Source of the DNA: Pseudomonas piscis
Lineage (GTDB): Bacteria > Pseudomonadota > Gammaproteobacteria > Pseudomonadales > Pseudomonadaceae
Length of the DNA stretch: 64,000 nucleotides
Assembly (NCBI RefSeq): GCF_009380155.1
Contig: NZ_WHUV01000007.1
Location: 62,001 to 126,000, forward strand
Direction: 5' to 3'
In this document: positions 1 to 64,000 of the stretch, piece after piece
How positions within the stretch are numbered: the stretch's first letter is position 1
How the letters are laid out: every line of letters starts with the position of its first letter
Translations under genes and position numbers: made by a program
Notes under the pieces: model-generated
Databases searched by the model: none
Told to the model about the DNA's origin: nothing
The model's input: only the letters and a program-made list of their open reading frames with translations

Positions 1-1950
1 CTCGATGAGGTCCAGGACAAGCTCGACCTCAACCAGAACCTGCTCGATGCCTGGCGCCTGCGCGCCGATCGTGCGGCGGACGAGGTGGGGCGCCTGGTCA
101 ACCAGCCGTCGGACCGTTCCGGCTGGAGCGTGGCCGGGGACTTCCTGGTGCTGTCCGGCACCTGGCTCGGCAGCTTCGTGCTGCTGACGCTGCTGGGAGG
201 CTGGCTGCTCCGCCGTCTGGCGCGACAACGCTGGTTGCTGGCCCGCCCCCGTGGGCAAGCCTTGCTGGAATACCTTCTGCCCTACACCTTGCCGGCCCTG
301 ATCAGCCTGCCCCTGACGCTGTACGTCAGCCACTCGTTGTCCGGCTCCGTGGGGCGGGCCCTGGCCTTGTGCCTGGCCTACGCCACCAGCAGCGGCATCG
401 TCTCCACCAGCGTGCTGTTGTGCCTGATCGTGCTGTTCAACGTGGGACACAAACGCCCGGCGGTCCGGGTGATCCGCGACTATTGTCCCAAACCGTTATT
501 TCTCATGGGCTTTCTGGCTGCCCTCAGCGATGCCCTGGCCAGCCCGCAGATCGCTCGCCAGCTGGGGGGCAACATCACCAGCAGCGTGGCGGTGGTCACC
601 GGATTGCTGGCCACGGTGATCTTCGCCGTGCTGGTGGTCCGCCTGCGCCGGCCGGTGGCGCAACTGATCCGCAATCGCCCGCTGTCCCAGCGTCTCGGGC
701 AGCCGGCGTTGCAGGAGTCGCTGCGGATCTTTTCCGGGCTCTGGTACTGGCCCATCCTGCTGATGGCGCTGGTCTCGGCGGTCAACCTGATCGGCGCCGG
801 CGAGGACAGCCAGGAAGCCCTGCGCTGTGCCTTGCTGACCACCGCACTGCTGATCGCCACGGTCTTTCTCAGCACGCTGCTGCAGCACCTGTTCAAGTCC
901 CGCAGTGCCCAGTCGATCCAGCGCAGCAGCGCCTACAAGGAGCGCTTTCTCAGCCTGCTGCATGCGCTGCTGCGCATCGTCATGGCCATCGCCTTCATCG
1001 AGATCCTCGGGCGCATCTGGGGCCTCTCGCTGTTCGAATTCGCCCAGCGCAATACCGTGGGTCGGGCCATCAGCGATTCGCTGAGCAGCATCGGCCTGAT
1101 CTTCCTGGTGACCTGGTTGCTGTGGGTGGTGCTGGACACGGCGATCCAGGAGGCCTTGAAACCACCGGCCAACAAGCGCTCGGCACGCCAGCCCAGCACC
1201 CGGGTCAAGACCATCCTGCCGCTGCTGCGCAACGCGATCAAAATCATCCTGGTGGTGATCTGCGCGATCACCACCATGGCCAATCTGGGGATCAACGTCG
1301 CACCATTGCTGGCCGGTGCCGGGGTGGTCGGCCTGGCCATCGGTTTCGGCTCCCAGCAATTGGTGCAGGACGTGATCACCGGCCTGTTCATCATCATCGA
1401 GGACACTCTGTCCGTCGGTGACTGGGTGGTGCTGGATTCCGGCCATGCCGGGACCGTGGAAGGCCTGACCATCCGGACCCTGCGCCTGCGCGACGGCAAG
1501 GGCTTCGTGCATTCGGTGCCGTTCGGGCAGATCAAGGCGGTCACCAACCAGTCGCGGCAGTTCGCCTTCGCCTTCTTCTCGGTGCAGTTCACCTATGACT
1601 CGGATGTCGACAAGGCCATCGAGCTGATCCGCGAGGCCGGTCGCTCGATCAGTGACGACCCGTTCCTCAAGTACAGCCTGCAAGGCGGCCTGGACGTGTT
1701 CGGGGTGGACAAGATGGACCTCAACGGCGTGGTGCTGACGGCGCAGTTCCGTACGGTGTCCGGTGGCCAGTATGCGGTCACCCGGGCGTTCAACCAGCGC
1801 TTGAAGAAGCTTGTGGATAACTCCCCGTGGGTGCATTTCGCCCAGACTTATCCACAACAGGTGATGCTGCCGGCGCGGCGGCTCCATGAAGACGAGCCGG
1901 AGCAGGATGAGTCGGCGCTGCTGCTGCCCGAGTCGCCTCGCGCGCAGTGA
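1..1950 (+). CDS. MscS-family mechanosensitive ion channel (5'-truncated)
   Basis: The frame is open from base 1 with no start codon in context, so the gene begins outside the window; the GTG at 85 is an internal codon. The product is an inner-membrane channel that releases solutes during hypo-osmotic shock. At least ten hydrophobic segments precede a C-terminal MscS domain: a glycine/alanine-rich pore helix (GAGVVGLAIGFGS, coded near 1312-1350), then the beta domain with the usual DTLSVGDWV stretch and a soluble C-terminal part. The visible 650 residues and the extra membrane segments fit the large YbiO/YjeP-like branch rather than the short MscS of about 290 residues. It ends in an acidic tail. 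The downstream gene is convergent. Confidence 0.85.
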   Translation, partial: LDEVQDKLDLNQNLLDAWRLRADRAADEVGRLVNQPSDRSGWSVAGDFLVLSGTWLGSFVLLTLLGGWLLRRLARQRWLLARPRGQALLEYLLPYTLPALISLPLTLYVSHSLSGSVGRALALCLAYATSSGIVSTSVLLCLIVLFNVGHKRPAVRVIRDYCPKPLFLMGFLAALSDALASPQIARQLGGNITSSVAVVTGLLATVIFAVLVVRLRRPVAQLIRNRPLSQRLGQPALQESLRIFSGLWYWPILLMALVSAVNLIGAGEDSQEALRCALLTTALLIATVFLSTLLQHLFKSRSAQSIQRSSAYKERFLSLLHALLRIVMAIAFIEILGRIWGLSLFEFAQRNTVGRAISDSLSSIGLIFLVTWLLWVVLDTAIQEALKPPANKRSARQPSTRVKTILPLLRNAIKIILVVICAITTMANLGINVAPLLAGAGVVGLAIGFGSQQLVQDVITGLFIIIEDTLSVGDWVVLDSGHAGTVEGLTIRTLRLRDGKGFVHSVPFGQIKAVTNQSRQFAFAFFSVQFTYDSDVDKAIELIREAGRSISDDPFLKYSLQGGLDVFGVDKMDLNGVVLTAQFRTVSGGQYAVTRAFNQRLKKLVDNSPWVHFAQTYPQQVMLPARRLHEDEPEQDESALLLPESPRAQ

Positions 1951-1965
1951 AGCGGCCGGGCCGCG

Positions 1966-1987
1966 TGCCTGCTTGAGGGGGCAGGCA
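1966..1987. terminator. Hairpin between convergent genes
   Basis: A 7-bp perfect stem (TGCCTGC / GCAGGCA) with an 8-nt loop lies just after the channel gene stop and before the lhr stop. There is no long T tract, so intrinsic termination is plausible but not assured. Confidence 0.4.
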
Positions 1988-2015
1988 GTAGTGCTTGCGG
2001 GGCCGGCGGCTGCGG

Positions 2016-5000
2016 TTACAGGCGGTGCTGTACCAGCTTGTGGCGCAGGGCCTGGGCTTGCTCGGGGGGCAATTGCAGCCAGATATGCTGGACCCCGGCA
2101 ATCTCGGCGGCGGCTGGCAGGCCATCGCGGTACACCAGGCGGTTGCCGCCCAGGGCCGGGACCTTGGGGCCGGGCAGCAGGGTCCCGGCGAGGTTCAGCG
2201 GGTCCACCCCGCACACCGCCACCAGGCTGCCGTCGTGAGGGCGCCGGCGTACTTCGCGTAGCAGCGGGATGGCTTCCGGCAGGGCGAATTGTTCCCCGGC
2301 CAGGCCGCTGACGAAACGCCCACCACGGATCTGCCCACGGGCCTCCAGGCGATGCAGGGTGCGCAGCAGTTCGCGCCAGCTGGGCAGCCAGTCGGCCTCG
2401 CGCTCCAGCAAACGCCAGAACAACACGCCATAACGGCGCAGCAGGGTCATGGCCACATGTTCCAGGGTGGCGCTCGGATCCTGGCTCACCGAGCGCCGGA
2501 GCAGGGCCCAGCGCCCGGCGTCGTCCATGCCGCCACTGAAGGCACCGCGCCCGCGTCGGCTACTGCGTTGTTGGCGCTTGCTCGCCGGAGTGATCAGGGC
2601 ACGCAGGCCGGCGAAGCTGTCGGCGTTCACCAGCCCGGCCCCCACCAATTCCTGCAGCACGCTTTCCAGCTCGCTGCGCAGCAGGTGGCTTTCATGCAGC
2701 AGTTCATCGAAGAACAGCGCACCTTGCTGGCCCAGCAGGGCCTGGACCTTTTGCGCCTTGGCCGACAGCTCGGCGCCGAGCGGGGTGGCCAGGCTGTTCC
2801 AGATGGGGGCCTGGGCCCGCGGCAGGAGCACGATCGGTGTACTGCGCAAGGCGCCGTTGGCCGGTTTACCACTGGCGTTGATCCGGCTCCAGGCCACCTT
2901 GCCGCTGCGGCACAGCTCATCCAGCCAGTGGTTGGAGTAGTCCTTCAGGCGTGCTGGCAACAGGTCGCTGTCCCAGGCCGAGGCGGCCGCCGGATAACCT
3001 TCGAGCTGGCCAACCACCTCGGCCAGCATGGCGCTGCCCTGGCCCCGGGTGTCCGCTGACAGGCGCTGCCAGTCGAACAGGAAACGCATGAAATCCTGCA
3101 ACGCCACAGGCTCGATTTCCCGGCGCAGGCGCTTGACCGTGTAGCGATGGATCCGTGCCAGCAGATGACGTTCGCACCACTGCTGCGCATCGCCTCCGGG
3201 GCTGAAGCTGCCGCGCAGCACGTAACCCTCGGTTTCGAGCCGGGCCAGGGCCCGGGCCACTTGCTCCTCGGGCAGGCCCAGGGGCGTGGCGACCTGTTCC
3301 AGGGTCAGCGGCGCGAAACCGCTGAGCCGGGCGCGGATCACTTCCACCAAGGCATCCTCCGGCTCCCAGGCCGGGTCGAAACCCGCTATCGGCAGCAACG
3401 GCGGTTGCAGCGACGCTTGTGGATAAAGGACCTGCAGGCAAGCGATGCGCTCCACCGCCAGCCACAACCGGGTGTCGCTGGGCGCCCGCAAGCAACAGGC
3501 GCGTCCCTGGATGGCCAATGCCTGCAACCACTCGATCCACCCCGGGTTGGCTTTCGCCTCGGCGTCGCTGATGCAGGCCAGGCTCATCAGGGCCTCGTGC
3601 ATTTCGTCGGTGCCGGCGGGAGTCGGCCAGGCTTCCTCGGCCACTGCGGCGATGGCGCCAGGGTCCAGGGCGCCCAGGTCGTCGCTGGCGGTAGGGTCGC
3701 TCCAGCGTCGGGCCAGCACCGCCTGGGTACGGCGTTCCTCCAGGGGCGCATCGTCGAGGAAGGTATAGGGCTTGGCGCTGAGGATCTCCGCCGCCAGTGG
3801 CGAGGGCGCCGGCAGGTCACGGCTGAGCAGGCGTACCTGGCCTTGTTCCATGCGCCGTAGCAGTTGCAGCCAGCCTGCGCTGTCCATGGCTTCGTGCAGG
3901 CAGTCGTCCAGGGTTTGCTCCACCAGCGGGTGATCGGGAATCTGCCGTTCGCCGGCGAGGTTCTCCAGGCAGGCGATCTGGTCGGGAAACACACTGGCGA
4001 TCAGGTCTTCGCTCTTCATCCGCTGGATCTGCGGCGCCACTTTGCGTCCGCCGCTGTAGCGTGGCAGGGCCAGGGCCACCCCGGCATTCCAGCGCCAGCG
4101 CACGCCGAACAGCGGGGCATCGAGCAGGGCCTGGACCAGGATGTGCTCGGCGCTGTTGCTGTGCAGGTAGCGCCACACTTCATCCAGGGCGAAGCTGTGG
4201 CTGGTGGACAGCGACAAGACGATGGCGTCTTCGCTGGCCGCGGCCTGCAGCTCGAAATTGAAGGTGCGGCAGAAGCGTTTGCGCAGGGCCAGGCCCCAGG
4301 CGCGGTTGATGTGGCTGCCGAAGGGACTGTGGATTACGAGCTGGGTGCCGCCGGACTCATCGAAGAAGCGCTCCATGATCAAGGTGTCCTGGGACGGCAG
4401 GGCGCCCAGGGCCTGGCGAGCCGGCGCCAGGTATTCCACCAGCTGTTCGGCGCAGGCCTGGCTCAGGCCCGGTTCCTCTCGCAGCCAGTCGATGGCCGCT
4501 TGCAGCTGGCCCGGGGCGACGCCCAGCAATTGATCCAGGCGGGCCAGCAGGCGCGCCACGGCCGCCGACAATTCGGTGCTGCGCCCAGGTGCCTCGCCGA
4601 GCCAGAACGGCAGGCTCGGTGGCTGGCCGGGAGCGTCCTCGACCCGCACCTTGCCGGTTTCCACCCGCAGGATGCGGTAGGAGTTGTTGCCCAGCTGGAA
4701 CACGTCGCCGGCATGGCTCTCCACGGCGAAGTCTTCGTTGACGCTGCCGATGTTCAGGCCCTGGGGTTCGAGCAGCACGCTGTAGTCGGCGTTGTCGGGA
4801 ATGGTGCCGCCGCTGGTGACCGCAGTCAGCCTGGCGCCGCGGCGCCCGCGCAGGGTCCGGGCCAGGGCGTCGCGATGCAGGTAGGCGCTGCGCAGGCCCT
4901 GGCGGCCATTGAAGCCTTCGGCGAGCATGCGCAGCAGCGCCTGGTAGTGCTGCGAGTCGAGCCCGGCATAGGGGCTGGCGCGGCGCACCAACTCCAGCAG

Positions 5001-6305
5001 CGCGTCTTCCGACCACTCCTGGCAGCTGACTTCGGCGACGATCTGCTGGGCCAGCACATCCAGCGGCGCCCTGGGGATCGACAGGCTGTCCAGCTCGCCC
5101 CGGCGCACGCAATCGAGCAGGGCGGTGCACTCGATCAGGTCGTCGCGGGTCAAGGCGAACAAGCGGCCCTTGGGGGTGCCGCCAACCTGGTGCCCGGAAC
5201 GCCCGACCCGTTGCAAAAAGGCCGAGATCGAGCCCGGCGAGCCGATCTGGCAGACCAGGTCGACGTCGCCGATGTCGATGCCCAGCTCCAGGGATGCGGT
5301 GGCCACCAGTACTTGCAACTCGCCGGCCTTGAGCCGCTGTTCTGCGGCCAGGCGTTGCTCCTTGGCCAGGCTGCCGTGGTGGGCGGCCACCGCCTGGCGT
5401 CCCAGGCGCTCGCTCAAGTAGCGGCTCAAGCGCTCGGCCAGGCGCCGGGTGTTGACGAATATCAGGGTGGTGCGATGGTCCCGGGCGAGGCTCGCCAGGC
5501 GGTCGTACACCAGGCCCCAGACATCGGTGGACATCACCGCCGACAACGGCACGGGCGGCACCTCGATGTCCAGGTCCCGGGGGCGGGAGTGACCGATATC
5601 GACGATCTCGCAGGGGCGGTCGTGTCCGGCCAGGAAGCGCGATACCGCCTCGATGGGTTTCTGCGTGGCGGACAGGCCGATGCGGAGCAAGGGCGCGCTG
5701 CACAACGCCTGCAAGCGTTCCAGGCTCAGGGCCAGGTGGCTGCCGCGCTTGCTGCCGGCCAGGGCGTGGATTTCATCGACGATCACCGTCCGGGTGCTGG
5801 CCAGCATCCGACGTCCCGAGTCCGAGCCTAGCAGCACATAGAGCGATTCGGGAGTGGTGACGAGGATCTGCGGCGCGTTCCGGCGCATGGCGTTGCGCTC
5901 TTTCTGCGGGGTGTCGCCAGTGCGCACGGCAGTCCGGATGGTCAACTCCGGCAGGCCCATCAGGCGCAGCTGCTCGGTGATCCCGGCCAGGGGTTGCTGG
6001 AGGTTGACCTGGATATCGTTGCTCAGGGCCTTGAGCGGCGAGACATAGACCACCAGGGTGGCGTCCGGCAGCTCGCCACCTGCGGCCAGGCCCTGGCGCA
6101 CCAGGTCGTCGAGTACGGCGAGAAAGGCCGTCAGGGTCTTGCCCGAGCCAGTGGGGGCGGCGATCAGCGTCGAACGTCGCTGGGCGATCAACGGCCAGGC
6201 TCGGGCCTGGGCCTTGGTCACGGCGGCGAAGGTACGCTGGAACCAGGCCCGGACGGCTGGATGGAAAGCGTCCAGTGGCAGGTTCGCGGATTCGGCAAGG
6301 TTCAT
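2016..6305 (-). CDS. lhr: Lhr-type large DEAD/DEAH-box helicase
   Basis: A 1429-residue superfamily-2 helicase of the long Lhr type, an ATP-dependent 3'-5' DNA translocase linked in other bacteria to DNA repair. Walker A is APTGSGKT (residues 50-57), the Walker B box is DEIH followed by ALAGSKRG, motif III is SAT, and motif VI is QRVGRSGH. After the two RecA-like domains comes a winged-helix/Lhr core region and then a C-terminal extension of several hundred residues, as in the 1538-residue E. coli Lhr and unlike the short Lhr-Core of about 800. The start at 6305 (MNLAESANL) is preferred over the upstream in-frame ATG at 6341, which would add 12 unlikely residues. The gene stands alone, divergent from the SDR gene at 6590. 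Confidence 0.9.
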   Translation of the reverse strand: MNLAESANLPLDAFHPAVRAWFQRTFAAVTKAQARAWPLIAQRRSTLIAAPTGSGKTLTAFLAVLDDLVRQGLAAGGELPDATLVVYVSPLKALSNDIQVNLQQPLAGITEQLRLMGLPELTIRTAVRTGDTPQKERNAMRRNAPQILVTTPESLYVLLGSDSGRRMLASTRTVIVDEIHALAGSKRGSHLALSLERLQALCSAPLLRIGLSATQKPIEAVSRFLAGHDRPCEIVDIGHSRPRDLDIEVPPVPLSAVMSTDVWGLVYDRLASLARDHRTTLIFVNTRRLAERLSRYLSERLGRQAVAAHHGSLAKEQRLAAEQRLKAGELQVLVATASLELGIDIGDVDLVCQIGSPGSISAFLQRVGRSGHQVGGTPKGRLFALTRDDLIECTALLDCVRRGELDSLSIPRAPLDVLAQQIVAEVSCQEWSEDALLELVRRASPYAGLDSQHYQALLRMLAEGFNGRQGLRSAYLHRDALARTLRGRRGARLTAVTSGGTIPDNADYSVLLEPQGLNIGSVNEDFAVESHAGDVFQLGNNSYRILRVETGKVRVEDAPGQPPSLPFWLGEAPGRSTELSAAVARLLARLDQLLGVAPGQLQAAIDWLREEPGLSQACAEQLVEYLAPARQALGALPSQDTLIMERFFDESGGTQLVIHSPFGSHINRAWGLALRKRFCRTFNFELQAAASEDAIVLSLSTSHSFALDEVWRYLHSNSAEHILVQALLDAPLFGVRWRWNAGVALALPRYSGGRKVAPQIQRMKSEDLIASVFPDQIACLENLAGERQIPDHPLVEQTLDDCLHEAMDSAGWLQLLRRMEQGQVRLLSRDLPAPSPLAAEILSAKPYTFLDDAPLEERRTQAVLARRWSDPTASDDLGALDPGAIAAVAEEAWPTPAGTDEMHEALMSLACISDAEAKANPGWIEWLQALAIQGRACCLRAPSDTRLWLAVERIACLQVLYPQASLQPPLLPIAGFDPAWEPEDALVEVIRARLSGFAPLTLEQVATPLGLPEEQVARALARLETEGYVLRGSFSPGGDAQQWCERHLLARIHRYTVKRLRREIEPVALQDFMRFLFDWQRLSADTRGQGSAMLAEVVGQLEGYPAAASAWDSDLLPARLKDYSNHWLDELCRSGKVAWSRINASGKPANGALRSTPIVLLPRAQAPIWNSLATPLGAELSAKAQKVQALLGQQGALFFDELLHESHLLRSELESVLQELVGAGLVNADSFAGLRALITPASKRQQRSSRRGRGAFSGGMDDAGRWALLRRSVSQDPSATLEHVAMTLLRRYGVLFWRLLEREADWLPSWRELLRTLHRLEARGQIRGGRFVSGLAGEQFALPEAIPLLREVRRRPHDGSLVAVCGVDPLNLAGTLLPGPKVPALGGNRLVYRDGLPAAAEIAGVQHIWLQLPPEQAQALRHKLVQHRL

Positions 6306-6511
6306 GCCTGACGTTATGCGGCCGCCCGGTGCAACTTGCAAGCGCCCGCCTGGCGGCTACCCGCGCCTTTTGTCCGATACGGTGCCGGCCACCGCCTGGC
6401 CCGGGAGCTTGGTGGCGGCCTGGCCTGCGCCAGTGGCTACGCTCGAGAGGTGGGGGACGCACTTTCTCAGTGACGCTTGCGCCACAAACCCGCAAAATGC
6501 AACGATTCCGG

Positions 6512-6544
6512 CAATTCCCGGCGGGCTTGGCTCCCCGGGAATTG
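6512..6544. promoter_or_regulatory. 10-bp inverted repeat in the 5' region of the SDR gene
   Basis: A perfect 10-bp inverted repeat (CAATTCCCGG / CCGGGAATTG) with a 13-nt loop ends 45 bp before the ATG at 6590. It lies in the 284-bp gap between divergent lhr and the SDR gene. It could be an operator or an mRNA leader hairpin; no T tract follows. Nothing else stands out in this gap. Confidence 0.4.
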
Positions 6545-6589
6545 ACCAATCCAAACCAACGTTCCGAACACACTGGGCCTGCTGACTCT

Positions 6590-7474
6590 ATGCGAATGCG
6601 CCTTATGTTACTGGGCGGCGGAAATGCCCTTGGGCAGGCGCTGATTCGCCTGGGTGCGGAGGAAGACATCAGCTTCCTCGCGCCCCGTCCGCCGCAAGAC
6701 GGTTGGGACGCCGCGAGCCTCACGCAATTGCTCGACGACACCCGTCCGGATGCCTTGATCAACCTGGCTTACTACTTCGACTGGTTCCAGGCGGAGACGG
6801 TGAGCGAGGCGCGCCTGGCTGGCCAGGAGCGGGCGGTCGAGCGACTGGCCGAACTCTGCCAGCACCACAACATCATCCTGGTGCAACCTTCGAGCTACCG
6901 GGTATTCGACGGCTCGCGGGCTACCGCCTACAGCGAGAAGGACGAGCCCGTTCCCCTGGGCCTGCATGGGCAGGCGTTGTGGCGGATCGAGCAAAGCGTG
7001 CGCGCCACTTGCCCGCAGCATGTGCTGCTGCGTTTCGGCTGGCTGCTCGATGACAGCGCCGAAGGCATTCTCGGGCGTTTCCTGGCCCGGGCCGAGTCGA
7101 CGCAGGAATTGCTCATGGCGGACGACCGCCGGGGGAACCCGACGCCGGTGGATGACGCCGCGCGGGTGATCATCTCGGTACTCAAGCAACTCGATTGTGC
7201 TGCGCCGTTGTGGGGCACCTATCACTATGCCGGCCAGGAAGCGACCACGCCCCTGGCCCTGGGCCAGGCGGTACTCGGCGAGGCGCGACAATTGCACCCG
7301 CTGGCCGTCGAGGCGCCCACCGCCCAGGCCCACGCGGCGTTCGCCGATGCCGCCGAAGAACCGCAGCATGCGGTCCTGGCCTGCAAGAAAATTCTTCACA
7401 CTTTCGGGATCAAGCCGCGCGCCTGGCGTGCCGCGCTCCCGGCTTTACTGGATAGGTTCTATCGCCATGGCTGA
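6590..7474 (+). CDS. SDR-family sugar-nucleotide-type reductase (RmlD-like)
   Basis: A 294-residue Rossmann-fold protein of the extended SDR class, resembling dTDP-4-dehydrorhamnose reductase. The N-terminal nucleotide-binding glycines are degenerate (LLGGGNALGQAL, against GxxGxxG), which weakens a firm claim of cofactor binding. There is no clear YxxxK: the region around PSSYRVFDG is where the family SSxxVFxG motif sits, followed by PLGLHGQALWRIE where YG.SK is expected. Hence a non-standard or non-catalytic member is possible. The ATG at 6590 is chosen because upstream sequence has no family resemblance; MRMRLM also offers 6596. It overlaps the next gene by 8 bp, so the two are surely co-transcribed. 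Gene order matches what I recall as PA4069-PA4068 in P. aeruginosa. Confidence 0.75.
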   Translation: MRMRLMLLGGGNALGQALIRLGAEEDISFLAPRPPQDGWDAASLTQLLDDTRPDALINLAYYFDWFQAETVSEARLAGQERAVERLAELCQHHNIILVQPSSYRVFDGSRATAYSEKDEPVPLGLHGQALWRIEQSVRATCPQHVLLRFGWLLDDSAEGILGRFLARAESTQELLMADDRRGNPTPVDDAARVIISVLKQLDCAAPLWGTYHYAGQEATTPLALGQAVLGEARQLHPLAVEAPTAQAHAAFADAAEEPQHAVLACKKILHTFGIKPRAWRAALPALLDRFYRHG

Positions 7475-8396
7475 CGGCTTTGTATTGATCACCGGTGGCG
7501 CTGGTTTCATCGGTTCGAATCTGACCGATGCGCTGCTCGCCAAGGGATATTCGGTGCGTGTGCTGGACGACTTGTCCACAGGCAAGCCAGCCAACCTGCC
7601 GCTGGATGATCCGCGTGTCGAGCTGATCGAGGGGGATGTTGCCGACGCCGCCCTGGTGAGTCGGGTCATGCAGGGTTGCAGCGCCGTGGTCCACCTGGCG
7701 GCGGTGGCGTCGGTACAGGCCTCGGTGGACGATCCGGTACAGACCCACCAGAGCAATTTCATCGGCACCCTGAACGTTTGCGAAGCCATGCGCCAGCAGG
7801 GCGTGAAACGGGTGTTGTTCGCTTCCAGCGCGGCGGTCTACGGCAATAATGGCGAAGGCCGGTCCATCGACGAAGATACGCCCAAGGCACCGCTGACCCC
7901 CTATGCCAGCGACAAGTTGGCCAGCGAACACTACCTGGATTTCTATCGGCGCCAACACGGCCTGGAGCCGGCGATCTTCCGCTTCTTCAATATCTTCGGT
8001 CCACGCCAGGATCCTTCGTCGCCGTACTCCGGGGTGATCAGCATATTCTGCGAGCGGGCCCAGAAGGGGCTGCCGATCACGGTATTCGGCGATGGCGAAC
8101 AGACTCGGGACTTCGTCTATATCGGTGATCTGGTGGAGGTGCTGGTACAAGCCATCGAGGCTCCTCGACTGGAAGAGGGCGCAGTCAACGTGGGCTTGAA
8201 CCAGGCGACCACGCTCAAGCAACTGCTGGCAGCCCTGGCCGAGGTTGTGGGTCAATTGCCTCCCATCAGCCATGGTCCCGCCCGTTCCGGCGACATCCGT
8301 CATTCGCGGGCCAGCAACCAGCGTCTGTTGCAGCGCTTCAGCTTCCCCGAGCCCACGCCGATGAGTGTCGGCCTGGCCCGTCTGTTGGGCCGCTGA
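7467..8396 (+). CDS. NAD-dependent epimerase/dehydratase (GalE-like)
   Basis: A 309-residue extended SDR. The N-terminus has the NAD-binding motif TGGAGFIGSNL (GxxGxxG), then a DDLSTG segment typical of UDP-glucose 4-epimerases. The catalytic triad region reads SSAAVYG with the YASDK tyrosine/lysine pair (in TPYASDKLASE), and FRFFNIFGPRQ follows. Substrate is not determinable; UDP-hexose or UDP-hexuronate epimerisation is likeliest, feeding envelope polysaccharide. It starts inside the 3' end of the upstream SDR gene (8-bp overlap), so translation is coupled. A strong bidirectional terminator follows. Confidence 0.85.
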   Translation: MADGFVLITGGAGFIGSNLTDALLAKGYSVRVLDDLSTGKPANLPLDDPRVELIEGDVADAALVSRVMQGCSAVVHLAAVASVQASVDDPVQTHQSNFIGTLNVCEAMRQQGVKRVLFASSAAVYGNNGEGRSIDEDTPKAPLTPYASDKLASEHYLDFYRRQHGLEPAIFRFFNIFGPRQDPSSPYSGVISIFCERAQKGLPITVFGDGEQTRDFVYIGDLVEVLVQAIEAPRLEEGAVNVGLNQATTLKQLLAALAEVVGQLPPISHGPARSGDIRHSRASNQRLLQRFSFPEPTPMSVGLARLLGR

Positions 8397-8409
8397 CGTT
8401 TTCCGGACA

Positions 8410-8440
8410 CGAAAAAGGCGCCTCGAGGGCGCCTTTTTCG
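8410..8440. terminator. Bidirectional rho-independent terminator
   Basis: A 13-bp perfect stem (CGAAAAAGGCGCC / GGCGCCTTTTTCG) with a 5-nt loop lies between the convergent epimerase and oprG genes. T runs occur on both strands, so it can serve both. Confidence 0.9.
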
Positions 8441-8452
8441 TAGGGCTTGGGC

Positions 8453-9151
8453 TTAGAACTTGTAGCCCAGGCCAACCATGTAGACCATCGGGTCAACGTC
8501 GACGTTGACCTTGGCGCGGGTGCCCTGGGCCACCGCGTTGTTGTCCACGTAGGCACGGGTGTCGATGTCGATGTAGCGGACCTGGGCGTTGATCATGATG
8601 TTGTCGGTCAGCATGTAGTCGGCACCGACCTGCCAGGCCAGGCCCCAGGAGTTCTTGGCGCGGAAGTTGTCGAAACCGGCCTCGCTGGCGCGGCTGCCAA
8701 CGTGCTCGTCGTAGATCCAGGTGTAGTTGATACCGGCACCGACGTAGGGCTGGAACGCCGATTTGTTATCCAGCGGGTAGTACACCACGCTCAGGGTTGG
8801 CGGCAGGTGCTTGAGGGTACCGAGCTTGCCGTTGGCCGGGGCCAGGGCGGTGTTCTTGATTTTCACGTCGTGTTCGAACGGAGTGGCGGCCAGCAGTTCG
8901 ATACCGATGTTGTTGGTCACCATGTACGCGAAGTTCAGACCCAGCTGGGTATCGCTGCTCATGGTCGCCTTGCCGCCCAGGTTGGCGCCGGCCAGGGGGC
9001 CGCGGTCGACCTTGACGTCGGAACTGTTGGCTTTCGGGTTGACGGTGATCGCACCGGCACGAACGATGATGTCACCGGCGTCGTGGGCGTGGGCGATCGG
9101 GGCGGCGAGTGCGAGCGCAACCAGGGAGGCGCTAAGCAGGGACTTATGCAT
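8453..9151 (-). CDS. oprG: OmpW-family outer membrane protein OprG
   Basis: A 232-residue outer-membrane eight-stranded beta-barrel of the OmpW/OprG family. A 22-residue signal peptide ends in AHA, the mature part starts HDAGDIIVRAG as in OmpW proteins, and it ends in the barrel-type C-terminal phenylalanine (GLGYKF). Internal features include the YYPLD and PYVGAGINYTW segments characteristic of the family. OprG is thought to form a hydrophobic lateral-opening channel for small amphipathic molecules. The start is ATG 9151 with GGAG just upstream; the in-frame extension to 9214 has no signal-peptide logic. It lies next to the zinc-type operon and the epimerase as in P. aeruginosa, where oprG is under ANR control; an ANR-like box is present here. 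Confidence 0.9.
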   Translation of the reverse strand: MHKSLLSASLVALALAAPIAHAHDAGDIIVRAGAITVNPKANSSDVKVDRGPLAGANLGGKATMSSDTQLGLNFAYMVTNNIGIELLAATPFEHDVKIKNTALAPANGKLGTLKHLPPTLSVVYYPLDNKSAFQPYVGAGINYTWIYDEHVGSRASEAGFDNFRAKNSWGLAWQVGADYMLTDNIMINAQVRYIDIDTRAYVDNNAVAQGTRAKVNVDVDPMVYMVGLGYKF

Positions 9152-9215
9152 GGGAGCTCCAAAGGACGATTCAAATTGGCTATGTCCAATGGTAAGGATC
9201 GTCAAGTTGACCACC

Positions 9216-9229
9216 TTGACTCAGCTCAA
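9216..9229 (-). promoter_or_regulatory. ANR/FNR-like box upstream of oprG
   Basis: TTGACTCAGCTCAA is a perfect TTGA-N6-TCAA dyad matching 8 of 10 fixed positions of the FNR/ANR consensus TTGAT-N4-ATCAA. On the minus strand a TACCAT -10 candidate lies at 9194-9189, which places the box centre near -41 from the predicted start point, the usual class II activator position. The transcript would carry a leader of about 30 nt to the oprG ATG. Confidence 0.6.
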
Positions 9230-9326
9230 TGAAATCGCGAACCCTCGCCCCGGCGCTGAACTATTCTTTTGCCCCGCACTCTTTTGCCATCGCTTTCCGG
9301 GTCGCCAGGTTCCCTGTGATCGACGC

Positions 9327-9860
9327 TCACTCTTGCAGCTCGTAGACGTAGATCTTCTGCGCCGCCATCTGGTAACCGGCGTCCGCCAGCTCGCTGGTTG
9401 AAGGCTTGACCTGCATGTTGCCCTCGACCCAGTAGGGTTGGTAGAGCTCGTCGAGCTTTACCCCGACTTCGCTGGTGACATGGACGATCTGGTTCGACGG
9501 TGGCGGTGGTACGTGGATGCACGCGCCGAAATACGGCACCAGCAGGAAGTCTGTGGTGCGGCCTTCCTCGCTCACTTCCAGGGGCACGATGTAGCCGGGC
9601 AGGCGCACCGACTGGCCATCGAGGCTCTGGACCACCGGGGCATCGGGCAGCTCCTGCTTGGCCGCCGGCGCCGACTCCGCCGACAGCGCATCGCTCATCT
9701 GCGACAGGTCGTGCAGGGGCTTCATGTTCGGCACCTCGGCTGGTGCTCCGGCCGGGATCATTTCCAACCAGGTCAGGTCCCGCGCAGCTGCGGCCCAGCA
9801 GACCGGGCTGGCCAGCAGCGACAGGACGAACAGGGAGTGAAGCAGGCGTTGGATCTTCAT
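9327..9860 (-). CDS. DUF3299 periplasmic/exported protein, zinc-type operon
   Basis: A 177-residue protein with a clear N-terminal signal peptide (SLLASPVCWA). The C-terminal half carries the DUF3299 signature: LPGYIVPLE, then FLLVPYFGACIHVPPPPSN, and a closing KIYVYELQ. The conserved Cys and His in GACIHVPPP may bind metal, but this is not shown. It is the last gene of a leftward four-gene set (DUF2796, ABC ATPase, FtsX-like permease, DUF3299) with a 10-bp gap to the permease. I recall the same set as PA4063-PA4066 in P. aeruginosa, induced by zinc starvation. Start ATG 9860 is chosen for the signal peptide. Molecular function is unknown. Confidence 0.8.
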   Translation of the reverse strand: MKIQRLLHSLFVLSLLASPVCWAAAARDLTWLEMIPAGAPAEVPNMKPLHDLSQMSDALSAESAPAAKQELPDAPVVQSLDGQSVRLPGYIVPLEVSEEGRTTDFLLVPYFGACIHVPPPPSNQIVHVTSEVGVKLDELYQPYWVEGNMQVKPSTSELADAGYQMAAQKIYVYELQE

Positions 9861-9870
9861 GGATCGATGC

Positions 9871-11136
9871 TCACAAACGGATCGACAGGCCATCGGCCAG
9901 GGATTGCCGGTAGGCGCGCCAGGCCGGCACGCTGCCCATCAGCAGCGCGGCGACCAGGATACCCCCGAGCAGCGTCCACTCATACGGGCTGGGCCAGGAC
10001 AACGGCAGGTACAGGCCGTAGTTCGACTGCACGTAGCCCTGGGCCAGGGCGATGCCCAGGTAGAGCAGCGCCAGCCCGGCCATGACCCCCGCCAGGGCCA
10101 GGGCGAAGGCCTCCAGTACCAGCAGGGTCGCGATATGCCAGGGGCGGGCACCCACCGAACGCAGGATGGCCATTTCCCGACGGCGCTCGTTGAGGCTGGT
10201 GAGGATCGCCGTGAGCATGCCGATCAGGCCGGTGAGGACCACGAATAGCGAGACCACGAACAAGGCCTTCTCGGCAGTGCCCATCAGGCTCCAGAGCTCC
10301 TGCAGGGCTACCCCGGGGAGAATCGCCAGCATCGGTTCGCCGCGGAACTCATTGATCTCGCGCTGCAGGGCGAAGGTCGAGATCTTGCTGTTCAGGCCCA
10401 GCATGAAAGCGGTGATGGCCTGGGGCGTCAGGTCCATGTTGCGCGCCTGGTCGGCGCTGATCCGACCCGCGCCACGGGCCGGCACGCCGTTGTGCCAGTC
10501 GATGTGGATCGCCTCCATGCCACCCAGGCTGATGTGCAGGGTACGGTCCACCGGAGTGCCGGTGCGCTTGAGGATACCGACCACGGTGAAAGGCTTGTCA
10601 TCGTGCTTGACCAGGCTGATGGCGGCCACGCCGTGGGCCAGCACCAGCTTGTCGCCCAGCTGGTAGTGCAGGGCATCGGCGACTTCCGCTCCCAGCACCA
10701 CCTCGAACGGGTCGCTGGCGAAGGCCCGGCCCACGGCCAGTTGCAGGTTCTGCTGGTGGCCGTACTGGTAGTGCTGGAAGTAGGCCTCGGTGGTGCCCAT
10801 CACCCGGTAGCCGCGATGGGAGTCGCCCAGGGAAATCGGGATCGCCCATTTCACTTTGGGATTGCTGGCGAAGTGCTCGAAGCTGTCCCAGCGGATGTTG
10901 TTGGTGGCGTTGCCGATCCGGAACACCGAATACAAAAGCAGGTTCACCGAGCCGGAGCGGGCGCCGACGATCAGGTCGGTGCCGCTGATGGTGCTGGCGA
11001 AGCTGGCGCGGGCTTCGGTGCGCACCCGTTCCACCGCCAATAGCAGGCAGACCGAAAGAGCGATGGCGAACACGGTGAGGAACGCGGTGAAGCGACGGTT
11101 AGCCAGGCTGGCCATGGCTAGGCGGAACAGATACAT
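9871..11136 (-). CDS. ABC transporter permease, FtsX/MacB type
   Basis: A 421-residue inner-membrane protein with the MacB/LolC layout: one N-terminal membrane helix (FLTVFAIALSVCLLLAVE), a periplasmic domain of about 230 residues, and three C-terminal helices with the FtsX-type stretch LTSLNERRREMAILRSVGARP, whose cytoplasmic part couples to the ATPase. Such systems work as mechanotransmitters or extract envelope substrates rather than importing them. The start at 11136 (MYLFRLAMASL) lies 1 bp after the stop of the ATPase gene. With the His-rich DUF2796 partner and a Zur-like box upstream, a role in zinc limitation is inferred, not demonstrated. Confidence 0.85.
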   Translation of the reverse strand: MYLFRLAMASLANRRFTAFLTVFAIALSVCLLLAVERVRTEARASFASTISGTDLIVGARSGSVNLLLYSVFRIGNATNNIRWDSFEHFASNPKVKWAIPISLGDSHRGYRVMGTTEAYFQHYQYGHQQNLQLAVGRAFASDPFEVVLGAEVADALHYQLGDKLVLAHGVAAISLVKHDDKPFTVVGILKRTGTPVDRTLHISLGGMEAIHIDWHNGVPARGAGRISADQARNMDLTPQAITAFMLGLNSKISTFALQREINEFRGEPMLAILPGVALQELWSLMGTAEKALFVVSLFVVLTGLIGMLTAILTSLNERRREMAILRSVGARPWHIATLLVLEAFALALAGVMAGLALLYLGIALAQGYVQSNYGLYLPLSWPSPYEWTLLGGILVAALLMGSVPAWRAYRQSLADGLSIRL

Positions 11137-11137
11137 C

Positions 11138-11848
11138 TCAGACCTCGGCAGGCTTGGCGGCGCGATTGAGTTCGGCCAGCGACAGGTGACGATCGAACAG
11201 CGGCGCCAGGCTCTGGTCATGGCTGACGAACAGCAGGCTGGCACCGGCTTCGCGGCATTCGCTGAACAGCAACTGGATGAAGGCCTCGCGGGCGTCCTGG
11301 TCCAGCGCCGAAGTGGGTTCGTCGGCGATCACCAGCTCCGGTTGGCCGATCAATGCCCTGGCCGCCGCGACCCGCTGTTGCTGGCCGATGGACAACGAGT
11401 CGGCGCGGCGGCCGAGCAGGTCGGGGTCCTTCAGGCCCAGGTGGGCCAGCAGGGTCGCGGCAGCCTGGTCGACGCTACCGTGGCGCTGCACGGCGCGGCT
11501 GGCTCGCTGCTTGGAGAAATGACAGGGCAGCTCGACGTTCTCGCGTACCGAGAGGAAGGGCAGCAGGTTGAACTGCTGGAAGATGTAGCCGGTGTGGTCG
11601 ACGCGAAAGCGATCGCGGGCACCGGCGGACAACTCGCCCAGCTCCTGGCCCAGCAGGCGGATACTGCCCTGGGTGGGTTTCTGCACCCCGCCCAGCAAAC
11701 CCAGCAGGGTGGTCTTGCCGCTGCCGCTGGGACCCTTGAGGAACAGGGTTTCACCGGTTTGCAAGGCGAAGGCGGGGATGTCCAGCAACTGGGGCTGGCC
11801 GGGCCAGTTGAAGCCCAGGTCGGACAGTTCGATGAGTGCTTGGGTCAT
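11138..11848 (-). CDS. ABC transporter ATP-binding protein (LolD/MacB type)
   Basis: A 236-residue ATPase. Walker A is GPSGSGKTT, the Q-loop is in FQQFNLLPFLSVRENV, the signature is LSIGQQQRVA (a variant of LSGGQ), Walker B is LVIADEPTSALD and the switch histidine is in VSHD. The FNLLPFLSVxEN phrase is typical of the LolD/MacB class that pairs with FtsX-like permeases. Start ATG 11848 gives MTQALIELSDL; longer in-frame extension has no homology character. It is second in the zinc-type operon, 72 bp after the DUF2796 gene. Confidence 0.9.
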   Translation of the reverse strand: MTQALIELSDLGFNWPGQPQLLDIPAFALQTGETLFLKGPSGSGKTTLLGLLGGVQKPTQGSIRLLGQELGELSAGARDRFRVDHTGYIFQQFNLLPFLSVRENVELPCHFSKQRASRAVQRHGSVDQAAATLLAHLGLKDPDLLGRRADSLSIGQQQRVAAARALIGQPELVIADEPTSALDQDAREAFIQLLFSECREAGASLLFVSHDQSLAPLFDRHLSLAELNRAAKPAEV

Positions 11849-11920
11849 GTCGGGCCGATGATCAGCGAATGAATGTCGGCTCCAGCCGTGTCCGGGCCAC
11901 GGCTGGAGCAAGGCGTTGCC

Positions 11921-12520
11921 TCAGAACTTCAGGGTGGCGGCCTTGGCGGTGGCCTCGACCCCCTGCTGGCCGCTTGGCGAAATCAGTTGTACCTGGATTT
12001 TCTGGGTGGCGGGGAAAGTCTTGAAGACCTGCCCCAGGTCGAGGTTCTTCAAGGCCTCGGGCTTGGCACAGGCGAAGCGGTAGTGGGCGTGGATCTCACT
12101 GTGCTCATGGTGATGTTCATGGCCAGCGGCGCCTTCGTCGTCATCGTCGTGGTCGGCCACGGCTGGCTGGTCGCCGAACAAGGGGCTCTCCAGCTCCTGG
12201 CTGGCCACGCTGCAGTTGGCGGCCTTGGGCAGGCTGAACAGTGCCAGGGGTTGTTCCAATTGCTTGCGGGCGGCACTGATCTTGGCCTTGTCGGCGTCGC
12301 TGCCTGGAGCATGCTCGAAGCCCACCAGGTTCATCGCCGGGCTTTCCAGTTCCAGCTCCAGGGCCTGGCCGTCGAGCACCGCATTCAACCGGGCCACGCC
12401 ATGTTCATGGGCGCCTAGGCTGCCGTGTTCATGCTCGTGTTCGTGGTCATGGGCTTGCGCGACCTGGGTAGCGGCCAGTGGCAACAGGGCGAACGGCAGG
12501 GCGAGTAGCAGGCGGCGCAT
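11921..12520 (-). CDS. His-rich exported DUF2796 (ZrgA-like) zinc-related protein
   Basis: A 199-residue exported protein with a signal peptide ending QAHA. Two His/Asp-rich tracts flank a DUF2796 core: an early run of alternating H/E after the cleavage site, then AHEHG, and later a DDDDEGAAGHEHHHEH stretch. Such tracts bind zinc, and the family is often in Zur regulons. It is the first gene of the leftward operon with the ABC pair and the DUF3299 protein, and has a Zur-like box 37 bp upstream. A periplasmic zinc-binding or zinc-scavenging partner of the ABC system is the natural inference; direction of transport cannot be read from sequence. Confidence 0.85.
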   Translation of the reverse strand: MRRLLLALPFALLPLAATQVAQAHDHEHEHEHGSLGAHEHGVARLNAVLDGQALELELESPAMNLVGFEHAPGSDADKAKISAARKQLEQPLALFSLPKAANCSVASQELESPLFGDQPAVADHDDDDEGAAGHEHHHEHSEIHAHYRFACAKPEALKNLDLGQVFKTFPATQKIQVQLISPSGQQGVEATAKAATLKF

Positions 12521-12556
12521 GGCAAGTCTCCGGGACGCAAGTGAAATAAATGTTAT

Positions 12557-12569
12557 GTAATCTTATAAC
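12557..12569. promoter_or_regulatory. Zur-like operator upstream of the DUF2796 operon
   Basis: GTAATCTTATAAC matches 10 of 12 fixed positions of the Zur core GTTATANTATAAC and sits in an AT-rich island within GC-rich surroundings, 37 bp before the DUF2796 ATG. The downstream operon content (His-rich exported protein, ABC pair) supports zinc control. The divergent gene at 12657 starts 88 bp away and may share it. Confidence 0.55.
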
Positions 12570-12656
12570 GCTATCGGTGGCAGAGTTTGACCGCCCGCTT
12601 GGCGTTGCGCAAGACGCGTGGGAGCATGCTCGTCAGAAATTTTCGGGAGCACAGCG

Positions 12657-13019
12657 ATGTTGCGGATTCGTGGAAGCATCGGCGACTTGTCGGTGGATTT
12701 GACCCTGGAGCTGGACGCAGGCGACTGGGCCCAGCTGGCAGGACAGTTGGGCGCGCAGTTGCAGGCCGCCCAACCGGCCCAGCCAGCGTCCGCCGGAGTA
12801 GCCAGCAAACCGCCGAGCCAGGACGATACCTTGTGGCAGACCGCCCAGGACCTGCTGCGCCAGGCTGGCCAGCTCAGCGGGCCGGAGTTGCTGGAACAAC
12901 TGGAAGGTCTGGCCGGTAGCGCGGCGGCGGGCAAGCGGCTGTTGGTGCGCCTGCGCCATTGCGCCCAGGTCAAGGTCGTCAGCGGCGCGGATACGCCGAT
13001 CTACAGCTGGGTATCGTGA
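12657..13019 (+). CDS. Small conserved hypothetical protein
   Basis: A 120-residue soluble protein without recognised domains. Residues 1-30 (MLRIRGSIGDLSVDLTLEL) look like a beta-hairpin, followed by an Ala/Gln/Pro-rich linker and a helical C-terminal part (DLLRQAGQLSGPELLEQLEG) ending in a beta segment (LLVRLRHCAQVKVV). The ATG at 12657 has a GGAG ribosome binding site 8 nt upstream; the longer frame to 12618 lacks one. I recall a homologue (PA4062) in the same place in P. aeruginosa, which supports it being real. No function can be proposed. Confidence 0.7.
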   Translation: MLRIRGSIGDLSVDLTLELDAGDWAQLAGQLGAQLQAAQPAQPASAGVASKPPSQDDTLWQTAQDLLRQAGQLSGPELLEQLEGLAGSAAAGKRLLVRLRHCAQVKVVSGADTPIYSWVS

Positions 13020-13031
13020 GGGGCTGAAGGC

Positions 13032-13069
13032 GGGCCGGCCTGCCAAGCTGAGCTGTGGCAGGCCGGCCC
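13032..13069. terminator. Bidirectional hairpin between convergent genes
   Basis: A perfect 14-bp stem (GGGCCGGCCTGCCA and its complement) with a 10-nt loop fills most of the 58-bp gap between the gene ending at 13019 and the convergent thioredoxin gene ending at 13078. No T tract follows on either strand. Confidence 0.65.
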
Positions 13070-13077
13070 CGGGGCGA

Positions 13078-13950
13078 TCAGTACAGCGCGGCGAACAGCT
13101 TGCGCCGGTAGGTGGTCACCAATGGATGATCGTTGCCCAGCAGGTCGAAGACTTGCAGCAAGGTCTTGTGGGCGATCCCTTCGTTGTAGCTGCGGTTGCG
13201 CATGAACAGCTTGAGCAGGGCGTCCAGGGCCGCCTCGTACTGCTGGCGGGACAATTGCTGGATCGCCAGCTGGTACGCCGCCTCGTCGTCCTGGGGATCC
13301 TTGGCCAGGCGTGCCTTCAGGTCGGCGGCATCCGGCAGGGACGCCGCCTGCTTGAGGAAGGTGATCTGCGCCTTGGCGCCGGCCAGGGCCGCCTTGTGCT
13401 CATCGCTCTTGACCGCATCGAGCACGGTCTGGGCCTCGCCCAGTTCACCGCGCTCGGCCAGGCAACGGGCATAGAGGATCAGGGCCTTGGCATTGCTGTT
13501 GTCTTCGAGCAGCAGGGCCTTGAGCGCCGCTTCGGCGTCACCGAAGCGACCTTCGCCGAACAGCGTCTCGGCCTGCTCCAACGGATCGGCCGCAGAGGGT
13601 GGCGGCATCTGCACATGGGGCTCGAGCATGGCCCGGACCGCCGACTCCGGCTGGGCGCCGGCAAAGCCATCCACCGGCTGGCCATCCTTGAACAGCACCA
13701 CGGTCGGCAGGCTGCGAATGCCGAAGCGGGCGACGATGTCCTGCTCGATATCGCAGTTGACCTTGGCCAGCAGCAGCTCGCCCTGATAGCTCTCGGCAAT
13801 CTGCTGCAACATCGGCATCAGTGCCTTGCACGGCGCGCACCACTCGGCCCAGAAGTCCACCAGGACCGGCTTGTGGAAGGAGTTCTCGATTACCGACTGG
13901 TCGAAATCGGCGGTGCTGGCATCGAAGATGTACGGCGTGTCCTGACTCAT
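13078..13950 (-). CDS. Thioredoxin-TPR co-chaperone (YbbN/CnoX-like)
   Basis: A 290-residue cytoplasmic protein with an N-terminal thioredoxin domain (residues 10-110) and C-terminal TPR-like helices (120-290) ending in the conserved YRRKLFAALY. The active-site motif is W-C-A-P-C (Cys38, Cys41), so both redox cysteines are present; E. coli YbbN lacks this pair while CnoX proteins of other bacteria keep one. The cis-proline loop SLPTVVLFKDG is intact. The family hands over-oxidised or unfolded proteins to GroEL/DnaK. It is a monocistronic gene read leftward, between the methyltransferase and a strong hairpin. Confidence 0.9.
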   Translation of the reverse strand: MSQDTPYIFDASTADFDQSVIENSFHKPVLVDFWAEWCAPCKALMPMLQQIAESYQGELLLAKVNCDIEQDIVARFGIRSLPTVVLFKDGQPVDGFAGAQPESAVRAMLEPHVQMPPPSAADPLEQAETLFGEGRFGDAEAALKALLLEDNSNAKALILYARCLAERGELGEAQTVLDAVKSDEHKAALAGAKAQITFLKQAASLPDAADLKARLAKDPQDDEAAYQLAIQQLSRQQYEAALDALLKLFMRNRSYNEGIAHKTLLQVFDLLGNDHPLVTTYRRKLFAALY

Positions 13951-13981
13951 GGGGTATCTCGAATAAGCGGGAATGGCGTCA

Positions 13982-14692
13982 CTATAAAGCTTGCCCGGGG
14001 GAGATCGCCATCGCCGGCGCAGCCATGCTGGCGCTGGCGGGACGCTGTGCGTGGTACAGGCTCACGTTGCGAAACTCCCAGGGTTCGGCCAGGTCGGGCA
14101 GGGTCAGGGCCTTGAGCATTTCCAGGCGCTGGTACAAGGGATGCTGGAAGTCTCTGACCCGAGAATCCGCCACCAGGGCCTGCTGACCACGGCTGAGGAA
14201 TTCGTCCAGCAACGGCAGGTTGGCGCGGTCGTAGAGCACGTCGGCCACCAGGATCAGGTCGAAGCGATCAGCCTCGCTGAAGAAGTCGGCGCTGTAGCCC
14301 AACTCCACCCCATTGAGCTCGGCGTTGGCCCGGCAGGCGGCCAGGGCCAGTGGGTCGAGGTCGCAGGCCACCACCTCCAGCGCTCCGGCCCTGGCTGCGG
14401 CAATCGCCGCCACCCCGGAGCCCGCGCCGAAGTCCAGCACGCGCTTGCCCCGCACCCAATGCGGATGCTCGGCCAGGTAGCGAGCCAGGGCCAGGCCACT
14501 GGCCCAGCAGAAGCTCCAGTAGGGCGGTTCGTGGAGGATGCGTCGGGTTTCTTCGGGGGTGAAGGCGCGGTCCATGTTGCGATCATCGATCAGCCACAGT
14601 CGCAGTTCGGTCTCGGGCAGTTCGCAGGCCACCAGTTGCGCGTCCCCCAGCAGTTCGCCAAGTGCCGCTTGCAGTTCGAGCGGTGGCGTCAT
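13982..14692 (-). CDS. Class I SAM-dependent methyltransferase (ETFB-lysine-MT-like)
   Basis: A 236-residue methyltransferase. Motif I is [19 protein letters not shown], followed by the acidic loop [11 protein letters not shown], and [11 protein letters not shown] serves as motif IV/post-I. The N-terminal [19 protein letters not shown] matches the electron-transfer-flavoprotein-beta lysine methyltransferase / PrmA-like group, so protein-lysine methylation is the likeliest reaction, with unknown substrate. It overlaps the lipoprotein gene by 4 bp (ATGA), so the pair is translationally coupled. The last 15 residues are Ala/Pro-rich and may be lineage-specific. Confidence 0.8.
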
Positions 14693-15147
14693 GGGGCTTT
14701 GACGAATTGCAGTTGGCCCAGGGCCTGGGTGGTGGGTTGGTCGATGCGTTGTGCCGGCAGGTGCAGGATCAACTGCCCGGACTGGCTGGCGCGGCCGCGC
14801 AGTTCGACCCTGGCGCCCGCGGGGAAGGCCTCGGGGGCGAAGCGCAGGCGAAACGGCAGGACCCGGTCGGTGCCGGTCAGGTTGCTGCTGGCCAGCAGGC
14901 GCTGGGGGCGGCCGCGTTCATCGATTACCAGCAGCGCCAGCTCGACATTGGCCCCCGCTGGTACGCCATTGAGGCTGCCGCTCAACTCCCGCTGGTAGGC
15001 CGGCAGGGGGCCGAGGTCCAGAGGTTCCTGGGTGTTCTGCACGGCCTGGGGCTTGGCGGGAGTGTTGGCCGCGGGCTTCGGCGCATCGCTGCTACAGGCG
15101 ACCAGGAGGCTGACGAGGCTGAGCAAAACGAGCGGTCTGAGGGGCAT
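14689..15147 (-). CDS. YbaY-like outer-membrane lipoprotein
   Basis: A 152-residue lipoprotein: signal sequence with lipobox LVAC, mature N-terminus CSSDAPKP and a Pro/Ala-rich linker. A beta-rich domain follows ([24 protein letters not shown] ... LPFRLRF ... [17 protein letters not shown]), recalling the YbaY/YscW pilotin-like fold. Residues after Cys are Ser-Ser, which favours outer-membrane sorting. ATG 15147 with GGAG upstream is preferred over 15186, which would place 13 residues before the signal peptide. It is co-transcribed with the downstream methyltransferase. Confidence 0.7.
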
Positions 15148-15276
15148 TTGAAGCTCCAACGAGGCAGATTTCCATGTGCGAAACATAATAGTCGGTCTGT
15201 ATACCGTAAAGGCTATGGCTTGTCTTGCCAGTGGGATGCGCTACCATGGCCCTCCCTTTTTTTGTTGCCTGCCACC

Positions 15277-15741
15277 ATGCACTGTCCCTTCTGCGGTGCC
15301 AACGACACCAAGGTCATCGACTCGCGACTGGTCGCCGAGGGCGAACAGGTCCGTCGCCGGCGTGAATGCCTGGCCTGTGGTGAACGTTTCACCACTTTCG
15401 AAACCGCCGAACTGGTGATGCCGCGTCTGATCAAGACCGATGGCAGCCGCCAGCCCTTCGACGAAGACAAGCTGCGCGCGGGTATGCAGCGCGCCCTGGA
15501 AAAACGCCCGGTGAGCGTCGAGCGCCTGGAAGCTGCGCTGGCGCACATCAAGCACAAGCTGCGGGCCACCGGCGAGCGCGAGGTCAAGTCGCTGGTCGTG
15601 GGTGAGCTGGTGATGGGCGAGCTGCAAAAGCTCGATGAAGTCGCCTATATCCGCTTCGCTTCGGTCTACCGGCGCTTCCAGGACCTCGACGAGTTCCGCG
15701 AAGAGATCGATCGCCTCGCCCGCGAGCCGGCCAAGCAATGA
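15277..15741 (+). CDS. nrdR: NrdR transcriptional repressor of ribonucleotide reductases
   Basis: A 154-residue NrdR of normal length. A zinc ribbon is formed by Cys3, Cys6, Cys31 and Cys34, followed by RRRRE basic contacts for DNA, then an ATP-cone (about residues 49-139) that senses dATP/ATP. It represses nrd operons through NrdR boxes. It is first in the rightward riboflavin-synthesis cluster and overlaps ribD by 4 bp (ATGA), an arrangement shared with E. coli and P. aeruginosa. A weak sigma-70-like pair (TTGTCT at 15220, TACCAT at 15242, spacer 16) precedes it. Confidence 0.95.
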
Positions 15742-16871
15742 GCCAGTCCGCGGAGCAGGCGGTACTCGACGCCCACTACATGGCTCGCGCGCTGGAGCTG
15801 GCACGCAAGGGCCGCTACACCACCCATCCCAATCCCCGTGTCGGTTGCGTCATCGTGCGCGACGGCCAGGTGGTGGGCGAGGGCTGGCATGTGCGTGCCG
15901 GCGAGCCCCATGCCGAAGTGCATGCACTGCGCGCGGCCGGGGACCTGGCCCGTGGCGCCACCGCCTACGTGACCCTGGAGCCCTGCAGTCATCACGGGCG
16001 TACGCCACCGTGCGCCGATGCCCTGGTCGGCGCCGGAGTGGCGCGGGTGGTCGCGGCGATGCAGGACCCCAATCCGCAAGTCGCCGGACGCGGTATGGGA
16101 CGCCTGGCCGAGGCCGGCATCGTCGTGCATAGCGGAGTGCTGGAGGGCGAGGCGCGGGCGATCAACAAGGGTTTCCTCAAGCGCATGGAGCATGGCCTGC
16201 CTTATGTGCGGGTCAAGCTGGCGATGAGCCTCGACGGGCGTACCGCCATGGCCAGCGGCGAAAGCCAATGGATCACCGGCCCTGCCGCACGTTCGGCGGT
16301 GCAACGCCTGCGGGCCGAGTCCAGCGTGGTGCTGACTGGCGCCGATACCGTGCTGGCCGATGGTGCCCGGCTGACGGTGCGTGCTGCCGAGCTGGGGCTG
16401 GACGCCGAGCAGACGGCCCTGGTCATGGGCCGGCCGCCGCTAAGGGTGCTGGTCGATGGGCGCCTGCGAGTGCCGCTGGATGCGCCGTTCTTCAAGGCGG
16501 GGCCGGCCCTGGTGGCGACCTGTGTCGCGGTGGAGGAGCAATATGCCAACGGCCCCGAATGCCTGATCGTGCCCGGTGCCGATGGCCAGGTGGACCTGCG
16601 GCGCCTGCTCGAGGAGCTGGCGGCCCGAGGTGTCAACGAAGTGCTGGTGGAAGCCGGGCCGCGCCTGGCCGGGGCCTTTGCCCGCCAGGGGCTGGTGGAC
16701 GAGTACCAGATCTTCGTCGCCGGCAAGTTCCTTGGCTCCTCGGCCCGGCCCTTGCTCGACTGGCCGCTGGAGCAGATGAGCGAGGCTCCCATGCTCAAGA
16801 TCATTGAAATGCGCGCGGTTGGCGATGACTGGCGAGTCACTGCCATTCCCGCCCCGTCAGCGAGCGTATAA
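15738..16871 (+). CDS. ribD: RibD, bifunctional pyrimidine deaminase/reductase
   Basis: A 377-residue cytosolic enzyme catalysing two successive steps of riboflavin synthesis: deamination of the 2,5-diamino-6-ribosylamino-pyrimidinone phosphate, then NADPH reduction of the ribosyl group. The N-terminal zinc deaminase domain has His58-Ala-Glu60 and Cys83/Cys92 ([12 protein letters not shown]). The C-terminal reductase domain starts near residue 155 ([23 protein letters not shown]) and has the [12 protein letters not shown] motif. It overlaps nrdR by 4 bp and is followed 47 bp later by ribC. Confidence 0.95.
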
Positions 16872-16918
16872 TTCCCGACTTTCGCCTACCCGGCGGCCCT
16901 GTTCTCGAGGAGGACTCC

Positions 16919-17581
16919 ATGTTCACCGGCATCATCGAATCCATCGGCAGCATTCGCGCATTGACCCCAAAAGGCGGAGATGTGCGGGTCTATGTAGAAA
17001 CCGGCAAGCTTGACCTGGCCGACGTCAAGCTGGGCGACAGCATCGCGGTGAACGGCGTCTGCCTGACCGCGGTGGAATTGCCTGGCGACGGTTTCTGGGC
17101 CGATGTCAGCCGCGAGACCCTGGACTGCACCGCCTTCAACCAGTTGAAGGCCGGCAGCCGGGTCAACCTGGAGAAGGCCCTGACTCCGACCACTCGCCTG
17201 GGTGGCCACCTGGTCAGCGGTCACGTGGATGGCGTCGGCGAGGTGGTGGCGCGGGAGGAGAATGCCCGGGCCATCCAGTTCCGCATCCGTGCGCCCAAGG
17301 AGCTGGCCAAGTACATCGCCCACAAGGGTTCGATCACCGTCGACGGCACCAGCCTGACGGTCAACGCAGTGAACGGCGCCGAATTCGAGCTGACCATCGT
17401 GCCCCACACATTGGCCGAAACCATCATGGCCGACTACCGGCCAGGCCGTCAGGTCAACCTCGAGGTCGACCTGCTGGCGCGCTACCTGGAGCGCCTGCTG
17501 CTGGGCGACAAGGCCGCCGAGGCCACGGGCAGCACCATCACTGAAAGCTTCCTGGCCGCCAACGGCTATCTCAAATCCTGA
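16919..17581 (+). CDS. ribC: Riboflavin synthase alpha chain
   Basis: A 220-residue trimeric riboflavin synthase that dismutates two 6,7-dimethyl-8-ribityllumazines. It begins with the invariant MFTGIIESIG. Two tandem lumazine-binding barrels each carry the signature: GDSIAVNGVCLTAV in the first, GSITVDGTSLTVN in the second. The C-terminal helix drives trimerisation. A strong Shine-Dalgarno (GAGGAGGA) stands 6-13 nt before the ATG, suggesting high expression relative to the neighbours. It is in the rib cluster between ribD and ribBA. Confidence 0.95.
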   Translation: MFTGIIESIGSIRALTPKGGDVRVYVETGKLDLADVKLGDSIAVNGVCLTAVELPGDGFWADVSRETLDCTAFNQLKAGSRVNLEKALTPTTRLGGHLVSGHVDGVGEVVAREENARAIQFRIRAPKELAKYIAHKGSITVDGTSLTVNAVNGAEFELTIVPHTLAETIMADYRPGRQVNLEVDLLARYLERLLLGDKAAEATGSTITESFLAANGYLKS

Positions 17582-17612
17582 ACCTCAAATTTTGAAAGAA
17601 GGGGGGTGCCGA

Positions 17613-18707
17613 GTGGCGCTCAACAGCATCGAAGAACTGGTCGAAGACATCCGCCAAGGCAAGATGGTCATCCTCATGGATGACGAAGACCGCGAGAACG
17701 AAGGCGACGTGATCATGGCCGCCGAGTGCTGCAAGGCCGAACACATCAACTTCATGGCCAAGCACGCCCGTGGCTTGATCTGCATGCCCATGAGCCGCGA
17801 GCGTTGCGAGCTGCTCAAGTTGCCATTGATGTCGCCACGCAACGGTAGCGGCTTCGGTACCAAGTTCACCGTGTCCATCGAGGCCACCGAAGGCGTGACC
17901 ACCGGCATCTCCGCTGCCGACCGCGCGCGCACCGTGCAAGCGGCGGCGGCCAAGGACGCCAAGGCCGAGGACATCGTCAGCCCGGGCCACATCTTCCCGC
18001 TGATGGCCCAGCCTGGCGGTACCCTGGCCCGCGCCGGCCACACCGAAGCGGCTTGCGACCTGGCGCGCATGGCCGGTTTCGAGCCTAGCGGGGTGATCTG
18101 CGAAGTGATGAACGACGACGGCACCATGTCCCGTCGCGCCGAACTGGAAGCCTTCGCCGCCGAGCACGACATCAAGATCGGCACCATCGCCGACCTGATC
18201 CACTATCGGATGATCCACGAACGTACCGTTCAGCGGATTGCCGAGCAGCCCCTGGACAGCGAACTGGGCCAGTTCAACCTGGTGACCTATCGTGATTCCG
18301 TGGAGGGCGACGTGCACATGGCCCTGACCCTGGGCGAGATCTGCGCCGAACAGCCGACCCTGGTGCGGGTGCATAACATGGATCCGCTGCGCGACCTGCT
18401 GATGGTCAAGCAGCCCGGGCGCTGGAGCCTGCGGGCGGCCATGGCCACCGTGGCCGAGGCCGGTAGCGGCGTGGTGCTGCTGCTGGGCCATCCGCTGGAT
18501 GGCGACGAGCTGCTGGCGCATATCCGCGAGACCGCCGAGCGCCAGCCGGTGAAGAAACAACCGACCACCTACAGCATCGTCGGTGCCGGTTCGCAGATCC
18601 TGCGTGACCTGGGCGTGCGCAAGATGCGCCTGATGAGTGCGCCGATGAAGTTCAACGCGATATCCGGTTTCGACCTGGAAGTTGTAGAATACGTGCCCTC
18701 CGAATAA
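17613..18707 (+). CDS. ribBA: RibBA-type DHBP synthase with degenerate GCH II domain
   Basis: A 364-residue protein. Residues 1-200 are 3,4-dihydroxy-2-butanone-4-phosphate synthase, which makes the four-carbon unit from ribulose 5-phosphate: acidic loop DDEDRENEGD at 23-32, RNGSGFGTKFTVSIEA and AGHTEAACDLARMAG. The C-terminal GTP cyclohydrolase II-like domain (from LGQFNLVTYRD) lacks the three zinc cysteines present in the separate RibA at 22136; only one Cys (EICAEQ) is left, so this half is probably not a cyclohydrolase. The GTG at 17613 follows a GGGGGG ribosome binding site and gives the family start MALNSIEELV; a TTG at 17592 is less likely. No FMN riboswitch fits in the 31-bp gap. Confidence 0.9.
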   Translation: MALNSIEELVEDIRQGKMVILMDDEDRENEGDVIMAAECCKAEHINFMAKHARGLICMPMSRERCELLKLPLMSPRNGSGFGTKFTVSIEATEGVTTGISAADRARTVQAAAAKDAKAEDIVSPGHIFPLMAQPGGTLARAGHTEAACDLARMAGFEPSGVICEVMNDDGTMSRRAELEAFAAEHDIKIGTIADLIHYRMIHERTVQRIAEQPLDSELGQFNLVTYRDSVEGDVHMALTLGEICAEQPTLVRVHNMDPLRDLLMVKQPGRWSLRAAMATVAEAGSGVVLLLGHPLDGDELLAHIRETAERQPVKKQPTTYSIVGAGSQILRDLGVRKMRLMSAPMKFNAISGFDLEVVEYVPSE

Positions 18708-18753
18708 AAGCCGGTCGTTGCCAGCTTGAAATTCGCGGTTCAAACATCACTCA

Positions 18754-18786
18754 GGAGCGTGTACTAGACACGCTCCAGCTCTTTAA
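18754..18786 (+). promoter_or_regulatory. Hairpin plus boxA-like element overlapping the ribH ribosome binding site
   Basis: In the 91-bp gap before ribH, a perfect 9-bp stem with 5-nt loop (18754-18776) is followed by GCTCTTTAA at 18778-18786, which equals the core of the rrn antitermination boxA. The element runs directly into the purine-rich AAGAGA at 18785-18790 that serves as the ribosome binding site for ribH (ATG 18799). NusB, encoded by the next gene, is the boxA-binding protein. The hairpin-then-boxA order recalls rrn leaders. Confidence 0.45.
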
Positions 18787-18798
18787 GAGATTTGTCGA

Positions 18799-19275
18799 AT
18801 GACCCTGAAGACCATCGAAGGTACCTTCATCGCCCCTAAAGGCCGCTATGCCCTGGTGGTCGGCCGCTTCAACAGCTTCGTCGTCGAAAGCCTGGTCAGC
18901 GGCGCGGTTGACGCCCTGGTCCGCCACGGCGTGAGCGAAAGCGACATCACCATCATCCGCGCGCCTGGCGCCTTCGAGATTCCCCTGGTGACCCAGAAGG
19001 TCGCGCAGAAGGGCGAGTACGCGGCGATCATCGCCCTGGGCGCGGTCATTCGTGGCGGCACCCCGCACTTCGAATACGTGGCTGGCGAATGCACCAAGGG
19101 CCTGGCCCAGGTGTCCATGGAGTTCGGCGTACCAGTGGCCTTCGGCGTACTGACTGTCGACTCGATCGAACAAGCCATCGAGCGTTCCGGCACCAAGGCC
19201 GGCAACAAAGGGGCTGAAGCTGCCTTGTCCGCCCTGGAAATGGTCAGCCTGCTGGCGCAGTTGGAGGCCAAGTGA
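18799..19275 (+). CDS. ribH: 6,7-dimethyl-8-ribityllumazine synthase
   Basis: A 158-residue lumazine synthase, which joins the pyrimidine from RibD with the RibB product; these enzymes form 60-mer or decamer shells. Motifs are [15 protein letters not shown] near the N-terminus, [10 protein letters not shown], the [15 protein letters not shown] segment with the catalytic His, and [11 protein letters not shown]. Its stop overlaps the nusB start by 4 bp (GTGA), coupling riboflavin synthesis to NusB as in enteric bacteria. The leader contains the boxA-like element described separately. Confidence 0.95.
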
Positions 19276-19772
19276 TTAGCGACGATAGCGATCGTTTCAA
19301 CCCGCGCGATCCCAAGCCTGCCAACGCCGGCAAGCCATCCAAGAGCGCCAAGCGTCGCGAAGCCCGCCAGCTCGCGACCCAGGCGCTGTACCAATGGCAC
19401 ATGGCCAAGCACTCGCTGAACGAGATCGAAGCGCAGTTCCGGGTCGACAACGATTTCACCGACATCGACGGTGCTTACTTCCGGGAGATTCTGCACGGAG
19501 TCCCGGCCAGCAAGAACGAGATCGACAACGCCCTCGTACCTTGCCTGGACCTGGCCATCGACGAGCTGGACCCTGTGGAGCTGGCGGTCCTGCGCCTGTC
19601 CACCTGGGAGCTGCTCAAGCGTGTCGACGTGCCGTACCGCGTGGTGATCAACGAGGGTATCGAGTTGGCCAAGGTCTTCGGCTCCACCGATGGCCACAAG
19701 TTCGTCAACGGCGTCCTCGACAAGCTGGCCCCACGCCTGCGTGCAGCAGAAGTGAAGGCGTTCAAGCGCTGA
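19272..19772 (+). CDS. nusB: Transcription antitermination factor NusB
   Basis: A 166-residue all-helical RNA-binding protein that, with NusE (S10), binds boxA in rRNA leaders and prevents premature termination. The charged leader of about 20 residues ([25 protein letters not shown], here split: Pro/Lys-rich) precedes the typical [17 protein letters not shown]. The core includes [19 protein letters not shown] and the closing helix with [17 protein letters not shown] and [14 protein letters not shown] start overlaps the ribH stop. thiL follows after 18 bp. Confidence 0.95.
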
Positions 19773-19790
19773 TCCGCGCTTGCAGCTGCC

Positions 19791-20756
19791 ATGGGCGAGT
19801 TTGAACTGATCCGTAACTTCTTCGCTGCCGCGCCTTGTGCGCAGGGCGGCGAGGGCGTTGCCCTGGGGATCGGCGATGACTGTGCCCTGCTGGCGGTTGC
19901 TCCTGGCGAGCAGTTGGCGATTTCCACCGACACCCTGGTGGCGGGCGTGCATTTCGCCGATCCCTGCGAGCCGTTTCTTCTTGGCCAACGCTCCCTGGCG
20001 GTGGCCGTCAGCGACCTGGCCGCCATGGGCGCCACGCCGCTGGCCTTCACCCTTGCCCTGACCCTGCCGACGGTGAGCGCCGACTGGCTCGCGGCCTATG
20101 CTCGTGGCCTGAATGCCATGGCCCAGGATTGCGCCGTGCGCCTGATCGGTGGCGACACCACCCGCGGCCCACTGACCCTGACCGTCACCGTATTCGGTCG
20201 CGTGCCCGCGGGCCAGGCCCTGACCCGCAGCGGTGCCCGGCCCGGCGACTTGCTGTGTGTCGGCGGCCCGCTGGGCAATGCCGCCGGCGCCTTGCCACTG
20301 GTGCTGGGCCAGCGCCGTGCCGAGCCCGAGGTGGCCGATCCGCTGCTGGCTCACTATTGGTCGCCGCAGCCACAACTGGCCCTGGGCCAGGCCCTGCGCG
20401 GCAAGGCCACGGCGGCCCTGGACATCTCCGATGGGCTGCTCGCCGATTGTGGGCATATCGCCGCCGCCTCCGCAGTGAGGTTGCAGGTGGAGTTGGAGAA
20501 GCTGCCCCTGTCCAGGCCCCTGGTTGACTTTCTCGGCCTTGAGGGCGCGCGCGCCGCGGCCTTGAGTGGCGGCGACGACTATGTGCTGGCCTTCACCTTG
20601 CCTGCCGCAGAGCTGGCACCGCTGCAGGCAGCCGGCTGGCCGCTGCAGGTGGTGGGGCAGGTGGTGGCCGGGCAGGGCGTGGCGCTGCTGGATGCCGGCG
20701 GGCAGGACATCACCCCGGGCATCCGGGGCTACCAACACTTTCCGGAGACACCGTGA
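19791..20756 (+). CDS. thiL: Thiamine-monophosphate kinase
   Basis: A 321-residue PurM/ThiL-fold kinase that phosphorylates thiamine monophosphate to the active diphosphate. N-terminal GEFELIRNFF, the metal/ATP motif GIGDDCALL, STDTLVAGVHF, the VSDLAAMGA segment and IGGDTTRGPL are all present, as is the late DISDGLLAD. Normal length. It follows nusB by 18 bp and overlaps pgpA by 4 bp (GTGA), continuing the operon. Confidence 0.95.
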   Translation: MGEFELIRNFFAAAPCAQGGEGVALGIGDDCALLAVAPGEQLAISTDTLVAGVHFADPCEPFLLGQRSLAVAVSDLAAMGATPLAFTLALTLPTVSADWLAAYARGLNAMAQDCAVRLIGGDTTRGPLTLTVTVFGRVPAGQALTRSGARPGDLLCVGGPLGNAAGALPLVLGQRRAEPEVADPLLAHYWSPQPQLALGQALRGKATAALDISDGLLADCGHIAAASAVRLQVELEKLPLSRPLVDFLGLEGARAAALSGGDDYVLAFTLPAAELAPLQAAGWPLQVVGQVVAGQGVALLDAGGQDITPGIRGYQHFPETP

Positions 20757-21256
20757 CAGATCATCCCAAGCAGGTCCCGGCGGAATTCGTACCGCCGTCG
20801 GTCTGGCGCAATCCCTGGCACTTCCTCGCCTTCGGTTTCGGTTCGGGCACCATGCCCAAGGCCCCGGGCACCTGGGGTTCGCTGGTTGCGCTACCCTTTA
20901 TCCCGTTGTGGCAGATGCTGCCGGACTGGGGCTACTGGCTGATGCTCGGTGTCACCATGCTGTTCGGCTTCTGGCTCTGCGGCAAGGTGGCCGACGACCT
21001 GCGTGTGCATGACCACGAGGGCATCGTCTGGGACGAAATGGTCGGCATGTGGATCACCCTGTGGCTGGTGCCCGAAGGCTGGCAATGGCTGCTGGCGGGG
21101 TTCCTGATGTTCCGCTTCTTCGACATCCTCAAGCCCTGGCCGATTCGCTGGGTCGACCGGCATGTCCACGGCGGCGTCGGCATCATGCTCGATGATATCC
21201 TGGCCGGCGTGTTCGCCTGGCTGGCGATGCAGGGGTTGGTGTGGTGCTTGGGCTGA
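20753..21256 (+). CDS. pgpA: Phosphatidylglycerophosphatase A
   Basis: A 167-residue inner-membrane phosphatase that dephosphorylates phosphatidylglycerol phosphate. Near the N-terminus it has the family GFGSGTMPKAPGTWGSL, and the acidic HDHEGIVWDEMVGMW is the likely metal/catalytic site; a FFDILKPWPIRWVDR motif and a closing DDILAGV follow. Three to four hydrophobic segments are visible. GTG start overlaps the thiL stop. Confidence 0.95.
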   Translation: MTDHPKQVPAEFVPPSVWRNPWHFLAFGFGSGTMPKAPGTWGSLVALPFIPLWQMLPDWGYWLMLGVTMLFGFWLCGKVADDLRVHDHEGIVWDEMVGMWITLWLVPEGWQWLLAGFLMFRFFDILKPWPIRWVDRHVHGGVGIMLDDILAGVFAWLAMQGLVWCLG

Positions 21257-21266
21257 GGGGCAAGGC

Positions 21267-22022
21267 ATGGGTGTCTGTCGCGCGCTGCTGGTCGTACTGG
21301 TTGTCTGTAGCTGTGATGCCTTGGCCGGCGAGCCTTCCGTAGCGCCGGGGTTCATCCGGATCGCCAGCGAAGAGTGGAGCCAGTACAGCGAGGCCGATGG
21401 CCAGGGACTGTCCTGGGACATCCTGCGGGAGGTGTTCGAGCCCCAGGGAGTGGCGGTGGAACGCCACAGCATGCCCTATACCCGTTCGGTCGGGCTGGTG
21501 CAGCGTGGCGAGGTGGATGCCCAGGCCGGCGCCTATCGCAACGAGTCCCCGGGTGTGCTCTATCCGCGCTGGAACTACGACAATGACCACGTCTATGCCT
21601 TGGGCCTGGCCAGCAGTCCCGAGCTGACCCTGGCGAGCCTGGGCAACTACCGGCTGGTCTGGGTGCGCGGCTACAAGTACGAGGACTACCTGCCCAATGT
21701 CCGTCGCTACAACGAGATCCGCCGCCGGGTCGGCATCCTGCCGATGCTGCTCTACGGCCGTGCCGACTACTACATCGACGGCCAGACCGAGGTCGAGTAT
21801 GTGCTCGGGCAGGCCGAGGATCCGAGCCGCTTCAGGTGCTCGCACCTGGCGGAGCTGCCGTTGTACCTGGGGTTCGCCGACACGCCCCGGGGCCGCGCCC
21901 TGCTGGCCCTGTACGACCAGCGCATGGAGCAGTTGGTGAAGAGTGGCGGCTTGCGGCCCATCTTCCAGCACTGGAAGCAGCCTTATCCCTTTGATGGAAA
22001 CGCGCGGCCGGCGGTCCGTTGA
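21267..22022 (+). CDS. Periplasmic solute-binding protein (PBPb/amino-acid type)
   Basis: A 251-residue exported protein with a short signal sequence ending in ALAG. The mature part is a single SBP_bac_3-type domain: FIRIASEEWSQYSEADGQGLSWDILREVFEPQG, then YTRSVGLVQRGEVDAQAG, a hinge and LVWVRGYKYEDYLP, closing with LYLGFADTPRGRALLALYDQRMEQLVKSG. No permease or ATPase is adjacent, so it may act with a distant transporter or as an orphan sensor-type binding protein; ligand unknown. ATG 21267 follows pgpA by 10 bp, so it probably shares the transcript. Confidence 0.75.
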   Translation: MGVCRALLVVLVVCSCDALAGEPSVAPGFIRIASEEWSQYSEADGQGLSWDILREVFEPQGVAVERHSMPYTRSVGLVQRGEVDAQAGAYRNESPGVLYPRWNYDNDHVYALGLASSPELTLASLGNYRLVWVRGYKYEDYLPNVRRYNEIRRRVGILPMLLYGRADYYIDGQTEVEYVLGQAEDPSRFRCSHLAELPLYLGFADTPRGRALLALYDQRMEQLVKSGGLRPIFQHWKQPYPFDGNARPAVR

Positions 22023-22079
22023 TCAAACTTATCGATCTTTATCCACGATAATTCAGCCTAAGCGCCCAGTGGAGGCTGC

Positions 22080-22088
22080 TGTTACAAT
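22080..22088 (+). promoter_or_regulatory. Extended -10 promoter candidate for ribA
   Basis: TGTTACAAT gives an extended -10 (TGN plus TACAAT, 5 of 6 to TATAAT) 47 bp before the ribA GTG, in the 113-bp gap that separates ribA from the upstream cluster. No good -35 lies at the right distance, as is usual for extended -10 promoters. Confidence 0.45.
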
Positions 22089-22135
22089 GCCGCCTCTGCG
22101 AATCTCCAGTCCCCATACAGATCAGGAGCACAACA

Positions 22136-22753
22136 GTGCCCGTTGTTTTTGTTGCCGCTTCCAAGCTGCCCACCCCCTTTGCGCAATTCACCATGCACGG
22201 TTTCCTCGACGAAGCCACCGGTCGCGAGCACGTGGTGCTCAGCCTGGGCGATATCGCCGACGGCGCGCCGGTGCTCGGTCGCCTGCACTCCGAATGCCTG
22301 ACCGGCGATGCCCTGTTCAGCCAGCGTTGCGACTGCGGCTCGCAGCTCGAAGCCGCCTTGCGGGCGATTGCCCGTGAAGGTCGCGGGGTACTGCTGTACC
22401 TGCGCCAGGAAGGTCGCGGCATCGGCCTGCTGAACAAGATCCGCGCCTATGAGCTGCAGGACGGCGGTGCCGATACCGTGGAGGCCAACGAGCGCCTGGG
22501 GTTCGCCGCCGACCAGCGCGACTACGCCATGTGCCTGCCGATGCTCGAGCATCTGGGCGTCAAGGCCCTGCGCCTGATGACCAACAACCCGCGCAAGGTC
22601 AAGGCCCTGACCGAGATGGGCATCCAGGTCGCCGAGCGCGTGCCGCTGCACACCGGCCACAACCCGCACAACAAGCTGTACCTGGCGACCAAGGCCAGCA
22701 AGCTCGACCATATGATGGGCAACGAGCACCAGGGCGAGGTCGACCGCGCGTGA
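22136..22753 (+). CDS. ribA: GTP cyclohydrolase II
   Basis: A 205-residue enzyme that opens GTP to the first riboflavin precursor, releasing formate and pyrophosphate. The zinc ligands Cys54, Cys65 and Cys67 ([18 protein letters not shown]) sit at the same numbers as in E. coli Rib[32 protein letters not shown] and [11 protein letters not shown] complete the family signatures. GTG 22136 with CAGGAG upstream is the start. This is the only intact cyclohydrolase II in the window, consistent with the degenerate domain in RibBA. It overlaps the next gene by 4 bp. Confidence 0.95.
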
Positions 22754-23169
22754 CCCGGGGCCAAGTGAGACGCCGCCTGGCCGTCAGCTGGTGGCAATAC
22801 CTGGCGTTGGCGCTGCTGCCGCTGTTCGTGCTCAACGCTGTATTTGGCCAGGGCGAGCCGATCCTGCCGGTGCTGGCGATGCCGTTCTTCATCGCCGGGG
22901 TGGCGTCGATGTTCGTCAGCCTGCGCTTTTTCGGCGTCTACAAGCACGGCTTGATCGCCACCCAGAAAGCCCTCGATACCCCGGAAGAACCAGCGGCCTG
23001 GATCGATCTGGCGGCGCGGCGGCGCACGGCCTTGCTGGTGGCGGCATTGCCGGCCTGGATCGGTGCCCTGGCGGTATTTGTGGGCCTTGAAGCCGTGCCG
23101 CTGATGCTCCTGGCCTTGTCCACGGCGGTGTTGTTCTACCTCTACCGCATCCCGCGCCAGCTCGGTTGA
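22750..23169 (+). CDS. Small inner-membrane protein, unknown function
   Basis: A 139-residue protein with four hydrophobic segments in two pairs: [17 protein letters not shown] and [18 protein letters not shown], then a cytoplasmic-looking loop ([23 protein letters not shown]), then [19 protein letters not shown] and [18 protein letters not shown] do not recognise a named family. GTG 22750 overlaps the ribA stop (GTGA); GTG 22765 is an alternative start. It is followed with a 1-bp overlap (TGATG) by the B12-binding protein gene, so all three are co-transcribed. I recall a homologue in the same position in P. aeruginosa (PA4046). Confidence 0.7.
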
Positions 23170-23966
23170 TGCAGCGTTGGCTGGTCGTCTTGCTGCTGGT
23201 TCTGTGCGGCCAGGCGCTGGCCGTCGAGCGGGTCGTCAGCCTGGCGCCATCGCTCTCGGAAATCGTCGTCGAACTGGGCGCCGCCGATCTGCTGGTGGGC
23301 GTGCTGGATGCCGGCGAGCGCCCGGCGCCACTCAAGGATCTGCCTTCGGTAGGGCGCTACGGCCAGCTGGACATCGAACGCTTGCTGAGCCTGCGGCCGG
23401 ACTTGCTGCTGCTCTGGCCGGGCAGTGTCGGCCCGGCCCAGAAGGAGCAATTGGCGCGCCTGGGTATTCCCACCCTGGTTGCCGAACCCCATGACCTTGC
23501 GCAACTGACCGCCCAGATCGCCGAGATCGGCCAGCGCCTGGGGCGAGCGCAAGCCGGCCAGGTATTGGCGGCCCAGTTGGACCAGCAGCTTGCGCAACTG
23601 CGCCAGCGCTATCGCCGCGAGTCACCCCTACCGGTGTTCTACCAGGTCTGGGATCGTCCGCTGTACACGGTGGGTGGTGGCCAGATCATCAGCGACGCCC
23701 TGGCGGTCTGCGGGGCGCGCAATGTATTTGCCGATCAACCGCTGCCGGCGCCCCAGGTCAGTATCGAGGCGGTGCTGCAGCGCAACCCGCAGGCGATCCT
23801 GGCTACGGCCCAGGGGCAATTGGATGCCTGGAAGGCCTGGCCGCAGATCGCTGCGGTCGAGCAGGGGCGCTTGTTGCTGGTGACGGACAAGGGCCTGGAG
23901 CGGCCCAGCGGGCAGATGGTCGGCGCAGTGGCCAAGCTGTGCGGCTTGATTGCACCCGAGCGCTGA
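23169..23966 (+). CDS. btuF: BtuF-like cobalamin-binding periplasmic protein
   Basis: A 265-residue exported helical-backbone (cluster A) binding protein. The signal peptide ends ALAVE; then come RVVSLAPSLSEIVVELGAADLLVGV, the long linking helix, and a C-terminal lobe with WPQIAAVEQGRLLLV. This matches BtuF, which carries vitamin B12 to BtuCD. No btuC or btuD is nearby; the outer-membrane receptor gene btuB lies immediately downstream in convergent orientation (7-bp gap), strengthening the B12 assignment over heme or iron-siderophore binding. The ATG at 23169 overlaps the upstream stop. Confidence 0.75.
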   Translation: MQRWLVVLLLVLCGQALAVERVVSLAPSLSEIVVELGAADLLVGVLDAGERPAPLKDLPSVGRYGQLDIERLLSLRPDLLLLWPGSVGPAQKEQLARLGIPTLVAEPHDLAQLTAQIAEIGQRLGRAQAGQVLAAQLDQQLAQLRQRYRRESPLPVFYQVWDRPLYTVGGGQIISDALAVCGARNVFADQPLPAPQVSIEAVLQRNPQAILATAQGQLDAWKAWPQIAAVEQGRLLLVTDKGLERPSGQMVGAVAKLCGLIAPER

Positions 23967-23973
23967 GCAAGCT

Positions 23974-25866
23974 TTACAGCTCAGGGGTCCAGGTCACGCC
24001 GAGCATCCAAGTCCGGCCTTCTTCGCGGTAGCCATAGTTACTGCCCTGGTAGCTGTAGAGCGCCCGTGAGTAGGACTTGTCGAAGACATTGTCGAGCTTC
24101 AGGTCCAGCTTGAGCTCCCGGTTGACTGCCCAACTGCTGCGCAGGCCGAACAAGCCATAGCCGCCAAGCCGTGCCTGCTTCTGTTCGAAGCGATTTTCAC
24201 GGCTGCTGCTCACCAGTTGCCAGCTGGCGCCGAATGCCAGCCGCTCGAACTGACGGTCCAGATCCAGGTTCAGGGTGCGCTTGGCCCGGCGTGCTAGTTG
24301 TTCTCCGCTCTGGCGATTGCGTGGATCGATGATGGCGACGCCTGCGCTGGTCTGCCAGCCGAACCATTCCTGTTTCAGGGCCGTTTCCAGGCCATTGATC
24401 CGTGCCGAACCGATATTTTCTGGTCGCCGTGCACTGGTGTTGTAGATGATCGCGTCCTTGAGATCGATGCGATAAAGAGAAGCTTCCAGGCGGCTATCTG
24501 GGGTCAGTTGGCTACGCCACTGCAGTTCATAGCTCTTGGAGTGTTCTGGCTTGAGCTGTGGGTTGCTGCTGTTTGGGTAATACAGATCCGTGAAGGTCGG
24601 AGCCCGAAAGCCTTCGCTGTAGGACAACAGCAGGTCGTTGTCCGGGTTCACCGGCACGGTGAGGCTTCCGCTCCAGGTGTTCTGGCTGCCGAATTGCTGG
24701 TTACGGTCGTGGCGCAGGCCCAACTCCGTGGAGAAGTTGTCGCCACGGAAGCGGTGCTGGATGAACGCTGCACGATTCCAGCGGCTGTCCTCGCCGTAGG
24801 CCGCGCTGGTATTGAGCCGATCCTCATACCAATCGGCGCCGAGGATCAGGCTGTTGCGTTCGTCCAGACTCAGGTCGTTCTGCCAGTTCAGCGAGTCGCG
24901 ATAGGTATTGAAGGTGCTGCGTTCCACGGTGAGCTTGTCGCGCTTGGCGTCACGATTCTCGGCATGGCCCAGTTCCAGGCGTGACTTCCAGCTGTCGTTG
25001 AGACGGGCGTCGATGAAGCTGCTGATGCTGCTGACCGTGAAATCGGTATAGGGCTGCTGTTGATAGGTATTGTTAGTGGCCATGTCGAAATAGCCGAAAG
25101 GGCTGTCGTACTGGCTGCGACCACGGTTATCCAGCAGGTTCAGCCCCACTTCCAGATCGTCGTCGAAGGCATGGCTCAAACTCAGGCTCAACGACTGGTT
25201 CCGATAGGCGTCATGGTCGTCGTCGCTGGGGTAGGACTCCCGGGTCGAATCGATCCCGGCGGTTTCATCCAGGCTGGCACCGAGGCTGAAGCGGGTCTGC
25301 TGGTCGCCGCCGGATAGCCCCAGGCTGCGTTGCCAGGTCTGGTTGCTGCCAAAGCCCAGGTGCATCCTGCCTTGCAGTCCCTGCTCGGTACCGCGCCGGG
25401 TGAAGATCTGGATCACCCCGCCAATGGCGTCGCTGCCGTAGATCGCCGAGCGTGAGCCGCGCAGCACTTCTACGCGTTCGATCTGCTCGACATTGATGAA
25501 TTGCAGGTTGCTGTCACCGCTGGAGGAGCTACCGATGCGTTGGCCATCCACCAGGACCAGGCTCTGGGACGAATTGGTGCCGCGGATGTAAACACCTGGC
25601 AGGCTCGAGCGGCCACCCGTCTGAGCAACCTGCACCCCGGGAACCCGTTGCAGCAGGTCGGTCAGGCTGGTGGGTTGCAGGCGATCGATATCGTCCCGGG
25701 TGAACACCGTGTTCGCCGCGCTGCTGTCGTTGCGCGCCTGTACCTGGCGGTTGGCGCTGATCAGGGTGTCCGGCAGTTTCAGGGCCTGATCGCGCTCGGA
25801 GGTGTCGGCCAGCAGTTCGCCACCGGACAGCAGGAACAGGGGCAGGGCAAGGCGGGAGAGTTTCAT
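23974..25866 (-). CDS. btuB: TonB-dependent vitamin B12 receptor BtuB
   Basis: A 630-residue outer-membrane receptor with a signal peptide, a TonB-box-like stretch near DTLISANRQV, and a plug domain (about residues 40-155) with VPGVQVAQTGGRSSLPGVYIRGTNSSQSLVLVDGQRIGSS and VEVLRGSRSAIYGSDAIGGVIQIFT. A 22-strand barrel ends with Leu after LGVTWTP. The short length and the plug phrasing fit BtuB rather than siderophore receptors. ATG 25866 follows an AAGGAG. It is 107 bp after dxs on the same strand with a hairpin between. I see no B12 box or cobalamin riboswitch in that gap, unlike E. coli btuB. Confidence 0.85.
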   Translation of the reverse strand: MKLSRLALPLFLLSGGELLADTSERDQALKLPDTLISANRQVQARNDSSAANTVFTRDDIDRLQPTSLTDLLQRVPGVQVAQTGGRSSLPGVYIRGTNSSQSLVLVDGQRIGSSSSGDSNLQFINVEQIERVEVLRGSRSAIYGSDAIGGVIQIFTRRGTEQGLQGRMHLGFGSNQTWQRSLGLSGGDQQTRFSLGASLDETAGIDSTRESYPSDDDHDAYRNQSLSLSLSHAFDDDLEVGLNLLDNRGRSQYDSPFGYFDMATNNTYQQQPYTDFTVSSISSFIDARLNDSWKSRLELGHAENRDAKRDKLTVERSTFNTYRDSLNWQNDLSLDERNSLILGADWYEDRLNTSAAYGEDSRWNRAAFIQHRFRGDNFSTELGLRHDRNQQFGSQNTWSGSLTVPVNPDNDLLLSYSEGFRAPTFTDLYYPNSSNPQLKPEHSKSYELQWRSQLTPDSRLEASLYRIDLKDAIIYNTSARRPENIGSARINGLETALKQEWFGWQTSAGVAIIDPRNRQSGEQLARRAKRTLNLDLDRQFERLAFGASWQLVSSSRENRFEQKQARLGGYGLFGLRSSWAVNRELKLDLKLDNVFDKSYSRALYSYQGSNYGYREEGRTWMLGVTWTPEL

Positions 25867-25934
25867 GGCTGCTCCTTTTCGCACGGCGCGGGTTCGGCCG
25901 CAGGAGGTGATGGGCCGTGGATGGGGAGAAGCTG

Positions 25935-25953
25935 GCGCCCGCGTGGCGGGCGC
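25935..25953 (-). terminator. Hairpin between dxs and btuB
   Basis: A perfect 8-bp GC stem (GCGCCCGC / GCGGGCGC) with a 3-nt loop lies 20 bp after the dxs stop. No T run follows, so it is an attenuator or weak terminator at best. Confidence 0.45.
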
Positions 25954-25973
25954 TCAGCATGGGGCGCTACAGC

Positions 25974-27875
25974 TTACGCCAGGCCCAGCAGTTGCAGGCG
26001 TTGGCGGATCGAGGCTTCGATGCCGGCTTCGTCGAGGCCGCACTCGGCGAGCATCTGCGCCGGCTTGGCATGCTCGACGTAGGTGTCCGGCAGGCCCAGG
26101 TGCAGGACCTGCTTGAGCAAGCCTTCCTGGGCCAGGAACTCGCTGACCGCACTGCCGGCACCGCCCATGATGGCGTTTTCCTCGATGGTCACCAGCAGCT
26201 CGTGGTTACCGGCGATCTCGCGCACCAGGGCTTCGTCCAGCGGCTTGACGAAGCGCATGTCGACCACCGTGGCGTCGAGCCTCTCGGCCACTTTCAACGC
26301 TTCGGCCATTTGCACGCCGAATACCAGCAGCGCTACTTGCTTGCCCTGGCGACGGACCAGGCCCTTGCCGATCTCGATCGGTTCCAGGTCCTTGTCGATC
26401 GGCGCATTGGGGCCAGTGCCGCGTGGGTAGCGCACCGCTGCCGGACCGTTGTACAGGTGGCCGGTGCTGAGCATCTTGCGCAGTTCGTTCTCGTCACTCG
26501 GGGTCATCACCACCATGCCGGGAATGCAGCGCAGGTAGGACAAATCGAAGCTGCCGGCGTGGGTCGGGCCGTCTTCGCCCACCAGGCCGGCGCGGTCGAT
26601 GGCGAACAGGACGTCGAGGTTCTGCACCGCGACGTCATGCACCAGCTGGTCGTAGCCGCGCTGCAGGAAGGTCGAGTAGATCGCCACCACCGGCTTGGCG
26701 CCTTCGCAGGCCATGCCGGCCGCCAGGGTCACCGCGTGCTGCTCGGCAATCGCCACGTCGAAGTAGCGCAGCGGGAAGCGTTCGCTGAAGGTCACCAGGT
26801 CCGAGCCTTCCTTCATGGCCGGAGTGATGCCCACCAGGCGCGAATCGGCGGCTGCCATGTCGCACAGCCATTCGCCGAACACGCCGGAATACTTCGGTCC
26901 GCCGGCTTTCTTCGGCGCACTGGCCGGAGCGTCCAGGGGCTCGAGCTTGGTGATGGCGTGGTAGCCGATGGGGTCGACTTCTGCCGGGGCGAAGCCCTTG
27001 CCCTTCTTGGTCACCACGTGCAGGAACTGCGGGCCCTTGAGGTCGCGCATGTTGCGCAGGGTGGCGATCAGGGTCGGCAGGTCGTGGCCGTCGATCGGGC
27101 CGATGTAGTTCCAGCCCAGCTCTTCGAACAAGGTGCCGGGGACCAGCATGCCCTTGGCGTACTCTTCGGTGCGGCGGGCGATTTCCCAGGCGCCGGGCAG
27201 GCGCGACAGCACTTTCTTGCTGCCTTCGCGCATGCTGGCGTAGGTACGGCTGGAGAGGATCTTGGCCAGGTAGTTGGACAGGCCGCCGACATTGCGCGAG
27301 ATCGACATGTCGTTGTCGTTGAGGATCACCAGCATGTTGGCGTCCACTTCCGGCGCGTGGTTCAGGGCCTCGAAGGCCATGCCCGCGGTCAGGGCACCGT
27401 CGCCGATCACCGCGATGGCCTTGCGCTCGCTGTTCTGCAGGCGAGCGGCGATGGCCATGCCCAGGGCGGCGCTGATGGAGGTGCTGGAGTGGCCGACGCC
27501 GAAGGTGTCGTATTCGCTCTCCGAGCGCCGGGGGAAGGCCGCGAGGCCGTCTTTCTGGCGCAAGGTGCCCATCTGTTCGCGGCGACCGGTGAGGATCTTG
27601 TGCGGATACGCCTGGTGGCCCACGTCCCATACCAGCCGGTCGTCCGGGGTATCGAAGACGTAGTGCAGGGCGATGGTCAGCTCGATGACGCCGAGGCCGG
27701 CACCGAAATGCCCACCGGTCTGGCCGACCGAATAGAGCAGTTCCAGGCGCAATTCATCGGCCAGGGTTTCCAGCTCGGCTTCGCCTAACCGGCGCAGGCC
27801 GTCCGGCGTCTGGGCACGATCGAGCAGCGGTGTGCTCGGGCGTTTGCGGGGAATCTCATGAAACGTCGTGGGCAT
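25974..27875 (-). CDS. dxs: 1-deoxy-D-xylulose-5-phosphate synthase
   Basis: A 633-residue thiamine-diphosphate enzyme that condenses pyruvate and glyceraldehyde 3-phosphate, the entry to the non-mevalonate isoprenoid pathway. Signatures: the N-terminal [39 protein letters not shown], the TPP motif [17 protein letters not shown], and the transketolase segment [24 protein letters not shown] (split here for length). It follows ispA by 112 bp, giving the usual xseB-ispA-dxs set. Confidence 0.97.
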
Positions 27876-27987
27876 CAGGCGAATCGTTATAGGTGTAGAA
27901 AGAGGCGGCAGTTTACCTTATGCATCGCAAGCTGCCCACGCAGAGCACCGAACTTGGCCGATATGCGGTCCTGTGAACCGCCGTCGG

Positions 27988-28875
27988 TCAGTTGCGGCGC
28001 GCGACGATATACCGGGCCAGTTCGCGCAAGGGTTCGGCTGCTGCGTCAAACGGCCGCAGCGCATGCAGCGCCTGGTCACGCAGTTCCAGGGCATAGGCCT
28101 TGGCGGCTTCCAGGCCCAGCAATGCCGGGTAGGTCGGCTTGTCCCGGGCAATGTCGGCGCCCTGGCGCTTGCCCAGGGTCGCGGTATCGCTCTCGACGTC
28201 GAGAATGTCGTCCTGGACCTGGAATGCCAGGCCAATGGCCTGGGCATAGGCTTGCAAGGCCTTGAGTTCGTCTTTCTCGGCAAGACCGCTGGCCAGGGCG
28301 CCGAGGATGACGCTGGCCTCGATCAGGGCGCCGGTCTTGTGCCGGTGCATGTATTCCAGGGCCTTCTGGTCGAGCTTGAGCCCCACCGAGCCCAGGTCGA
28401 TGGCCTGGCCGCCGACCATGCCCGCCGGGCCTGCGGCCTGGGCCAGGGTCGTGACCATGCGCAGGCGGATCTCGGCGTTGGCGTCGCTCAGGCGCGGGTC
28501 CAGCAGGGCACTGAAGGCCAGGCTCTGCAGGCCGTCGCCGGCGAGGATCGCGCAGGCTTCATCGAAAGCCTTGTGGGTAGTGGGCTGGCCGCGACGCAGA
28601 TCGTCATCGTCCATCGCTGGCAGGTCGTCGTGCACCAGGGAGTAGGCGTGGATCAGCTCCACCGCGCAGGCCGCGCCGTTGGCCTGTTCCGGCTTGCCGC
28701 CCAGGGCTTCGCAGGCGGCGTAGGCCAGCAGTGGGCGGACGCGCTTGCCGCCATTCATCACGCTGTAGCGCATGGCCTCATAGAGGCGGGCCAACTCGGG
28801 GCTGGGGGCGTTGAACAGCGACTGTAGCGCCGCGTCGACGCGGGCCTGGCTGCTGGCCTGGTAGGTGGCGATCAT
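27988..28875 (-). CDS. ispA: Farnesyl diphosphate synthase
   Basis: A 295-residue short-chain prenyltransferase that makes farnesyl diphosphate from IPP and DMAPP/GPP. The first aspartate-rich motif starts at Asp83 ([15 protein letters not shown]) and the second is [18 protein letters not shown] carries the pyrophosphate-binding lysine and arginine. ATG 28875 overlaps the xseB stop by 4 bp; an upstream in-frame ATG at 28974 lies inside xseB and is rejected. Part of the xseB-ispA-dxs operon. Confidence 0.95.
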
Positions 28876-29114
28876 TCTGGCTGTTCCGCATCGAAGGGCT
28901 GTTCCGCCAGCTCGCCATCGCGCTCCAGCAGTACCTGTACCTTCTGTTCGGCCTGGGCCAGGGCCGCCTGGCAATCACGGGTCAGGCCGATACCCTGTTC
29001 GAAGGCGGTCAACGAGTCTTCCAGCGACAGCTCGCCGTTCTCCAGACGCTCGACCAGGGTTTGCAGGTCGGCGAGGGATTGTTCGAAATCTAAGGCAGCT
29101 TTTTTGCGGGCCAT
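28872..29114 (-). CDS. xseB: Exodeoxyribonuclease VII small subunit
   Basis: An 80-residue XseB, the small helical subunit that assembles on Xse[28 protein letters not shown] and [15 protein letters not shown] (helical hairpin) are diagnostic, and the length is normal. It is first in the leftward xseB-ispA-dxs operon; ispA overlaps its stop by 4 bp. Confidence 0.95.
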
Positions 29115-29560
29115 GGCGGCTATCCCGGGTGACGTTAAACCGGCGCGACACTAGCAGACAGCGGGTTTTCGGGCAAATGAGAAGCGCCCGCTGAAGCTCT
29201 GGATCGCCAGTGCGCGTGCCATCAAAATCCGCCGGGGATCATCTGCGTTAAACCTTGATGAAACTTGTTGGCGGTGGCGCAACGGCAGCATAGACAGCAA
29301 TGAGCGGGAGGGGCGCAGGACCTGCGGAATTGCTCCTGGCCTGCGGGCGGTGATATCACCGTAATGGCACGAACGGCGCGGCCTCCAGGCCGATGCCTAC
29401 TCCCTCGCAAAATCCCTTTTCCCCAATTGTGCAACACACGGCAAATCGATAATCTGCGCCCTTTCAACGCCCTATTATCGTCGGGCGACCTTCCGAATGT
29501 TTCGCAGCCGCGCCGAGGATCTGGCGCCAGGGTTTTCCCATGCATGGCAGGACGCAATAC
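29115..29560. other. Intergenic region between divergent xseB and magA, with a 14-bp palindrome
   Basis: This 446-bp gap holds no gene I can support. It contains a perfect 14-bp palindrome, CGGTGATATCACCG, at 29348-29361, about 200 bp before magA, which looks like an operator half-site pair. Nearer magA, GATAAT at 29448-29453 is a possible -10, but the best -35 (TTGTGC at 29427) is only 15 bp away, so the promoter call is weak. The mag leader would be about 100 nt, and the ribosome binding site is the AGGA at 29549. Confidence 0.5.
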
Positions 29561-30352
29561 ATGCGCGCTCTATCCTTCCTCTTGTTGACCCTGCTGGTGT
29601 CCGCTGGTGCACGGGCCGAACCTTCGGCCGAATTGCAGGAGCCCCTGGGCGGCTGGCGCTATTCCGGCTTGCTCGACCGCACCGAACAGGACCGCGTGGC
29701 CTACCCGACACCGCCCATCGATCGTGGCATCCAGCGCAACCGCACCATGATCGAAGGCCAGCTCAAGGCCATTGGTCATTTGCGCCAGCCCCACAGCCTG
29801 TCGGTCAACGGTAACCCGCTCAATCTCTACACCGACGAACAAGGGCGCTTCGGCCGGCCCTACGCCTTCGGTGCCGGTTCCAACAGCGTCGAAGTGCGCA
29901 GCTCCGAGGGCAAGTCGCTCAAGCGCGTGCAGTTCTACGAGTCCAACCCGAACAAGACCCCGCCGCGTATCCGCGTGGTGCTCGGCTGGGACGATCCCAA
30001 GGCCGAGCTGGACATGCATATCATCACGCCCGACGGCCAGCATGCGTTCTTCGGCCATCCGGGCCTGACCAATGGCGGCGGCCTGGACCCGGACGGGGTC
30101 GACGGCCCGGGGCCGGAGATGTTCACCATGACCGCGCCGCTGCGCGGTACCTACCTGATCTACGTCAACTACTGGGGCAACTTCGGCAGTGGCGGCTACA
30201 ACTTCGATGAACGCAGCAACCAGAACGAAGTGATCACCTCGCAGATCAATCTGATCCTTAACGAAAACACCGTCGATGAGAAACGCGAGACCTTCATCGT
30301 GCCCATGCGGGCCATCGGCGACCTGTTGCTGGTCAAGTCTTTCAACTATTGA
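29561..30352 (+). CDS. magA: MagA, DUF2135 exported protein
   Basis: A 263-residue exported protein with a signal peptide ending ARAE and a C-terminal DUF2135 domain: TPPRIRVVLGWDDPKAELDMHIITPDGQ, PEMFTMTAPLRGTYLIYVNYWG, closing with IVPMRAIGDLLLVKSFNY. It is first of six rightward genes corresponding to the mag operon of P. aeruginosa (yfaPQST-type in E. coli). It is paralogous to MagF, the last gene, sharing a GSNSVEVRS stretch and the WD...LD.H..TPDG phrase. ATG 29561 is chosen over 29540 because MRALSFLLLTLL begins the signal peptide and AGGA precedes it. Precise role unknown; the family accompanies the alpha-2-macroglobulin. Confidence 0.8.
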   Translation: MRALSFLLLTLLVSAGARAEPSAELQEPLGGWRYSGLLDRTEQDRVAYPTPPIDRGIQRNRTMIEGQLKAIGHLRQPHSLSVNGNPLNLYTDEQGRFGRPYAFGAGSNSVEVRSSEGKSLKRVQFYESNPNKTPPRIRVVLGWDDPKAELDMHIITPDGQHAFFGHPGLTNGGGLDPDGVDGPGPEMFTMTAPLRGTYLIYVNYWGNFGSGGYNFDERSNQNEVITSQINLILNENTVDEKRETFIVPMRAIGDLLLVKSFNY

Positions 30353-30389
30353 ACATCCCGCACCACGGATGAATTGGGCTTTGTGAATC

Positions 30390-32102
30390 ATGAGCGAAAA
30401 CACAGCATCCCCGGCGGCCGGCGTCCCCGGTAGCGAACAACCCGGCAGCCAGCGGCGCTGGCCGGCCCTGGTCATGGGCCTGTGCCTGGCGGCGGCCGTC
30501 GCCACTGGCGTGGGCTGCAAGCCCAAGACCTCGGTGGCCGAGCTGCCCGGCGACAAGCTGGGCCTGAGTCGCCCCGATGGCTTGCTGGAGACCCACTCCC
30601 TGGCGCAGTTGCCCAAGGACTTGCTGGCGGTGCCGTTCCTGCGTGAAACCCTGACCGAAGACTTCGTCTTCTATTACCAGACCCATGCCGACCGCCTGGG
30701 CCTGATCGGCAGCCTGCGGCGGATCATCTACGAGCATGACCTGAAGCTGCAGGACAACCTGATCGAGCAACTGCTCGACCAGCCGGCGGACATCGCCCTG
30801 TGGCGCGGCGTCGATGGCCGGCTCAAGGACTTCCTGCTGGTGATGGACCGTGGCGGCCTGGCCAAGCTGCTCGAGCCCCTGGCCAAGGCTGCCCTGGATG
30901 ACAGCCAGTTGAGCAAGCTGGCCGAGCTCAAGGTCGGCGGCGATGCGGTAACCCTGTATCAGCTGAATTTCAACGCCAACAAGTCCCTGGCCTTCGCCTC
31001 CCACGGCGACAAGCTGGTGGTTCTGTCCAATCCGACCCAGCTGTATGACCTGGCCTCTGGCGTCAGCGACGTGCACGGTGCGGTCTCCACCAAGGCCCTG
31101 GAAGCGCTGCTCAACGGCGACAAGCTGTTCCCCGAGGCCTTTGGCCTGGAGGCGCGCAAACCCGAGGTGCAGCAGCGCCTGGCGGTCAACTCCAGCGTCC
31201 TGGCCATGGGTTACCAGCGCTTCATCCCCAACTTCGCCGGCCTGCGCTTCGACATGGACGACAAGGGCTGGCACAGCTACCTGGCCATGGAAGAACAAGA
31301 GGACCAGCCGGACTTCGACTTCAAGCCGATCTGGCAGGCCATGCCCATGGGCGCCAGCGCCTGCGTGGCGCTGCCCCTGGCGGCGCAGCAGCAGAAGCCG
31401 CTGCTGGTCAAGCTCGGCGCCGAGGAGTCGGTGGCCCAGGCCCTGACCGAACACATGTCCGGCAGCGCCGGGCTCTGCTGGTACGCCGACTCGCGGCTGT
31501 ACACGCCGCTGCTGGTAGCTAGCCTCAAGGACAAGGACAGCGCCAAGCTCGACGCCGACCTGGGCAAGTTGTTCGGCTCCATGGTGGGTTCCCGCGAGAG
31601 CAAGGTGGCGCAGCGGATCTTCCCGGTGGTCGAGCAGCAGGACGGCAACGTGCACCAGTGGCAGCGCCAGGTCAGCTCGAACTTCGGGCCGTATCCGGCC
31701 AAGCAGGCCAAGGACCCGCAGGCCATTACCGGCCGCGCCTTCATGCAGGTCAGCCTGGCCCGCCATGGTTCGACCCTGGTGTTCTCCCTGGATGACAAGC
31801 TGGTGGGCAAGGCCCTGGGCACCCTGGACAAGCGCTTCCCACCCCTGGCCGACGTGGCGCCGAAGAACGCCATGATGCCGATCTACCTGGGACCGCAGTC
31901 CCTGGCCCAACTGATCCAGCAGGAAACCTTCGACAGCCTGCCCCAGGACATGGAGCCGGTGTTCAACAACGCCGCGCAGACCTACCTGGTGCCGAAGCTG
32001 CGCACCCTCGGTGGTTATGGCAAGTACGCCCTGACCCTGCCTGAGGGCAGCGAGCCCAACGGCCATTGGCAGTGGCTGCCGCTGCAATGGCAAGCGCTGT
32101 GA
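30390..32102 (+). CDS. magB: MagB, DUF2138 membrane-anchored protein
   Basis: A 570-residue protein with a cytoplasmic, Pro/Gly/Ser-rich N-terminus of about 22 residues, one membrane segment ([20 protein letters not shown]) and a large periplasmic domain. This matches DUF2138 (YfaA), always found with YfaS-type macroglobulins. The Cys after the hydrophobic stretch resembles a lipobox (TGVGC), but the arginines sit deep in the N-terminus, so a signal anchor is as likely as a lipoprotein. 37 bp after magA; its 3' end overlaps magC. No catalytic motif is visible; a scaffold or membrane tether for MagD is a reasonable inference. Confidence 0.8.
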
Positions 32103-32746
32103 GAGCCTTGCGCCACGGCTTGAGCAGCCTTGGCCTGCTGGCCCTGTTGCTCAGCAGCGCAGTGGGCGCGACCACGGCCGCGCCGCTGGACGTGCAGCAG
32201 TCCCAGGTGTTTCGCGCCTGGTTCGTGCGCATCGCCCAGGAGCAGCTGAGCCAGGGCCCGAGCCCGCGCTGGTATCAGCAGGACTGCGCGGGGCTGGTGC
32301 GCTTCGCCGCCAATGAAGCACTCAAGACCCATGACAGCAAATGGCTGCGGGCCAATGGTTTGTCCAATCGCTACCTGCCCCCGGAGCTGCAACTGAGCGA
32401 AGGCCAGCGCGCCCTGGCCCAGCAGTGGCAGCAGGGCGGCGGCAAGGTCGGTCCCTACGTCAATGCGATCAAGCTGATCCAGTTCAACAGCCATCTGGTG
32501 AGCCGCGACCTGGGCCAGGCGCGCCCCGGCGACCTGTTGTTCTTCGACCAGGGCGACGACCAGCACTTGATGATCTGGATGGGCCGCAACATCGCCTATC
32601 ACACCGGCACCACCACCCCTACCGATAACGGCATGCGCTCGGCCAGCGTGCAGCAACTGATGACATGGAAGGACACCCGATGGATACCCGACCCCGCCAA
32701 CCCCAACTTCATCGGCATCTATCGGCTGAACTTCCTCACCCAATGA
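32087..32746 (+). CDS. magC: MagC, DUF1175 protein with NlpC/P60-like motifs
   Basis: A 219-residue exported protein (YfaT/DUF1175). After the signal peptide, [14 protein letters not shown] places a Cys (67) at the start of a helix; later [30 protein letters not shown] gives the GDLxFF phrase, His160 before a hydrophobic strand, and His172. This order (Cys, GDL.FF, His, G(R/N)..., His) is that of NlpC/P60 cell-wall peptidases. ATG 32087 overlaps magB by 16 bp; GTG 32099 (GTGA overlap) is equally possible, with a shorter signal peptide. It overlaps magD by 4 bp (ATGA). Peptidoglycan hydrolase activity is inferred only. Confidence 0.75.
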
Positions 32747-35700
32747 GCGAATCGCGTATGTCCCGTTTTCTGTTCCGCTTGACCCTGGCCTTGACCCTGG
32801 TGGCCCCCGTGGCCCTGGTCAACGCCGAAGACTCCGTGCCCGCCAGCGATTACGCGGCAGTCGCCGGGGAGAGTTTCTTCCTGCTGTCCGACAGCAGTTT
32901 TGCCAGCGACGAGCAGGCCATGGTGCGCCTCGAGGCGCCGGGGCGTGATTACCGGCGCTTTCGCATGGAGCCCTATGGCGGCGCGGATATCCGGGTCTAC
33001 CGGATCAACCAGCCGCTGGACTTCCTCAAGCGCCAGAAAAACCTGCACCGAGTGGTCAGCGATGGCCAGTTCAAGGGCGAGGGGCTGTCCAACACCCTGG
33101 CCTACTTGTGGGACAACTGGTATCGCAAGTCGCGCCGGGTGATGCAGCGCGCCTTCTCCTATGAGTCGCGCAAGCAGGTAACCGAAGAGGTTCCGGAGCT
33201 GAAGGTCGGCAACTCGTTGCTGGCACCGACACCCTATGACGCCCAGCCGCAGTTCGGCCTGGTCCCGGGCTTGCCGCTGGTGACCCAGTTCCGCTACCCG
33301 CTGTGGCAGGCCAAGCCGATCCAGCCGCCAGCCGGGGTCAACCTGGCCGGGTCCTCCAGTGACTTCATCAACGTCGCACCGGGCAACGTCTACATTCCCC
33401 TTGGGCAGTTGAAGCCAGGCCTTTACCTGGTCGAAGCCCTGGTGGGCAAGTACCGCGCCACCACCATGGTGTTCGTCTCCAATACCGTAGCGGTGAGCAA
33501 GGTCGCCGGTGACGAGCTGCTGGTCTGGGCGGCGGGCAAGCACGAAGGCAACTCGGTACCCAAGGTCAACGTGCTGTGGACCGACGGCCTGGGCGTGATG
33601 AACAGCGGTGCCACCGATGAGCAGGGCCTGGTGCGCTTGAAACACGTCAGCCCCGAGCGCTCCTATGTGATCGGCGAGGACCAGGAAGGCGGGGTGTTCG
33701 TCTCCGAGAACTTCTACTACGACAGCGAAATCTACGACACCAAGCTCTATGCCTTCACTGATCGGCCGCTGTACCGCCCGGGCGACTGGGTCTCGCTGAA
33801 GGTCGTCGGGCGTGAGTTCAAGAATGCCCGGGACTCGGTGCTGCCCGGTGCCGGTACGGTGAATGTCAGCGTATTGGATGCTGCGGGCACCGCCCTGCAG
33901 AACCTGACCCTGAACCTGGATTCCAAGTCCGGCACCCAGGGGCGTTTCCAGCTCCCGGAAAATGCCCTGGCGGGCGGTTATGAACTGCGCCTGCGCTACA
34001 AGGACCAGGTCTACAGCAGCGCCTTTCGCGTAGCCGAGTACATCAAGCCGCACTTCGAGATCGCCCTGAGCCTGGCCAAGCCGGACTTCAAGACCGGCGA
34101 GGCGGTGAAGGGCAACCTGGTACTGCTCTATCCCGATGGCAAGCCGGTGGCCAACGCACGCCTGCAACTGAGCCTGCGGTCCCAGCAGCTGTCTATGGTG
34201 GACAACGAGTTGCAGTACATGGGCCAGTTCCCGGTGGAACTGACCAGCACCGAGCTGACCACCGATTCCAAGGGCAGTGCCAGCCTCGACCTGCCGGCGG
34301 CGGACAAGCCCAGCCGCTACATGCTCACCGTATTCGCCAGTGACGGCGCGGCCTATCGGGTCAAGACCACCAAGGAAATCCTCATCGAGCGTGGCGCCGC
34401 GAGCTTCAGCCTCAGCGCCCCGCAACGCTTCAGCGCGGTGGGCGACAAGGTGCAGTTCAGCTACGCCAACCAGAACACCAGCGAGCAGAGCAAGAGCGTC
34501 TTGCCCAGCCGCTACAGCTGGGTGCGCATGGAAGACCAGAGCACTGGCGAAGGCAAGCTGGCCGTCGGCGACAGCGGTTTTGTCCTGGCCTTCGAACGTC
34601 CCGGTACCTACAACCTGACCCTGCGCGATGAGCATGACCGGGTCGTGGGCGGCACGAGCCATTCGGTCACCGGCGAAGGGGTCAAGGCCGTGCCGGGTAC
34701 CGTGGAGATCGTCCTCGACAAGCCCGAGTACAAAGCTGGCGACGAAGCCCTGGCGCTGATCACCTTCCCCGAGCCGATCAACGATGCGCTGCTGTCGCTG
34801 GAGCGTGACAAGGTCGAGGCCACCGCCTTGCTGTCCCAGGGGGGCGATTGGCTGAAAGTGGAAAAACTCAGCCCGACCCAGTACCGCGCCCGGGTGCAGG
34901 TCAAGGACAGCTTCGCGCCGAACCTGACCTTCTCCGTGCTCTACACCAAGGGTGGCGAATACAGCTTCCAGAACGCCGGGATCAAGGTGCTGACGCCGCA
35001 GATCGATGTGGCCATCCAGACCGACAAGGAAAAATACCAGCCGGGTGACACCGTCACCGTGGACCTGTCCACGCAGTTCGCCGGCAAGCCGGTACCGGCC
35101 CACCTGACGGTCAGCGTGGTGGACGAGATGGTCTATGCCCTGCAGCCGGAAGTGGCGCCGAGCATCGACCAGTTCTTCTACCATCCGCGGCGCAACAACG
35201 TGCGCACCAGCGCCAGCCTGTCGTTCATCAGCTACGACGTAGCCCTGCCGGGCAGCCCGACGGCGCCAGGCAAGGCCAACCGTAGCGAGCGTGGGGTCAA
35301 GGTGCTGGAGCGTCCGCGCCGTGAAGACGTCGACACCGCTGCCTGGCAGCCGGAGTTGGTCACCGACGGCAGCGGCAAGGCGCGCTTCACCTTCCGCATG
35401 CCCGACTCGCTGACCCGCTGGCGCATCACCGCCCGGGCCATCGCCGAGGATGGCCAGGTTGGCCAGAAGAAGCAGTTCGTGCGGTCCGAGAAGGCCCTGT
35501 ACCTGAAGTGGAGCGGCCCGACCCGCTTCCGCAGCGGCGACAAGCCGGACCTTGGGGTCTTTGCGTTCAACCAGTCCGAGCAGCCGGTCAAGGCAGAACT
35601 GGTGGTGCATTACGCCGGTGAGTCCCAGCGCTTGCCGTTGACCCTCAACAGCGGCATCAACTATGTGGCCCTGCCGGCCATCGCTCCGGGCAATGGCGAG

Positions 35701-37320
35701 TGGAGCGCCGAGCTGGTGCAGGGCGGCAAGACCATGGACACCCTGGCCGTGCGCCTGGCCAGCAACGGAGCTGGCTGGCAGACCGTGCAGACCCAGAGCC
35801 TGGACGTGGTCACCAACAGCACGCCACTGGGCTTGCCGGCCGATGCCGGGGAGATTCGCCTGCGCCTGGACGACAGCCCGCAAGCGCTGTTCCGCGCCGC
35901 CCTGGATGACCTGCTGGAATACCCCTACGGTGGTGTCGAGCAGACCGCCAGCCAGCTGTTGCCGCTGAGCGTCGCCTATCCGGCCCTGGCCAGCAATCCG
36001 CAGGTGCGTGATCGCTTGCGCCTGATGATGCAGAACAGTCGCTTGCGCCTGGTGCACATGGCCGGGCCGGAAGCGGCATTCACCTGGTGGGGCGAGGACG
36101 CCGATCCGGATGCCTTCCTCACCGCCTACGCCTATTACGCCGACTGGAACGCCAGCAAGGTGATGGACCTGAACCTGCCGCCGGAGCATTGGCAGCGAGT
36201 GCTTGAGGTCTATGCCAAGCAGGCCGGCAATACGCCGTTGCTGCAACGTGCGCTGATCCTGTCCTTCGCCCGCGAGATGAAGCTGCCGATCAATACCCTG
36301 GTCAGCGGCCTGATGGACGACCTGGCCAAGGCCGGCTCGGGACCGCAAGCCAGCATGCAGGACGACAGCGGCGACAGCCTGGTGATGGACAGCCCGGATT
36401 CGGCCCTGGGCCTGGCCAGTGCCCGGGTGCTGGCTGCGGCCCTGGCGCGGGACGCCAAGGTCACGCCACCGCCGGCGTTCGTCACCCAGCTGGAAGCGGC
36501 GCAACAGCAGATGGAAATCAGCTCCCAGCCCTTCGCCCAGGCCTTGAGCCTGTCGCTCAAGCCGTTCGACCAGGGCGCGACGCGCGCCTTGCTGCAACGG
36601 CTGCTGCCGTCGCAGTCGACCCTGGAACGGGCTCTGGCCTTGACCTGGCTGCAACGTAGCGTGGCCCAGTCGGCGCCGGCTACGAACCTCAACCCGGGGC
36701 AAGGCTGGCAACAGCGCCAGGGCGCCAGCGGCGAAAGCTACTGGCAATGGCAAGGCCCGCAGGTTCCTGCGGTGTTGACCCTGGACTCGGTGCCGGAGCG
36801 CCCGCTACGGGCCTCGGTGAGCTACCTGAGCAAGCAGGAAGCCGGCACGCCGGCACCGGTGAATATCACTCGCCGCCTGCTGCGCCTGGTACCGGGGGAC
36901 GAAGCCTTCACCTTCAAGCTGGAGCCGGTGGGCAACAAGCCGATCGCCAGCGACGGCCTGTACCTGGATGAAGTGATCATCGCCAACGAAGGCAAGCGCC
37001 CGCTGCTGTACGGCATGCTGGATGTGCCGTTGCCGCCGGGCGCCGATGTCGAGCGCACCACCTGGGGTATCAAGCTGGCCGGTCCTGCGGGCAGTGAGGC
37101 CGCGTCGCTGGAGAAGGCCCGTGCCGAACCGGGGCAGATGAGCTACCGCGTGCCCCTGGATGCGCTGAACGACAGCAGCGAAGTGCGCCTGCGCCATCTG
37201 GTCCGCTTCTCCCAGAAGGGCCAGTTCAACTTGCCGCCGGCACGTTTCTACCAGGTCTATGCACCTGAGCATCAGGCCCAGGAGCGTACTCCGGCCTTGG
37301 GCCAGGTTTCGGTCAAGTAA
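32743..37320 (+). CDS. magD: MagD, bacterial alpha-2-macroglobulin (YfaS type, no thioester)
   Basis: A 1525-residue periplasmic protein, a bacterial homologue of the protease-trapping alpha-2-macroglobulins. A signal peptide ([17 protein letters not shown]) is followed by MG-type beta domains with the hallmark [16 protein letters not shown], a bait-type region around residues 830-870, the central [15 protein letters not shown], and the helical TED toroid. Where thioester members read C-x-E-Q, this one reads G1064-V-E-Q in [10 protein letters not shown], so no thioester can form. P. aeruginosa MagD is reported to lack it too. It overlaps magC by 4 bp, and magE starts 1 bp after the stop. Confidence 0.95.
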
Positions 37321-37321
37321 C

Positions 37322-38965
37322 ATGCTGCGACGTTGGACCTGGCTGTGTTTGTGTTTGCTTCCTGGGCTGGCGACGGCCCAGGACGAACCTCTGCGCCTGG
37401 CCTGGAAAACCGCACCGGACAGCGAGCTGGTGAGCCTCTCCAGGACCCAGGTGCTGGCCCGCGAGCCGTTGCCCGAGGACTTGCAAGCGCCCCTGGGCAG
37501 CGTCTGGAAACTCTTCGTCTACGCCTGGCTGGCGGACACCGGCGCCCAGGAACCGGCCTATGCCTGCCAGGGCAAGTCCAAGGAAGAGGTGTACTGCTGC
37601 ACGGTCGGTAACAGCATCGCCCGTGACCAGGCCCTGGTGCGTTCCTGCGGCCTGTACTTCGAGCCTGCGCGCCTCAAGGTGTCGGCCAGTGACTGGCGCA
37701 GTTACTGGCAGGCGCGCCAGGCCCCGGGCTGGCTACAGGATCTGCAGCAGCTGCAGCCACAGACTCGGGTTCCGGTGGCTGAACTGCTGCAAGTCCTGGC
37801 CAGCTTGCCGGCCCGGGATACCGCGCGCCGGGTATTGCTGGACGTGGTACTCAACGCCGGGGATGGCACGGTGGTGGGGGCGCTCGGTGGGCGGCTGCGG
37901 GTCAAGACCTGGAGTTGGCTGGCCGAGCGCGATCCGCAATCGCGCCAGGGCGGTTTCGCCGGTTGGCTGACGGACGGCACGCCGTTGTGGGTCGGTGGCC
38001 GCGGCACTAGCCAGCGGGTCCTCAAGGAGCATGCCCAGGCCCTGGATCAGTTGTTGCCGGTCAACATGCCGCTGGACAAGGGCCGCTGCGTCGAGGTCAG
38101 CCTGTTTTCCCGCTATCCGCTCAAGGGCGTCAGCCAGAATGGCCAACCTGCCAGGCCCGGTGCCCTGCAAGGGGATTACCGCGTGGCGTTCGCCAATGGC
38201 AACCAGTTGGATATCCACAGCGCTGGCGAGTTGTTCCTGCAACAGGAAGGTGCCGCGCAACGTTTGGTGGCGCGCCTGGATCGCGAAGAATACGTGGCCC
38301 GGGTGCTGCAACGCGAAGCCAGCAGCGAGCCACGGGAGGCGGCCAAGGCCCTGGCCGTGGCGATCCGTACCTACCTGTTGCAGAACGCCGCTCGCAGCGG
38401 CGAGTGCCTGAGCATCGACGACAGCAGCAGCCGCCAGCGAGTCGCGCCGCGTCCGGCCACTGCCGAGACCCGGGCCATTGCCGCCTGGACTGGCGACCTG
38501 GTGCTGGCTGGAACCCAGGTCACCTATCACTCCGATCTGCAGGCGCCAGACAAGTTGTCCTGGCAACAGGCGGTGGAGCAGGCCGGTTCAGGCCAGCGCT
38601 ACGACGCTATCCTGCTGCACGCCTATCCGCGTGCCAGCCTCAGCCGTTGGGACAATCCGGTGGCCTCCTGCGAACCCCTGCCGGCGGCCCAGGACTGGCT
38701 GCTGAAACAACGGCGGCGCTGGCGCCAGCCGCTGGAGCAGGAGGTCGGTTACAACGAAGTCAGTCAATTCGCGGTGTGCCGCCTGGGCTTCGGCCGGCCT
38801 TACGTCGATCGCGAGCGACAACGCATCTACGTACGTGGCGTGCTGTCCCTGCAGGACCGCCTCGACCTGACCCACGAATACCTGCACCTGGCCTTCGAAG
38901 CCCATCCCAATGGCCAGGATGAAAACTACATCGAAGGGCTCGCCCGTCATCTCTTACTGGAATAG
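37322..38965 (+). CDS. magE: MagE, DUF2300 protein: PBP-like, SpoIID-like and HExxH segments
   Basis: A 547-residue exported protein (signal peptide to about residue 20), YfaQ/DUF2300. By eye it has three parts. (1) Residues 50-240 follow a penicillin-binding order: S60-V-W-K63 (SxxK), S108-C-G110 in ALVRSCGLYFEP where PBPs have SxN, and K195-T-W197 where PBPs have KTG, followed by GGFAGWLTDGTPLWVGG. (2) Around 324-356, YVARVLQREASSE and AKALAVAIRTYLL match the SpoIID pattern, with Glu332 at the catalytic place. (3) HEYLH at 518-522 plus His528 gives an HExxH near the C-terminus. All three are inference from motifs. It starts 1 bp after magD and ends 3 bp before magF. Confidence 0.75.
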   Translation: MLRRWTWLCLCLLPGLATAQDEPLRLAWKTAPDSELVSLSRTQVLAREPLPEDLQAPLGSVWKLFVYAWLADTGAQEPAYACQGKSKEEVYCCTVGNSIARDQALVRSCGLYFEPARLKVSASDWRSYWQARQAPGWLQDLQQLQPQTRVPVAELLQVLASLPARDTARRVLLDVVLNAGDGTVVGALGGRLRVKTWSWLAERDPQSRQGGFAGWLTDGTPLWVGGRGTSQRVLKEHAQALDQLLPVNMPLDKGRCVEVSLFSRYPLKGVSQNGQPARPGALQGDYRVAFANGNQLDIHSAGELFLQQEGAAQRLVARLDREEYVARVLQREASSEPREAAKALAVAIRTYLLQNAARSGECLSIDDSSSRQRVAPRPATAETRAIAAWTGDLVLAGTQVTYHSDLQAPDKLSWQQAVEQAGSGQRYDAILLHAYPRASLSRWDNPVASCEPLPAAQDWLLKQRRRWRQPLEQEVGYNEVSQFAVCRLGFGRPYVDRERQRIYVRGVLSLQDRLDLTHEYLHLAFEAHPNGQDENYIEGLARHLLLE

Positions 38966-38968
38966 GTC

Positions 38969-39784
38969 ATGAAATTTCCTGCTTCCCCGGTGCTCCTGTT
39001 CCTTTGTGGAATGTTCAGCCTGCCTGTGGCCCTGGCCGACAGCGGCATCCAGCTCGACACTCCCAAAGGTGGTTGGCGTACCCGCGCCGACGACGGCGAA
39101 CAGTATCGCCAGAGCGTCAACTACCCGGCTTCTTCGGTTAACACTCCACAAGGCCAGGCCGATACTGCGCGCATCCGTGGGCAGATCAAGGGGGCGCCCA
39201 AGTCTTCGCAGCCGGGCAAGCTGATCGTCAATGGCGTCAGCATGCCGCTCAAGGTGGACGAAGACGGCGGCTTCGACCGGCCCTATTCGTTCCCCAACGG
39301 CAGTAACAGCGTCGAGGTGCGCAGCCCCGACGGCCAGCAGCGCAAGCGTGTGCAGTTCCTCAACACCGGCGGTGGCGTCACGCCGCCCAAGCTGCGGGTG
39401 CTGTTGTCCTGGGACAGCGACAACACCGACCTGGACCTGCACCTGGTGACTCCGGATGGCGCCCATATCTGGTACGGCGATCGAGTGGCTCCCAATGGCG
39501 CGGCCCTGGACGTCGATGTGACCACCGGCTACGGGCCGGAGATCTTCTCCATGCCGGTACCGCTCAAGGGCCAGTACCTGGTGTATGTGAACTACTACGG
39601 TGGCGGCTATCGCACCGACGACGACGGTGACGGCGGCCAGGATAACGCCGTGCAGCCCCTGACCACCGCCCAGGTCACGGTGATCACCGAGGAAGGCACG
39701 CCGGACGAGAAGAGCGAGTCGTTCATCGTGCCGATGCGCGCCCCTGGCGAACTGACCCTGGTACGCAGCTTCAGTTATCCGTGA
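38969..39784 (+). CDS. magF: MagF, DUF2135 exported protein
   Basis: A 271-residue exported protein with a signal peptide ending ALADS and a DUF2135 domain (YfaP). The core reads KLRVLLSWDSDNTDLDLHLVTPDGAH, then GPEIFSMPVPLKGQYLVYVNYYGGG, and ends MRAPGELTLVRSFSYP. It is a diverged paralogue of MagA at the other end of the operon. The WDSDNTDLDLHLVTP acidic strand pattern could bind a metal ion, as in some secreted beta-sandwiches. ATG follows the magE stop by 3 bp. It is the last gene of the operon. Confidence 0.85.
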   Translation: MKFPASPVLLFLCGMFSLPVALADSGIQLDTPKGGWRTRADDGEQYRQSVNYPASSVNTPQGQADTARIRGQIKGAPKSSQPGKLIVNGVSMPLKVDEDGGFDRPYSFPNGSNSVEVRSPDGQQRKRVQFLNTGGGVTPPKLRVLLSWDSDNTDLDLHLVTPDGAHIWYGDRVAPNGAALDVDVTTGYGPEIFSMPVPLKGQYLVYVNYYGGGYRTDDDGDGGQDNAVQPLTTAQVTVITEEGTPDEKSESFIVPMRAPGELTLVRSFSYP

Positions 39785-39813
39785 TCGGCGCCGGTCAACG
39801 GCTCATGGGTTTA

Positions 39814-39827
39814 TTGCCCTGAGACAA
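39814..39827 (+). promoter_or_regulatory. FNR/DNR-like half-conserved box upstream of nirK
   Basis: TTGCCCTGAGACAA keeps the outer TTG-N8-CAA of the FNR/DNR box (6 of 10 fixed bases). A TGCAAT -10 candidate at 39850-39855 would put the box centre at about -41.5 from the start point, the class II position. The box lies inside a 9-bp inverted repeat (GGCGCCGGT at 39787-39795 and its complement at 39829-39837). Confidence 0.45.
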
Positions 39828-39887
39828 TACCGGCGCCCGGCGTTTGCCTTGCAATGAATCACCATTCGTCGGCAAGGAAACGCAAGC

Positions 39888-40979
39888 ATGGGTGCTATTC
39901 AATCGTGGTTGAAGTGGTGTGTGGTAGCTGGCGGTTGGGCTTCTGGCCTGGCGTTGGCAGCGGGTGCGGACGGTCTGCAACGGGTCAAGGTGGAGTTGGT
40001 GACGCCGCCCCAGGTGCATGCTCACGAGCAGGTGGTCAGCGGACCGCCCAAGGTGATGCAGTTCCACATGCGCGTCGAAGAGAAAAAGATGGTGGTGGAT
40101 GACCAGGGCACCACGCTGCAAGCCATGACTTTCAATGGCTCCATGCCCGGCCCGACCCTGGTGGTGCACGAGGGCGACTACGTCGAGCTGACCCTGAGCA
40201 ACCCGGCCAGCAACAGCATGCCCCATAACATCGATTTCCACGCGGCCACTGGCGCCCTGGGTGGTGCGGCGCTGACCCAGGTGACCCCGGGCCAGGAGGT
40301 GGTATTGCGCTTCAAGGCCGATCGCAGTGGCACCTTCGTCTACCACTGCGCTCCTTCGGGCATGGTGCCGTGGCATGTGGTTTCCGGCATGAGTGGCACC
40401 CTTATGGTGCTGCCGCGCGATGGCCTGAAAGACTCGGCTGGCAAGCCCCTGCATTATGACCGGGCCTATACCATCGGCGAGTTCGACCTCTACATTCCCA
40501 AGGACAAGGACGGGCATTACAAGGATTATCCGAACCTGGCCTCCAGCTACCCGGATACCCACGCGGTGATGCGCACCCTGACTCCGAGCCACGTGGTGTT
40601 CAACGGTCGGGTCGGCGCCCTGACCGGAGCCAACGCGCTGACCGCCAAGGTCGGCGAAAGCGTGCTGTTCATTCACTCGCAAGCCAATCGCGACAGCCGC
40701 CCGCATCTGATCGGCGGCCACGGCGACTGGGTCTGGACCACCGGCAAGTTCGCCAACGCCCCGCAACGCAACCTGGAAACCTGGTTCATCCCCGGTGGCT
40801 CGGCCCTGGCGGCGCTCTACACCTTCAAGCAGCCGGGCACCTATGTGTACCTCAGCCACAACCTGATCGAGGCCATGGATCTGGGGGCTCTGGCGCAGGT
40901 CAAGGTCGAGGGGCAGTGGGATGACGACCTGATGACCCAGGTCAAGGCGCCGGGACCGATAGCGCCGGGCAAGCAATAG
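39888..40979 (+). CDS. nirK: Copper-containing nitrite reductase NirK
   Basis: A 363-residue periplasmic enzyme reducing nitrite to nitric oxide. With a constant offset of 18 from the Alcaligenes faecalis numbering, every ligand is found: type 1 copper His113, Cys154, His163, Met168; type 2 copper His118, His153, His324; catalytic Asp116 and His273. The signal peptide ends near LALAAGA. Two cupredoxin domains, normal length. No norCB or other denitrification gene is in the window, and the gene sits alone between magF and a convergent hydrolase, so it may have arrived separately or serve nitrite detoxification. An FNR/DNR-like box suggests low-oxygen control. Confidence 0.95.
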
Positions 40980-41039
40980 TTCTGGACGGGTGCTGCGCCG
41001 CAGGTTGAAGCCATGGACCCGCGGCGCCGTGGACAATGC

Positions 41040-42122
41040 TCAGAGGTTGAGGATGAACTTCAGATAGCCCGGATACACTTGGCGCCAGTCGTCCTGGAAG
41101 CTGTGGCCCTGATCGTGTTCGTGGCTCTGCAACTGATTGCCAGGCTCCAGGGCCTGTTGCGTGGCGACTGTGAGCTTCTGATTGCTTTCGTGCTCCTTGG
41201 CGCCATGGACGATGACGATGCGCTTGTCCCGAGCTTTGGATTCGCCAAAGGGAATCCGGTAGCCGCCGGGTGACAACAATAGTGCGCCGCTGTACTGCTG
41301 TGGGTACTCGGCGATCAGGTGCGAGGCATGCTCGGCCCCCTGGGAGAAGCCCATCAGGGCAATTCGCGAGCGATCGATGCGGGTCTGCTTCTCCAGCTTC
41401 TTCAGGGCCGCACTGACGGCCTCCTGAGTCGGTGCCACCGACTTTTGCTGCCACATGAATTGATGCTCATCGCGCTTGAGGGTGCCATTGATACCCACCA
41501 GAACCGCTTTTTCCCCCAGCAGGTCGGTACGCATATCGAGGTCGTCGCTGCCTTCGGTACCGAACCCCGACAACCAGACCAGCACTGGCCAGCCTGCGGC
41601 CGGCGCCTTGCCCTGGGGAATGCTGAAGGCCGCGAGGCCCGCATCCCTGGCCTTGGCCGGGTAGTTCTTCTCGGCGGCTTGCAGCAGCTTCTTGTAGGCC
41701 GGGTCTTGCTGAAGGCCTTGCAGTTCGTCGTCCTCCTTGAGGATCACCAACTGCCAGAAGCCGCGCTCGCGGGCCTGGTCGAGGTATTGGGCGGCGCGCT
41801 TGTTCTTGTCCATGGCGGCCAGGCTGCCGGCGGCCTGGTAGGAGGCGAAGGCATTCTTCGGGTCGAGACGAGCGGCGGTCAGGTAGTAAGCCAGGGCGCC
41901 GGCATAGTTGTCGTGCTGGCTTTTTTCATTGTCCCCGGCTTCGATGAAGTCTTCGGGACTGGCATCGTCCAGGTACAGGTTGGCCATACCCGCCAGGCCC
42001 TGCCAACGGCCTTTGGCAACGTCTTCCGATGCTTGCGCATGGGCGTCGATACTGGTCAGGCTGAGGATGGAGAATAATGAGAGAAACGACAGTGGCAGGC
42101 GTACTGCGGCCGGCAACGACAT
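41040..42122 (-). CDS. Exported alpha/beta hydrolase with N-terminal TPR-like region
   Basis: A 360-residue protein with a signal peptide ending DAHA. Residues 60-150 resemble one or two TPR helices (NYAGALAYYLTAARLDPKNAFASYQAAGSLAAM). From about 165 comes an esterase/dienelactone-hydrolase-like alpha/beta domain: PAAGWPVLVWLSGFG oxyanion strand, nucleophile elbow ALMGFSQGAEHAS (GxSxG), and a likely catalytic His in HDQGHSFQDDW. Substrate unknown; a periplasmic esterase is the most that can be said. It is convergent with nirK and lies leftward of the amidase-like pair. Confidence 0.75.
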   Translation of the reverse strand: MSLPAAVRLPLSFLSLFSILSLTSIDAHAQASEDVAKGRWQGLAGMANLYLDDASPEDFIEAGDNEKSQHDNYAGALAYYLTAARLDPKNAFASYQAAGSLAAMDKNKRAAQYLDQARERGFWQLVILKEDDELQGLQQDPAYKKLLQAAEKNYPAKARDAGLAAFSIPQGKAPAAGWPVLVWLSGFGTEGSDDLDMRTDLLGEKAVLVGINGTLKRDEHQFMWQQKSVAPTQEAVSAALKKLEKQTRIDRSRIALMGFSQGAEHASHLIAEYPQQYSGALLLSPGGYRIPFGESKARDKRIVIVHGAKEHESNQKLTVATQQALEPGNQLQSHEHDQGHSFQDDWRQVYPGYLKFILNL

Positions 42123-42247
42123 GACTGGAAGTCCTTTTTCAGAGAGGAACGCCCCGGGAGCGGGCCCGGGGCGGCGCGCAGCTTAGCACGCCGTCCGATC
42201 TGTCTCGATCTTTGGCAAGAGCAGCCGACTTGGCGCCGGCTACAGGC

Positions 42248-42697
42248 TCAGTCGCTTTGATCGGCAGTGGAAATCACTTCGTCGATCTTCCAGCAGCCCT
42301 TGTCCTTGATCATGCGCACATCGACGATCTGGGTGGTGTCCGGCGTGTTGCCCAGGGTCACTTGTTCCTTGGCGCTGGAGCCCTGGATCTGCGGTTCGCT
42401 GACCTGGATCTGGGTCAGCCATTCATCCATGTAGTCCTGGGCCTTGAGGAAGTAGTCCTCTTCCAGGCCGTCGGGACTTGCCATCTGTTTCTTGATCTTG
42501 GCGATCAGCGACTCCGAGACGTACTTTTTCATTTCGGGGGCGTTGTCGGTGACTGGATCCTTGTCCTGGCTGTAGGTCTGCAGGTACCAGCTGTAGAACG
42601 CCTGGGTTACAGGTTTGGGCGAACTGGCGCAATCGGCGATGGCCAGCGGCTGATGCAGGGCAATGGCCGCCAGCAGCGAGCAGAAGAGCATTCTCAT
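42248..42697 (-). CDS. DUF3828 exported protein, candidate immunity partner
   Basis: A 149-residue exported protein: the signal peptide ends about LAIADC and the mature part has an NTF2-like DUF3828 pattern (VTQAFYSWYLQTYSQDKDP ... YVSESLIAKIKKQ ... DYFLKAQDYMDEW ... VTLGN ... VDVRMIKDKGCWKIDEV). It follows the CHAP-like gene by 10 bp on the same strand. A periplasmic protein encoded directly after a small peptidoglycan amidase-like protein without signal peptide is the usual layout of a type VI secretion effector and its immunity protein; this role is inferred from context only. Two Cys in the mature part could form a disulfide. Confidence 0.65.
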   Translation of the reverse strand: MRMLFCSLLAAIALHQPLAIADCASSPKPVTQAFYSWYLQTYSQDKDPVTDNAPEMKKYVSESLIAKIKKQMASPDGLEEDYFLKAQDYMDEWLTQIQVSEPQIQGSSAKEQVTLGNTPDTTQIVDVRMIKDKGCWKIDEVISTADQSD

Positions 42698-42707
42698 GGG
42701 GAACCCC

Positions 42708-43079
42708 TTACGGATGACGGTAGATTTTGTATTCAGGCTTCTGTACCCGATAGGAGTGCCCCGGGTAGAAGCCGTGCAACTGCTTGAAGTCTGACACCCA
42801 AAGTTTGCCGTTGAACATCGCCATATGCCCGTGGGGATGGCCGGGAATGGGTTGGATGATCACCACGTCACCTGCTTGCGGTGCCTGGCCGGCAGGTTGC
42901 TCGACAAAACCAGCCGAGGTCAGGGAGGAACCAAAGTCCTTGGCCGAGTGCTTCCTGTGCAGGATTACGCCACCGCCGCCGGCTTCGATCGCCTGTCGGG
43001 TATAAGCCGCGCAGCGCCCGGTACTACCGGCGTGGGCGTGGCTGTTCAAGTGGTCGATTGCGGCTTCTTTATTCCACAT
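42708..43079 (-). CDS. Small CHAP/NlpC-like amidase, candidate antibacterial effector
   Basis: A 123-residue protein without signal peptide. Cys23 in GRCAAYTRQAIEAGG heads a helix; AGDVVIIQPIPGHPHGHMAMFNGKLWVSDF provides His85 on a strand (GHMAMFNG, as GHVAIV in CHAP domains) and a following Asp97. This Cys-His order and size match CHAP/NlpC-P60 amidases of the Tae type. Lack of a signal peptide together with a downstream periplasmic partner suggests delivery by a secretion system. No type VI genes are in the window. Its ribosome binding site is poor (AGGA only 1 nt from ATG 43079), so expression or start is uncertain. Confidence 0.65.
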   Translation of the reverse strand: MWNKEAAIDHLNSHAHAGSTGRCAAYTRQAIEAGGGGVILHRKHSAKDFGSSLTSAGFVEQPAGQAPQAGDVVIIQPIPGHPHGHMAMFNGKLWVSDFKQLHGFYPGHSYRVQKPEYKIYRHP

Positions 43080-43394
43080 TCCTGATCATCCGTGAGTCCT
43101 GGAGAGCGGCGATTTTATTCTTGCTGCGAGCGTCCCTGAAATACTGGCTAAATGCCTTGTAATGGCGCTTTGGGTGGTGGTTCACAGTTCTCTGGGGATG
43201 TTTGGGGCAGGCGCTGCGGCCAGCAGAGGTATGGGAAATACCTGCGCTGGGATTCAGGAGGTTAGCTATGGGTTGGCCTGGAATATAGGGGCAACGGGCG
43301 CTTCATGCGGATGGTTGATACCGGGCATCTCACATGGAGCTTTTTAGAGGCCCTTTCGCTCGCATTGCGTGAAGGTGGTTTTCCAGGCATTAAA

Positions 43395-43415
43395 AAGCCG
43401 GCTTGTGGCCGGCTT
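43395..43415 (-). terminator. Orphan rho-independent terminator (leftward)
   Basis: An 8-bp stem (AAGCCGGC / GCCGGCTT) with a 5-nt loop is followed on the minus strand by a T run (TTTTTA). It lies about 300 bp beyond the ppa terminator and has no protein gene ending at it, so it implies a separate leftward transcript. Confidence 0.75.
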
Positions 43416-43714
43416 CTCGGGGGTTGGCTTGGCTTATTTTTGGTAAGCCGCACCAGCCTGCAAAACGTACACCCAGCTCTTGCGGCTGGCTGTGGGACTG
43501 GCGGGAAAGTCATCCGCCTCGTCGGGCGATCTGGCCATGGGGGCCGATGCGCAAAGGTGGGGCGCAGCATACGCATGTTCGTCGGGAATTCCCAGTACGA
43601 AGCGCGACCCAGAGGCCTTGAGGGCGAAAATAGTGCCCAGCGGCTGTTACGGGATGCATGGCCGGCTGGGTCTTGTTATCGACAAGCGGCCCCTGCGAGT
43701 GCTGGTAGGTACAA

Positions 43715-43740
43715 AAAAGCCCCGATCACTCGGGGCTTTT
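43715..43740. terminator. ppa rho-independent terminator
   Basis: A 10-bp stem (AAAAGCCCCG / CGGGGCTTTT) with a 6-nt loop lies 36 bp after the ppa stop. T runs are present on both strands. Confidence 0.9.
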
Positions 43741-43775
43741 CTTGAAGCGTGTCGCTCGAAGCTTGTAGTTGCTTC

Positions 43776-44303
43776 TCAGCCCTTGTAGGCGGCAACCGAC
43801 TTCTGGATCTCGGCGCGGGCGGCGTCAGCGTTGCCCCAGCCATCGATCTTCACCCACTTGCCTTTCTCCAGATCCTTGTAGTTCTCGAAGAAGTGCTTGA
43901 TCTGCTCCAGCAGCAGCGCTGGCAGGTCGGTGTATTCCTTCACGTCCACGTACAGCTGGGACAGTTTGTCGTGAGGAACGGCGATCACCTTGGCGTCGCC
44001 GCCGCCATCGTCGGTCATGTTCAGGATGCCGACCGGACGAGCACGGATCACCGAACCCGGAGCTACCGGGTAGGGAGTCACGACCAGCACGTCCAGGGGG
44101 TCGCCGTCGTCGGCCAGGGTGTTAGGGATGAAACCGTAGTTGGCCGGGTAGAACATCGGGGTGGCCATGAAACGGTCAACGAACAGGCAGTCGCTGTCTT
44201 TGTCGATTTCGTATTTGATCGGCGCGTGGTTGGCCGGGATTTCGATCGCGACGTAGATGTCGTTCGGCAGGTCCTTGCCCGCTGGAATCTTGCTGTAGCT
44301 CAT
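43776..44303 (-). CDS. ppa: Inorganic pyrophosphatase
   Basis: A 175-residue family I soluble pyrophosphatase, a hexameric Mg-dependent enzyme that hydrolyses PPi. Signatures: [45 protein letters not shown] with the catalytic aspartates, and [23 protein letters not shown] 44303 gives the exact length of the P. aeruginosa enzyme; an in-frame ATG at 44330 is rejected. It has its own promoter and terminator, so it is monocistronic. Confidence 0.97.
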
Positions 44304-44342
44304 TGGGCGTTGCCCCCGTTGATTGACCAAAAAGTGGCGCAG

Positions 44343-44372
44343 ATTATAGACACACTCCGCTATCTATGCCAC
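44343..44372 (-). promoter_or_regulatory. Sigma-70 promoter of ppa
   Basis: On the minus strand a perfect TATAAT (44348-44343) is preceded 18 bp upstream by GTGGCA (44372-44367, 4 of 6 to TTGACA). The start point would lie about 35 nt before the ppa ATG, fitting a housekeeping gene. Confidence 0.65.
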
Positions 44373-44474
44373 GTGCCGAGGGTCGTAGAACCTTGGTCGC
44401 GGCGCCTTGCAGGCGAGCCTGGCATGGCCTGTCGCAGTGCCTTCGGATGAATGACGTAACTGCCTGGCAAGACA

Positions 44475-45287
44475 TTAGTGCTGCGCTTGATAGACCGGAT
44501 CGTGGGCCTGAAGTTGCTGCAACCTCGCCAGTGGGTCTTGCCGGTAGAACAACCGTAGCTGTTCATAGACCTGTGGATAGGCCGCTACCAGCAAATCCGG
44601 AGCGCTGAAGAAATACTCGCTGGTCACCGCGAAGAATTCCGCGGGGTTCTCCGCTGCGTAGGGATCGATGGCTGTCTCGCTATCCGGGTCCTCGTCCAGC
44701 TGGCGATTGAGATCGTCGTAGGCGGTCTGCATGACTTGGGCCCAGTCGCTGACGCGCATGTCCCTGTGGAGTGGTGGAAGGCCGTTGGCGTCGCCGTTGA
44801 GCATGTCCAGCTTGTGGGCCAGCTCATGGATCACCAGGTTGTAGGCCTCCCAGCCACCGCTGGCCAGGACCCCGGGCCACGCCAGGATGACCGGCCCTTG
44901 TTGCCAGGCTTCGCCGCTGTGTTCGCCGTCCCATTCGTGCTCGATGCCACTAGCATCGCGATGGCGCTGGGGGCTTTTGAAGTCGTCGGGGTAGAGGATG
45001 ATTTCGTGGAAACCCTGGTACCAGTTCAGGTCGCCCAGGTGCAGCAACGGCAGTTGGGCCTGGGCGGCCAGCAACAGGCGCTGTTCCTGGTGCAGCTCGA
45101 CCCCTGGCAGGGCTGTCAGGTGCTTGTCGTCCAGGAACAGCACGCTGGCTTCGCGCAACCACTGGTCCTCGGCGGCGCTGATGCCGTCGAGGAATGGCAA
45201 TTGCTGGCGGACCTGCTGCCAGGTCCGGTCGCTGACCGGATGCCTGGCCAGCCGGCGTTTACGGCGCCAGGCACTCAAGGACCACAT
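44475..45287 (-). CDS. mtfA: MtfA-type zinc peptidase
   Basis: A 270-residue cytosolic aminopeptidase-type protein (DUF980). His154-Glu-Leu-Ala-His158 (VIHELAHKLDMLNG) is the zinc site and the later ENPAEFFAVTSEYFF supplies the third ligand region. GFHEIILYPDDF and PVILAWPGVLASG are family segments. In E. coli MtfA binds the Mlc repressor and is activated by it; whether Pseudomonas has an equivalent target is unknown. It follows dedA by 5 bp on the same strand, so the two form an operon. Confidence 0.9.
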   Translation of the reverse strand: MWSLSAWRRKRRLARHPVSDRTWQQVRQQLPFLDGISAAEDQWLREASVLFLDDKHLTALPGVELHQEQRLLLAAQAQLPLLHLGDLNWYQGFHEIILYPDDFKSPQRHRDASGIEHEWDGEHSGEAWQQGPVILAWPGVLASGGWEAYNLVIHELAHKLDMLNGDANGLPPLHRDMRVSDWAQVMQTAYDDLNRQLDEDPDSETAIDPYAAENPAEFFAVTSEYFFSAPDLLVAAYPQVYEQLRLFYRQDPLARLQQLQAHDPVYQAQH

Positions 45288-45292
45288 GCCGC

Positions 45293-45949
45293 TCAGCGGC
45301 TCCCGGCTTTTTCAGCGCCACGCCCGAAGCGGCTGCGCAGCACGCCGATGATCATCGGCACCAGGGACAGCAGGATGATCGCCACCACCAGCAGCGACAG
45401 GTTCTTCTTGATGAATGGCACGTTGCCGAAGAAGTAGCCCAGGGTCACCAGGCCACCGACCCAGAGGATGGTGCCCGCCACGCTGAAAGCGAAGAAACGC
45501 GGGTAGGGCATTCTCGCCACGCCGGCCACGAAAGGCGCGAAAGTCCGGATGATGGGCAGGAAGCGCGCCAGGGTCACGGTCTTGCCACCGTGTTTTTCAT
45601 AGAAATCGTGGGTTTTCTGCAGGTAGTCGCGGCGGAAGATCTTCGAGTCGGGGTTGCTGAACAAGCGTTCTCCAGCCGTTCGTCCGATCACATAGTTGGT
45701 GCTGTCGCCCAGGATCGCCGCCAGCATCAGCAGCCCGCCCAGTAGCACCGGGTCCATGCCGCCACCGGCAGCCACCGCGCCGGCGATGAACAGCAACGAA
45801 TCCCCCGGCAGGAAGGGGGTCACCACCAGGCCGGTCTCGCAGAAGATCACCAGGAACAGGATGGCGTAGATCCAGGGCCCGTAGTTGGTCACCAGCATGT
45901 CGAGATAGACGTCGAGATGGAGGATTAGGTCGATCGGGTTGAAATCCAT
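45293..45949 (-). CDS. DedA-family membrane protein
   Basis: A 218-residue inner-membrane protein of the DedA/VTT family, now linked to undecaprenyl-phosphate or phospholipid transport. Features: N-terminal [36 protein letters not shown], the central [33 protein letters not shown] (the conserved RF.P..R stretch) and two C-terminal helices. It ends in a basic tail. It is first of a two-gene unit with mtfA. The DedA branch closest to YqjA/DedA proper is suggested by length; substrate not assignable. Confidence 0.9.
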
Positions 45950-46180
45950 TGAAGCACCTGTGGTGATGGCCTGACTCGGCAGGCCTGTGCGATTGCTTTA
46001 AGAAAAGGGCTATGAAGGGATGCGACTTTTCTTGGGGGGCGGAAAGGTCGGCATTATAAAGGCTGGCAGGTGAAATGCGTGTTCAGATTGTAGCGGCACA
46101 TGTCGATCCGCAACCTGTCGGCACGCTGATAGGCTCCGCGGTCTGGGACCGGGGGCGAATGCCGATCAGTTAAGGAGAGG

Positions 46181-46292
46181 GTAGGAGCGAGGCTTGCCCG
46201 CGATGGACTTCAGGGCGCTGCATTTATCCAGTCGACACGCACTACCGTTAGCTCGCATCGCGAGCAATCGAGGGGCGACCGGCAGCTTCTAC
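46181..46292. repeat. REP/BIME-type repeat pair
   Basis: A Pseudomonas REP-like unit (GTAGGAGCGAGGCTTGCCCG at 46181-46200, continuing CGATGG) is followed in inverse orientation by CATCGCGAGCAATCGAGG ... GCTTCTAC ending at 46292. The pair sits in the 390-bp gap 45950-46339 between dedA and the GNAT gene. Nothing else is evident there beyond the likely dedA promoter region. Confidence 0.7.
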
Positions 46293-46339
46293 GGAGGATC
46301 GCCTTGCTCAATTGACTGGCATCAGGCCGGGGCCCGTTC

Positions 46340-46798
46340 TCAGTCTTCGCTTATGGGCAGGATGTAGTTCTTGAACTCCGTGTCCTCGCGAAATCCCATG
46401 GATTCATAGGTCTTGCGCGCCACTTCGTTGTCGCTGCTGGTGGAGACCCGCATGCGCACGGCATTGGTTTCCTTGGCCATCTTCTTGGCGGTGCGCATCA
46501 GGTTGTCGGCCACCAGTTGGCGGCGAGCATCCTCGGCAACGTAGATGTCGTTGAGGATCCACACACGCTTGAGGGACAGGGACGAGAAGCTCGGATAGAG
46601 CTGGCAGAAGCCCAGCAACTTGCTGCTGTCGTCATCGGCCAGGGCCAGGTAGATCACCGACTCCTTGCGCCGCAGGCGCTTTTCCAGGAACGCCCGGGAA
46701 GAGTCCGGGTAAGGCAGGGCGCCATAGAACTCGCGGTACTTGACGAATAGCGGGGTCAACAGATCCAGGTGCTCGAGGGTTGCTTGAGTAATCCGCAT
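46340..46798 (-). CDS. GNAT-family N-acetyltransferase
   Basis: A 152-residue GNAT acetyltransferase. The acetyl-CoA-binding region is IYVAEDARRQLVADNLMRTAKKMAKETN, in which the Q/RxxGxG/A loop is altered (RRQLVA), and VRMRVSTSSDNEVARKTYESMGFREDTEF closes the fold. Substrate unknown. Start ATG 46798 gives MRITQATLEHLDLL, the usual GNAT opening; the longer frame to 46891 runs into unrelated sequence. I recall a probable acetyltransferase (PA4026) at this spot next to eutC in P. aeruginosa, so the association is conserved, but a role in ethanolamine use is not shown. Confidence 0.8.
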   Translation of the reverse strand: MRITQATLEHLDLLTPLFVKYREFYGALPYPDSSRAFLEKRLRRKESVIYLALADDDSSKLLGFCQLYPSFSSLSLKRVWILNDIYVAEDARRQLVADNLMRTAKKMAKETNAVRMRVSTSSDNEVARKTYESMGFREDTEFKNYILPISED

Positions 46799-46904
46799 GA
46801 TGGCTCTCAACTTCAAGTGGATGTGACGGCACAGGTTGGAGAACTCGGGCAGCCGCGTTGCGATGCTGCCCAAAGCGGTTAAAAAGCGCAATCGTCTTGC
46901 AAAA

Positions 46905-47729
46905 TCACACTTGGGGCGGGCCCAGGAGGAAGTTGCCCTTCATGTCCGCGGGCGAGTCGCTGTCCAGGGTCTGGACCTGCGCCTCGTCCTTGAGGTTCAC
47001 CCCCGACAATTGCCGGCGGCAGGCTTCGCGCATCAGGTACAGCAGCCGATGGGCGGCCATGCCGTAGCTCAGGCCCTCCAGGCGTACGTTGGAGATGCAG
47101 TTGCGGTAGGCATCGGTGAGCCCGACCTTCGGCTGGTAGGTGAAATATAGCCCCAGACTGTCGGGAGAGCTGAGCCCCGGGCGTTCGCCGATCAGGATGA
47201 CCGTCATCTTGGCGCCCAGCAGCTGGCCGATTTCATCGGCCACCGCCACCCGGCCCTGTTCCACCAGGATCACCGGCGACAGCGACCAGCCTTCGGCGGC
47301 GGTCTGTTCTTCCATGCGCGCCAGGAACGGCAGGGTATGGCGATGCACGGCCAGCGCCGACAAGCCATCGGCCACCACGACCGCGAGGTCGACCCCGCCG
47401 GGGTGGGCCTGGGCATATTCGCGCAGGGCCTGGGCCGACTCGTCGCTGAGCCGGCGCCCCAGGTCAGGGCGTTGCAGGTAGCTGTGGCGATCGGTGGCGG
47501 CGCTGTGCAGCAGCAGGCTGTCGCGGCCCCGCTCGGCCAGCTGGGCACTGAGTCCGGCATGGTCGAACGGCAGGTGTACGGCATCCCGGGCCTGGGCATG
47601 GGCGAACTGGAAATCCAGCTGGGCGCCAGTGGGCAGGCTGGTGCCGGTGCGGCCCAGGGCGATGCGCGCCGGAGTCAGGCGGCGCAGTTCCAGCCAGGGG
47701 TTTTGCGAGTCGCTCGGGTGTTTTTGCAT
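46905..47729 (-). CDS. eutC: Ethanolamine ammonia-lyase small subunit
   Basis: A 274-residue EutC that contributes to binding adenosylcobalamin in the (EutB-EutC)6 lyase. Motifs: [49 protein letters not shown], and [36 protein letters not shown] with the corrin-contacting segment, then NCISNVR. ATG 47729 is 11 bp after the eutB stop. It is the last gene of the leftward eutH-eutA-fusion-eutB-eutC series. Confidence 0.95.
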
Positions 47730-47740
47730 GAGCCTGTTCC

Positions 47741-49135
47741 TTATCCCAACTGGGCCAGTGCCTGGCGGAAGGCCGGAGGCAGGTTGTTGCCGAAATGCAC
47801 CTTGCCGTCGGCCTGGGTGAAGATCCCGGTCCGCGCCAGCCACTGCTCGAATTCGGGCGCGGGCTTCAGGCCCAGGGTCTGGCGGGCGTAGAGGGCGTCG
47901 TGGAAGGATGTGGTCTGGTAGTTGAGCATGATGTCGTCGGAGCCCGGGATGCCCATGATGAAGTTGATCCCGGCCACCCCCAGCAGGGTCAGCAGGTTGT
48001 CCATGTCGTCCTGGTCGGCCTCGGCGTGGTTGGTGTAGCAGATGTCGCAACCCATGGGCACGCCCAGCAACTTGCCGCAGAAGTGATCCTCCAGGCCGGC
48101 GCGGATGATCTGCTTGCCGTTGTACAGGTACTCCGGCCCGATGAAACCGACCACGGTGTTCACCAGGAACGGCTTGAAGTGCCGCGCCACGGCGTAGGCG
48201 CGGGTTTCGCAGGTCTGCTGGTCGACGCCGAAGTGGGCGTTGGCCGACAGCGCGCTGCCCTGGCCGGTCTCGAAGTACATCAGGTTCTGCCCCAGGGTGC
48301 CGCGATTCAGGCTCAGCCCCGCTTCGTAGCCTTCCTTGAGGATGTTGAGGTTGATGCCGAAGCTGGCGTTGGCCGCTTCGGTACCGGCGATCGACTGGAA
48401 TACCAGGTCCAGGGGCACGCCACGGTTGATCGCCTCGATGGAGGTGGTGACGTGGGTCAGCACGCAGGCCTGGGTGGGAATCTCGTAGCGCTGGATGATG
48501 GCGTCGAGCATCTCCAGCATGGCGCAGATCGAGGCGATGCTGTCGGTGGCCGGGTTGATGCCGATCATGGCGTCGCCGTTGCCGTACAGCAGGCCGTCGA
48601 GAATGCTCGCGGCGATGCCGGCCGGCTCGTCGGTGGGGTGGTTGGGCTGCAGGCGGGTGGACAGGCGCCCGCGCAGGCCCACGGTGCCGCGGAACTTGGT
48701 CACCACACGGATTTTCTGCGCTACCAGCACCAGGTCTTGCAGGCGCATGATCTTCGATACCGCCGCGGCCATTTCCGGGGTCAGGCCCGGGGCCAGGTCG
48801 CGCAGGCTCTGCTCGTCGGCAGCGTCACTGAGCAGCCAGTCGCGGAAGCCGCCGACGGTCAGGTGGCTGACCGGGGCGAAGGCCGCCTTGTCGTGGCTGT
48901 CGATGATCAGCCGGGTGACTTCGTCGGACTCGTAGGGGATCAGCACCTCTTCGAGGAAGTGCTTGAGGGGGATGTCCGCCAAGGTCATCTGGGCGGCCAC
49001 CCGCTCGCCGTCGTTGAGGGCGGCGACCCCGGCCAGGAAATCCCCGGAACGCGCGGGGCTGGCCTTGGCCATGACTTCCTTGAGGCTGTCGAAGCGATAG
49101 GTCTGAGAACCTACGCTGTGGGAAAATTGGGCCAT
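47741..49135 (-). CDS. eutB: Ethanolamine ammonia-lyase large subunit
   Basis: A 464-residue TIM-barrel subunit carrying the active site that converts ethanolamine to acetaldehyde and ammonia using adenosylcobalamin. Residues matching E. coli Arg160, Gln162, Asn193, Glu287 and Asp362 are all present: Arg161/Gln163 in [10 protein letters not shown], Asn194 in IGINPATDS, Glu289 in YFETGQGS, and Asp364 in [16 protein letters not shown]. It is thus a canonical enzyme, in contrast to the fused paralogue upstream. It follows the fusion gene by 51 bp and precedes eutC by 11 bp. Confidence 0.97.
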
Positions 49136-49186
49136 CTCAGTCTCCGTTTCAACGATGTAGGGGCGTTGCCGAATGCTGGCGGATCA

Positions 49187-51382
49187 TCAGGATGCCACCT
49201 TCTTCAGCAGGTTTTCCAGACGGTTGCCGGCAGCTCGGTGCTGCAGGATGGCGAAGGCCTTCTCCGCCACCAGGCTGCCGCCTTCCAGCGGCGGCAGGCC
49301 GCCGCTGTAGATGTTCGAGATCACGGTGTATTCGTAGCCGATATCCGGGTTGCCGCTGAACTGCGCCGCCGCGCGCCGGGCCTGTTCGTCCGGCAAGCGA
49401 TAGCCCAGGTAGGCGGACATGCTGCGCGAGGCCAGGGCATCGCCGCCGGGACGTTCGCCGATCAAGACAATGATCAGCTGCGGTTGCAGCGCCTCGCCCA
49501 CCGATTCCGCCAGCTTGACCCGGCCATAGGGCGCGAGGATCGGCTGGCCGACGCGCAGTTCGCGGCTGCGCAGGCCATCCATCAGCACCGGCAGCAGTTC
49601 GGGAATGTTGTGGTGGATGGCCTCGGCGCTGAGACCGTCGGAAATCACGATCTGCACGTCGTTGTATTCCGGTTGCAGCTGGCGCAGTACCTCTTCAGTC
49701 AGGCGCGCGCCCAGTTCCGGGTCTTGCAGGTGGGCCAGCTTGTCCGGGGCGGCGGTGCGCAGTTCGCGCAGGGGAATCTCGCCGAACTCGGCCGGACGCA
49801 GGTCGACGTAGATCGCCTCCCGGGCCACCGCCAGGTTGGCCCGCACGATGCGCGAGACGTTGTTGGCCGGGCGCGGCCCGGCGTTGTCGAAACCGTAGGT
49901 GGCCGGGGTGGATTCCAGCAGGCGCTGGAAGTCGATGTCCGACTCGCAGAAGATCCGCGGGTTGCCCCAGTTCGGCCCGCGCTCGACGTTGCCATGGGCA
50001 TCTTCCTGGAAGATCCCCTTGCCCAGGGCCCAGCGCAGGTACTCCGGAGCCGGCGCCAGGTCGTGGACTTCGCGCAGGGTCTGGTTGTCGTGGGCGCTGG
50101 TGTCGAAGTAGGCCAGCATGCGGTCGGTGCTCAGGTACACGTCCATGAAGAAGTTGGCGCCGGCCGCAGTCAGCAGCTCGGTGGCCATCTGCTGGCCTTC
50201 CAGGGTCACCTGGGAGTGCAAGGTGTAGCAGGGCGCCATGCCCATGGGCAGGCCCAGCAGCTTGCCCATGAACTGGTCCTGCAGACAGGCGTAGGTCATC
50301 TCGAAGTTGTCGAGGTGGGTTTCCGGGCCGATGAAACCGGTGACGTTGTTGACCATGTACGGGCGGTAGCGCCGGGCCAGGCCGTAGCACAGCGCCTCGC
50401 AGGTGGTCATGTCGATTCCTTCGTGCTTGCCGTAGGTCAGCTCGCTGCCCTGGCCGGTCTCGAAGTACATGAAGTTTTCCGCCACGTCTCTTAGTGGGCC
50501 CCGCTCGGCCATGGCCTGCCAGGCCTGGTCGAGCAGTTGCACGGTGACGTCGAACTCGTCGGTCAGGGTGCGCTCGGTGCCCGCCAGGCTCTGGAACATG
50601 ATTTCCACCGGCGCGCCCTGGTCCAGGCAGGCCAGTTGGGTCTTGATGTGCGACAGCACGCAGATCTGCGTAGGCGCTCCGGTTTCCCGGCGCAATTTGT
50701 CCAGGTGGCGCAGGGTGGCGCTGATGTTGTCCACGGTGTCGATGGCCGGGTTGAGGCCGATCAGCGCGTCGCCCGAGCCCATGCTCAGCCCGGTGTACAC
50801 CAGCAGGGTGATGCCGCTGAGGTTGTCGGTGGGGTGGTTGGGCTGCAAGCGTGACGACAGGGTGCCAGGCAGGCCCACCAGGGTCCGGGCCTTGGCGGCT
50901 GCACCGCTCTTGAGCTTCTTGGACAGCAGGATCAGCTCGTGCACGTCCAGAAGCTTGGCCAGGGCGGCGACCATCACCCCGGTCAGGCCCGTGCCGATGC
51001 GGCGGATTTCCGTGCCGTGGCTGCGCAGCAGGCGATCCTTGAGGGCGCCCAGGGTCAGCCCGGATATCTCGGCGAACACTTGGTGGTCGATGTCGTAGTT
51101 GACCTGCATCACGCTGTCGATACGGCCATGGCGATCGGTGAGAGGGTGCTCGAAGTAGTGGCCCAGGGTCAGCTCCGAGAGCACCTTGCGGGCCGCTTCG
51201 CGAGTGATTTCGTCGGCCGCCGCGAGGCCGGCCACGCGGTCCCCGGCCTTGCTGATGTCGGCGGCGCCGAGCACCGCCTTGAGGTTGGCGAAGTGGATCT
51301 CGCGATCCAGGACCCGGGTGCCGTAGCTGCGCTCGGTGGGTATCTCGGGCAGGCGGATGTGCTGGAGTTCGGTGAGTGGCAT
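49187..51382 (-). CDS. Fused EutB-EutC-like ammonia-lyase paralogue
   Basis: A 731-residue single chain: residues 1-460 align with EutB and about 515-731 with EutC (SDGLSAEAIHHNIPELLPVL, GRVKLAESVGEALQPQLIIVLIGERPGGD, then VISNIYSGGLPPLEGG). In the barrel Arg178, Gln180 ([10 protein letters not shown]), Asn211 (LIGLNPAID) and Glu308 ([10 protein letters not shown]) are kept. The residue equal to E. coli Asp362 is Ala383 (LPMGMAPCYT against PMGCDICYT), and the following NHAEADQ is LHSQVTLEG. It therefore looks catalytically competent with an altered substrate pocket. ATG 51382 follows AAGGAG; ATG 51406 is less likely. It is co-transcribed with eutA (28-bp gap) and eutB. Confidence 0.9.
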   Translation of the reverse strand: MPLTELQHIRLPEIPTERSYGTRVLDREIHFANLKAVLGAADISKAGDRVAGLAAADEITREAARKVLSELTLGHYFEHPLTDRHGRIDSVMQVNYDIDHQVFAEISGLTLGALKDRLLRSHGTEIRRIGTGLTGVMVAALAKLLDVHELILLSKKLKSGAAAKARTLVGLPGTLSSRLQPNHPTDNLSGITLLVYTGLSMGSGDALIGLNPAIDTVDNISATLRHLDKLRRETGAPTQICVLSHIKTQLACLDQGAPVEIMFQSLAGTERTLTDEFDVTVQLLDQAWQAMAERGPLRDVAENFMYFETGQGSELTYGKHEGIDMTTCEALCYGLARRYRPYMVNNVTGFIGPETHLDNFEMTYACLQDQFMGKLLGLPMGMAPCYTLHSQVTLEGQQMATELLTAAGANFFMDVYLSTDRMLAYFDTSAHDNQTLREVHDLAPAPEYLRWALGKGIFQEDAHGNVERGPNWGNPRIFCESDIDFQRLLESTPATYGFDNAGPRPANNVSRIVRANLAVAREAIYVDLRPAEFGEIPLRELRTAAPDKLAHLQDPELGARLTEEVLRQLQPEYNDVQIVISDGLSAEAIHHNIPELLPVLMDGLRSRELRVGQPILAPYGRVKLAESVGEALQPQLIIVLIGERPGGDALASRSMSAYLGYRLPDEQARRAAAQFSGNPDIGYEYTVISNIYSGGLPPLEGGSLVAEKAFAILQHRAAGNRLENLLKKVAS

Positions 51383-51410
51383 GGCAGGACTCTCCTTGGT
51401 TCGCATCGCC

Positions 51411-52847
51411 TCAGTGCACGCCGTAGAAGGCGACGGGCACGATGTGCTGATGGGGTTTCCCCAGGTTGATGAAGTGCGCCGAGCGCTCGCGTACCTCGTC
51501 GATGACGATCAGGTTGCAGGCACTGCGCCCCCAGTCCGTGGCGTAGTTGCCCAGGACCTTGCCGATGTTGCTTTCCAGCAGCAGCACCAGTGGCCACTGC
51601 GGCTCCGGGGCAGCGGCTTGCAGGGCCTGGGCCAGGCGCGTGCCCAACTGGCGGACCTGCTCCAGCCGGGGAACCTGGCCGTCATCGAGCAATTGCAGGC
51701 AGGCGCCGTCGCGGCTGCCCAGGGCCAGGCCCAGGGCGTCGCGCAGTTGGCGCTCGCTGGCATCGATGGGCAGGCGCGCGACGATGGGCAGGTCCTTGAG
51801 TGGCAGCACCTGTGGTCGTGGCAAGAACAGGGTGCTGCCGGAAATCTCGGTGTTGTGCAGGGTCAGGCCATAGACCGTGGCTCGCCCGCGGTTTTCCGGC
51901 ACCAGTCGGGTGGCGTCCCCCACCAGTCGGGGCTGGCGAGCGATGGCCAGGGCCAGGTCGATGCCCAAATCGCCATAGAAGGTGGTGCCGGGCAGCGTTT
52001 CGCCTTGCAGGTGGCGATAGAGCAGCTCGCCGACGCCGCCGGAAAAGGTCAACGCGGCGCTTGCATGGCCTTGGGGCAAGAGCAGCGGCAATTGCTCGAC
52101 CACCCGGCCCAGCGGACTGGCGAAGAACGCCCGGTCGCCCTCGGCGATCGCCAGCAGCGCCGCGACGTACCAGGCGAGCACAGCGTCCCGCTCCAGGGGC
52201 ATCAGTTCCTGGCCGGGCTCCCTGGCGATGCCCAGGTGCTGGAGCAGGGCCCGGCCGAACGCCGAGAGCTCCCTGAGCCGATAGCTACCGGGGTGGAATT
52301 GCAGGTGCCGGGCGCCGATGAAGTGGCAGCCAGTGGCCAGGACATTGCCATCCAGGCCCCAGGCGGCGTTGGTGGTACCGCCGCCAATGTCCAGGTTGAG
52401 CAGTGGCTGCTGGCGATGGAAACGGCTCAGGGCCGAACAGCTGCCCATGAAGGCCAACCAGGATTCCAGGCCGCCGTCGTCGGCCCGGGTCACCAGGGCG
52501 TTGCCGAGCAGTTGCCCCACCTGTTGCGCCAGGGCCTGGGCATTGTGCCGCCGGGCGGCCAGGCCGGTGATGATCACTCCGCCGGAAAACAGCTGCTGCG
52601 GACGGACTCCGGCCTGTTCCAGCCAGCCTTCGATCAAGCCGCCGATGGCCCCGGTGTCGATGATGTCGTCCTTGAACGGCGTGAACACCGGGTCGCCGCG
52701 AAACAGCACCCGGGGTTCATTGAGGGCCATGCGTCCGGTGACGCAATGGCTGCTGAGGCTGGCCTGGGCGATCAGCGCGCTGCTGGTGGTGGAGCCGAAG
52801 TCCAGTCCCAGCAGCAATACCGGTGCGCCGCCCGTGATGGCTTGCAT
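51411..52847 (-). CDS. eutA: EutA, ethanolamine ammonia-lyase reactivase
   Basis: A 478-residue ASKHA-fold ATPase that exchanges damaged cobalamin out of the lyase. N-terminal LGLDFGSTTSSALIA is the phosphate-1 motif, LNLDIGGGTTNAAWG the phosphate-2 motif, and SGGVGELLYRHL lies in the adenosine region. Length is close to E. coli EutA (467). It sits between eutH and the fused lyase, so it probably serves both the fusion and the split EutBC. ATG 52847 is used; the gap to eutH is 25 bp. Confidence 0.9.
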   Translation of the reverse strand: MQAITGGAPVLLLGLDFGSTTSSALIAQASLSSHCVTGRMALNEPRVLFRGDPVFTPFKDDIIDTGAIGGLIEGWLEQAGVRPQQLFSGGVIITGLAARRHNAQALAQQVGQLLGNALVTRADDGGLESWLAFMGSCSALSRFHRQQPLLNLDIGGGTTNAAWGLDGNVLATGCHFIGARHLQFHPGSYRLRELSAFGRALLQHLGIAREPGQELMPLERDAVLAWYVAALLAIAEGDRAFFASPLGRVVEQLPLLLPQGHASAALTFSGGVGELLYRHLQGETLPGTTFYGDLGIDLALAIARQPRLVGDATRLVPENRGRATVYGLTLHNTEISGSTLFLPRPQVLPLKDLPIVARLPIDASERQLRDALGLALGSRDGACLQLLDDGQVPRLEQVRQLGTRLAQALQAAAPEPQWPLVLLLESNIGKVLGNYATDWGRSACNLIVIDEVRERSAHFINLGKPHQHIVPVAFYGVH

Positions 52848-52872
52848 GCAGGCGTTCCTCGCCGTGCCGGGC

Positions 52873-54153
52873 TCAGGCTGTGGCCTTTTGCCCAGGCGCT
52901 GCTGGTGCTTGCTGCACGCTATCGCCCAGGTATTCGCCCTCGGCGATGATCCCGGCCGCGCGGTCCTGGGCTTCCAGTTGCAGGGCCTTGGGCACCGACA
53001 GCCAGTAGGCCAGGCCCACCGCGACGAAACCAGCGCTGAGCTTGCCGATCAGTACCGGCAGGATGATGGTCGGCTGGAAGTTGGCGGTGAAGGACAGGTG
53101 GTCGCCCAGCAGGAAGGCCGCGCAGACACCGAAGGCGATGTTGACCACCTTGTCCTTTGGCGGCATGTAGCGCACCAGGCGGAACATCGCCAGGATGTTG
53201 GCGATGGTGGCCAGCATGCCGGCGCTGCCCACGGCGCTCAGGCCGACCTTGCCGCCCAGGCTCTCCAGGGGTTTGCCCAGGTACTTGCGCAGCAGGTAGA
53301 CCATGGGGAAGGCCCCGGCCAGCATGATGCCGATGTAGCCGGCGGTTTCCAGCGCGCGGGTCTGGTCCTCGGCGTCGGCGATGATCGGGTGGAAGCCCCA
53401 GCTGCCGAAAACCGTGGTGAACACGCCGGTGAAGTGCTGGACGATCGACGCCACCAGCACCAGCTTGATCACTGCGTCCAGGGTCCGGCCGAAGATGATG
53501 AAGCCCTTGATCATCAGGTCCGGCAGGAAGCGCAGCCCCAGGGCCAGGGCCACGACGAAGATCAGGATCGGCAGCAGGTTGGCGAACAGGCCGCCCACGG
53601 CCAGGGCCAGTTGGTAGCTGGCCTCGGAGTTGGTGCTGACCAGCTCGCGGACCATCGGGTTGCTGAAGGCCAGGATCAGGCTGGCCACCATCACCCCGAC
53701 CGGGATGGTCAGGATGCCGGACATGATCCCCAGGGCCATGTACTTGTGGTCGCGCTTGTCGAGCATCGCCAGGCCCATGGGGATCGAGAAGACGATGGTG
53801 GCGCCACCCATGAAGCCGGTGATCAATGCCATCACCAGCGCTTCCTTGCTGGCCGCCAGGGCCGAGGCCAGGTGGTAGCCGCCCATGTCCGAGGCGATGA
53901 TCATGGTCGCCGCCAGGGCCGGGTCGGCACCCAGGGATTCGAAGAAGGGTCCGAAGACCGATTCGATCAATACGGTGAGATAGGGGATGGAAGCCATGAT
54001 CCCCGCCGCCGGCACGAAGATGTAGCCCGTGGCGTGGATGCCTTCCATGAACTCCTTGCCCAGCCCGCGATCACTGTCATAGATGGCAGCGAGGGCGCCG
54101 AGCACGGCACAGAGCATGATGAGGTAGAGCACGTAGTTGCCGATCTGGTCCAT
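52873..54153 (-). CDS. eutH: EutH ethanolamine permease
   Basis: A 426-residue inner-membrane protein with ten to eleven hydrophobic segments. Family phrases: N-terminal IGNYVLYLIMLCAVLGALAAI, GLGKEFMEGIHATGYIFVPAAGIMASIPYL, ASDMGGYHLASALA, and the late FLLGDHLSFTANFQP. EutH aids ethanolamine entry at low concentration or pH. It opens the leftward eutH-eutA-fusion-eutB-eutC unit, with AAGGGAG as ribosome binding site and an AACAATAA element just before it. P. aeruginosa, as I recall, has a different permease at this locus, so the transporter has been exchanged. Confidence 0.92.
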   Translation of the reverse strand: MDQIGNYVLYLIMLCAVLGALAAIYDSDRGLGKEFMEGIHATGYIFVPAAGIMASIPYLTVLIESVFGPFFESLGADPALAATMIIASDMGGYHLASALAASKEALVMALITGFMGGATIVFSIPMGLAMLDKRDHKYMALGIMSGILTIPVGVMVASLILAFSNPMVRELVSTNSEASYQLALAVGGLFANLLPILIFVVALALGLRFLPDLMIKGFIIFGRTLDAVIKLVLVASIVQHFTGVFTTVFGSWGFHPIIADAEDQTRALETAGYIGIMLAGAFPMVYLLRKYLGKPLESLGGKVGLSAVGSAGMLATIANILAMFRLVRYMPPKDKVVNIAFGVCAAFLLGDHLSFTANFQPTIILPVLIGKLSAGFVAVGLAYWLSVPKALQLEAQDRAAGIIAEGEYLGDSVQQAPAAPGQKATA

Positions 54154-54170
54154 TGCTTTGCTCCCTTGTC

Positions 54171-54178
54171 TTATTGTT
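54171..54178 (-). promoter_or_regulatory. Crc/Hfq-type CA motif before the eutH ribosome binding site
   Basis: On the mRNA strand AACAATAA fits the AANAANAA catabolite-activity motif exactly and lies 3 nt before the AAGGGAG Shine-Dalgarno of eutH. The same octamer, followed by the same GA, occurs before eatR. Confidence 0.55.
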
Positions 54179-54308
54179 TTTCAAGGCTCTTGTTCGAGCC
54201 CGGGGCTGTGCGCGCGAGGTCGTTGACTCAGAACTTCCGACAGCAGCGTCCCGTCCGGCAAGCCAGTGGCACCGGACCACGAAGGTGTAGATGTGCGGCA
54301 GGGCCGCG

Positions 54309-54344
54309 AAAAAACCTCCCGGCGACCTTGGGGTCGCCGGGAGG
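54309..54344 (-). terminator. exaC rho-independent terminator
   Basis: A 13-bp perfect stem (54315-54327 with 54332-54344) and a 4-nt loop are followed on the minus strand by six T. It begins 5 bp after the exaC stop and should separate exaC from eutH. Confidence 0.92.
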
Positions 54345-54349
54345 GTCGA

Positions 54350-55870
<1,521 letters not shown>

Positions 55871-55933
55871 GGGGTATCTCCTGGCTTTTATGCTTATGGG
55901 GGAGGACGCGCTTTAGCGCATGGCAAGCGTAGA

Positions 55934-55948
55934 GCAAAGCCCGGGCCA
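55934..55948 (-). promoter_or_regulatory. Sigma-54 promoter of exaC
   Basis: On the minus strand TGGCCCGGGCTTTGC matches the -24/-12 consensus TGGCACG-N4-TTGC with a single change (A to C) and the exact GG-N10-GC spacing; it is flanked by C and T as preferred. The start point would lie about 50 nt before the exaC ATG. The divergent regulator is a sigma-54 activator. Confidence 0.75.
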
Positions 55949-56242
55949 GTGTGCTCCATGCCAGGTGAATCAAGGCCTTGCGACAACAGGTCGCAGCCCC
56001 TGGACCTGGGCTGTGGCAAATCTGGCGCAGTATCGAGTGACAGTTTGTAACCTTGATGGCACAACCTGTGACTTGTGGGTCAAGCCGACGTTGCAATGCG
56101 GTCACGGCTGGAGGATGCTGATTCGCGTGTCGAATCCTGTCGGACAAATCCGCTGAATCCTCGGAGTTTTTGTCGGCTGGCAGCGATTCTCGAACTTTCG
56201 GCGGCTACAGGATGGCGCCCGCGCGTGACAGCACAGCAGGAG

Positions 56243-56250
56243 AACAATAA
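56243..56250 (+). promoter_or_regulatory. Crc/Hfq-type CA motif between ribosome binding site and eatR start
   Basis: AACAATAA (AANAANAA consensus) lies between the AGGAG of eatR and its ATG at 56254. Binding of Hfq/Crc here would block translation of the activator. The octamer is identical to the one before eutH. Confidence 0.55.
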
Positions 56251-56253
56251 GAA

Positions 56254-58176
56254 ATGCACAGCAGCAATCATCTGACCCGCCATGCCCAGCAAGTGCTGAC
56301 GGTCGCCCGGGGCAAGGCCCATCTGCAGGGACCTGGCAGCGATCCATCCATCGCCCGTTCCTGGCTGCGCTGCCTGGAGGACTATCACCTCGACCCGGCA
56401 CTGGCCATGGCGCCGACGGTGCTCGAGCACGGCCGCTTGCTGGAGAGCCGCGAACGCCTGCGCGATGTGCTGCAGATCGCCGGTACGGAAATGGCCAACC
56501 TGCACCAGCAGTTGTCCGGTGCCGGTCACGCGGTGCTGCTGACCGATGCCCGCGGGGTCATCCTCAACTGCATCACCGCTCCCAGCGAGCGCAAGATCTT
56601 CGAGCATGCCGGCCTGTGGCTAGGCGCCGACTGGAGCGAGGCCCGCGAGGGCACCAACGGCATCGGTACCTGCCTGGTGGAACGCCAGTCGTTGACCATC
56701 CATCAGGACGAGCATTTCCGTGGCCGGCACACCGGCCTGACCTGCTCCGCCAGCCCGGTGTTCGATCCCCATGGCGAGTTGCTGGCGGTACTGGACGTGT
56801 CTTCGGCCCGCCAGGATGTTTCCCGCCAGAGCCAGTTCCACACCATGGCCATGGTCAATCTCTCGGCGAAGATGATCGAGAGCTGTTACTTCCTGCGTTA
56901 CTTCGAAAACCAGTGGTTGCTGCGCTTTCACTTGCAGGCCGAGTCGGTGGGGCTGTTCAGCGAGGGGCTGCTGGCGTTCGACGGCGAAGGGCGGATCTGC
57001 GCGGTGAACCAGAGTGCCCTGAACCTGCTGGGGCATATTCGCGGCGGCCTGCTGGGCAAGCCCGTGGATAGTTTTTTCGATTGTTCCCTGGATGAGCTGT
57101 TCGCTCGTGCCAGCCTCAATGCCAGCGCCAGCTGGCCATTGCGAACCCGGGACGGGCGGCGTTTGTTCGCCTTGTTGCGCGGTGCCCCGCAGCCCGTCAC
57201 GCCACCTTTGTTGCGCGCGCCGCTGGAAGTGCTCCAGCCCCGCGCCCCGGGGATCTGCCTGGGGGACGCCGGCCTGCAGAACGATTTTCGCCGGGCTTCG
57301 CGGGTGTTCGAGCGTGATGTGCCGCTGCTGATCAATGGCGAGACCGGCTCCGGCAAGGAGGCGTTCGCCAAGGCCGTGCACCAGGGCAGCGTCCGGGCGG
57401 ACAAGGCCTTTGTCGCCCTCAACTGCGCGGCGATCCCGGAAAGCCTGATCGAGAGCGAACTGTTCGGCTACCGCGGCGGCAGCTTCACCGGGGCGCGCAA
57501 GGAAGGCATGCGCGGCAAGCTGCAGCAGGCCGACGGCGGCACCTTGTTCCTGGATGAGATCGGCGACATGCCGCTGGCCTTGCAGACCCGCTTGCTGCGG
57601 GTCCTGGAGGATCGGCTGGTGGTGCCCATCGGCGGCGAGCCGCAACCGGTCAATGTGCGCATCATCAGTGCCACTCACCGCGACCTGCAGGAGCGGGTGC
57701 GCGATGGCAGCTTCCGTGAAGACTTGTACTACCGGCTCAATGGCCTGGAGATCGCCCTGCCGGCTTTGCGTGAGCGCAGTGACAAATCCCAGTTGCTGGA
57801 CTTCCTCCTGGCCGAAGAGGCGGGCACGCAGCCGGTGGGCCTGGACGAGCCTGCACGCCAGGCGCTGTTGGGCTATTCCTGGCCGGGCAACGTACGACAG
57901 CTGCGCAATGTACTGCGGACCCTGGCGGCCTTGTGCGAAGACGGCCGGATCGGTGTCGACGACTTGCCGGCGATGATTCGCCAGGGCAGCCGCCTTACTC
58001 CGGCGAGCGAAGCGCTCGAGGCGCAGCCGGAGCGCCCCCTGGACGACGCCGAGCGCCAGGCGCTGCTGGCGGCACTGGAGCAGCAGCGCTGGCACATGAC
58101 CCATACCGCCGAGCAACTGGGGGTCAGTCGCAACACCTTGTATCGCAAGCTGCGCAAGCACGGCATTTCGCGCTGA
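56254..58176 (+). CDS. eatR: Sigma-54-dependent activator of ethanolamine genes (AcoR/EatR type)
   Basis: A 640-residue enhancer-binding protein. An N-terminal GAF-like sensor (about 80-220, with GTNGIGTCLVERQSLTIHQDEHF) and a PAS-like segment (235-300) precede a AAA+ domain: Walker A GETGSGKE at 362-369, sigma-54 contact loop GSFTGA (the usual GAFTGA with Ser), Walker B GGTLFLDEIGDMPL, and arginine-finger region REDLYYRLNGLEIALPALRER. A Fis-type HTH (TAEQLGVSRNTLYRKLRKH) ends the protein. It is divergent from exaC, whose promoter is sigma-54 type, as for EatR (PA4021) of P. aeruginosa. The AACAATAA element suggests translational catabolite repression. Confidence 0.9.
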   Translation: MHSSNHLTRHAQQVLTVARGKAHLQGPGSDPSIARSWLRCLEDYHLDPALAMAPTVLEHGRLLESRERLRDVLQIAGTEMANLHQQLSGAGHAVLLTDARGVILNCITAPSERKIFEHAGLWLGADWSEAREGTNGIGTCLVERQSLTIHQDEHFRGRHTGLTCSASPVFDPHGELLAVLDVSSARQDVSRQSQFHTMAMVNLSAKMIESCYFLRYFENQWLLRFHLQAESVGLFSEGLLAFDGEGRICAVNQSALNLLGHIRGGLLGKPVDSFFDCSLDELFARASLNASASWPLRTRDGRRLFALLRGAPQPVTPPLLRAPLEVLQPRAPGICLGDAGLQNDFRRASRVFERDVPLLINGETGSGKEAFAKAVHQGSVRADKAFVALNCAAIPESLIESELFGYRGGSFTGARKEGMRGKLQQADGGTLFLDEIGDMPLALQTRLLRVLEDRLVVPIGGEPQPVNVRIISATHRDLQERVRDGSFREDLYYRLNGLEIALPALRERSDKSQLLDFLLAEEAGTQPVGLDEPARQALLGYSWPGNVRQLRNVLRTLAALCEDGRIGVDDLPAMIRQGSRLTPASEALEAQPERPLDDAERQALLAALEQQRWHMTHTAEQLGVSRNTLYRKLRKHGISR

Positions 58177-58294
58177 GCCCAGGCACGTCCATCGCCAGCC
58201 GTGGCCCAGGCCGCGGCGGCATCTCCCCGTCAGCTAAAGGGTGCGATTTGCAGCCCTCTAGGCTACCCTGCGCCGATGTTTTATGAGGTCGACT

Positions 58295-59644
58295 ATGCAC
58301 ATCCATATTCTCGGTATCTGCGGCACTTTCATGGGGTCGATGGCGGTTCTGGCCAAAGAGCTCGGCCACCACGTCACCGGCTCCGACGCCAACGTCTATC
58401 CGCCGATGAGCACCCAACTGCAAGCCCAGGGCATCGAGCTGACCCAGGGTTATGACCCGGCCCAGCTGGACCCGGCGCCGGACCTGGTGGTGATCGGCAA
58501 CGCCATGTCCCGGGGCAACCCGGCGGTGGAATATGTGTTGAACAAGGGCTTGCCCTATGTGTCCGGCCCGCAATGGCTGGCGGACCATGTGCTGCAAGGG
58601 CGTTGGGTCCTGGCGGTGGCCGGTACCCACGGCAAGACCACCACCAGCAGCATGCTGGCCTGGGTGCTGGAGCATGCCGGGATGAGCCCGGGCTTTTTGA
58701 TCGGCGGCGTGCCGCAGAACTTCGCGGTTTCGGCGCGCCTGGGCGGTACGCCGTTCTTCGTGATCGAGGCCGATGAGTACGATAGCGCCTTCTTCGACAA
58801 GCGCTCGAAATTCGTCCATTACCGTCCGCGCACAGCCATCCTCAACAACCTCGAATTCGACCATGCGGATATCTTCCCGGACTTGGCGGCCATCGAGCGG
58901 CAGTTCCACCATCTGGTACGGACCATCCCCAGCGAAGGCCTGGTGATCCACCCCACCACCGAACCCGCCTTGCAGCGAGTGATCGAGATGGGCTGCTGGA
59001 CTCCGGTACAGACTACCGGCGCCGGCGGTCAATGGCAGGTCAAGCTGCGCAGCGAAGACGGTTCGGCCTTCGAGGTGTTGTTCGAGGGTGTGAGCCAAGG
59101 CGTGGTCGAGTGGGAACTGACCGGCCAGCACAACGTCGCCAACGCCTTGGCGACCCTGGCCGCGGCCCGTCATGTGGGCGTGGTGCCGGCCATGGGCATC
59201 GCTGCGCTGAGTGCCTTCAAGAGCGTGAAGCGGCGCATGGAGAAAGTCGCCGAGGTGCAAGGGGTGACCATCTACGATGACTTCGCCCACCACCCGACCG
59301 CCATCGCCACCACCCTGGATGGCTTGCGCAAGCGCGTCGGCGAGGCGCCGGTGATCGCCATCATCGAGCCGCGCTCCAACTCCATGAAGCTCGGTGCCCA
59401 CCGTGACGGCCTGCCGGAAAGCGTCAACCAGGCCGACCAGGTGATCTGGTACGCGCCGCCCAACCTGGGTTGGGACCTGGCGGCCACTGCGGCCCAGTGC
59501 ACGGTACCCTCGATCGTCAGCGATTCGCTGGACGGCATCATCGAGCGAGTGAAGAGCCAGGCCAAGCCCGGGACCCAGGTGGTGATCATGAGCAACGGCG
59601 GCTTCGGCGGCCTGCACGGCAAGCTGGCCGAGGCGCTGCAATGA
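58295..59644 (+). CDS. mpl: Murein peptide ligase Mpl
   Basis: A 449-residue recycling ligase that joins UDP-MurNAc to L-Ala-D-Glu-mDAP tripeptide reclaimed from the wall. N-terminal [21 protein letters not shown], the ATP loop [30 protein letters not shown] and [11 protein letters not shown] are Mur-ligase signatures with the Mpl-specific [17 protein letters not shown] 58295 follows GAGG by 5 nt; an in-frame ATG 12 bp upstream is less well placed. It overlaps ubiX by 4 bp. Confidence 0.95.
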
Positions 59645-60273
59645 ACAACGGCCCGGAACGCATCACCCTGGCCATGACCGGGGCGTCCGGCGCCCAATAT
59701 GGCCTGCGCCTGCTCGACTGCCTGGTCCGCGAGGACCGGGAAGTGCATTTCCTGATCTCCAAGGCCGCGCAGTTGGTGATGGCCACCGAGACCGACGTGA
59801 CCTTGCCGGCCAAGCCGCAACTGATGCAGGCCTTCCTCACCGAATACACAGGGGCGGCGGCGGGGCAGATCCGGGTCTACGGCAAGGAAGACTGGATGTC
59901 GCCGGTGGCCTCTGGCTCCGGCTCGCCCGCGGCGATGGTGGTGGTGCCGTGTTCCACCGGCACGCTGTCGGCGATCGCCACCGGGGCCTGCAACAACCTG
60001 ATCGAGCGGGCTGCGGACGTCACCCTCAAGGAGCGTCGGCAATTGATCCTGGTGCCGCGCGAGGCGCCGTACTCCAGTATTCACCTGGAGCACATGCTCA
60101 AGCTGTCGAACCTGGGCGTGACCATCCTGCCGGCGTCGCCGGGCTTCTATCACCAGCCGCAGACCATCGATGACCTGGTGGATTTCGTCGTGGCGCGGAT
60201 TCTCAACCTGCTGAATATTCCCCAGGACATGCTGCCCCGCTGGGGCGAACATCACTTGAGCAGTGATGAGTAG
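59641..60273 (+). CDS. ubiX: UbiX flavin prenyltransferase
   Basis: A 210-residue enzyme making prenylated FMN, the cofactor of the UbiD decarboxylase in ubiquinone synthesis. [16 protein letters not shown] binds the FMN phosphate, [31 protein letters not shown] and [17 protein letters not shown] carry the prenyl/phosphate-binding residues, and [20 protein letters not shown] ends the domain. ATG overlaps the mpl stop (ATGA), and the next gene starts within its 3' end. Confidence 0.95.
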
Positions 60274-60553
60274 AGCCCTGCTGCTGTTGCTGGCCGCCCT
60301 GCAGTTGGGCGGCTGCGCCACGGCCCGTACCCTGGATGCGGCGAAGCCCGGGGCGCCGGTGGTATACGCCGGAACGCGCCTGGACTTGTATGCAATGCAG
60401 GGCGGTTGCTGCCCGGTGGATCGCTTCGGCGCCCAGGCTCCCGGTTACCCGGGGCTGGACCTGCCGGCCAGCGCCTTGCTCGATACCCTGCTGCTGCCGT
60501 TGTCAGTGCTGACGGCACTGGGGGTGGGGTTTCGCGCCACGGGCGGTTTGTAG
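60266..60553 (+). CDS. Small YceK/YidQ-like lipoprotein
   Basis: A 95-residue lipoprotein: hydrophobic signal with lipobox LGGC, then [37 protein letters not shown] and [24 protein letters not shown]. The YxGTRLD phrase and the D.P.S...DT..LP.....A pattern are those of the DUF1375 (YceK/YidQ) lipoproteins. ATG 60266 overlaps the ubiX end by 8 bp; GTG 60263 is the alternative. Ser at +2 is absent (Ala), compatible with outer-membrane sorting. Function unknown. Confidence 0.8.
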
Positions 60554-60560
60554 CGCGAGG

Positions 60561-61202
60561 TCATTTACCCAGTTTGCGCAGCTCGTCGGACTCCACCACC
60601 CGGGTACCGCTTTGTTCTTCCAGGGCCAGGCGCCACATGGCTCGCGCTAGCTGGCAGGCCTCGATGCCGTGGTACTTGCCGGGGATCAGTCGCGACAGCG
60701 GACCGGCCAGTTGTTCGCCCAGGCGTGGTTCGACCCGGTCGCCCAGCAACAGGGAAGGTCGGCAGATAGTCAGTTGCGGCCAACCCTGGCGCTTCAGGGC
60801 TTCTTCCATCTCGCCCTTGACCCGGTTGTAGAAGATCGACGACTTGGGGTCCGCGCCCAGGGCGCTGACCACTATCAGGTGCCGTGCGCCCATTTCCAGG
60901 GCGCGCTTGCCGAACGCTACGACCAGGTCCAGGTCGACGGCGCGGAAGGCCGCTTCGGAGCCGGCGCGCTTGATGGTGGTGCCCAGGCAGCAAAAGGCGA
61001 TCTCCACCTTGCCGCTCAACTGGGGCAGGAGCACAGCAGGGTCGCCTACCGGGTTTTCCAGTCGCGGGTGCTGGCTCAACGGGCGTCTGCTGGGGGCCAG
61101 GACGCGGCTGATGGTGGGCTCGCTGAGCAGGCGATCGAGCAGTTGCTCTCCGGTCAGGCCAGAGGCGCCGGCCAGCAGGATGTGCTGAGGCGTCAGGTAC
61201 AT
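60561..61202 (-). CDS. NAD(P)H-binding atypical SDR (oxidoreductase-like)
   Basis: A 213-residue Rossmann protein of the NAD(P)-binding atypical SDR group: [22 protein letters not shown] (TGxxG-type loop), [53 protein letters not shown] with the YNRVK pair, and [11 protein letters not shown]. Similar proteins are annotated as YwnB/TIP30-like. ATG 61202 is preferred to 61208 because AAGGGGGA lies 8 nt before it but abuts the other. It is convergent with the lipoprotein gene (7-bp gap) and 28 bp after the MORN gene. Confidence 0.8.
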
Positions 61203-61230
61203 GGTCATTCCCCCTTGGTACAGTTTCAGC

Positions 61231-62949
61231 TTAGTAGCTCTGCGCTTCCTTGTTGCTGATAGAGACACTCTGCAGCGCTTTTCGTGCCTGCTGCTTGCGC
61301 AGTTGCTGCCAGTGGGCGAGTACTCCCTTGGGCGCCCAGATCTGTGGTTCGGAGGGCTCGAAGTTTTCGGCCTGCTCACGTTCGGCCACGGTCGCCTTGG
61401 CCAGCAGGAAGGCGTGCTCCAGATCGTCGGTCTGGTTCAGGGCCTGGGCGAACAGCGCATCGCCGAAGTAGGTGAAGTCGGCTTCCTCGGAACAGCCGAA
61501 GGACACCCGGTCAGCCCGGGAGGCGGTCATGACCAGGGTTCGCTCATCCTTGAGGGCTGGAATGAAGCCACCGGAATAGCAGGCCGAGATGACGACGATC
61601 TTGTCGCGATTCTTCAGCGGTGCCAGGGCGCTTGCCAGCTCGTCGGCAGGCAGGTCCGCCAGTTCCAGGCGCGGTTGGTCCAGGACCAGCTCATGTTCGC
61701 TGGTGCCGTGGCTGGTGAGGTAGATGAACACCAGGTCCTCGGGGCCGCTGCGTTCGGCCAGGACCTGGGCGGCACGGCGCAGGTTTTCCCTGGTAGCCAT
61801 GGGGCGGGTCATCATCTGGTCGCGGTGGTTGACCAGGCGAACCTGGCCCAGGGCGCCGAAGCGGCTGGTGAGCATGTTGCTGACGTAGTCGGCTTCGCGC
61901 AGGAATACGCTCTGCTTGCCATCGCCGGCGAGAGTCAGGCTGTAGAGCTCGATGGCCGGGGTGGAGGCGGGCACGGCATCGAGGGCCTCCTGGAGCAAGC
62001 GGCCCTGGGCCAGCAGGGCGCCTTCAAGCGGGTCGGGGAGCAGTTTGCCCTCGGCGTCGCGAACTCGCAGGCCGTTGTTCCAGGTCCCGCTTTGCACGCT
62101 GCCGTCCCGCAGTACCAGTACCCCGCGGCCCTGGTAGTTGTCGCTGTCGAAGCCACCGATGTAGAAGCTGCCGTCAGTGAGGTTCAGGCGGCCTTCGCCG
62201 CTGAAGCGCCAGTCGCTGAAGGTGCCGATGTAATGGCTGCCGTCGGCGCCGATCAGCTCGCCCTTGCCGCCCAGGGCGCCCTCCTTGAACTGGCCGATCC
62301 AGACATCGCCATCGGAGTTTTCGTAGCGGCCCTTGCCGTTGAGCTGGTTGTGCTTGAAGCCACCGACGTAGATATCGCCTTCGGCGCTGTTGAAGGTGCC
62401 ATTGCCCTCCAGTTGACCATCGACGAAGTGGCCGCTGAACTGGTTGCCGCTGGAGTCGCTGCGCTGGCCCTCGCCATTGGGTTTGCCCTTGGCGAACTGA
62501 CCCTGGTACTGGCTGCCGTCCTCGAGCTCCAGGCGGCCCAGGCCCGAGTACAGGTCGGCCTTGAACTCGCCCCGGTAGGTCATGCCGTCTTCCTTGAGGG
62601 TGCCTTCGCCATCCCGGCGCCCCAGCTTGAAGCCGCCACTGTAGTTGCTGTCCTTGGTGGTCAGGGTGCCCTGGCCGTGGAACAGCCCCTGCTGGAACTG
62701 GCCGCGATAGACCTCGCCATTGCTGCCGTGCCATTCGCCCTGGCCGTGCCATTGGCCCTTGTCGAACTGGCCTGCGTACCAGCTGCCGTTGGGATAGTCG
62801 ATGCGCCCCTGGCCCTGCAGCAGGCCGTCCACCAGGTCGCCCCGGTAGCGGCCGCCATCCGGCAGGCGGGCATCGGGCGGCAACAGCGATTCGCCGTCAC
62901 CGCAAGCGCTGAGCAGGAGGGTCATGACCAGGGGTACAAGTGGGCGCAT
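61231..62949 (-). CDS. MORN-repeat lipoprotein with caspase/C13-type protease domain
   Basis: A 572-residue lipoprotein (signal sequence with lipobox LSAC, Gly at +2, hence outer-membrane sorting likely). From residue 30 to about 300 there are eleven MORN repeats plus a partial twelfth, each about 23 residues with the Y.G.(F)...G...G.G pattern. The C-terminal domain (about 340-540) has the clan-CD His-Cys dyad: His414 in [12 protein letters not shown] and Cys457 in [11 protein letters not shown], as in legumain (C13) and caspase-like peptidases. ATG 62949 is chosen for the lipobox. Substrate unknown; a surface or periplasmic processing role is inferred. It lies leftward between maoC and the SDR gene. 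Confidence 0.85.
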
Positions 62950-63016
62950 AACGGGTTCCGGATGATTAGGGGTCCGAGTATGCCGTAGCGGTGTGCCTTG
63001 TATATAGAGAGACCGA

Positions 63017-63040
63017 GCGAAACAGCGTGAGCTGTTTCGC
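63017..63040 (-). terminator. Hairpin after the MaoC gene
   Basis: A perfect 10-bp stem (GCGAAACAGC / GCTGTTTCGC) with a GTGA loop lies 12 bp after the MaoC stop and 68 bp before the MORN-gene start. No T run follows. Confidence 0.5.
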
Positions 63041-63051
63041 ATCGAGAGGCA

Positions 63052-63507
63052 TCAGACAAAGCAGAGCGACAGGGGCTCGGCGATGTAGGCGGGTTTTTCC
63101 TGGCCGTCGATCTCCAGGGTGGCGGTGACCTTGAGCAGCCATTGGCCGGGTTTCTTCTCGGTGACGTCGGTCAGGTCGACCTTGAGTCGCACCTGGGAGT
63201 TGACTGCCACGGGCTGGATGAAGCGCACGCTGTCCAGGCCATAGTTGACCGCCATCTTCAGGCCCTTGGGCAGCACCAGGATGTCTTCCATCAGCTTGGG
63301 GATCAGCGACAGGGTCAGGAACCCATGGGCGATGGTGCCGCCGAACGGAGTCTGTGCGGCCTTGACCGGGTCCACGTGGATGAACTGGAAGTCACCGGTG
63401 GCCTCGGCAAACAGGTTGATACGCTCCTGGTCGATGGTGAGCCATGCGGAACGTCCCAGTTCCTTCCCAACATAGTCCTTGAGCTCTGCAGCAGGAACAT
63501 AGGGCAT
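63052..63507 (-). CDS. MaoC-like (R)-specific enoyl-CoA hydratase
   Basis: A 151-residue single hot-dog-fold hydratase of the MaoC/NodN group. The catalytic segment is AEATGDFQFIHVDPVKAAQTPFGGTIAHGFLTLSLIP, with the conserved Asp and His (D..FIH and TIAHGF). LVLPKGLKMAVNYGLDSVRFIQPV and SQVRLKVDL complete the fold. It hydrates trans-2-enoyl-CoA to (R)-3-hydroxyacyl-CoA, linking beta-oxidation to polyester or lipid synthesis; the exact chain length is unknown. ATG 63507 has AAGGAGAG upstream; the extension to 63573 is rejected. Confidence 0.88.
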   Translation of the reverse strand: MPYVPAAELKDYVGKELGRSAWLTIDQERINLFAEATGDFQFIHVDPVKAAQTPFGGTIAHGFLTLSLIPKLMEDILVLPKGLKMAVNYGLDSVRFIQPVAVNSQVRLKVDLTDVTEKKPGQWLLKVTATLEIDGQEKPAYIAEPLSLCFV

Positions 63508-63685
63508 TGACACTCTCCTTGGTTTCAACGGTTTTAGTGATCGATAGGGTGTTTTTCGATCCGGAATCTCCACTGTAGATCATCATGGCGATCCGGCCCG
63601 GGTAAACGTCCATGCTTTTGGCGAATGCCGGTTCATAGCGCCTGCGTGCTTATAATGCGCCACGGTATCTGGCTGGAGAGGCGGT

Positions 63686-64000
63686 ATGTTGCTACGGGGT
63701 TTGACATGGCTGGTGCTGTTCCAGCTGCTCGGGACGGCGCTCAATCACTTGCTGTTGCCCGTGCTTCCCGGTCCGATCATCGGCCTGTTGCTGCTCCTGG
63801 TGTTCCTGATCATCCGCGGTGAGGTGGGCGAGCCGTTGAGCCAGGCCGCCGGCAGCCTGTTGCGCTACCTGCCGCTGCTGCTGGTGCCGCCCGCCGTTGG
63901 GGTGATGGTCTATGCCCGGGATATCGCCGCGGACTTCTGGGCCATCGTCGGGGCACTGGTCTTGTCGCTGGTGCTGTCCATGGCCTTCGCCGGTGTGCTG
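63686..64000 (+). CDS. CidA/LrgA-family holin-like protein (3'-truncated)
   Basis: The frame starts at ATG 63686 after GGAGAGGCG and stays open to the window end (105 codons seen; the family is about 110-140). Four hydrophobic segments are visible: LLRGLTWLVLFQLLGTALNHL, PGPIIGLLLLLVFLIIRG, LLRYLPLLLVPPAVGVMVY and FWAIVGALVLSLVLSMAFAG. The LPxPGPIIGLLLL and FVP-A-VGVM phrases are those of LrgA/CidA, holin-like modulators of lysis or organic-acid export that pair with LrgB/CidB, expected just outside the window. The MaoC gene is divergent. Confidence 0.88.
   Translation, partial: MLLRGLTWLVLFQLLGTALNHLLLPVLPGPIIGLLLLLVFLIIRGEVGEPLSQAAGSLLRYLPLLLVPPAVGVMVYARDIAADFWAIVGALVLSLVLSMAFAGVL

Follow-up and report, generated by a model that had tools for sequence, protein, structure and literature searches.

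Why would an operon-like cluster with an intact two-gene ethanolamine ammonia-lyase (EAL) also hold a single-chain relative of this enzyme, and what would that relative act on? The question is raised by a stretch of 64,000 nucleotides of Pseudomonas piscis DNA (the window), in which a sequence-only reading had noted a fused EutB-EutC-like lyase beside split eutB and eutC. Both observations were borne out by profile matches, and the features of the region are as follows.

The fusion gene and its neighbours

49187..51382 (-), fused EutB-EutC-like lyase gene, an intact frame of 731 aa from ATG 51382
49187-51406 (-), longer frame of the fusion, 739 aa from the first ATG, 51406
49997..51295 (-), EutB-like barrel domain of the fusion (PF06751, residues 38-470 in the 739-aa numbering, 460 bits)
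49217..49930 (-), EutC-like domain of the fusion (PF05985, residues 493-730 in the 739-aa numbering, 161 bits)
50234..50236 (-), codon of Ala391 (Ala383 counted from ATG 51382) at the position of E. coli Asp362
51411..52847 (-), eutA, reactivating factor family (PF06277, 213.7 bits, cut-off 27)
47741..49135 (-), split eutB of the Asp362 type (profile matches and alignment)
about 46905..47732 (-), split eutC (profile matches; start codon approximate)
52873..54153 (-), eutH, ethanolamine transport family (688.9 bits, cut-off 575)
54350..55870 (-), exaC-type acetaldehyde dehydrogenase (957.2 bits, cut-off 900)
55934..55948 (-), sigma-54-like site upstream of exaC, one mismatch
56254..58176 (+), sigma-54 activator, divergent from exaC (Pfam domains)

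The minus-strand genes stood in an operon-like order of exaC-type dehydrogenase, eutH, eutA, fusion, eutB, eutC and a GNAT acetyltransferase. The acetyltransferase gene (46340-46891) followed eutC in the same order in seven related Pseudomonas loci. Because an AGGAG motif lies 9 nt 5' of ATG 51382, the 731-aa protein is the likelier fusion product. The eutA product scored below the NCBIfam EutA cut-offs. Sigma-54-like sites with one mismatch numbered 5 in the window, compared to 8.65 expected by chance. The divergent activator is presumably EatR-like, judging by its position. An Rfam search of window positions 40-60 kb gave no match above the gathering score. The name EatR for such a sigma-54 activator is taken from a passage of PMC5821096.

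Active-site residues and the Ala362 family

In the alignment to E. coli EutB, the fusion retained Arg160, Gln162, Asn193 and Glu287, as had been read from the sequence, and also F329. The equivalent residues R186, Q188, N219 and E316 were invariant in 26 aligned fusions. E. coli Asp362, which we take to be the contact to the substrate amino group in EAL structures, corresponded to Ala383 (Ala391 in the 739-aa frame), again in agreement with the earlier count. The alignment had no gap near this alanine. The further claim that the next seven residues also differ did not hold, as four of the seven were identical (CCYTNHA at E. coli 363-369, PCYTLHS in the fusion).

An AlphaFold2 model based on 26 fusion sequences had a mean pLDDT of 79.4 and a pTM of 0.74. 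Since several barrel stretches fell below a pLDDT of 50 and block 391-400 averaged 56, the model was used for the fold only, and pocket geometry is left unclaimed. In Foldseek, the barrel model matched E. coli EutB (3abo_A) with Z 38.7 and an rmsd of 2.5 over 403 aligned residues, followed by Listeria EutB (2qez, Z 37.0); EAL small-subunit chains and diol dehydratases were among the lower-ranked PDB matches. The fusion scored below the NCBIfam cut-offs for both EutB (443.3 vs 554) and EutC (137.4 vs 230). It shares with classical EutBC (E. coli 3abo, Listeria 2qez) the large-subunit fold, both domains, the R160/Q162/N193/E287 set and a nearby EutA, whereas its subunits are joined, D362 is replaced by alanine and many other columns are changed. 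By predicted fold and domains the fusion is a member of the ethanolamine ammonia-lyase family, and by the Asp362 position and the NCBIfam cut-offs it is placed outside the classical type.

Relatives were collected from one genome-contig scan. Only the best 80 of 377 relatives were used (the best-80 set), so the locus set is biased to the fusion. This set held 41 loci with full or partial fusions, 60-95% identical to that of the window, from Pseudomonadota, Verrucomicrobiota, Planctomycetota and Thermodesulfobacteriota; many of the sources are MAGs, and taxon names are given as in the records. Within the genus of the window, a full-length fusion of at least 74% identity was found in 6 of 298 genomes.

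An alignment of 121 rows was drawn from the best 80 of 377 relatives. Position 362 was Ala in 47 and Ser in one of the 48 fusion rows of this set, Ala in 18 split EutB rows (from Bacillota, Thermodesulfobacteriota and one Actinomycetota record) and Asp in the remaining 54 rows; these counts and those of the columns include duplicates, such as L003 and L001, both genes of the window itself. Nineteen further columns parted the Ala from the Asp sets with less than 8% overlap. The separating columns included 325N, 327T/S, 334T, 363P and 403A/S, as well as 376, 379, 406 and 412. Because the columns change in a coordinated way and in both fused and split architectures, a local loss is argued against; by this comparison, the Ala362 change is a coordinated one in two gene architectures, rather than the decay of one gene. 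The separating columns may partly reflect plain descent rather than function.

Near-identical Pseudomonas rows, duplicates, fragments, the EutC half of L061 and the L059 fragment were excluded from the trees, and 93 (quick tree) and 80 (masked tree) of the 121 aligned rows were used. In the quick tree, the Asp rows formed one side of a branch. With the 20 separating columns masked, the best topology needed two changes at position 362, and a constraint holding all Ala rows together was not rejected (p-AU 0.214). In both trees a single branch set the fused rows apart from all others, with support of 100/100 in the masked tree. The Ala362 state may have a single origin.

Gene neighbourhoods of the Ala362 forms

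Of the 38 loci in the best-80 set whose sequence was long enough, 32 had an EutA that ended at most 400 bp upstream of the fusion; L058, in which the fusion frame is broken, was a 33rd locus with EutA just upstream. EutA was not found in L051, L054, L060 and L062, nor near the L061 fusion. In L048, a cobalamin adenosyltransferase gene lay ~2.6 kb downstream of the fusion. Because EutA usually stands just upstream, gene order suggests that the fusion is active as an adenosylcobalamin (AdoCbl) enzyme.

Of 36 fusion genomes in the best-80 set, 25 had another EutB-like match at 39-42% identity, which argues that the fusion is not a mere replacement of ethanolamine ammonia-lyase. Residue 362 of these second copies was read where the copy falls within the fetched locus. 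Among the 41 fusion loci of the best-80 set, the window-type layout, with the fusion beside split eutBC, was found in 8, and a neighbouring split EutB was absent in 32, some of them on short contigs. L038 had a neighbouring split EutB of another layout. This locus (658-9427) held EutA and the fusion, then a second EutA with an Asp-type EutBC, followed by microcompartment-like genes as judged by eye.

In three closely related Pseudomonas genomes (G133, G166 and P. cuatrocienegasensis, G303), tmm-tdm lay upstream of eutA, the fusion and an aldehyde dehydrogenase gene. The P. cuatrocienegasensis fusion is 74% identical to that of the window. The order in G133 was Tmm (NF058570, 827.9 bits, cut-off 675), Tdm (TMAO demethylase; NF053776, 1151 bits, cut-off 1100), a chemoreceptor-like gene, an Amt-family transporter, EutA, the fusion, aldehyde dehydrogenase and the contig end. 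In G166 and G303, genes for HODM, DmmA, an MgsC-like protein and a TIGR03105 ligase were found beyond the dehydrogenase, within 25 and 34 kb. We take the glutamate-synthase-like gene of these islands to be MgsC, and the ligase is presumably of the GmaS type. Judged by gene content, the island in G166 and G303 is a predicted trimethylamine-to-methylamine pathway. A fourth genome, Granulosicoccaceae L068 (G322), carried DmmA, a reductase and HODM alpha on one side of fusion-EutA, and on the other a set of N-methylglutamate-type genes (sarcosine-oxidase-like, PurU and GmaS-type); its Tdm match is a domain match to the sarcosine-oxidase-like protein.

Tmm, Tdm, HODM or MgsC markers were found in the flanks of 3 of the 41 fusion loci, and methylated-amine markers were not found in the available flanks of 38 (best 80 of 377 relatives). 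At the genome level in the best-80 set, DmmA was over its cut-off in 15 of the 32 fusion genomes searched (the search covered 32 of the 41 fusion loci), Tdm exceeded 1000 bits in 14 of 36, with 6 over the cut-off, and the GmaS-type ligase was over its cut-off in 23 of 38, or 22 of 36 without duplicates. The genome pairs G133 with G319 and G225 with G299 look identical. Within the genus, DmmA was over its cut-off in 2 of 6 fusion carriers vs 63 of 298 genomes, and Tmm in 2 of 6 vs 58 of 298; therefore, co-presence within the genus is no evidence.

Gene position, by contrast, is informative. The EutB search was positive in 57 of the 58 Tmm-positive Pseudomonas genomes. The fusions of G133 and G166 lay ~7 kb from tmm (positions compared by hand). 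In the 58 genomes, tmm had no other EutB on its contig at less than 100 kb. EutB and tmm shared a contig in 20 of these genomes; in the others, the lack of linkage holds to the extent that the assemblies reveal it. The nearest non-fusion EutB was about 155 kb from tmm, in G042, and the other EutB copies in these genomes were called classical by score.

A fusion-dmm linkage in Stutzerimonas kirkiae (L029) was dropped, as the fusion lies on contig C38 and DmmA on C44. Transporter type was also dropped as a substrate guide, as none was specific enough. Near the fusions, Methylotenera had a YdcS-like ABC system (643 bits, cut-off 725), Verrucomicrobia and Betaproteobacteria had APC permeases, and L046 and L068 had a DASS-family gene. 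The Methylotenera loci L044 (2547-6517, 10206-11654), L033 and L031 combined the YdcS-like transporter with an aminobutyraldehyde-type aldehyde dehydrogenase, as if a cationic amine were imported.

The split Ala362 forms were found in another setting. In Desulfosporosinus, the genes after split Ala362 eutB-eutC-eutA encode, in order, a regulator of the PocR type, a corrinoid protein, a kinase of the APH family, a pyrrolysine-free methyltransferase of the MTTB family, another corrinoid protein and a methyltransferase of the methyl-THF type. MTTB-system markers were present in the flanks of 9 of 18 split-Ala loci vs 0 of 21 Asp-only loci, both counted in the best-80 set; eight of the nine are Desulfosporosinus, the marker queries were taken from one of these (L080), and L077 was counted by the THF-type methyltransferase alone. 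By genome, the MttB family was present in 9 of 15 Ala-type vs 0 of 14 Asp-type genomes of the best-80 set, five of the nine being Desulfosporosinus. In L083, Ala362 eutBC was preceded, at a distance of ~2.9 kb, by a trimethylamine (TMA) methyltransferase gene with one in-frame TAG (pyrrolysine type, 101-1564). Between the two stood regulator genes, of which one has an ANTAR domain.

L081 (Alkaliphilus serpentinus) held an Asp362-type and an Ala362-type EutB before a single EutC (7983-9356, 9369-10739, 10755-11636), and the two large subunits may share this small subunit. In L088 and L094 (Bacillus), Ala362 eutBC was followed ~6 kb further by an Asp362 eutB and then eutC.

Proposed function and alternatives

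Sequence, conservation, co-varying residues and gene order suggest a substrate, product and chemistry for the fusion. It is probably a functional AdoCbl lyase with an amine pocket reshaped to accept an N-methylated ethanolamine. Choline is the most likely substrate, and N,N-dimethyl- and N-methylethanolamine are the next candidates. The loss of the carboxylate for the ammonium and the gain of small residues would suit N-methyl groups. Within the searched set, the Ala362 form appears tied to both aerobic TMA/DMA islands and anaerobic methyltransferase clusters, whereas the Asp362 form does not. This suggests, as the shared element of both settings, a two-carbon alcohol that bears a methylated amine. 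Choline would fit best beside the TMA-specific genes (tmm-tdm; pyrrolysine MttB), and N,N-dimethylethanolamine would fit the choline-demethylase neighbourhood.

In the proposed mechanism, the 5'-deoxyadenosyl radical would abstract hydrogen from the carbinol carbon of the substrate, and a methylated amine (TMA, DMA or MMA) would be released in place of ammonia, as predicted from gene order only. Acetaldehyde would be handed to the adjacent aldehyde dehydrogenase, and EutA would exchange damaged cobalamin. In the island-bearing species, the amine would be consumed by Tmm, Tdm, Dmm and the N-methylglutamate pathway; in the window strain, the C2 unit alone would perhaps be used. Because the window genome gave no DmmA match and no Tdm, GmaS-type or Tmm match over the cut-off, the case for this strain rests on orthology. 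As counterpoints, genes within one island may serve separate substrates, and the window operon itself has eutH and split eutBC.

The sequence-only reading had proposed an active AdoCbl lyase for another amino alcohol. An N-substituted substrate gains support from the retained catalytic residues, the upstream EutA and the fixed Ala362, and further from the methylated-amine breakdown genes around the fusion in four genomes. Its 2-aminopropanol-like example is disfavoured, since the title of 5ysr (EAL with AdoCbl and 2-amino-1-propanol) indicates that the classical enzyme already binds 2-amino-1-propanol.

The strongest rival, which we consider unlikely, is a lyase for another N-substituted or bulky, non-N-methylated amino alcohol, such as diethanolamine, yielding acetaldehyde and ethanolamine for the neighbouring EutBC. 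It would suit the window, where the fusion adjoins split eutBC with eutA, eutH and exaC in common and the genome lacks methylated-amine genes over the cut-off, and also the recurrence of this layout in 8 of the 41 fusion loci from the best-80 set. However, it would leave unexplained the tmm-tdm-dmm islands, the N-methylglutamate-type genes and the MttB-type neighbours of the split Ala362 forms. That the fusion is a second EAL of the ordinary kind, differing in its kinetics, is improbable: fold and domains are identical in kind and the gene shares one operon with eutBC in the window, but Ala362 is fixed with many co-varying columns, and 25 of 36 fusion genomes have the other EutB-like match at 39-42% identity (best-80 set). 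A catalytically dead, regulatory or structural EutBC partner, which the earlier reading had allowed as a regulatory subunit, is highly improbable, for although one substrate contact is lost and eutBC adjoins the fusion in those eight loci, the catalytic set is invariant in the 26 aligned fusions, EutA lies upstream in most loci (32 of 38) and 32 of 41 have no neighbouring split EutB in the available sequence (both in the best-80 set).

The preferred N-methylated substrate has a more specific version, held tentatively. The fusion may be an oxygen-compatible, B12-dependent choline trimethylamine-lyase, unrelated to CutC, which together with Tmm, Tdm, Dmm and the N-methylglutamate pathway would allow aerobic choline breakdown via TMA; the split relatives would act likewise in anaerobes. 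CutC is an anaerobic enzyme. The overall reaction would be the same if choline is the substrate, whereas the fusion holds EutB and EutC domains only, with no glycyl radical enzyme domain among its Pfam matches up to E 0.001. CutC is described as a glycyl radical enzyme in a passage of PMC6620236. The choline demethylation system of Eubacterium limosum is named MthKBCA in portions of PMC12155760, and its gene kinds (kinase-family, MttB-family, corrinoid protein, THF-type methyltransferase) also occur in the Desulfosporosinus Ala362 neighbourhoods, likened here by gene kind and not by orthology. The terms 'eut' and 'ethanolamine ammonia' are absent from the main text of PMC12155760.

Fused EutBC proteins of Pelobacter carbinolicus (Pcar_0491, Pcar_0467) appear in sections of PMC3543383 (2012), which also raise the idea of separate lyases for ethanolamine and choline; the single-chain EutB-EutC architecture is shared with the window fusion. 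The Desulfuromonas-type fused proteins L125-L127 were 31-36% identical to the fusion, with Asp362 and a signal-peptide-like N-terminus (by eye). From their resemblance to that description, they may be relatives of Pcar_0491/Pcar_0467. By these features, the window fusion differs from the Pelobacter type in having neither Asp362 nor the N-terminal signal-like segment. Because Asp362 and the signal-like start are kept, L125-L127 are regarded as a family apart. L125 (2052-4340), L126 (2593-4911) and L127 (2482-4878), all on the minus strand, lay beside solute-binding-protein or transporter-like genes (by eye), and they possibly encode an exported ethanolamine lyase. Among the titles and abstract openings listed in searches of an open-access library, none dealt with choline or methylated ethanolamines as substrates of an EutBC-type enzyme; the nearest published idea is the suggestion in those sections of PMC3543383.

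If the fusion is such a choline trimethylamine-lyase, its reaction would be a second enzymatic way to break the choline C-N bond and part of an unrecognised aerobic route of complete breakdown. TMA would then be formed from choline in bacteria without cutC, including soil and sea aerobes, and surveys relying on the cutC marker would miss such producers. Furthermore, the Pelobacter suggestion of distinct ethanolamine and choline enzymes, as worded in the sections of PMC3543383 cited above, would become testable, and Ala362 with its co-changing columns would provide a residue set to re-annotate proteins now called EutB.
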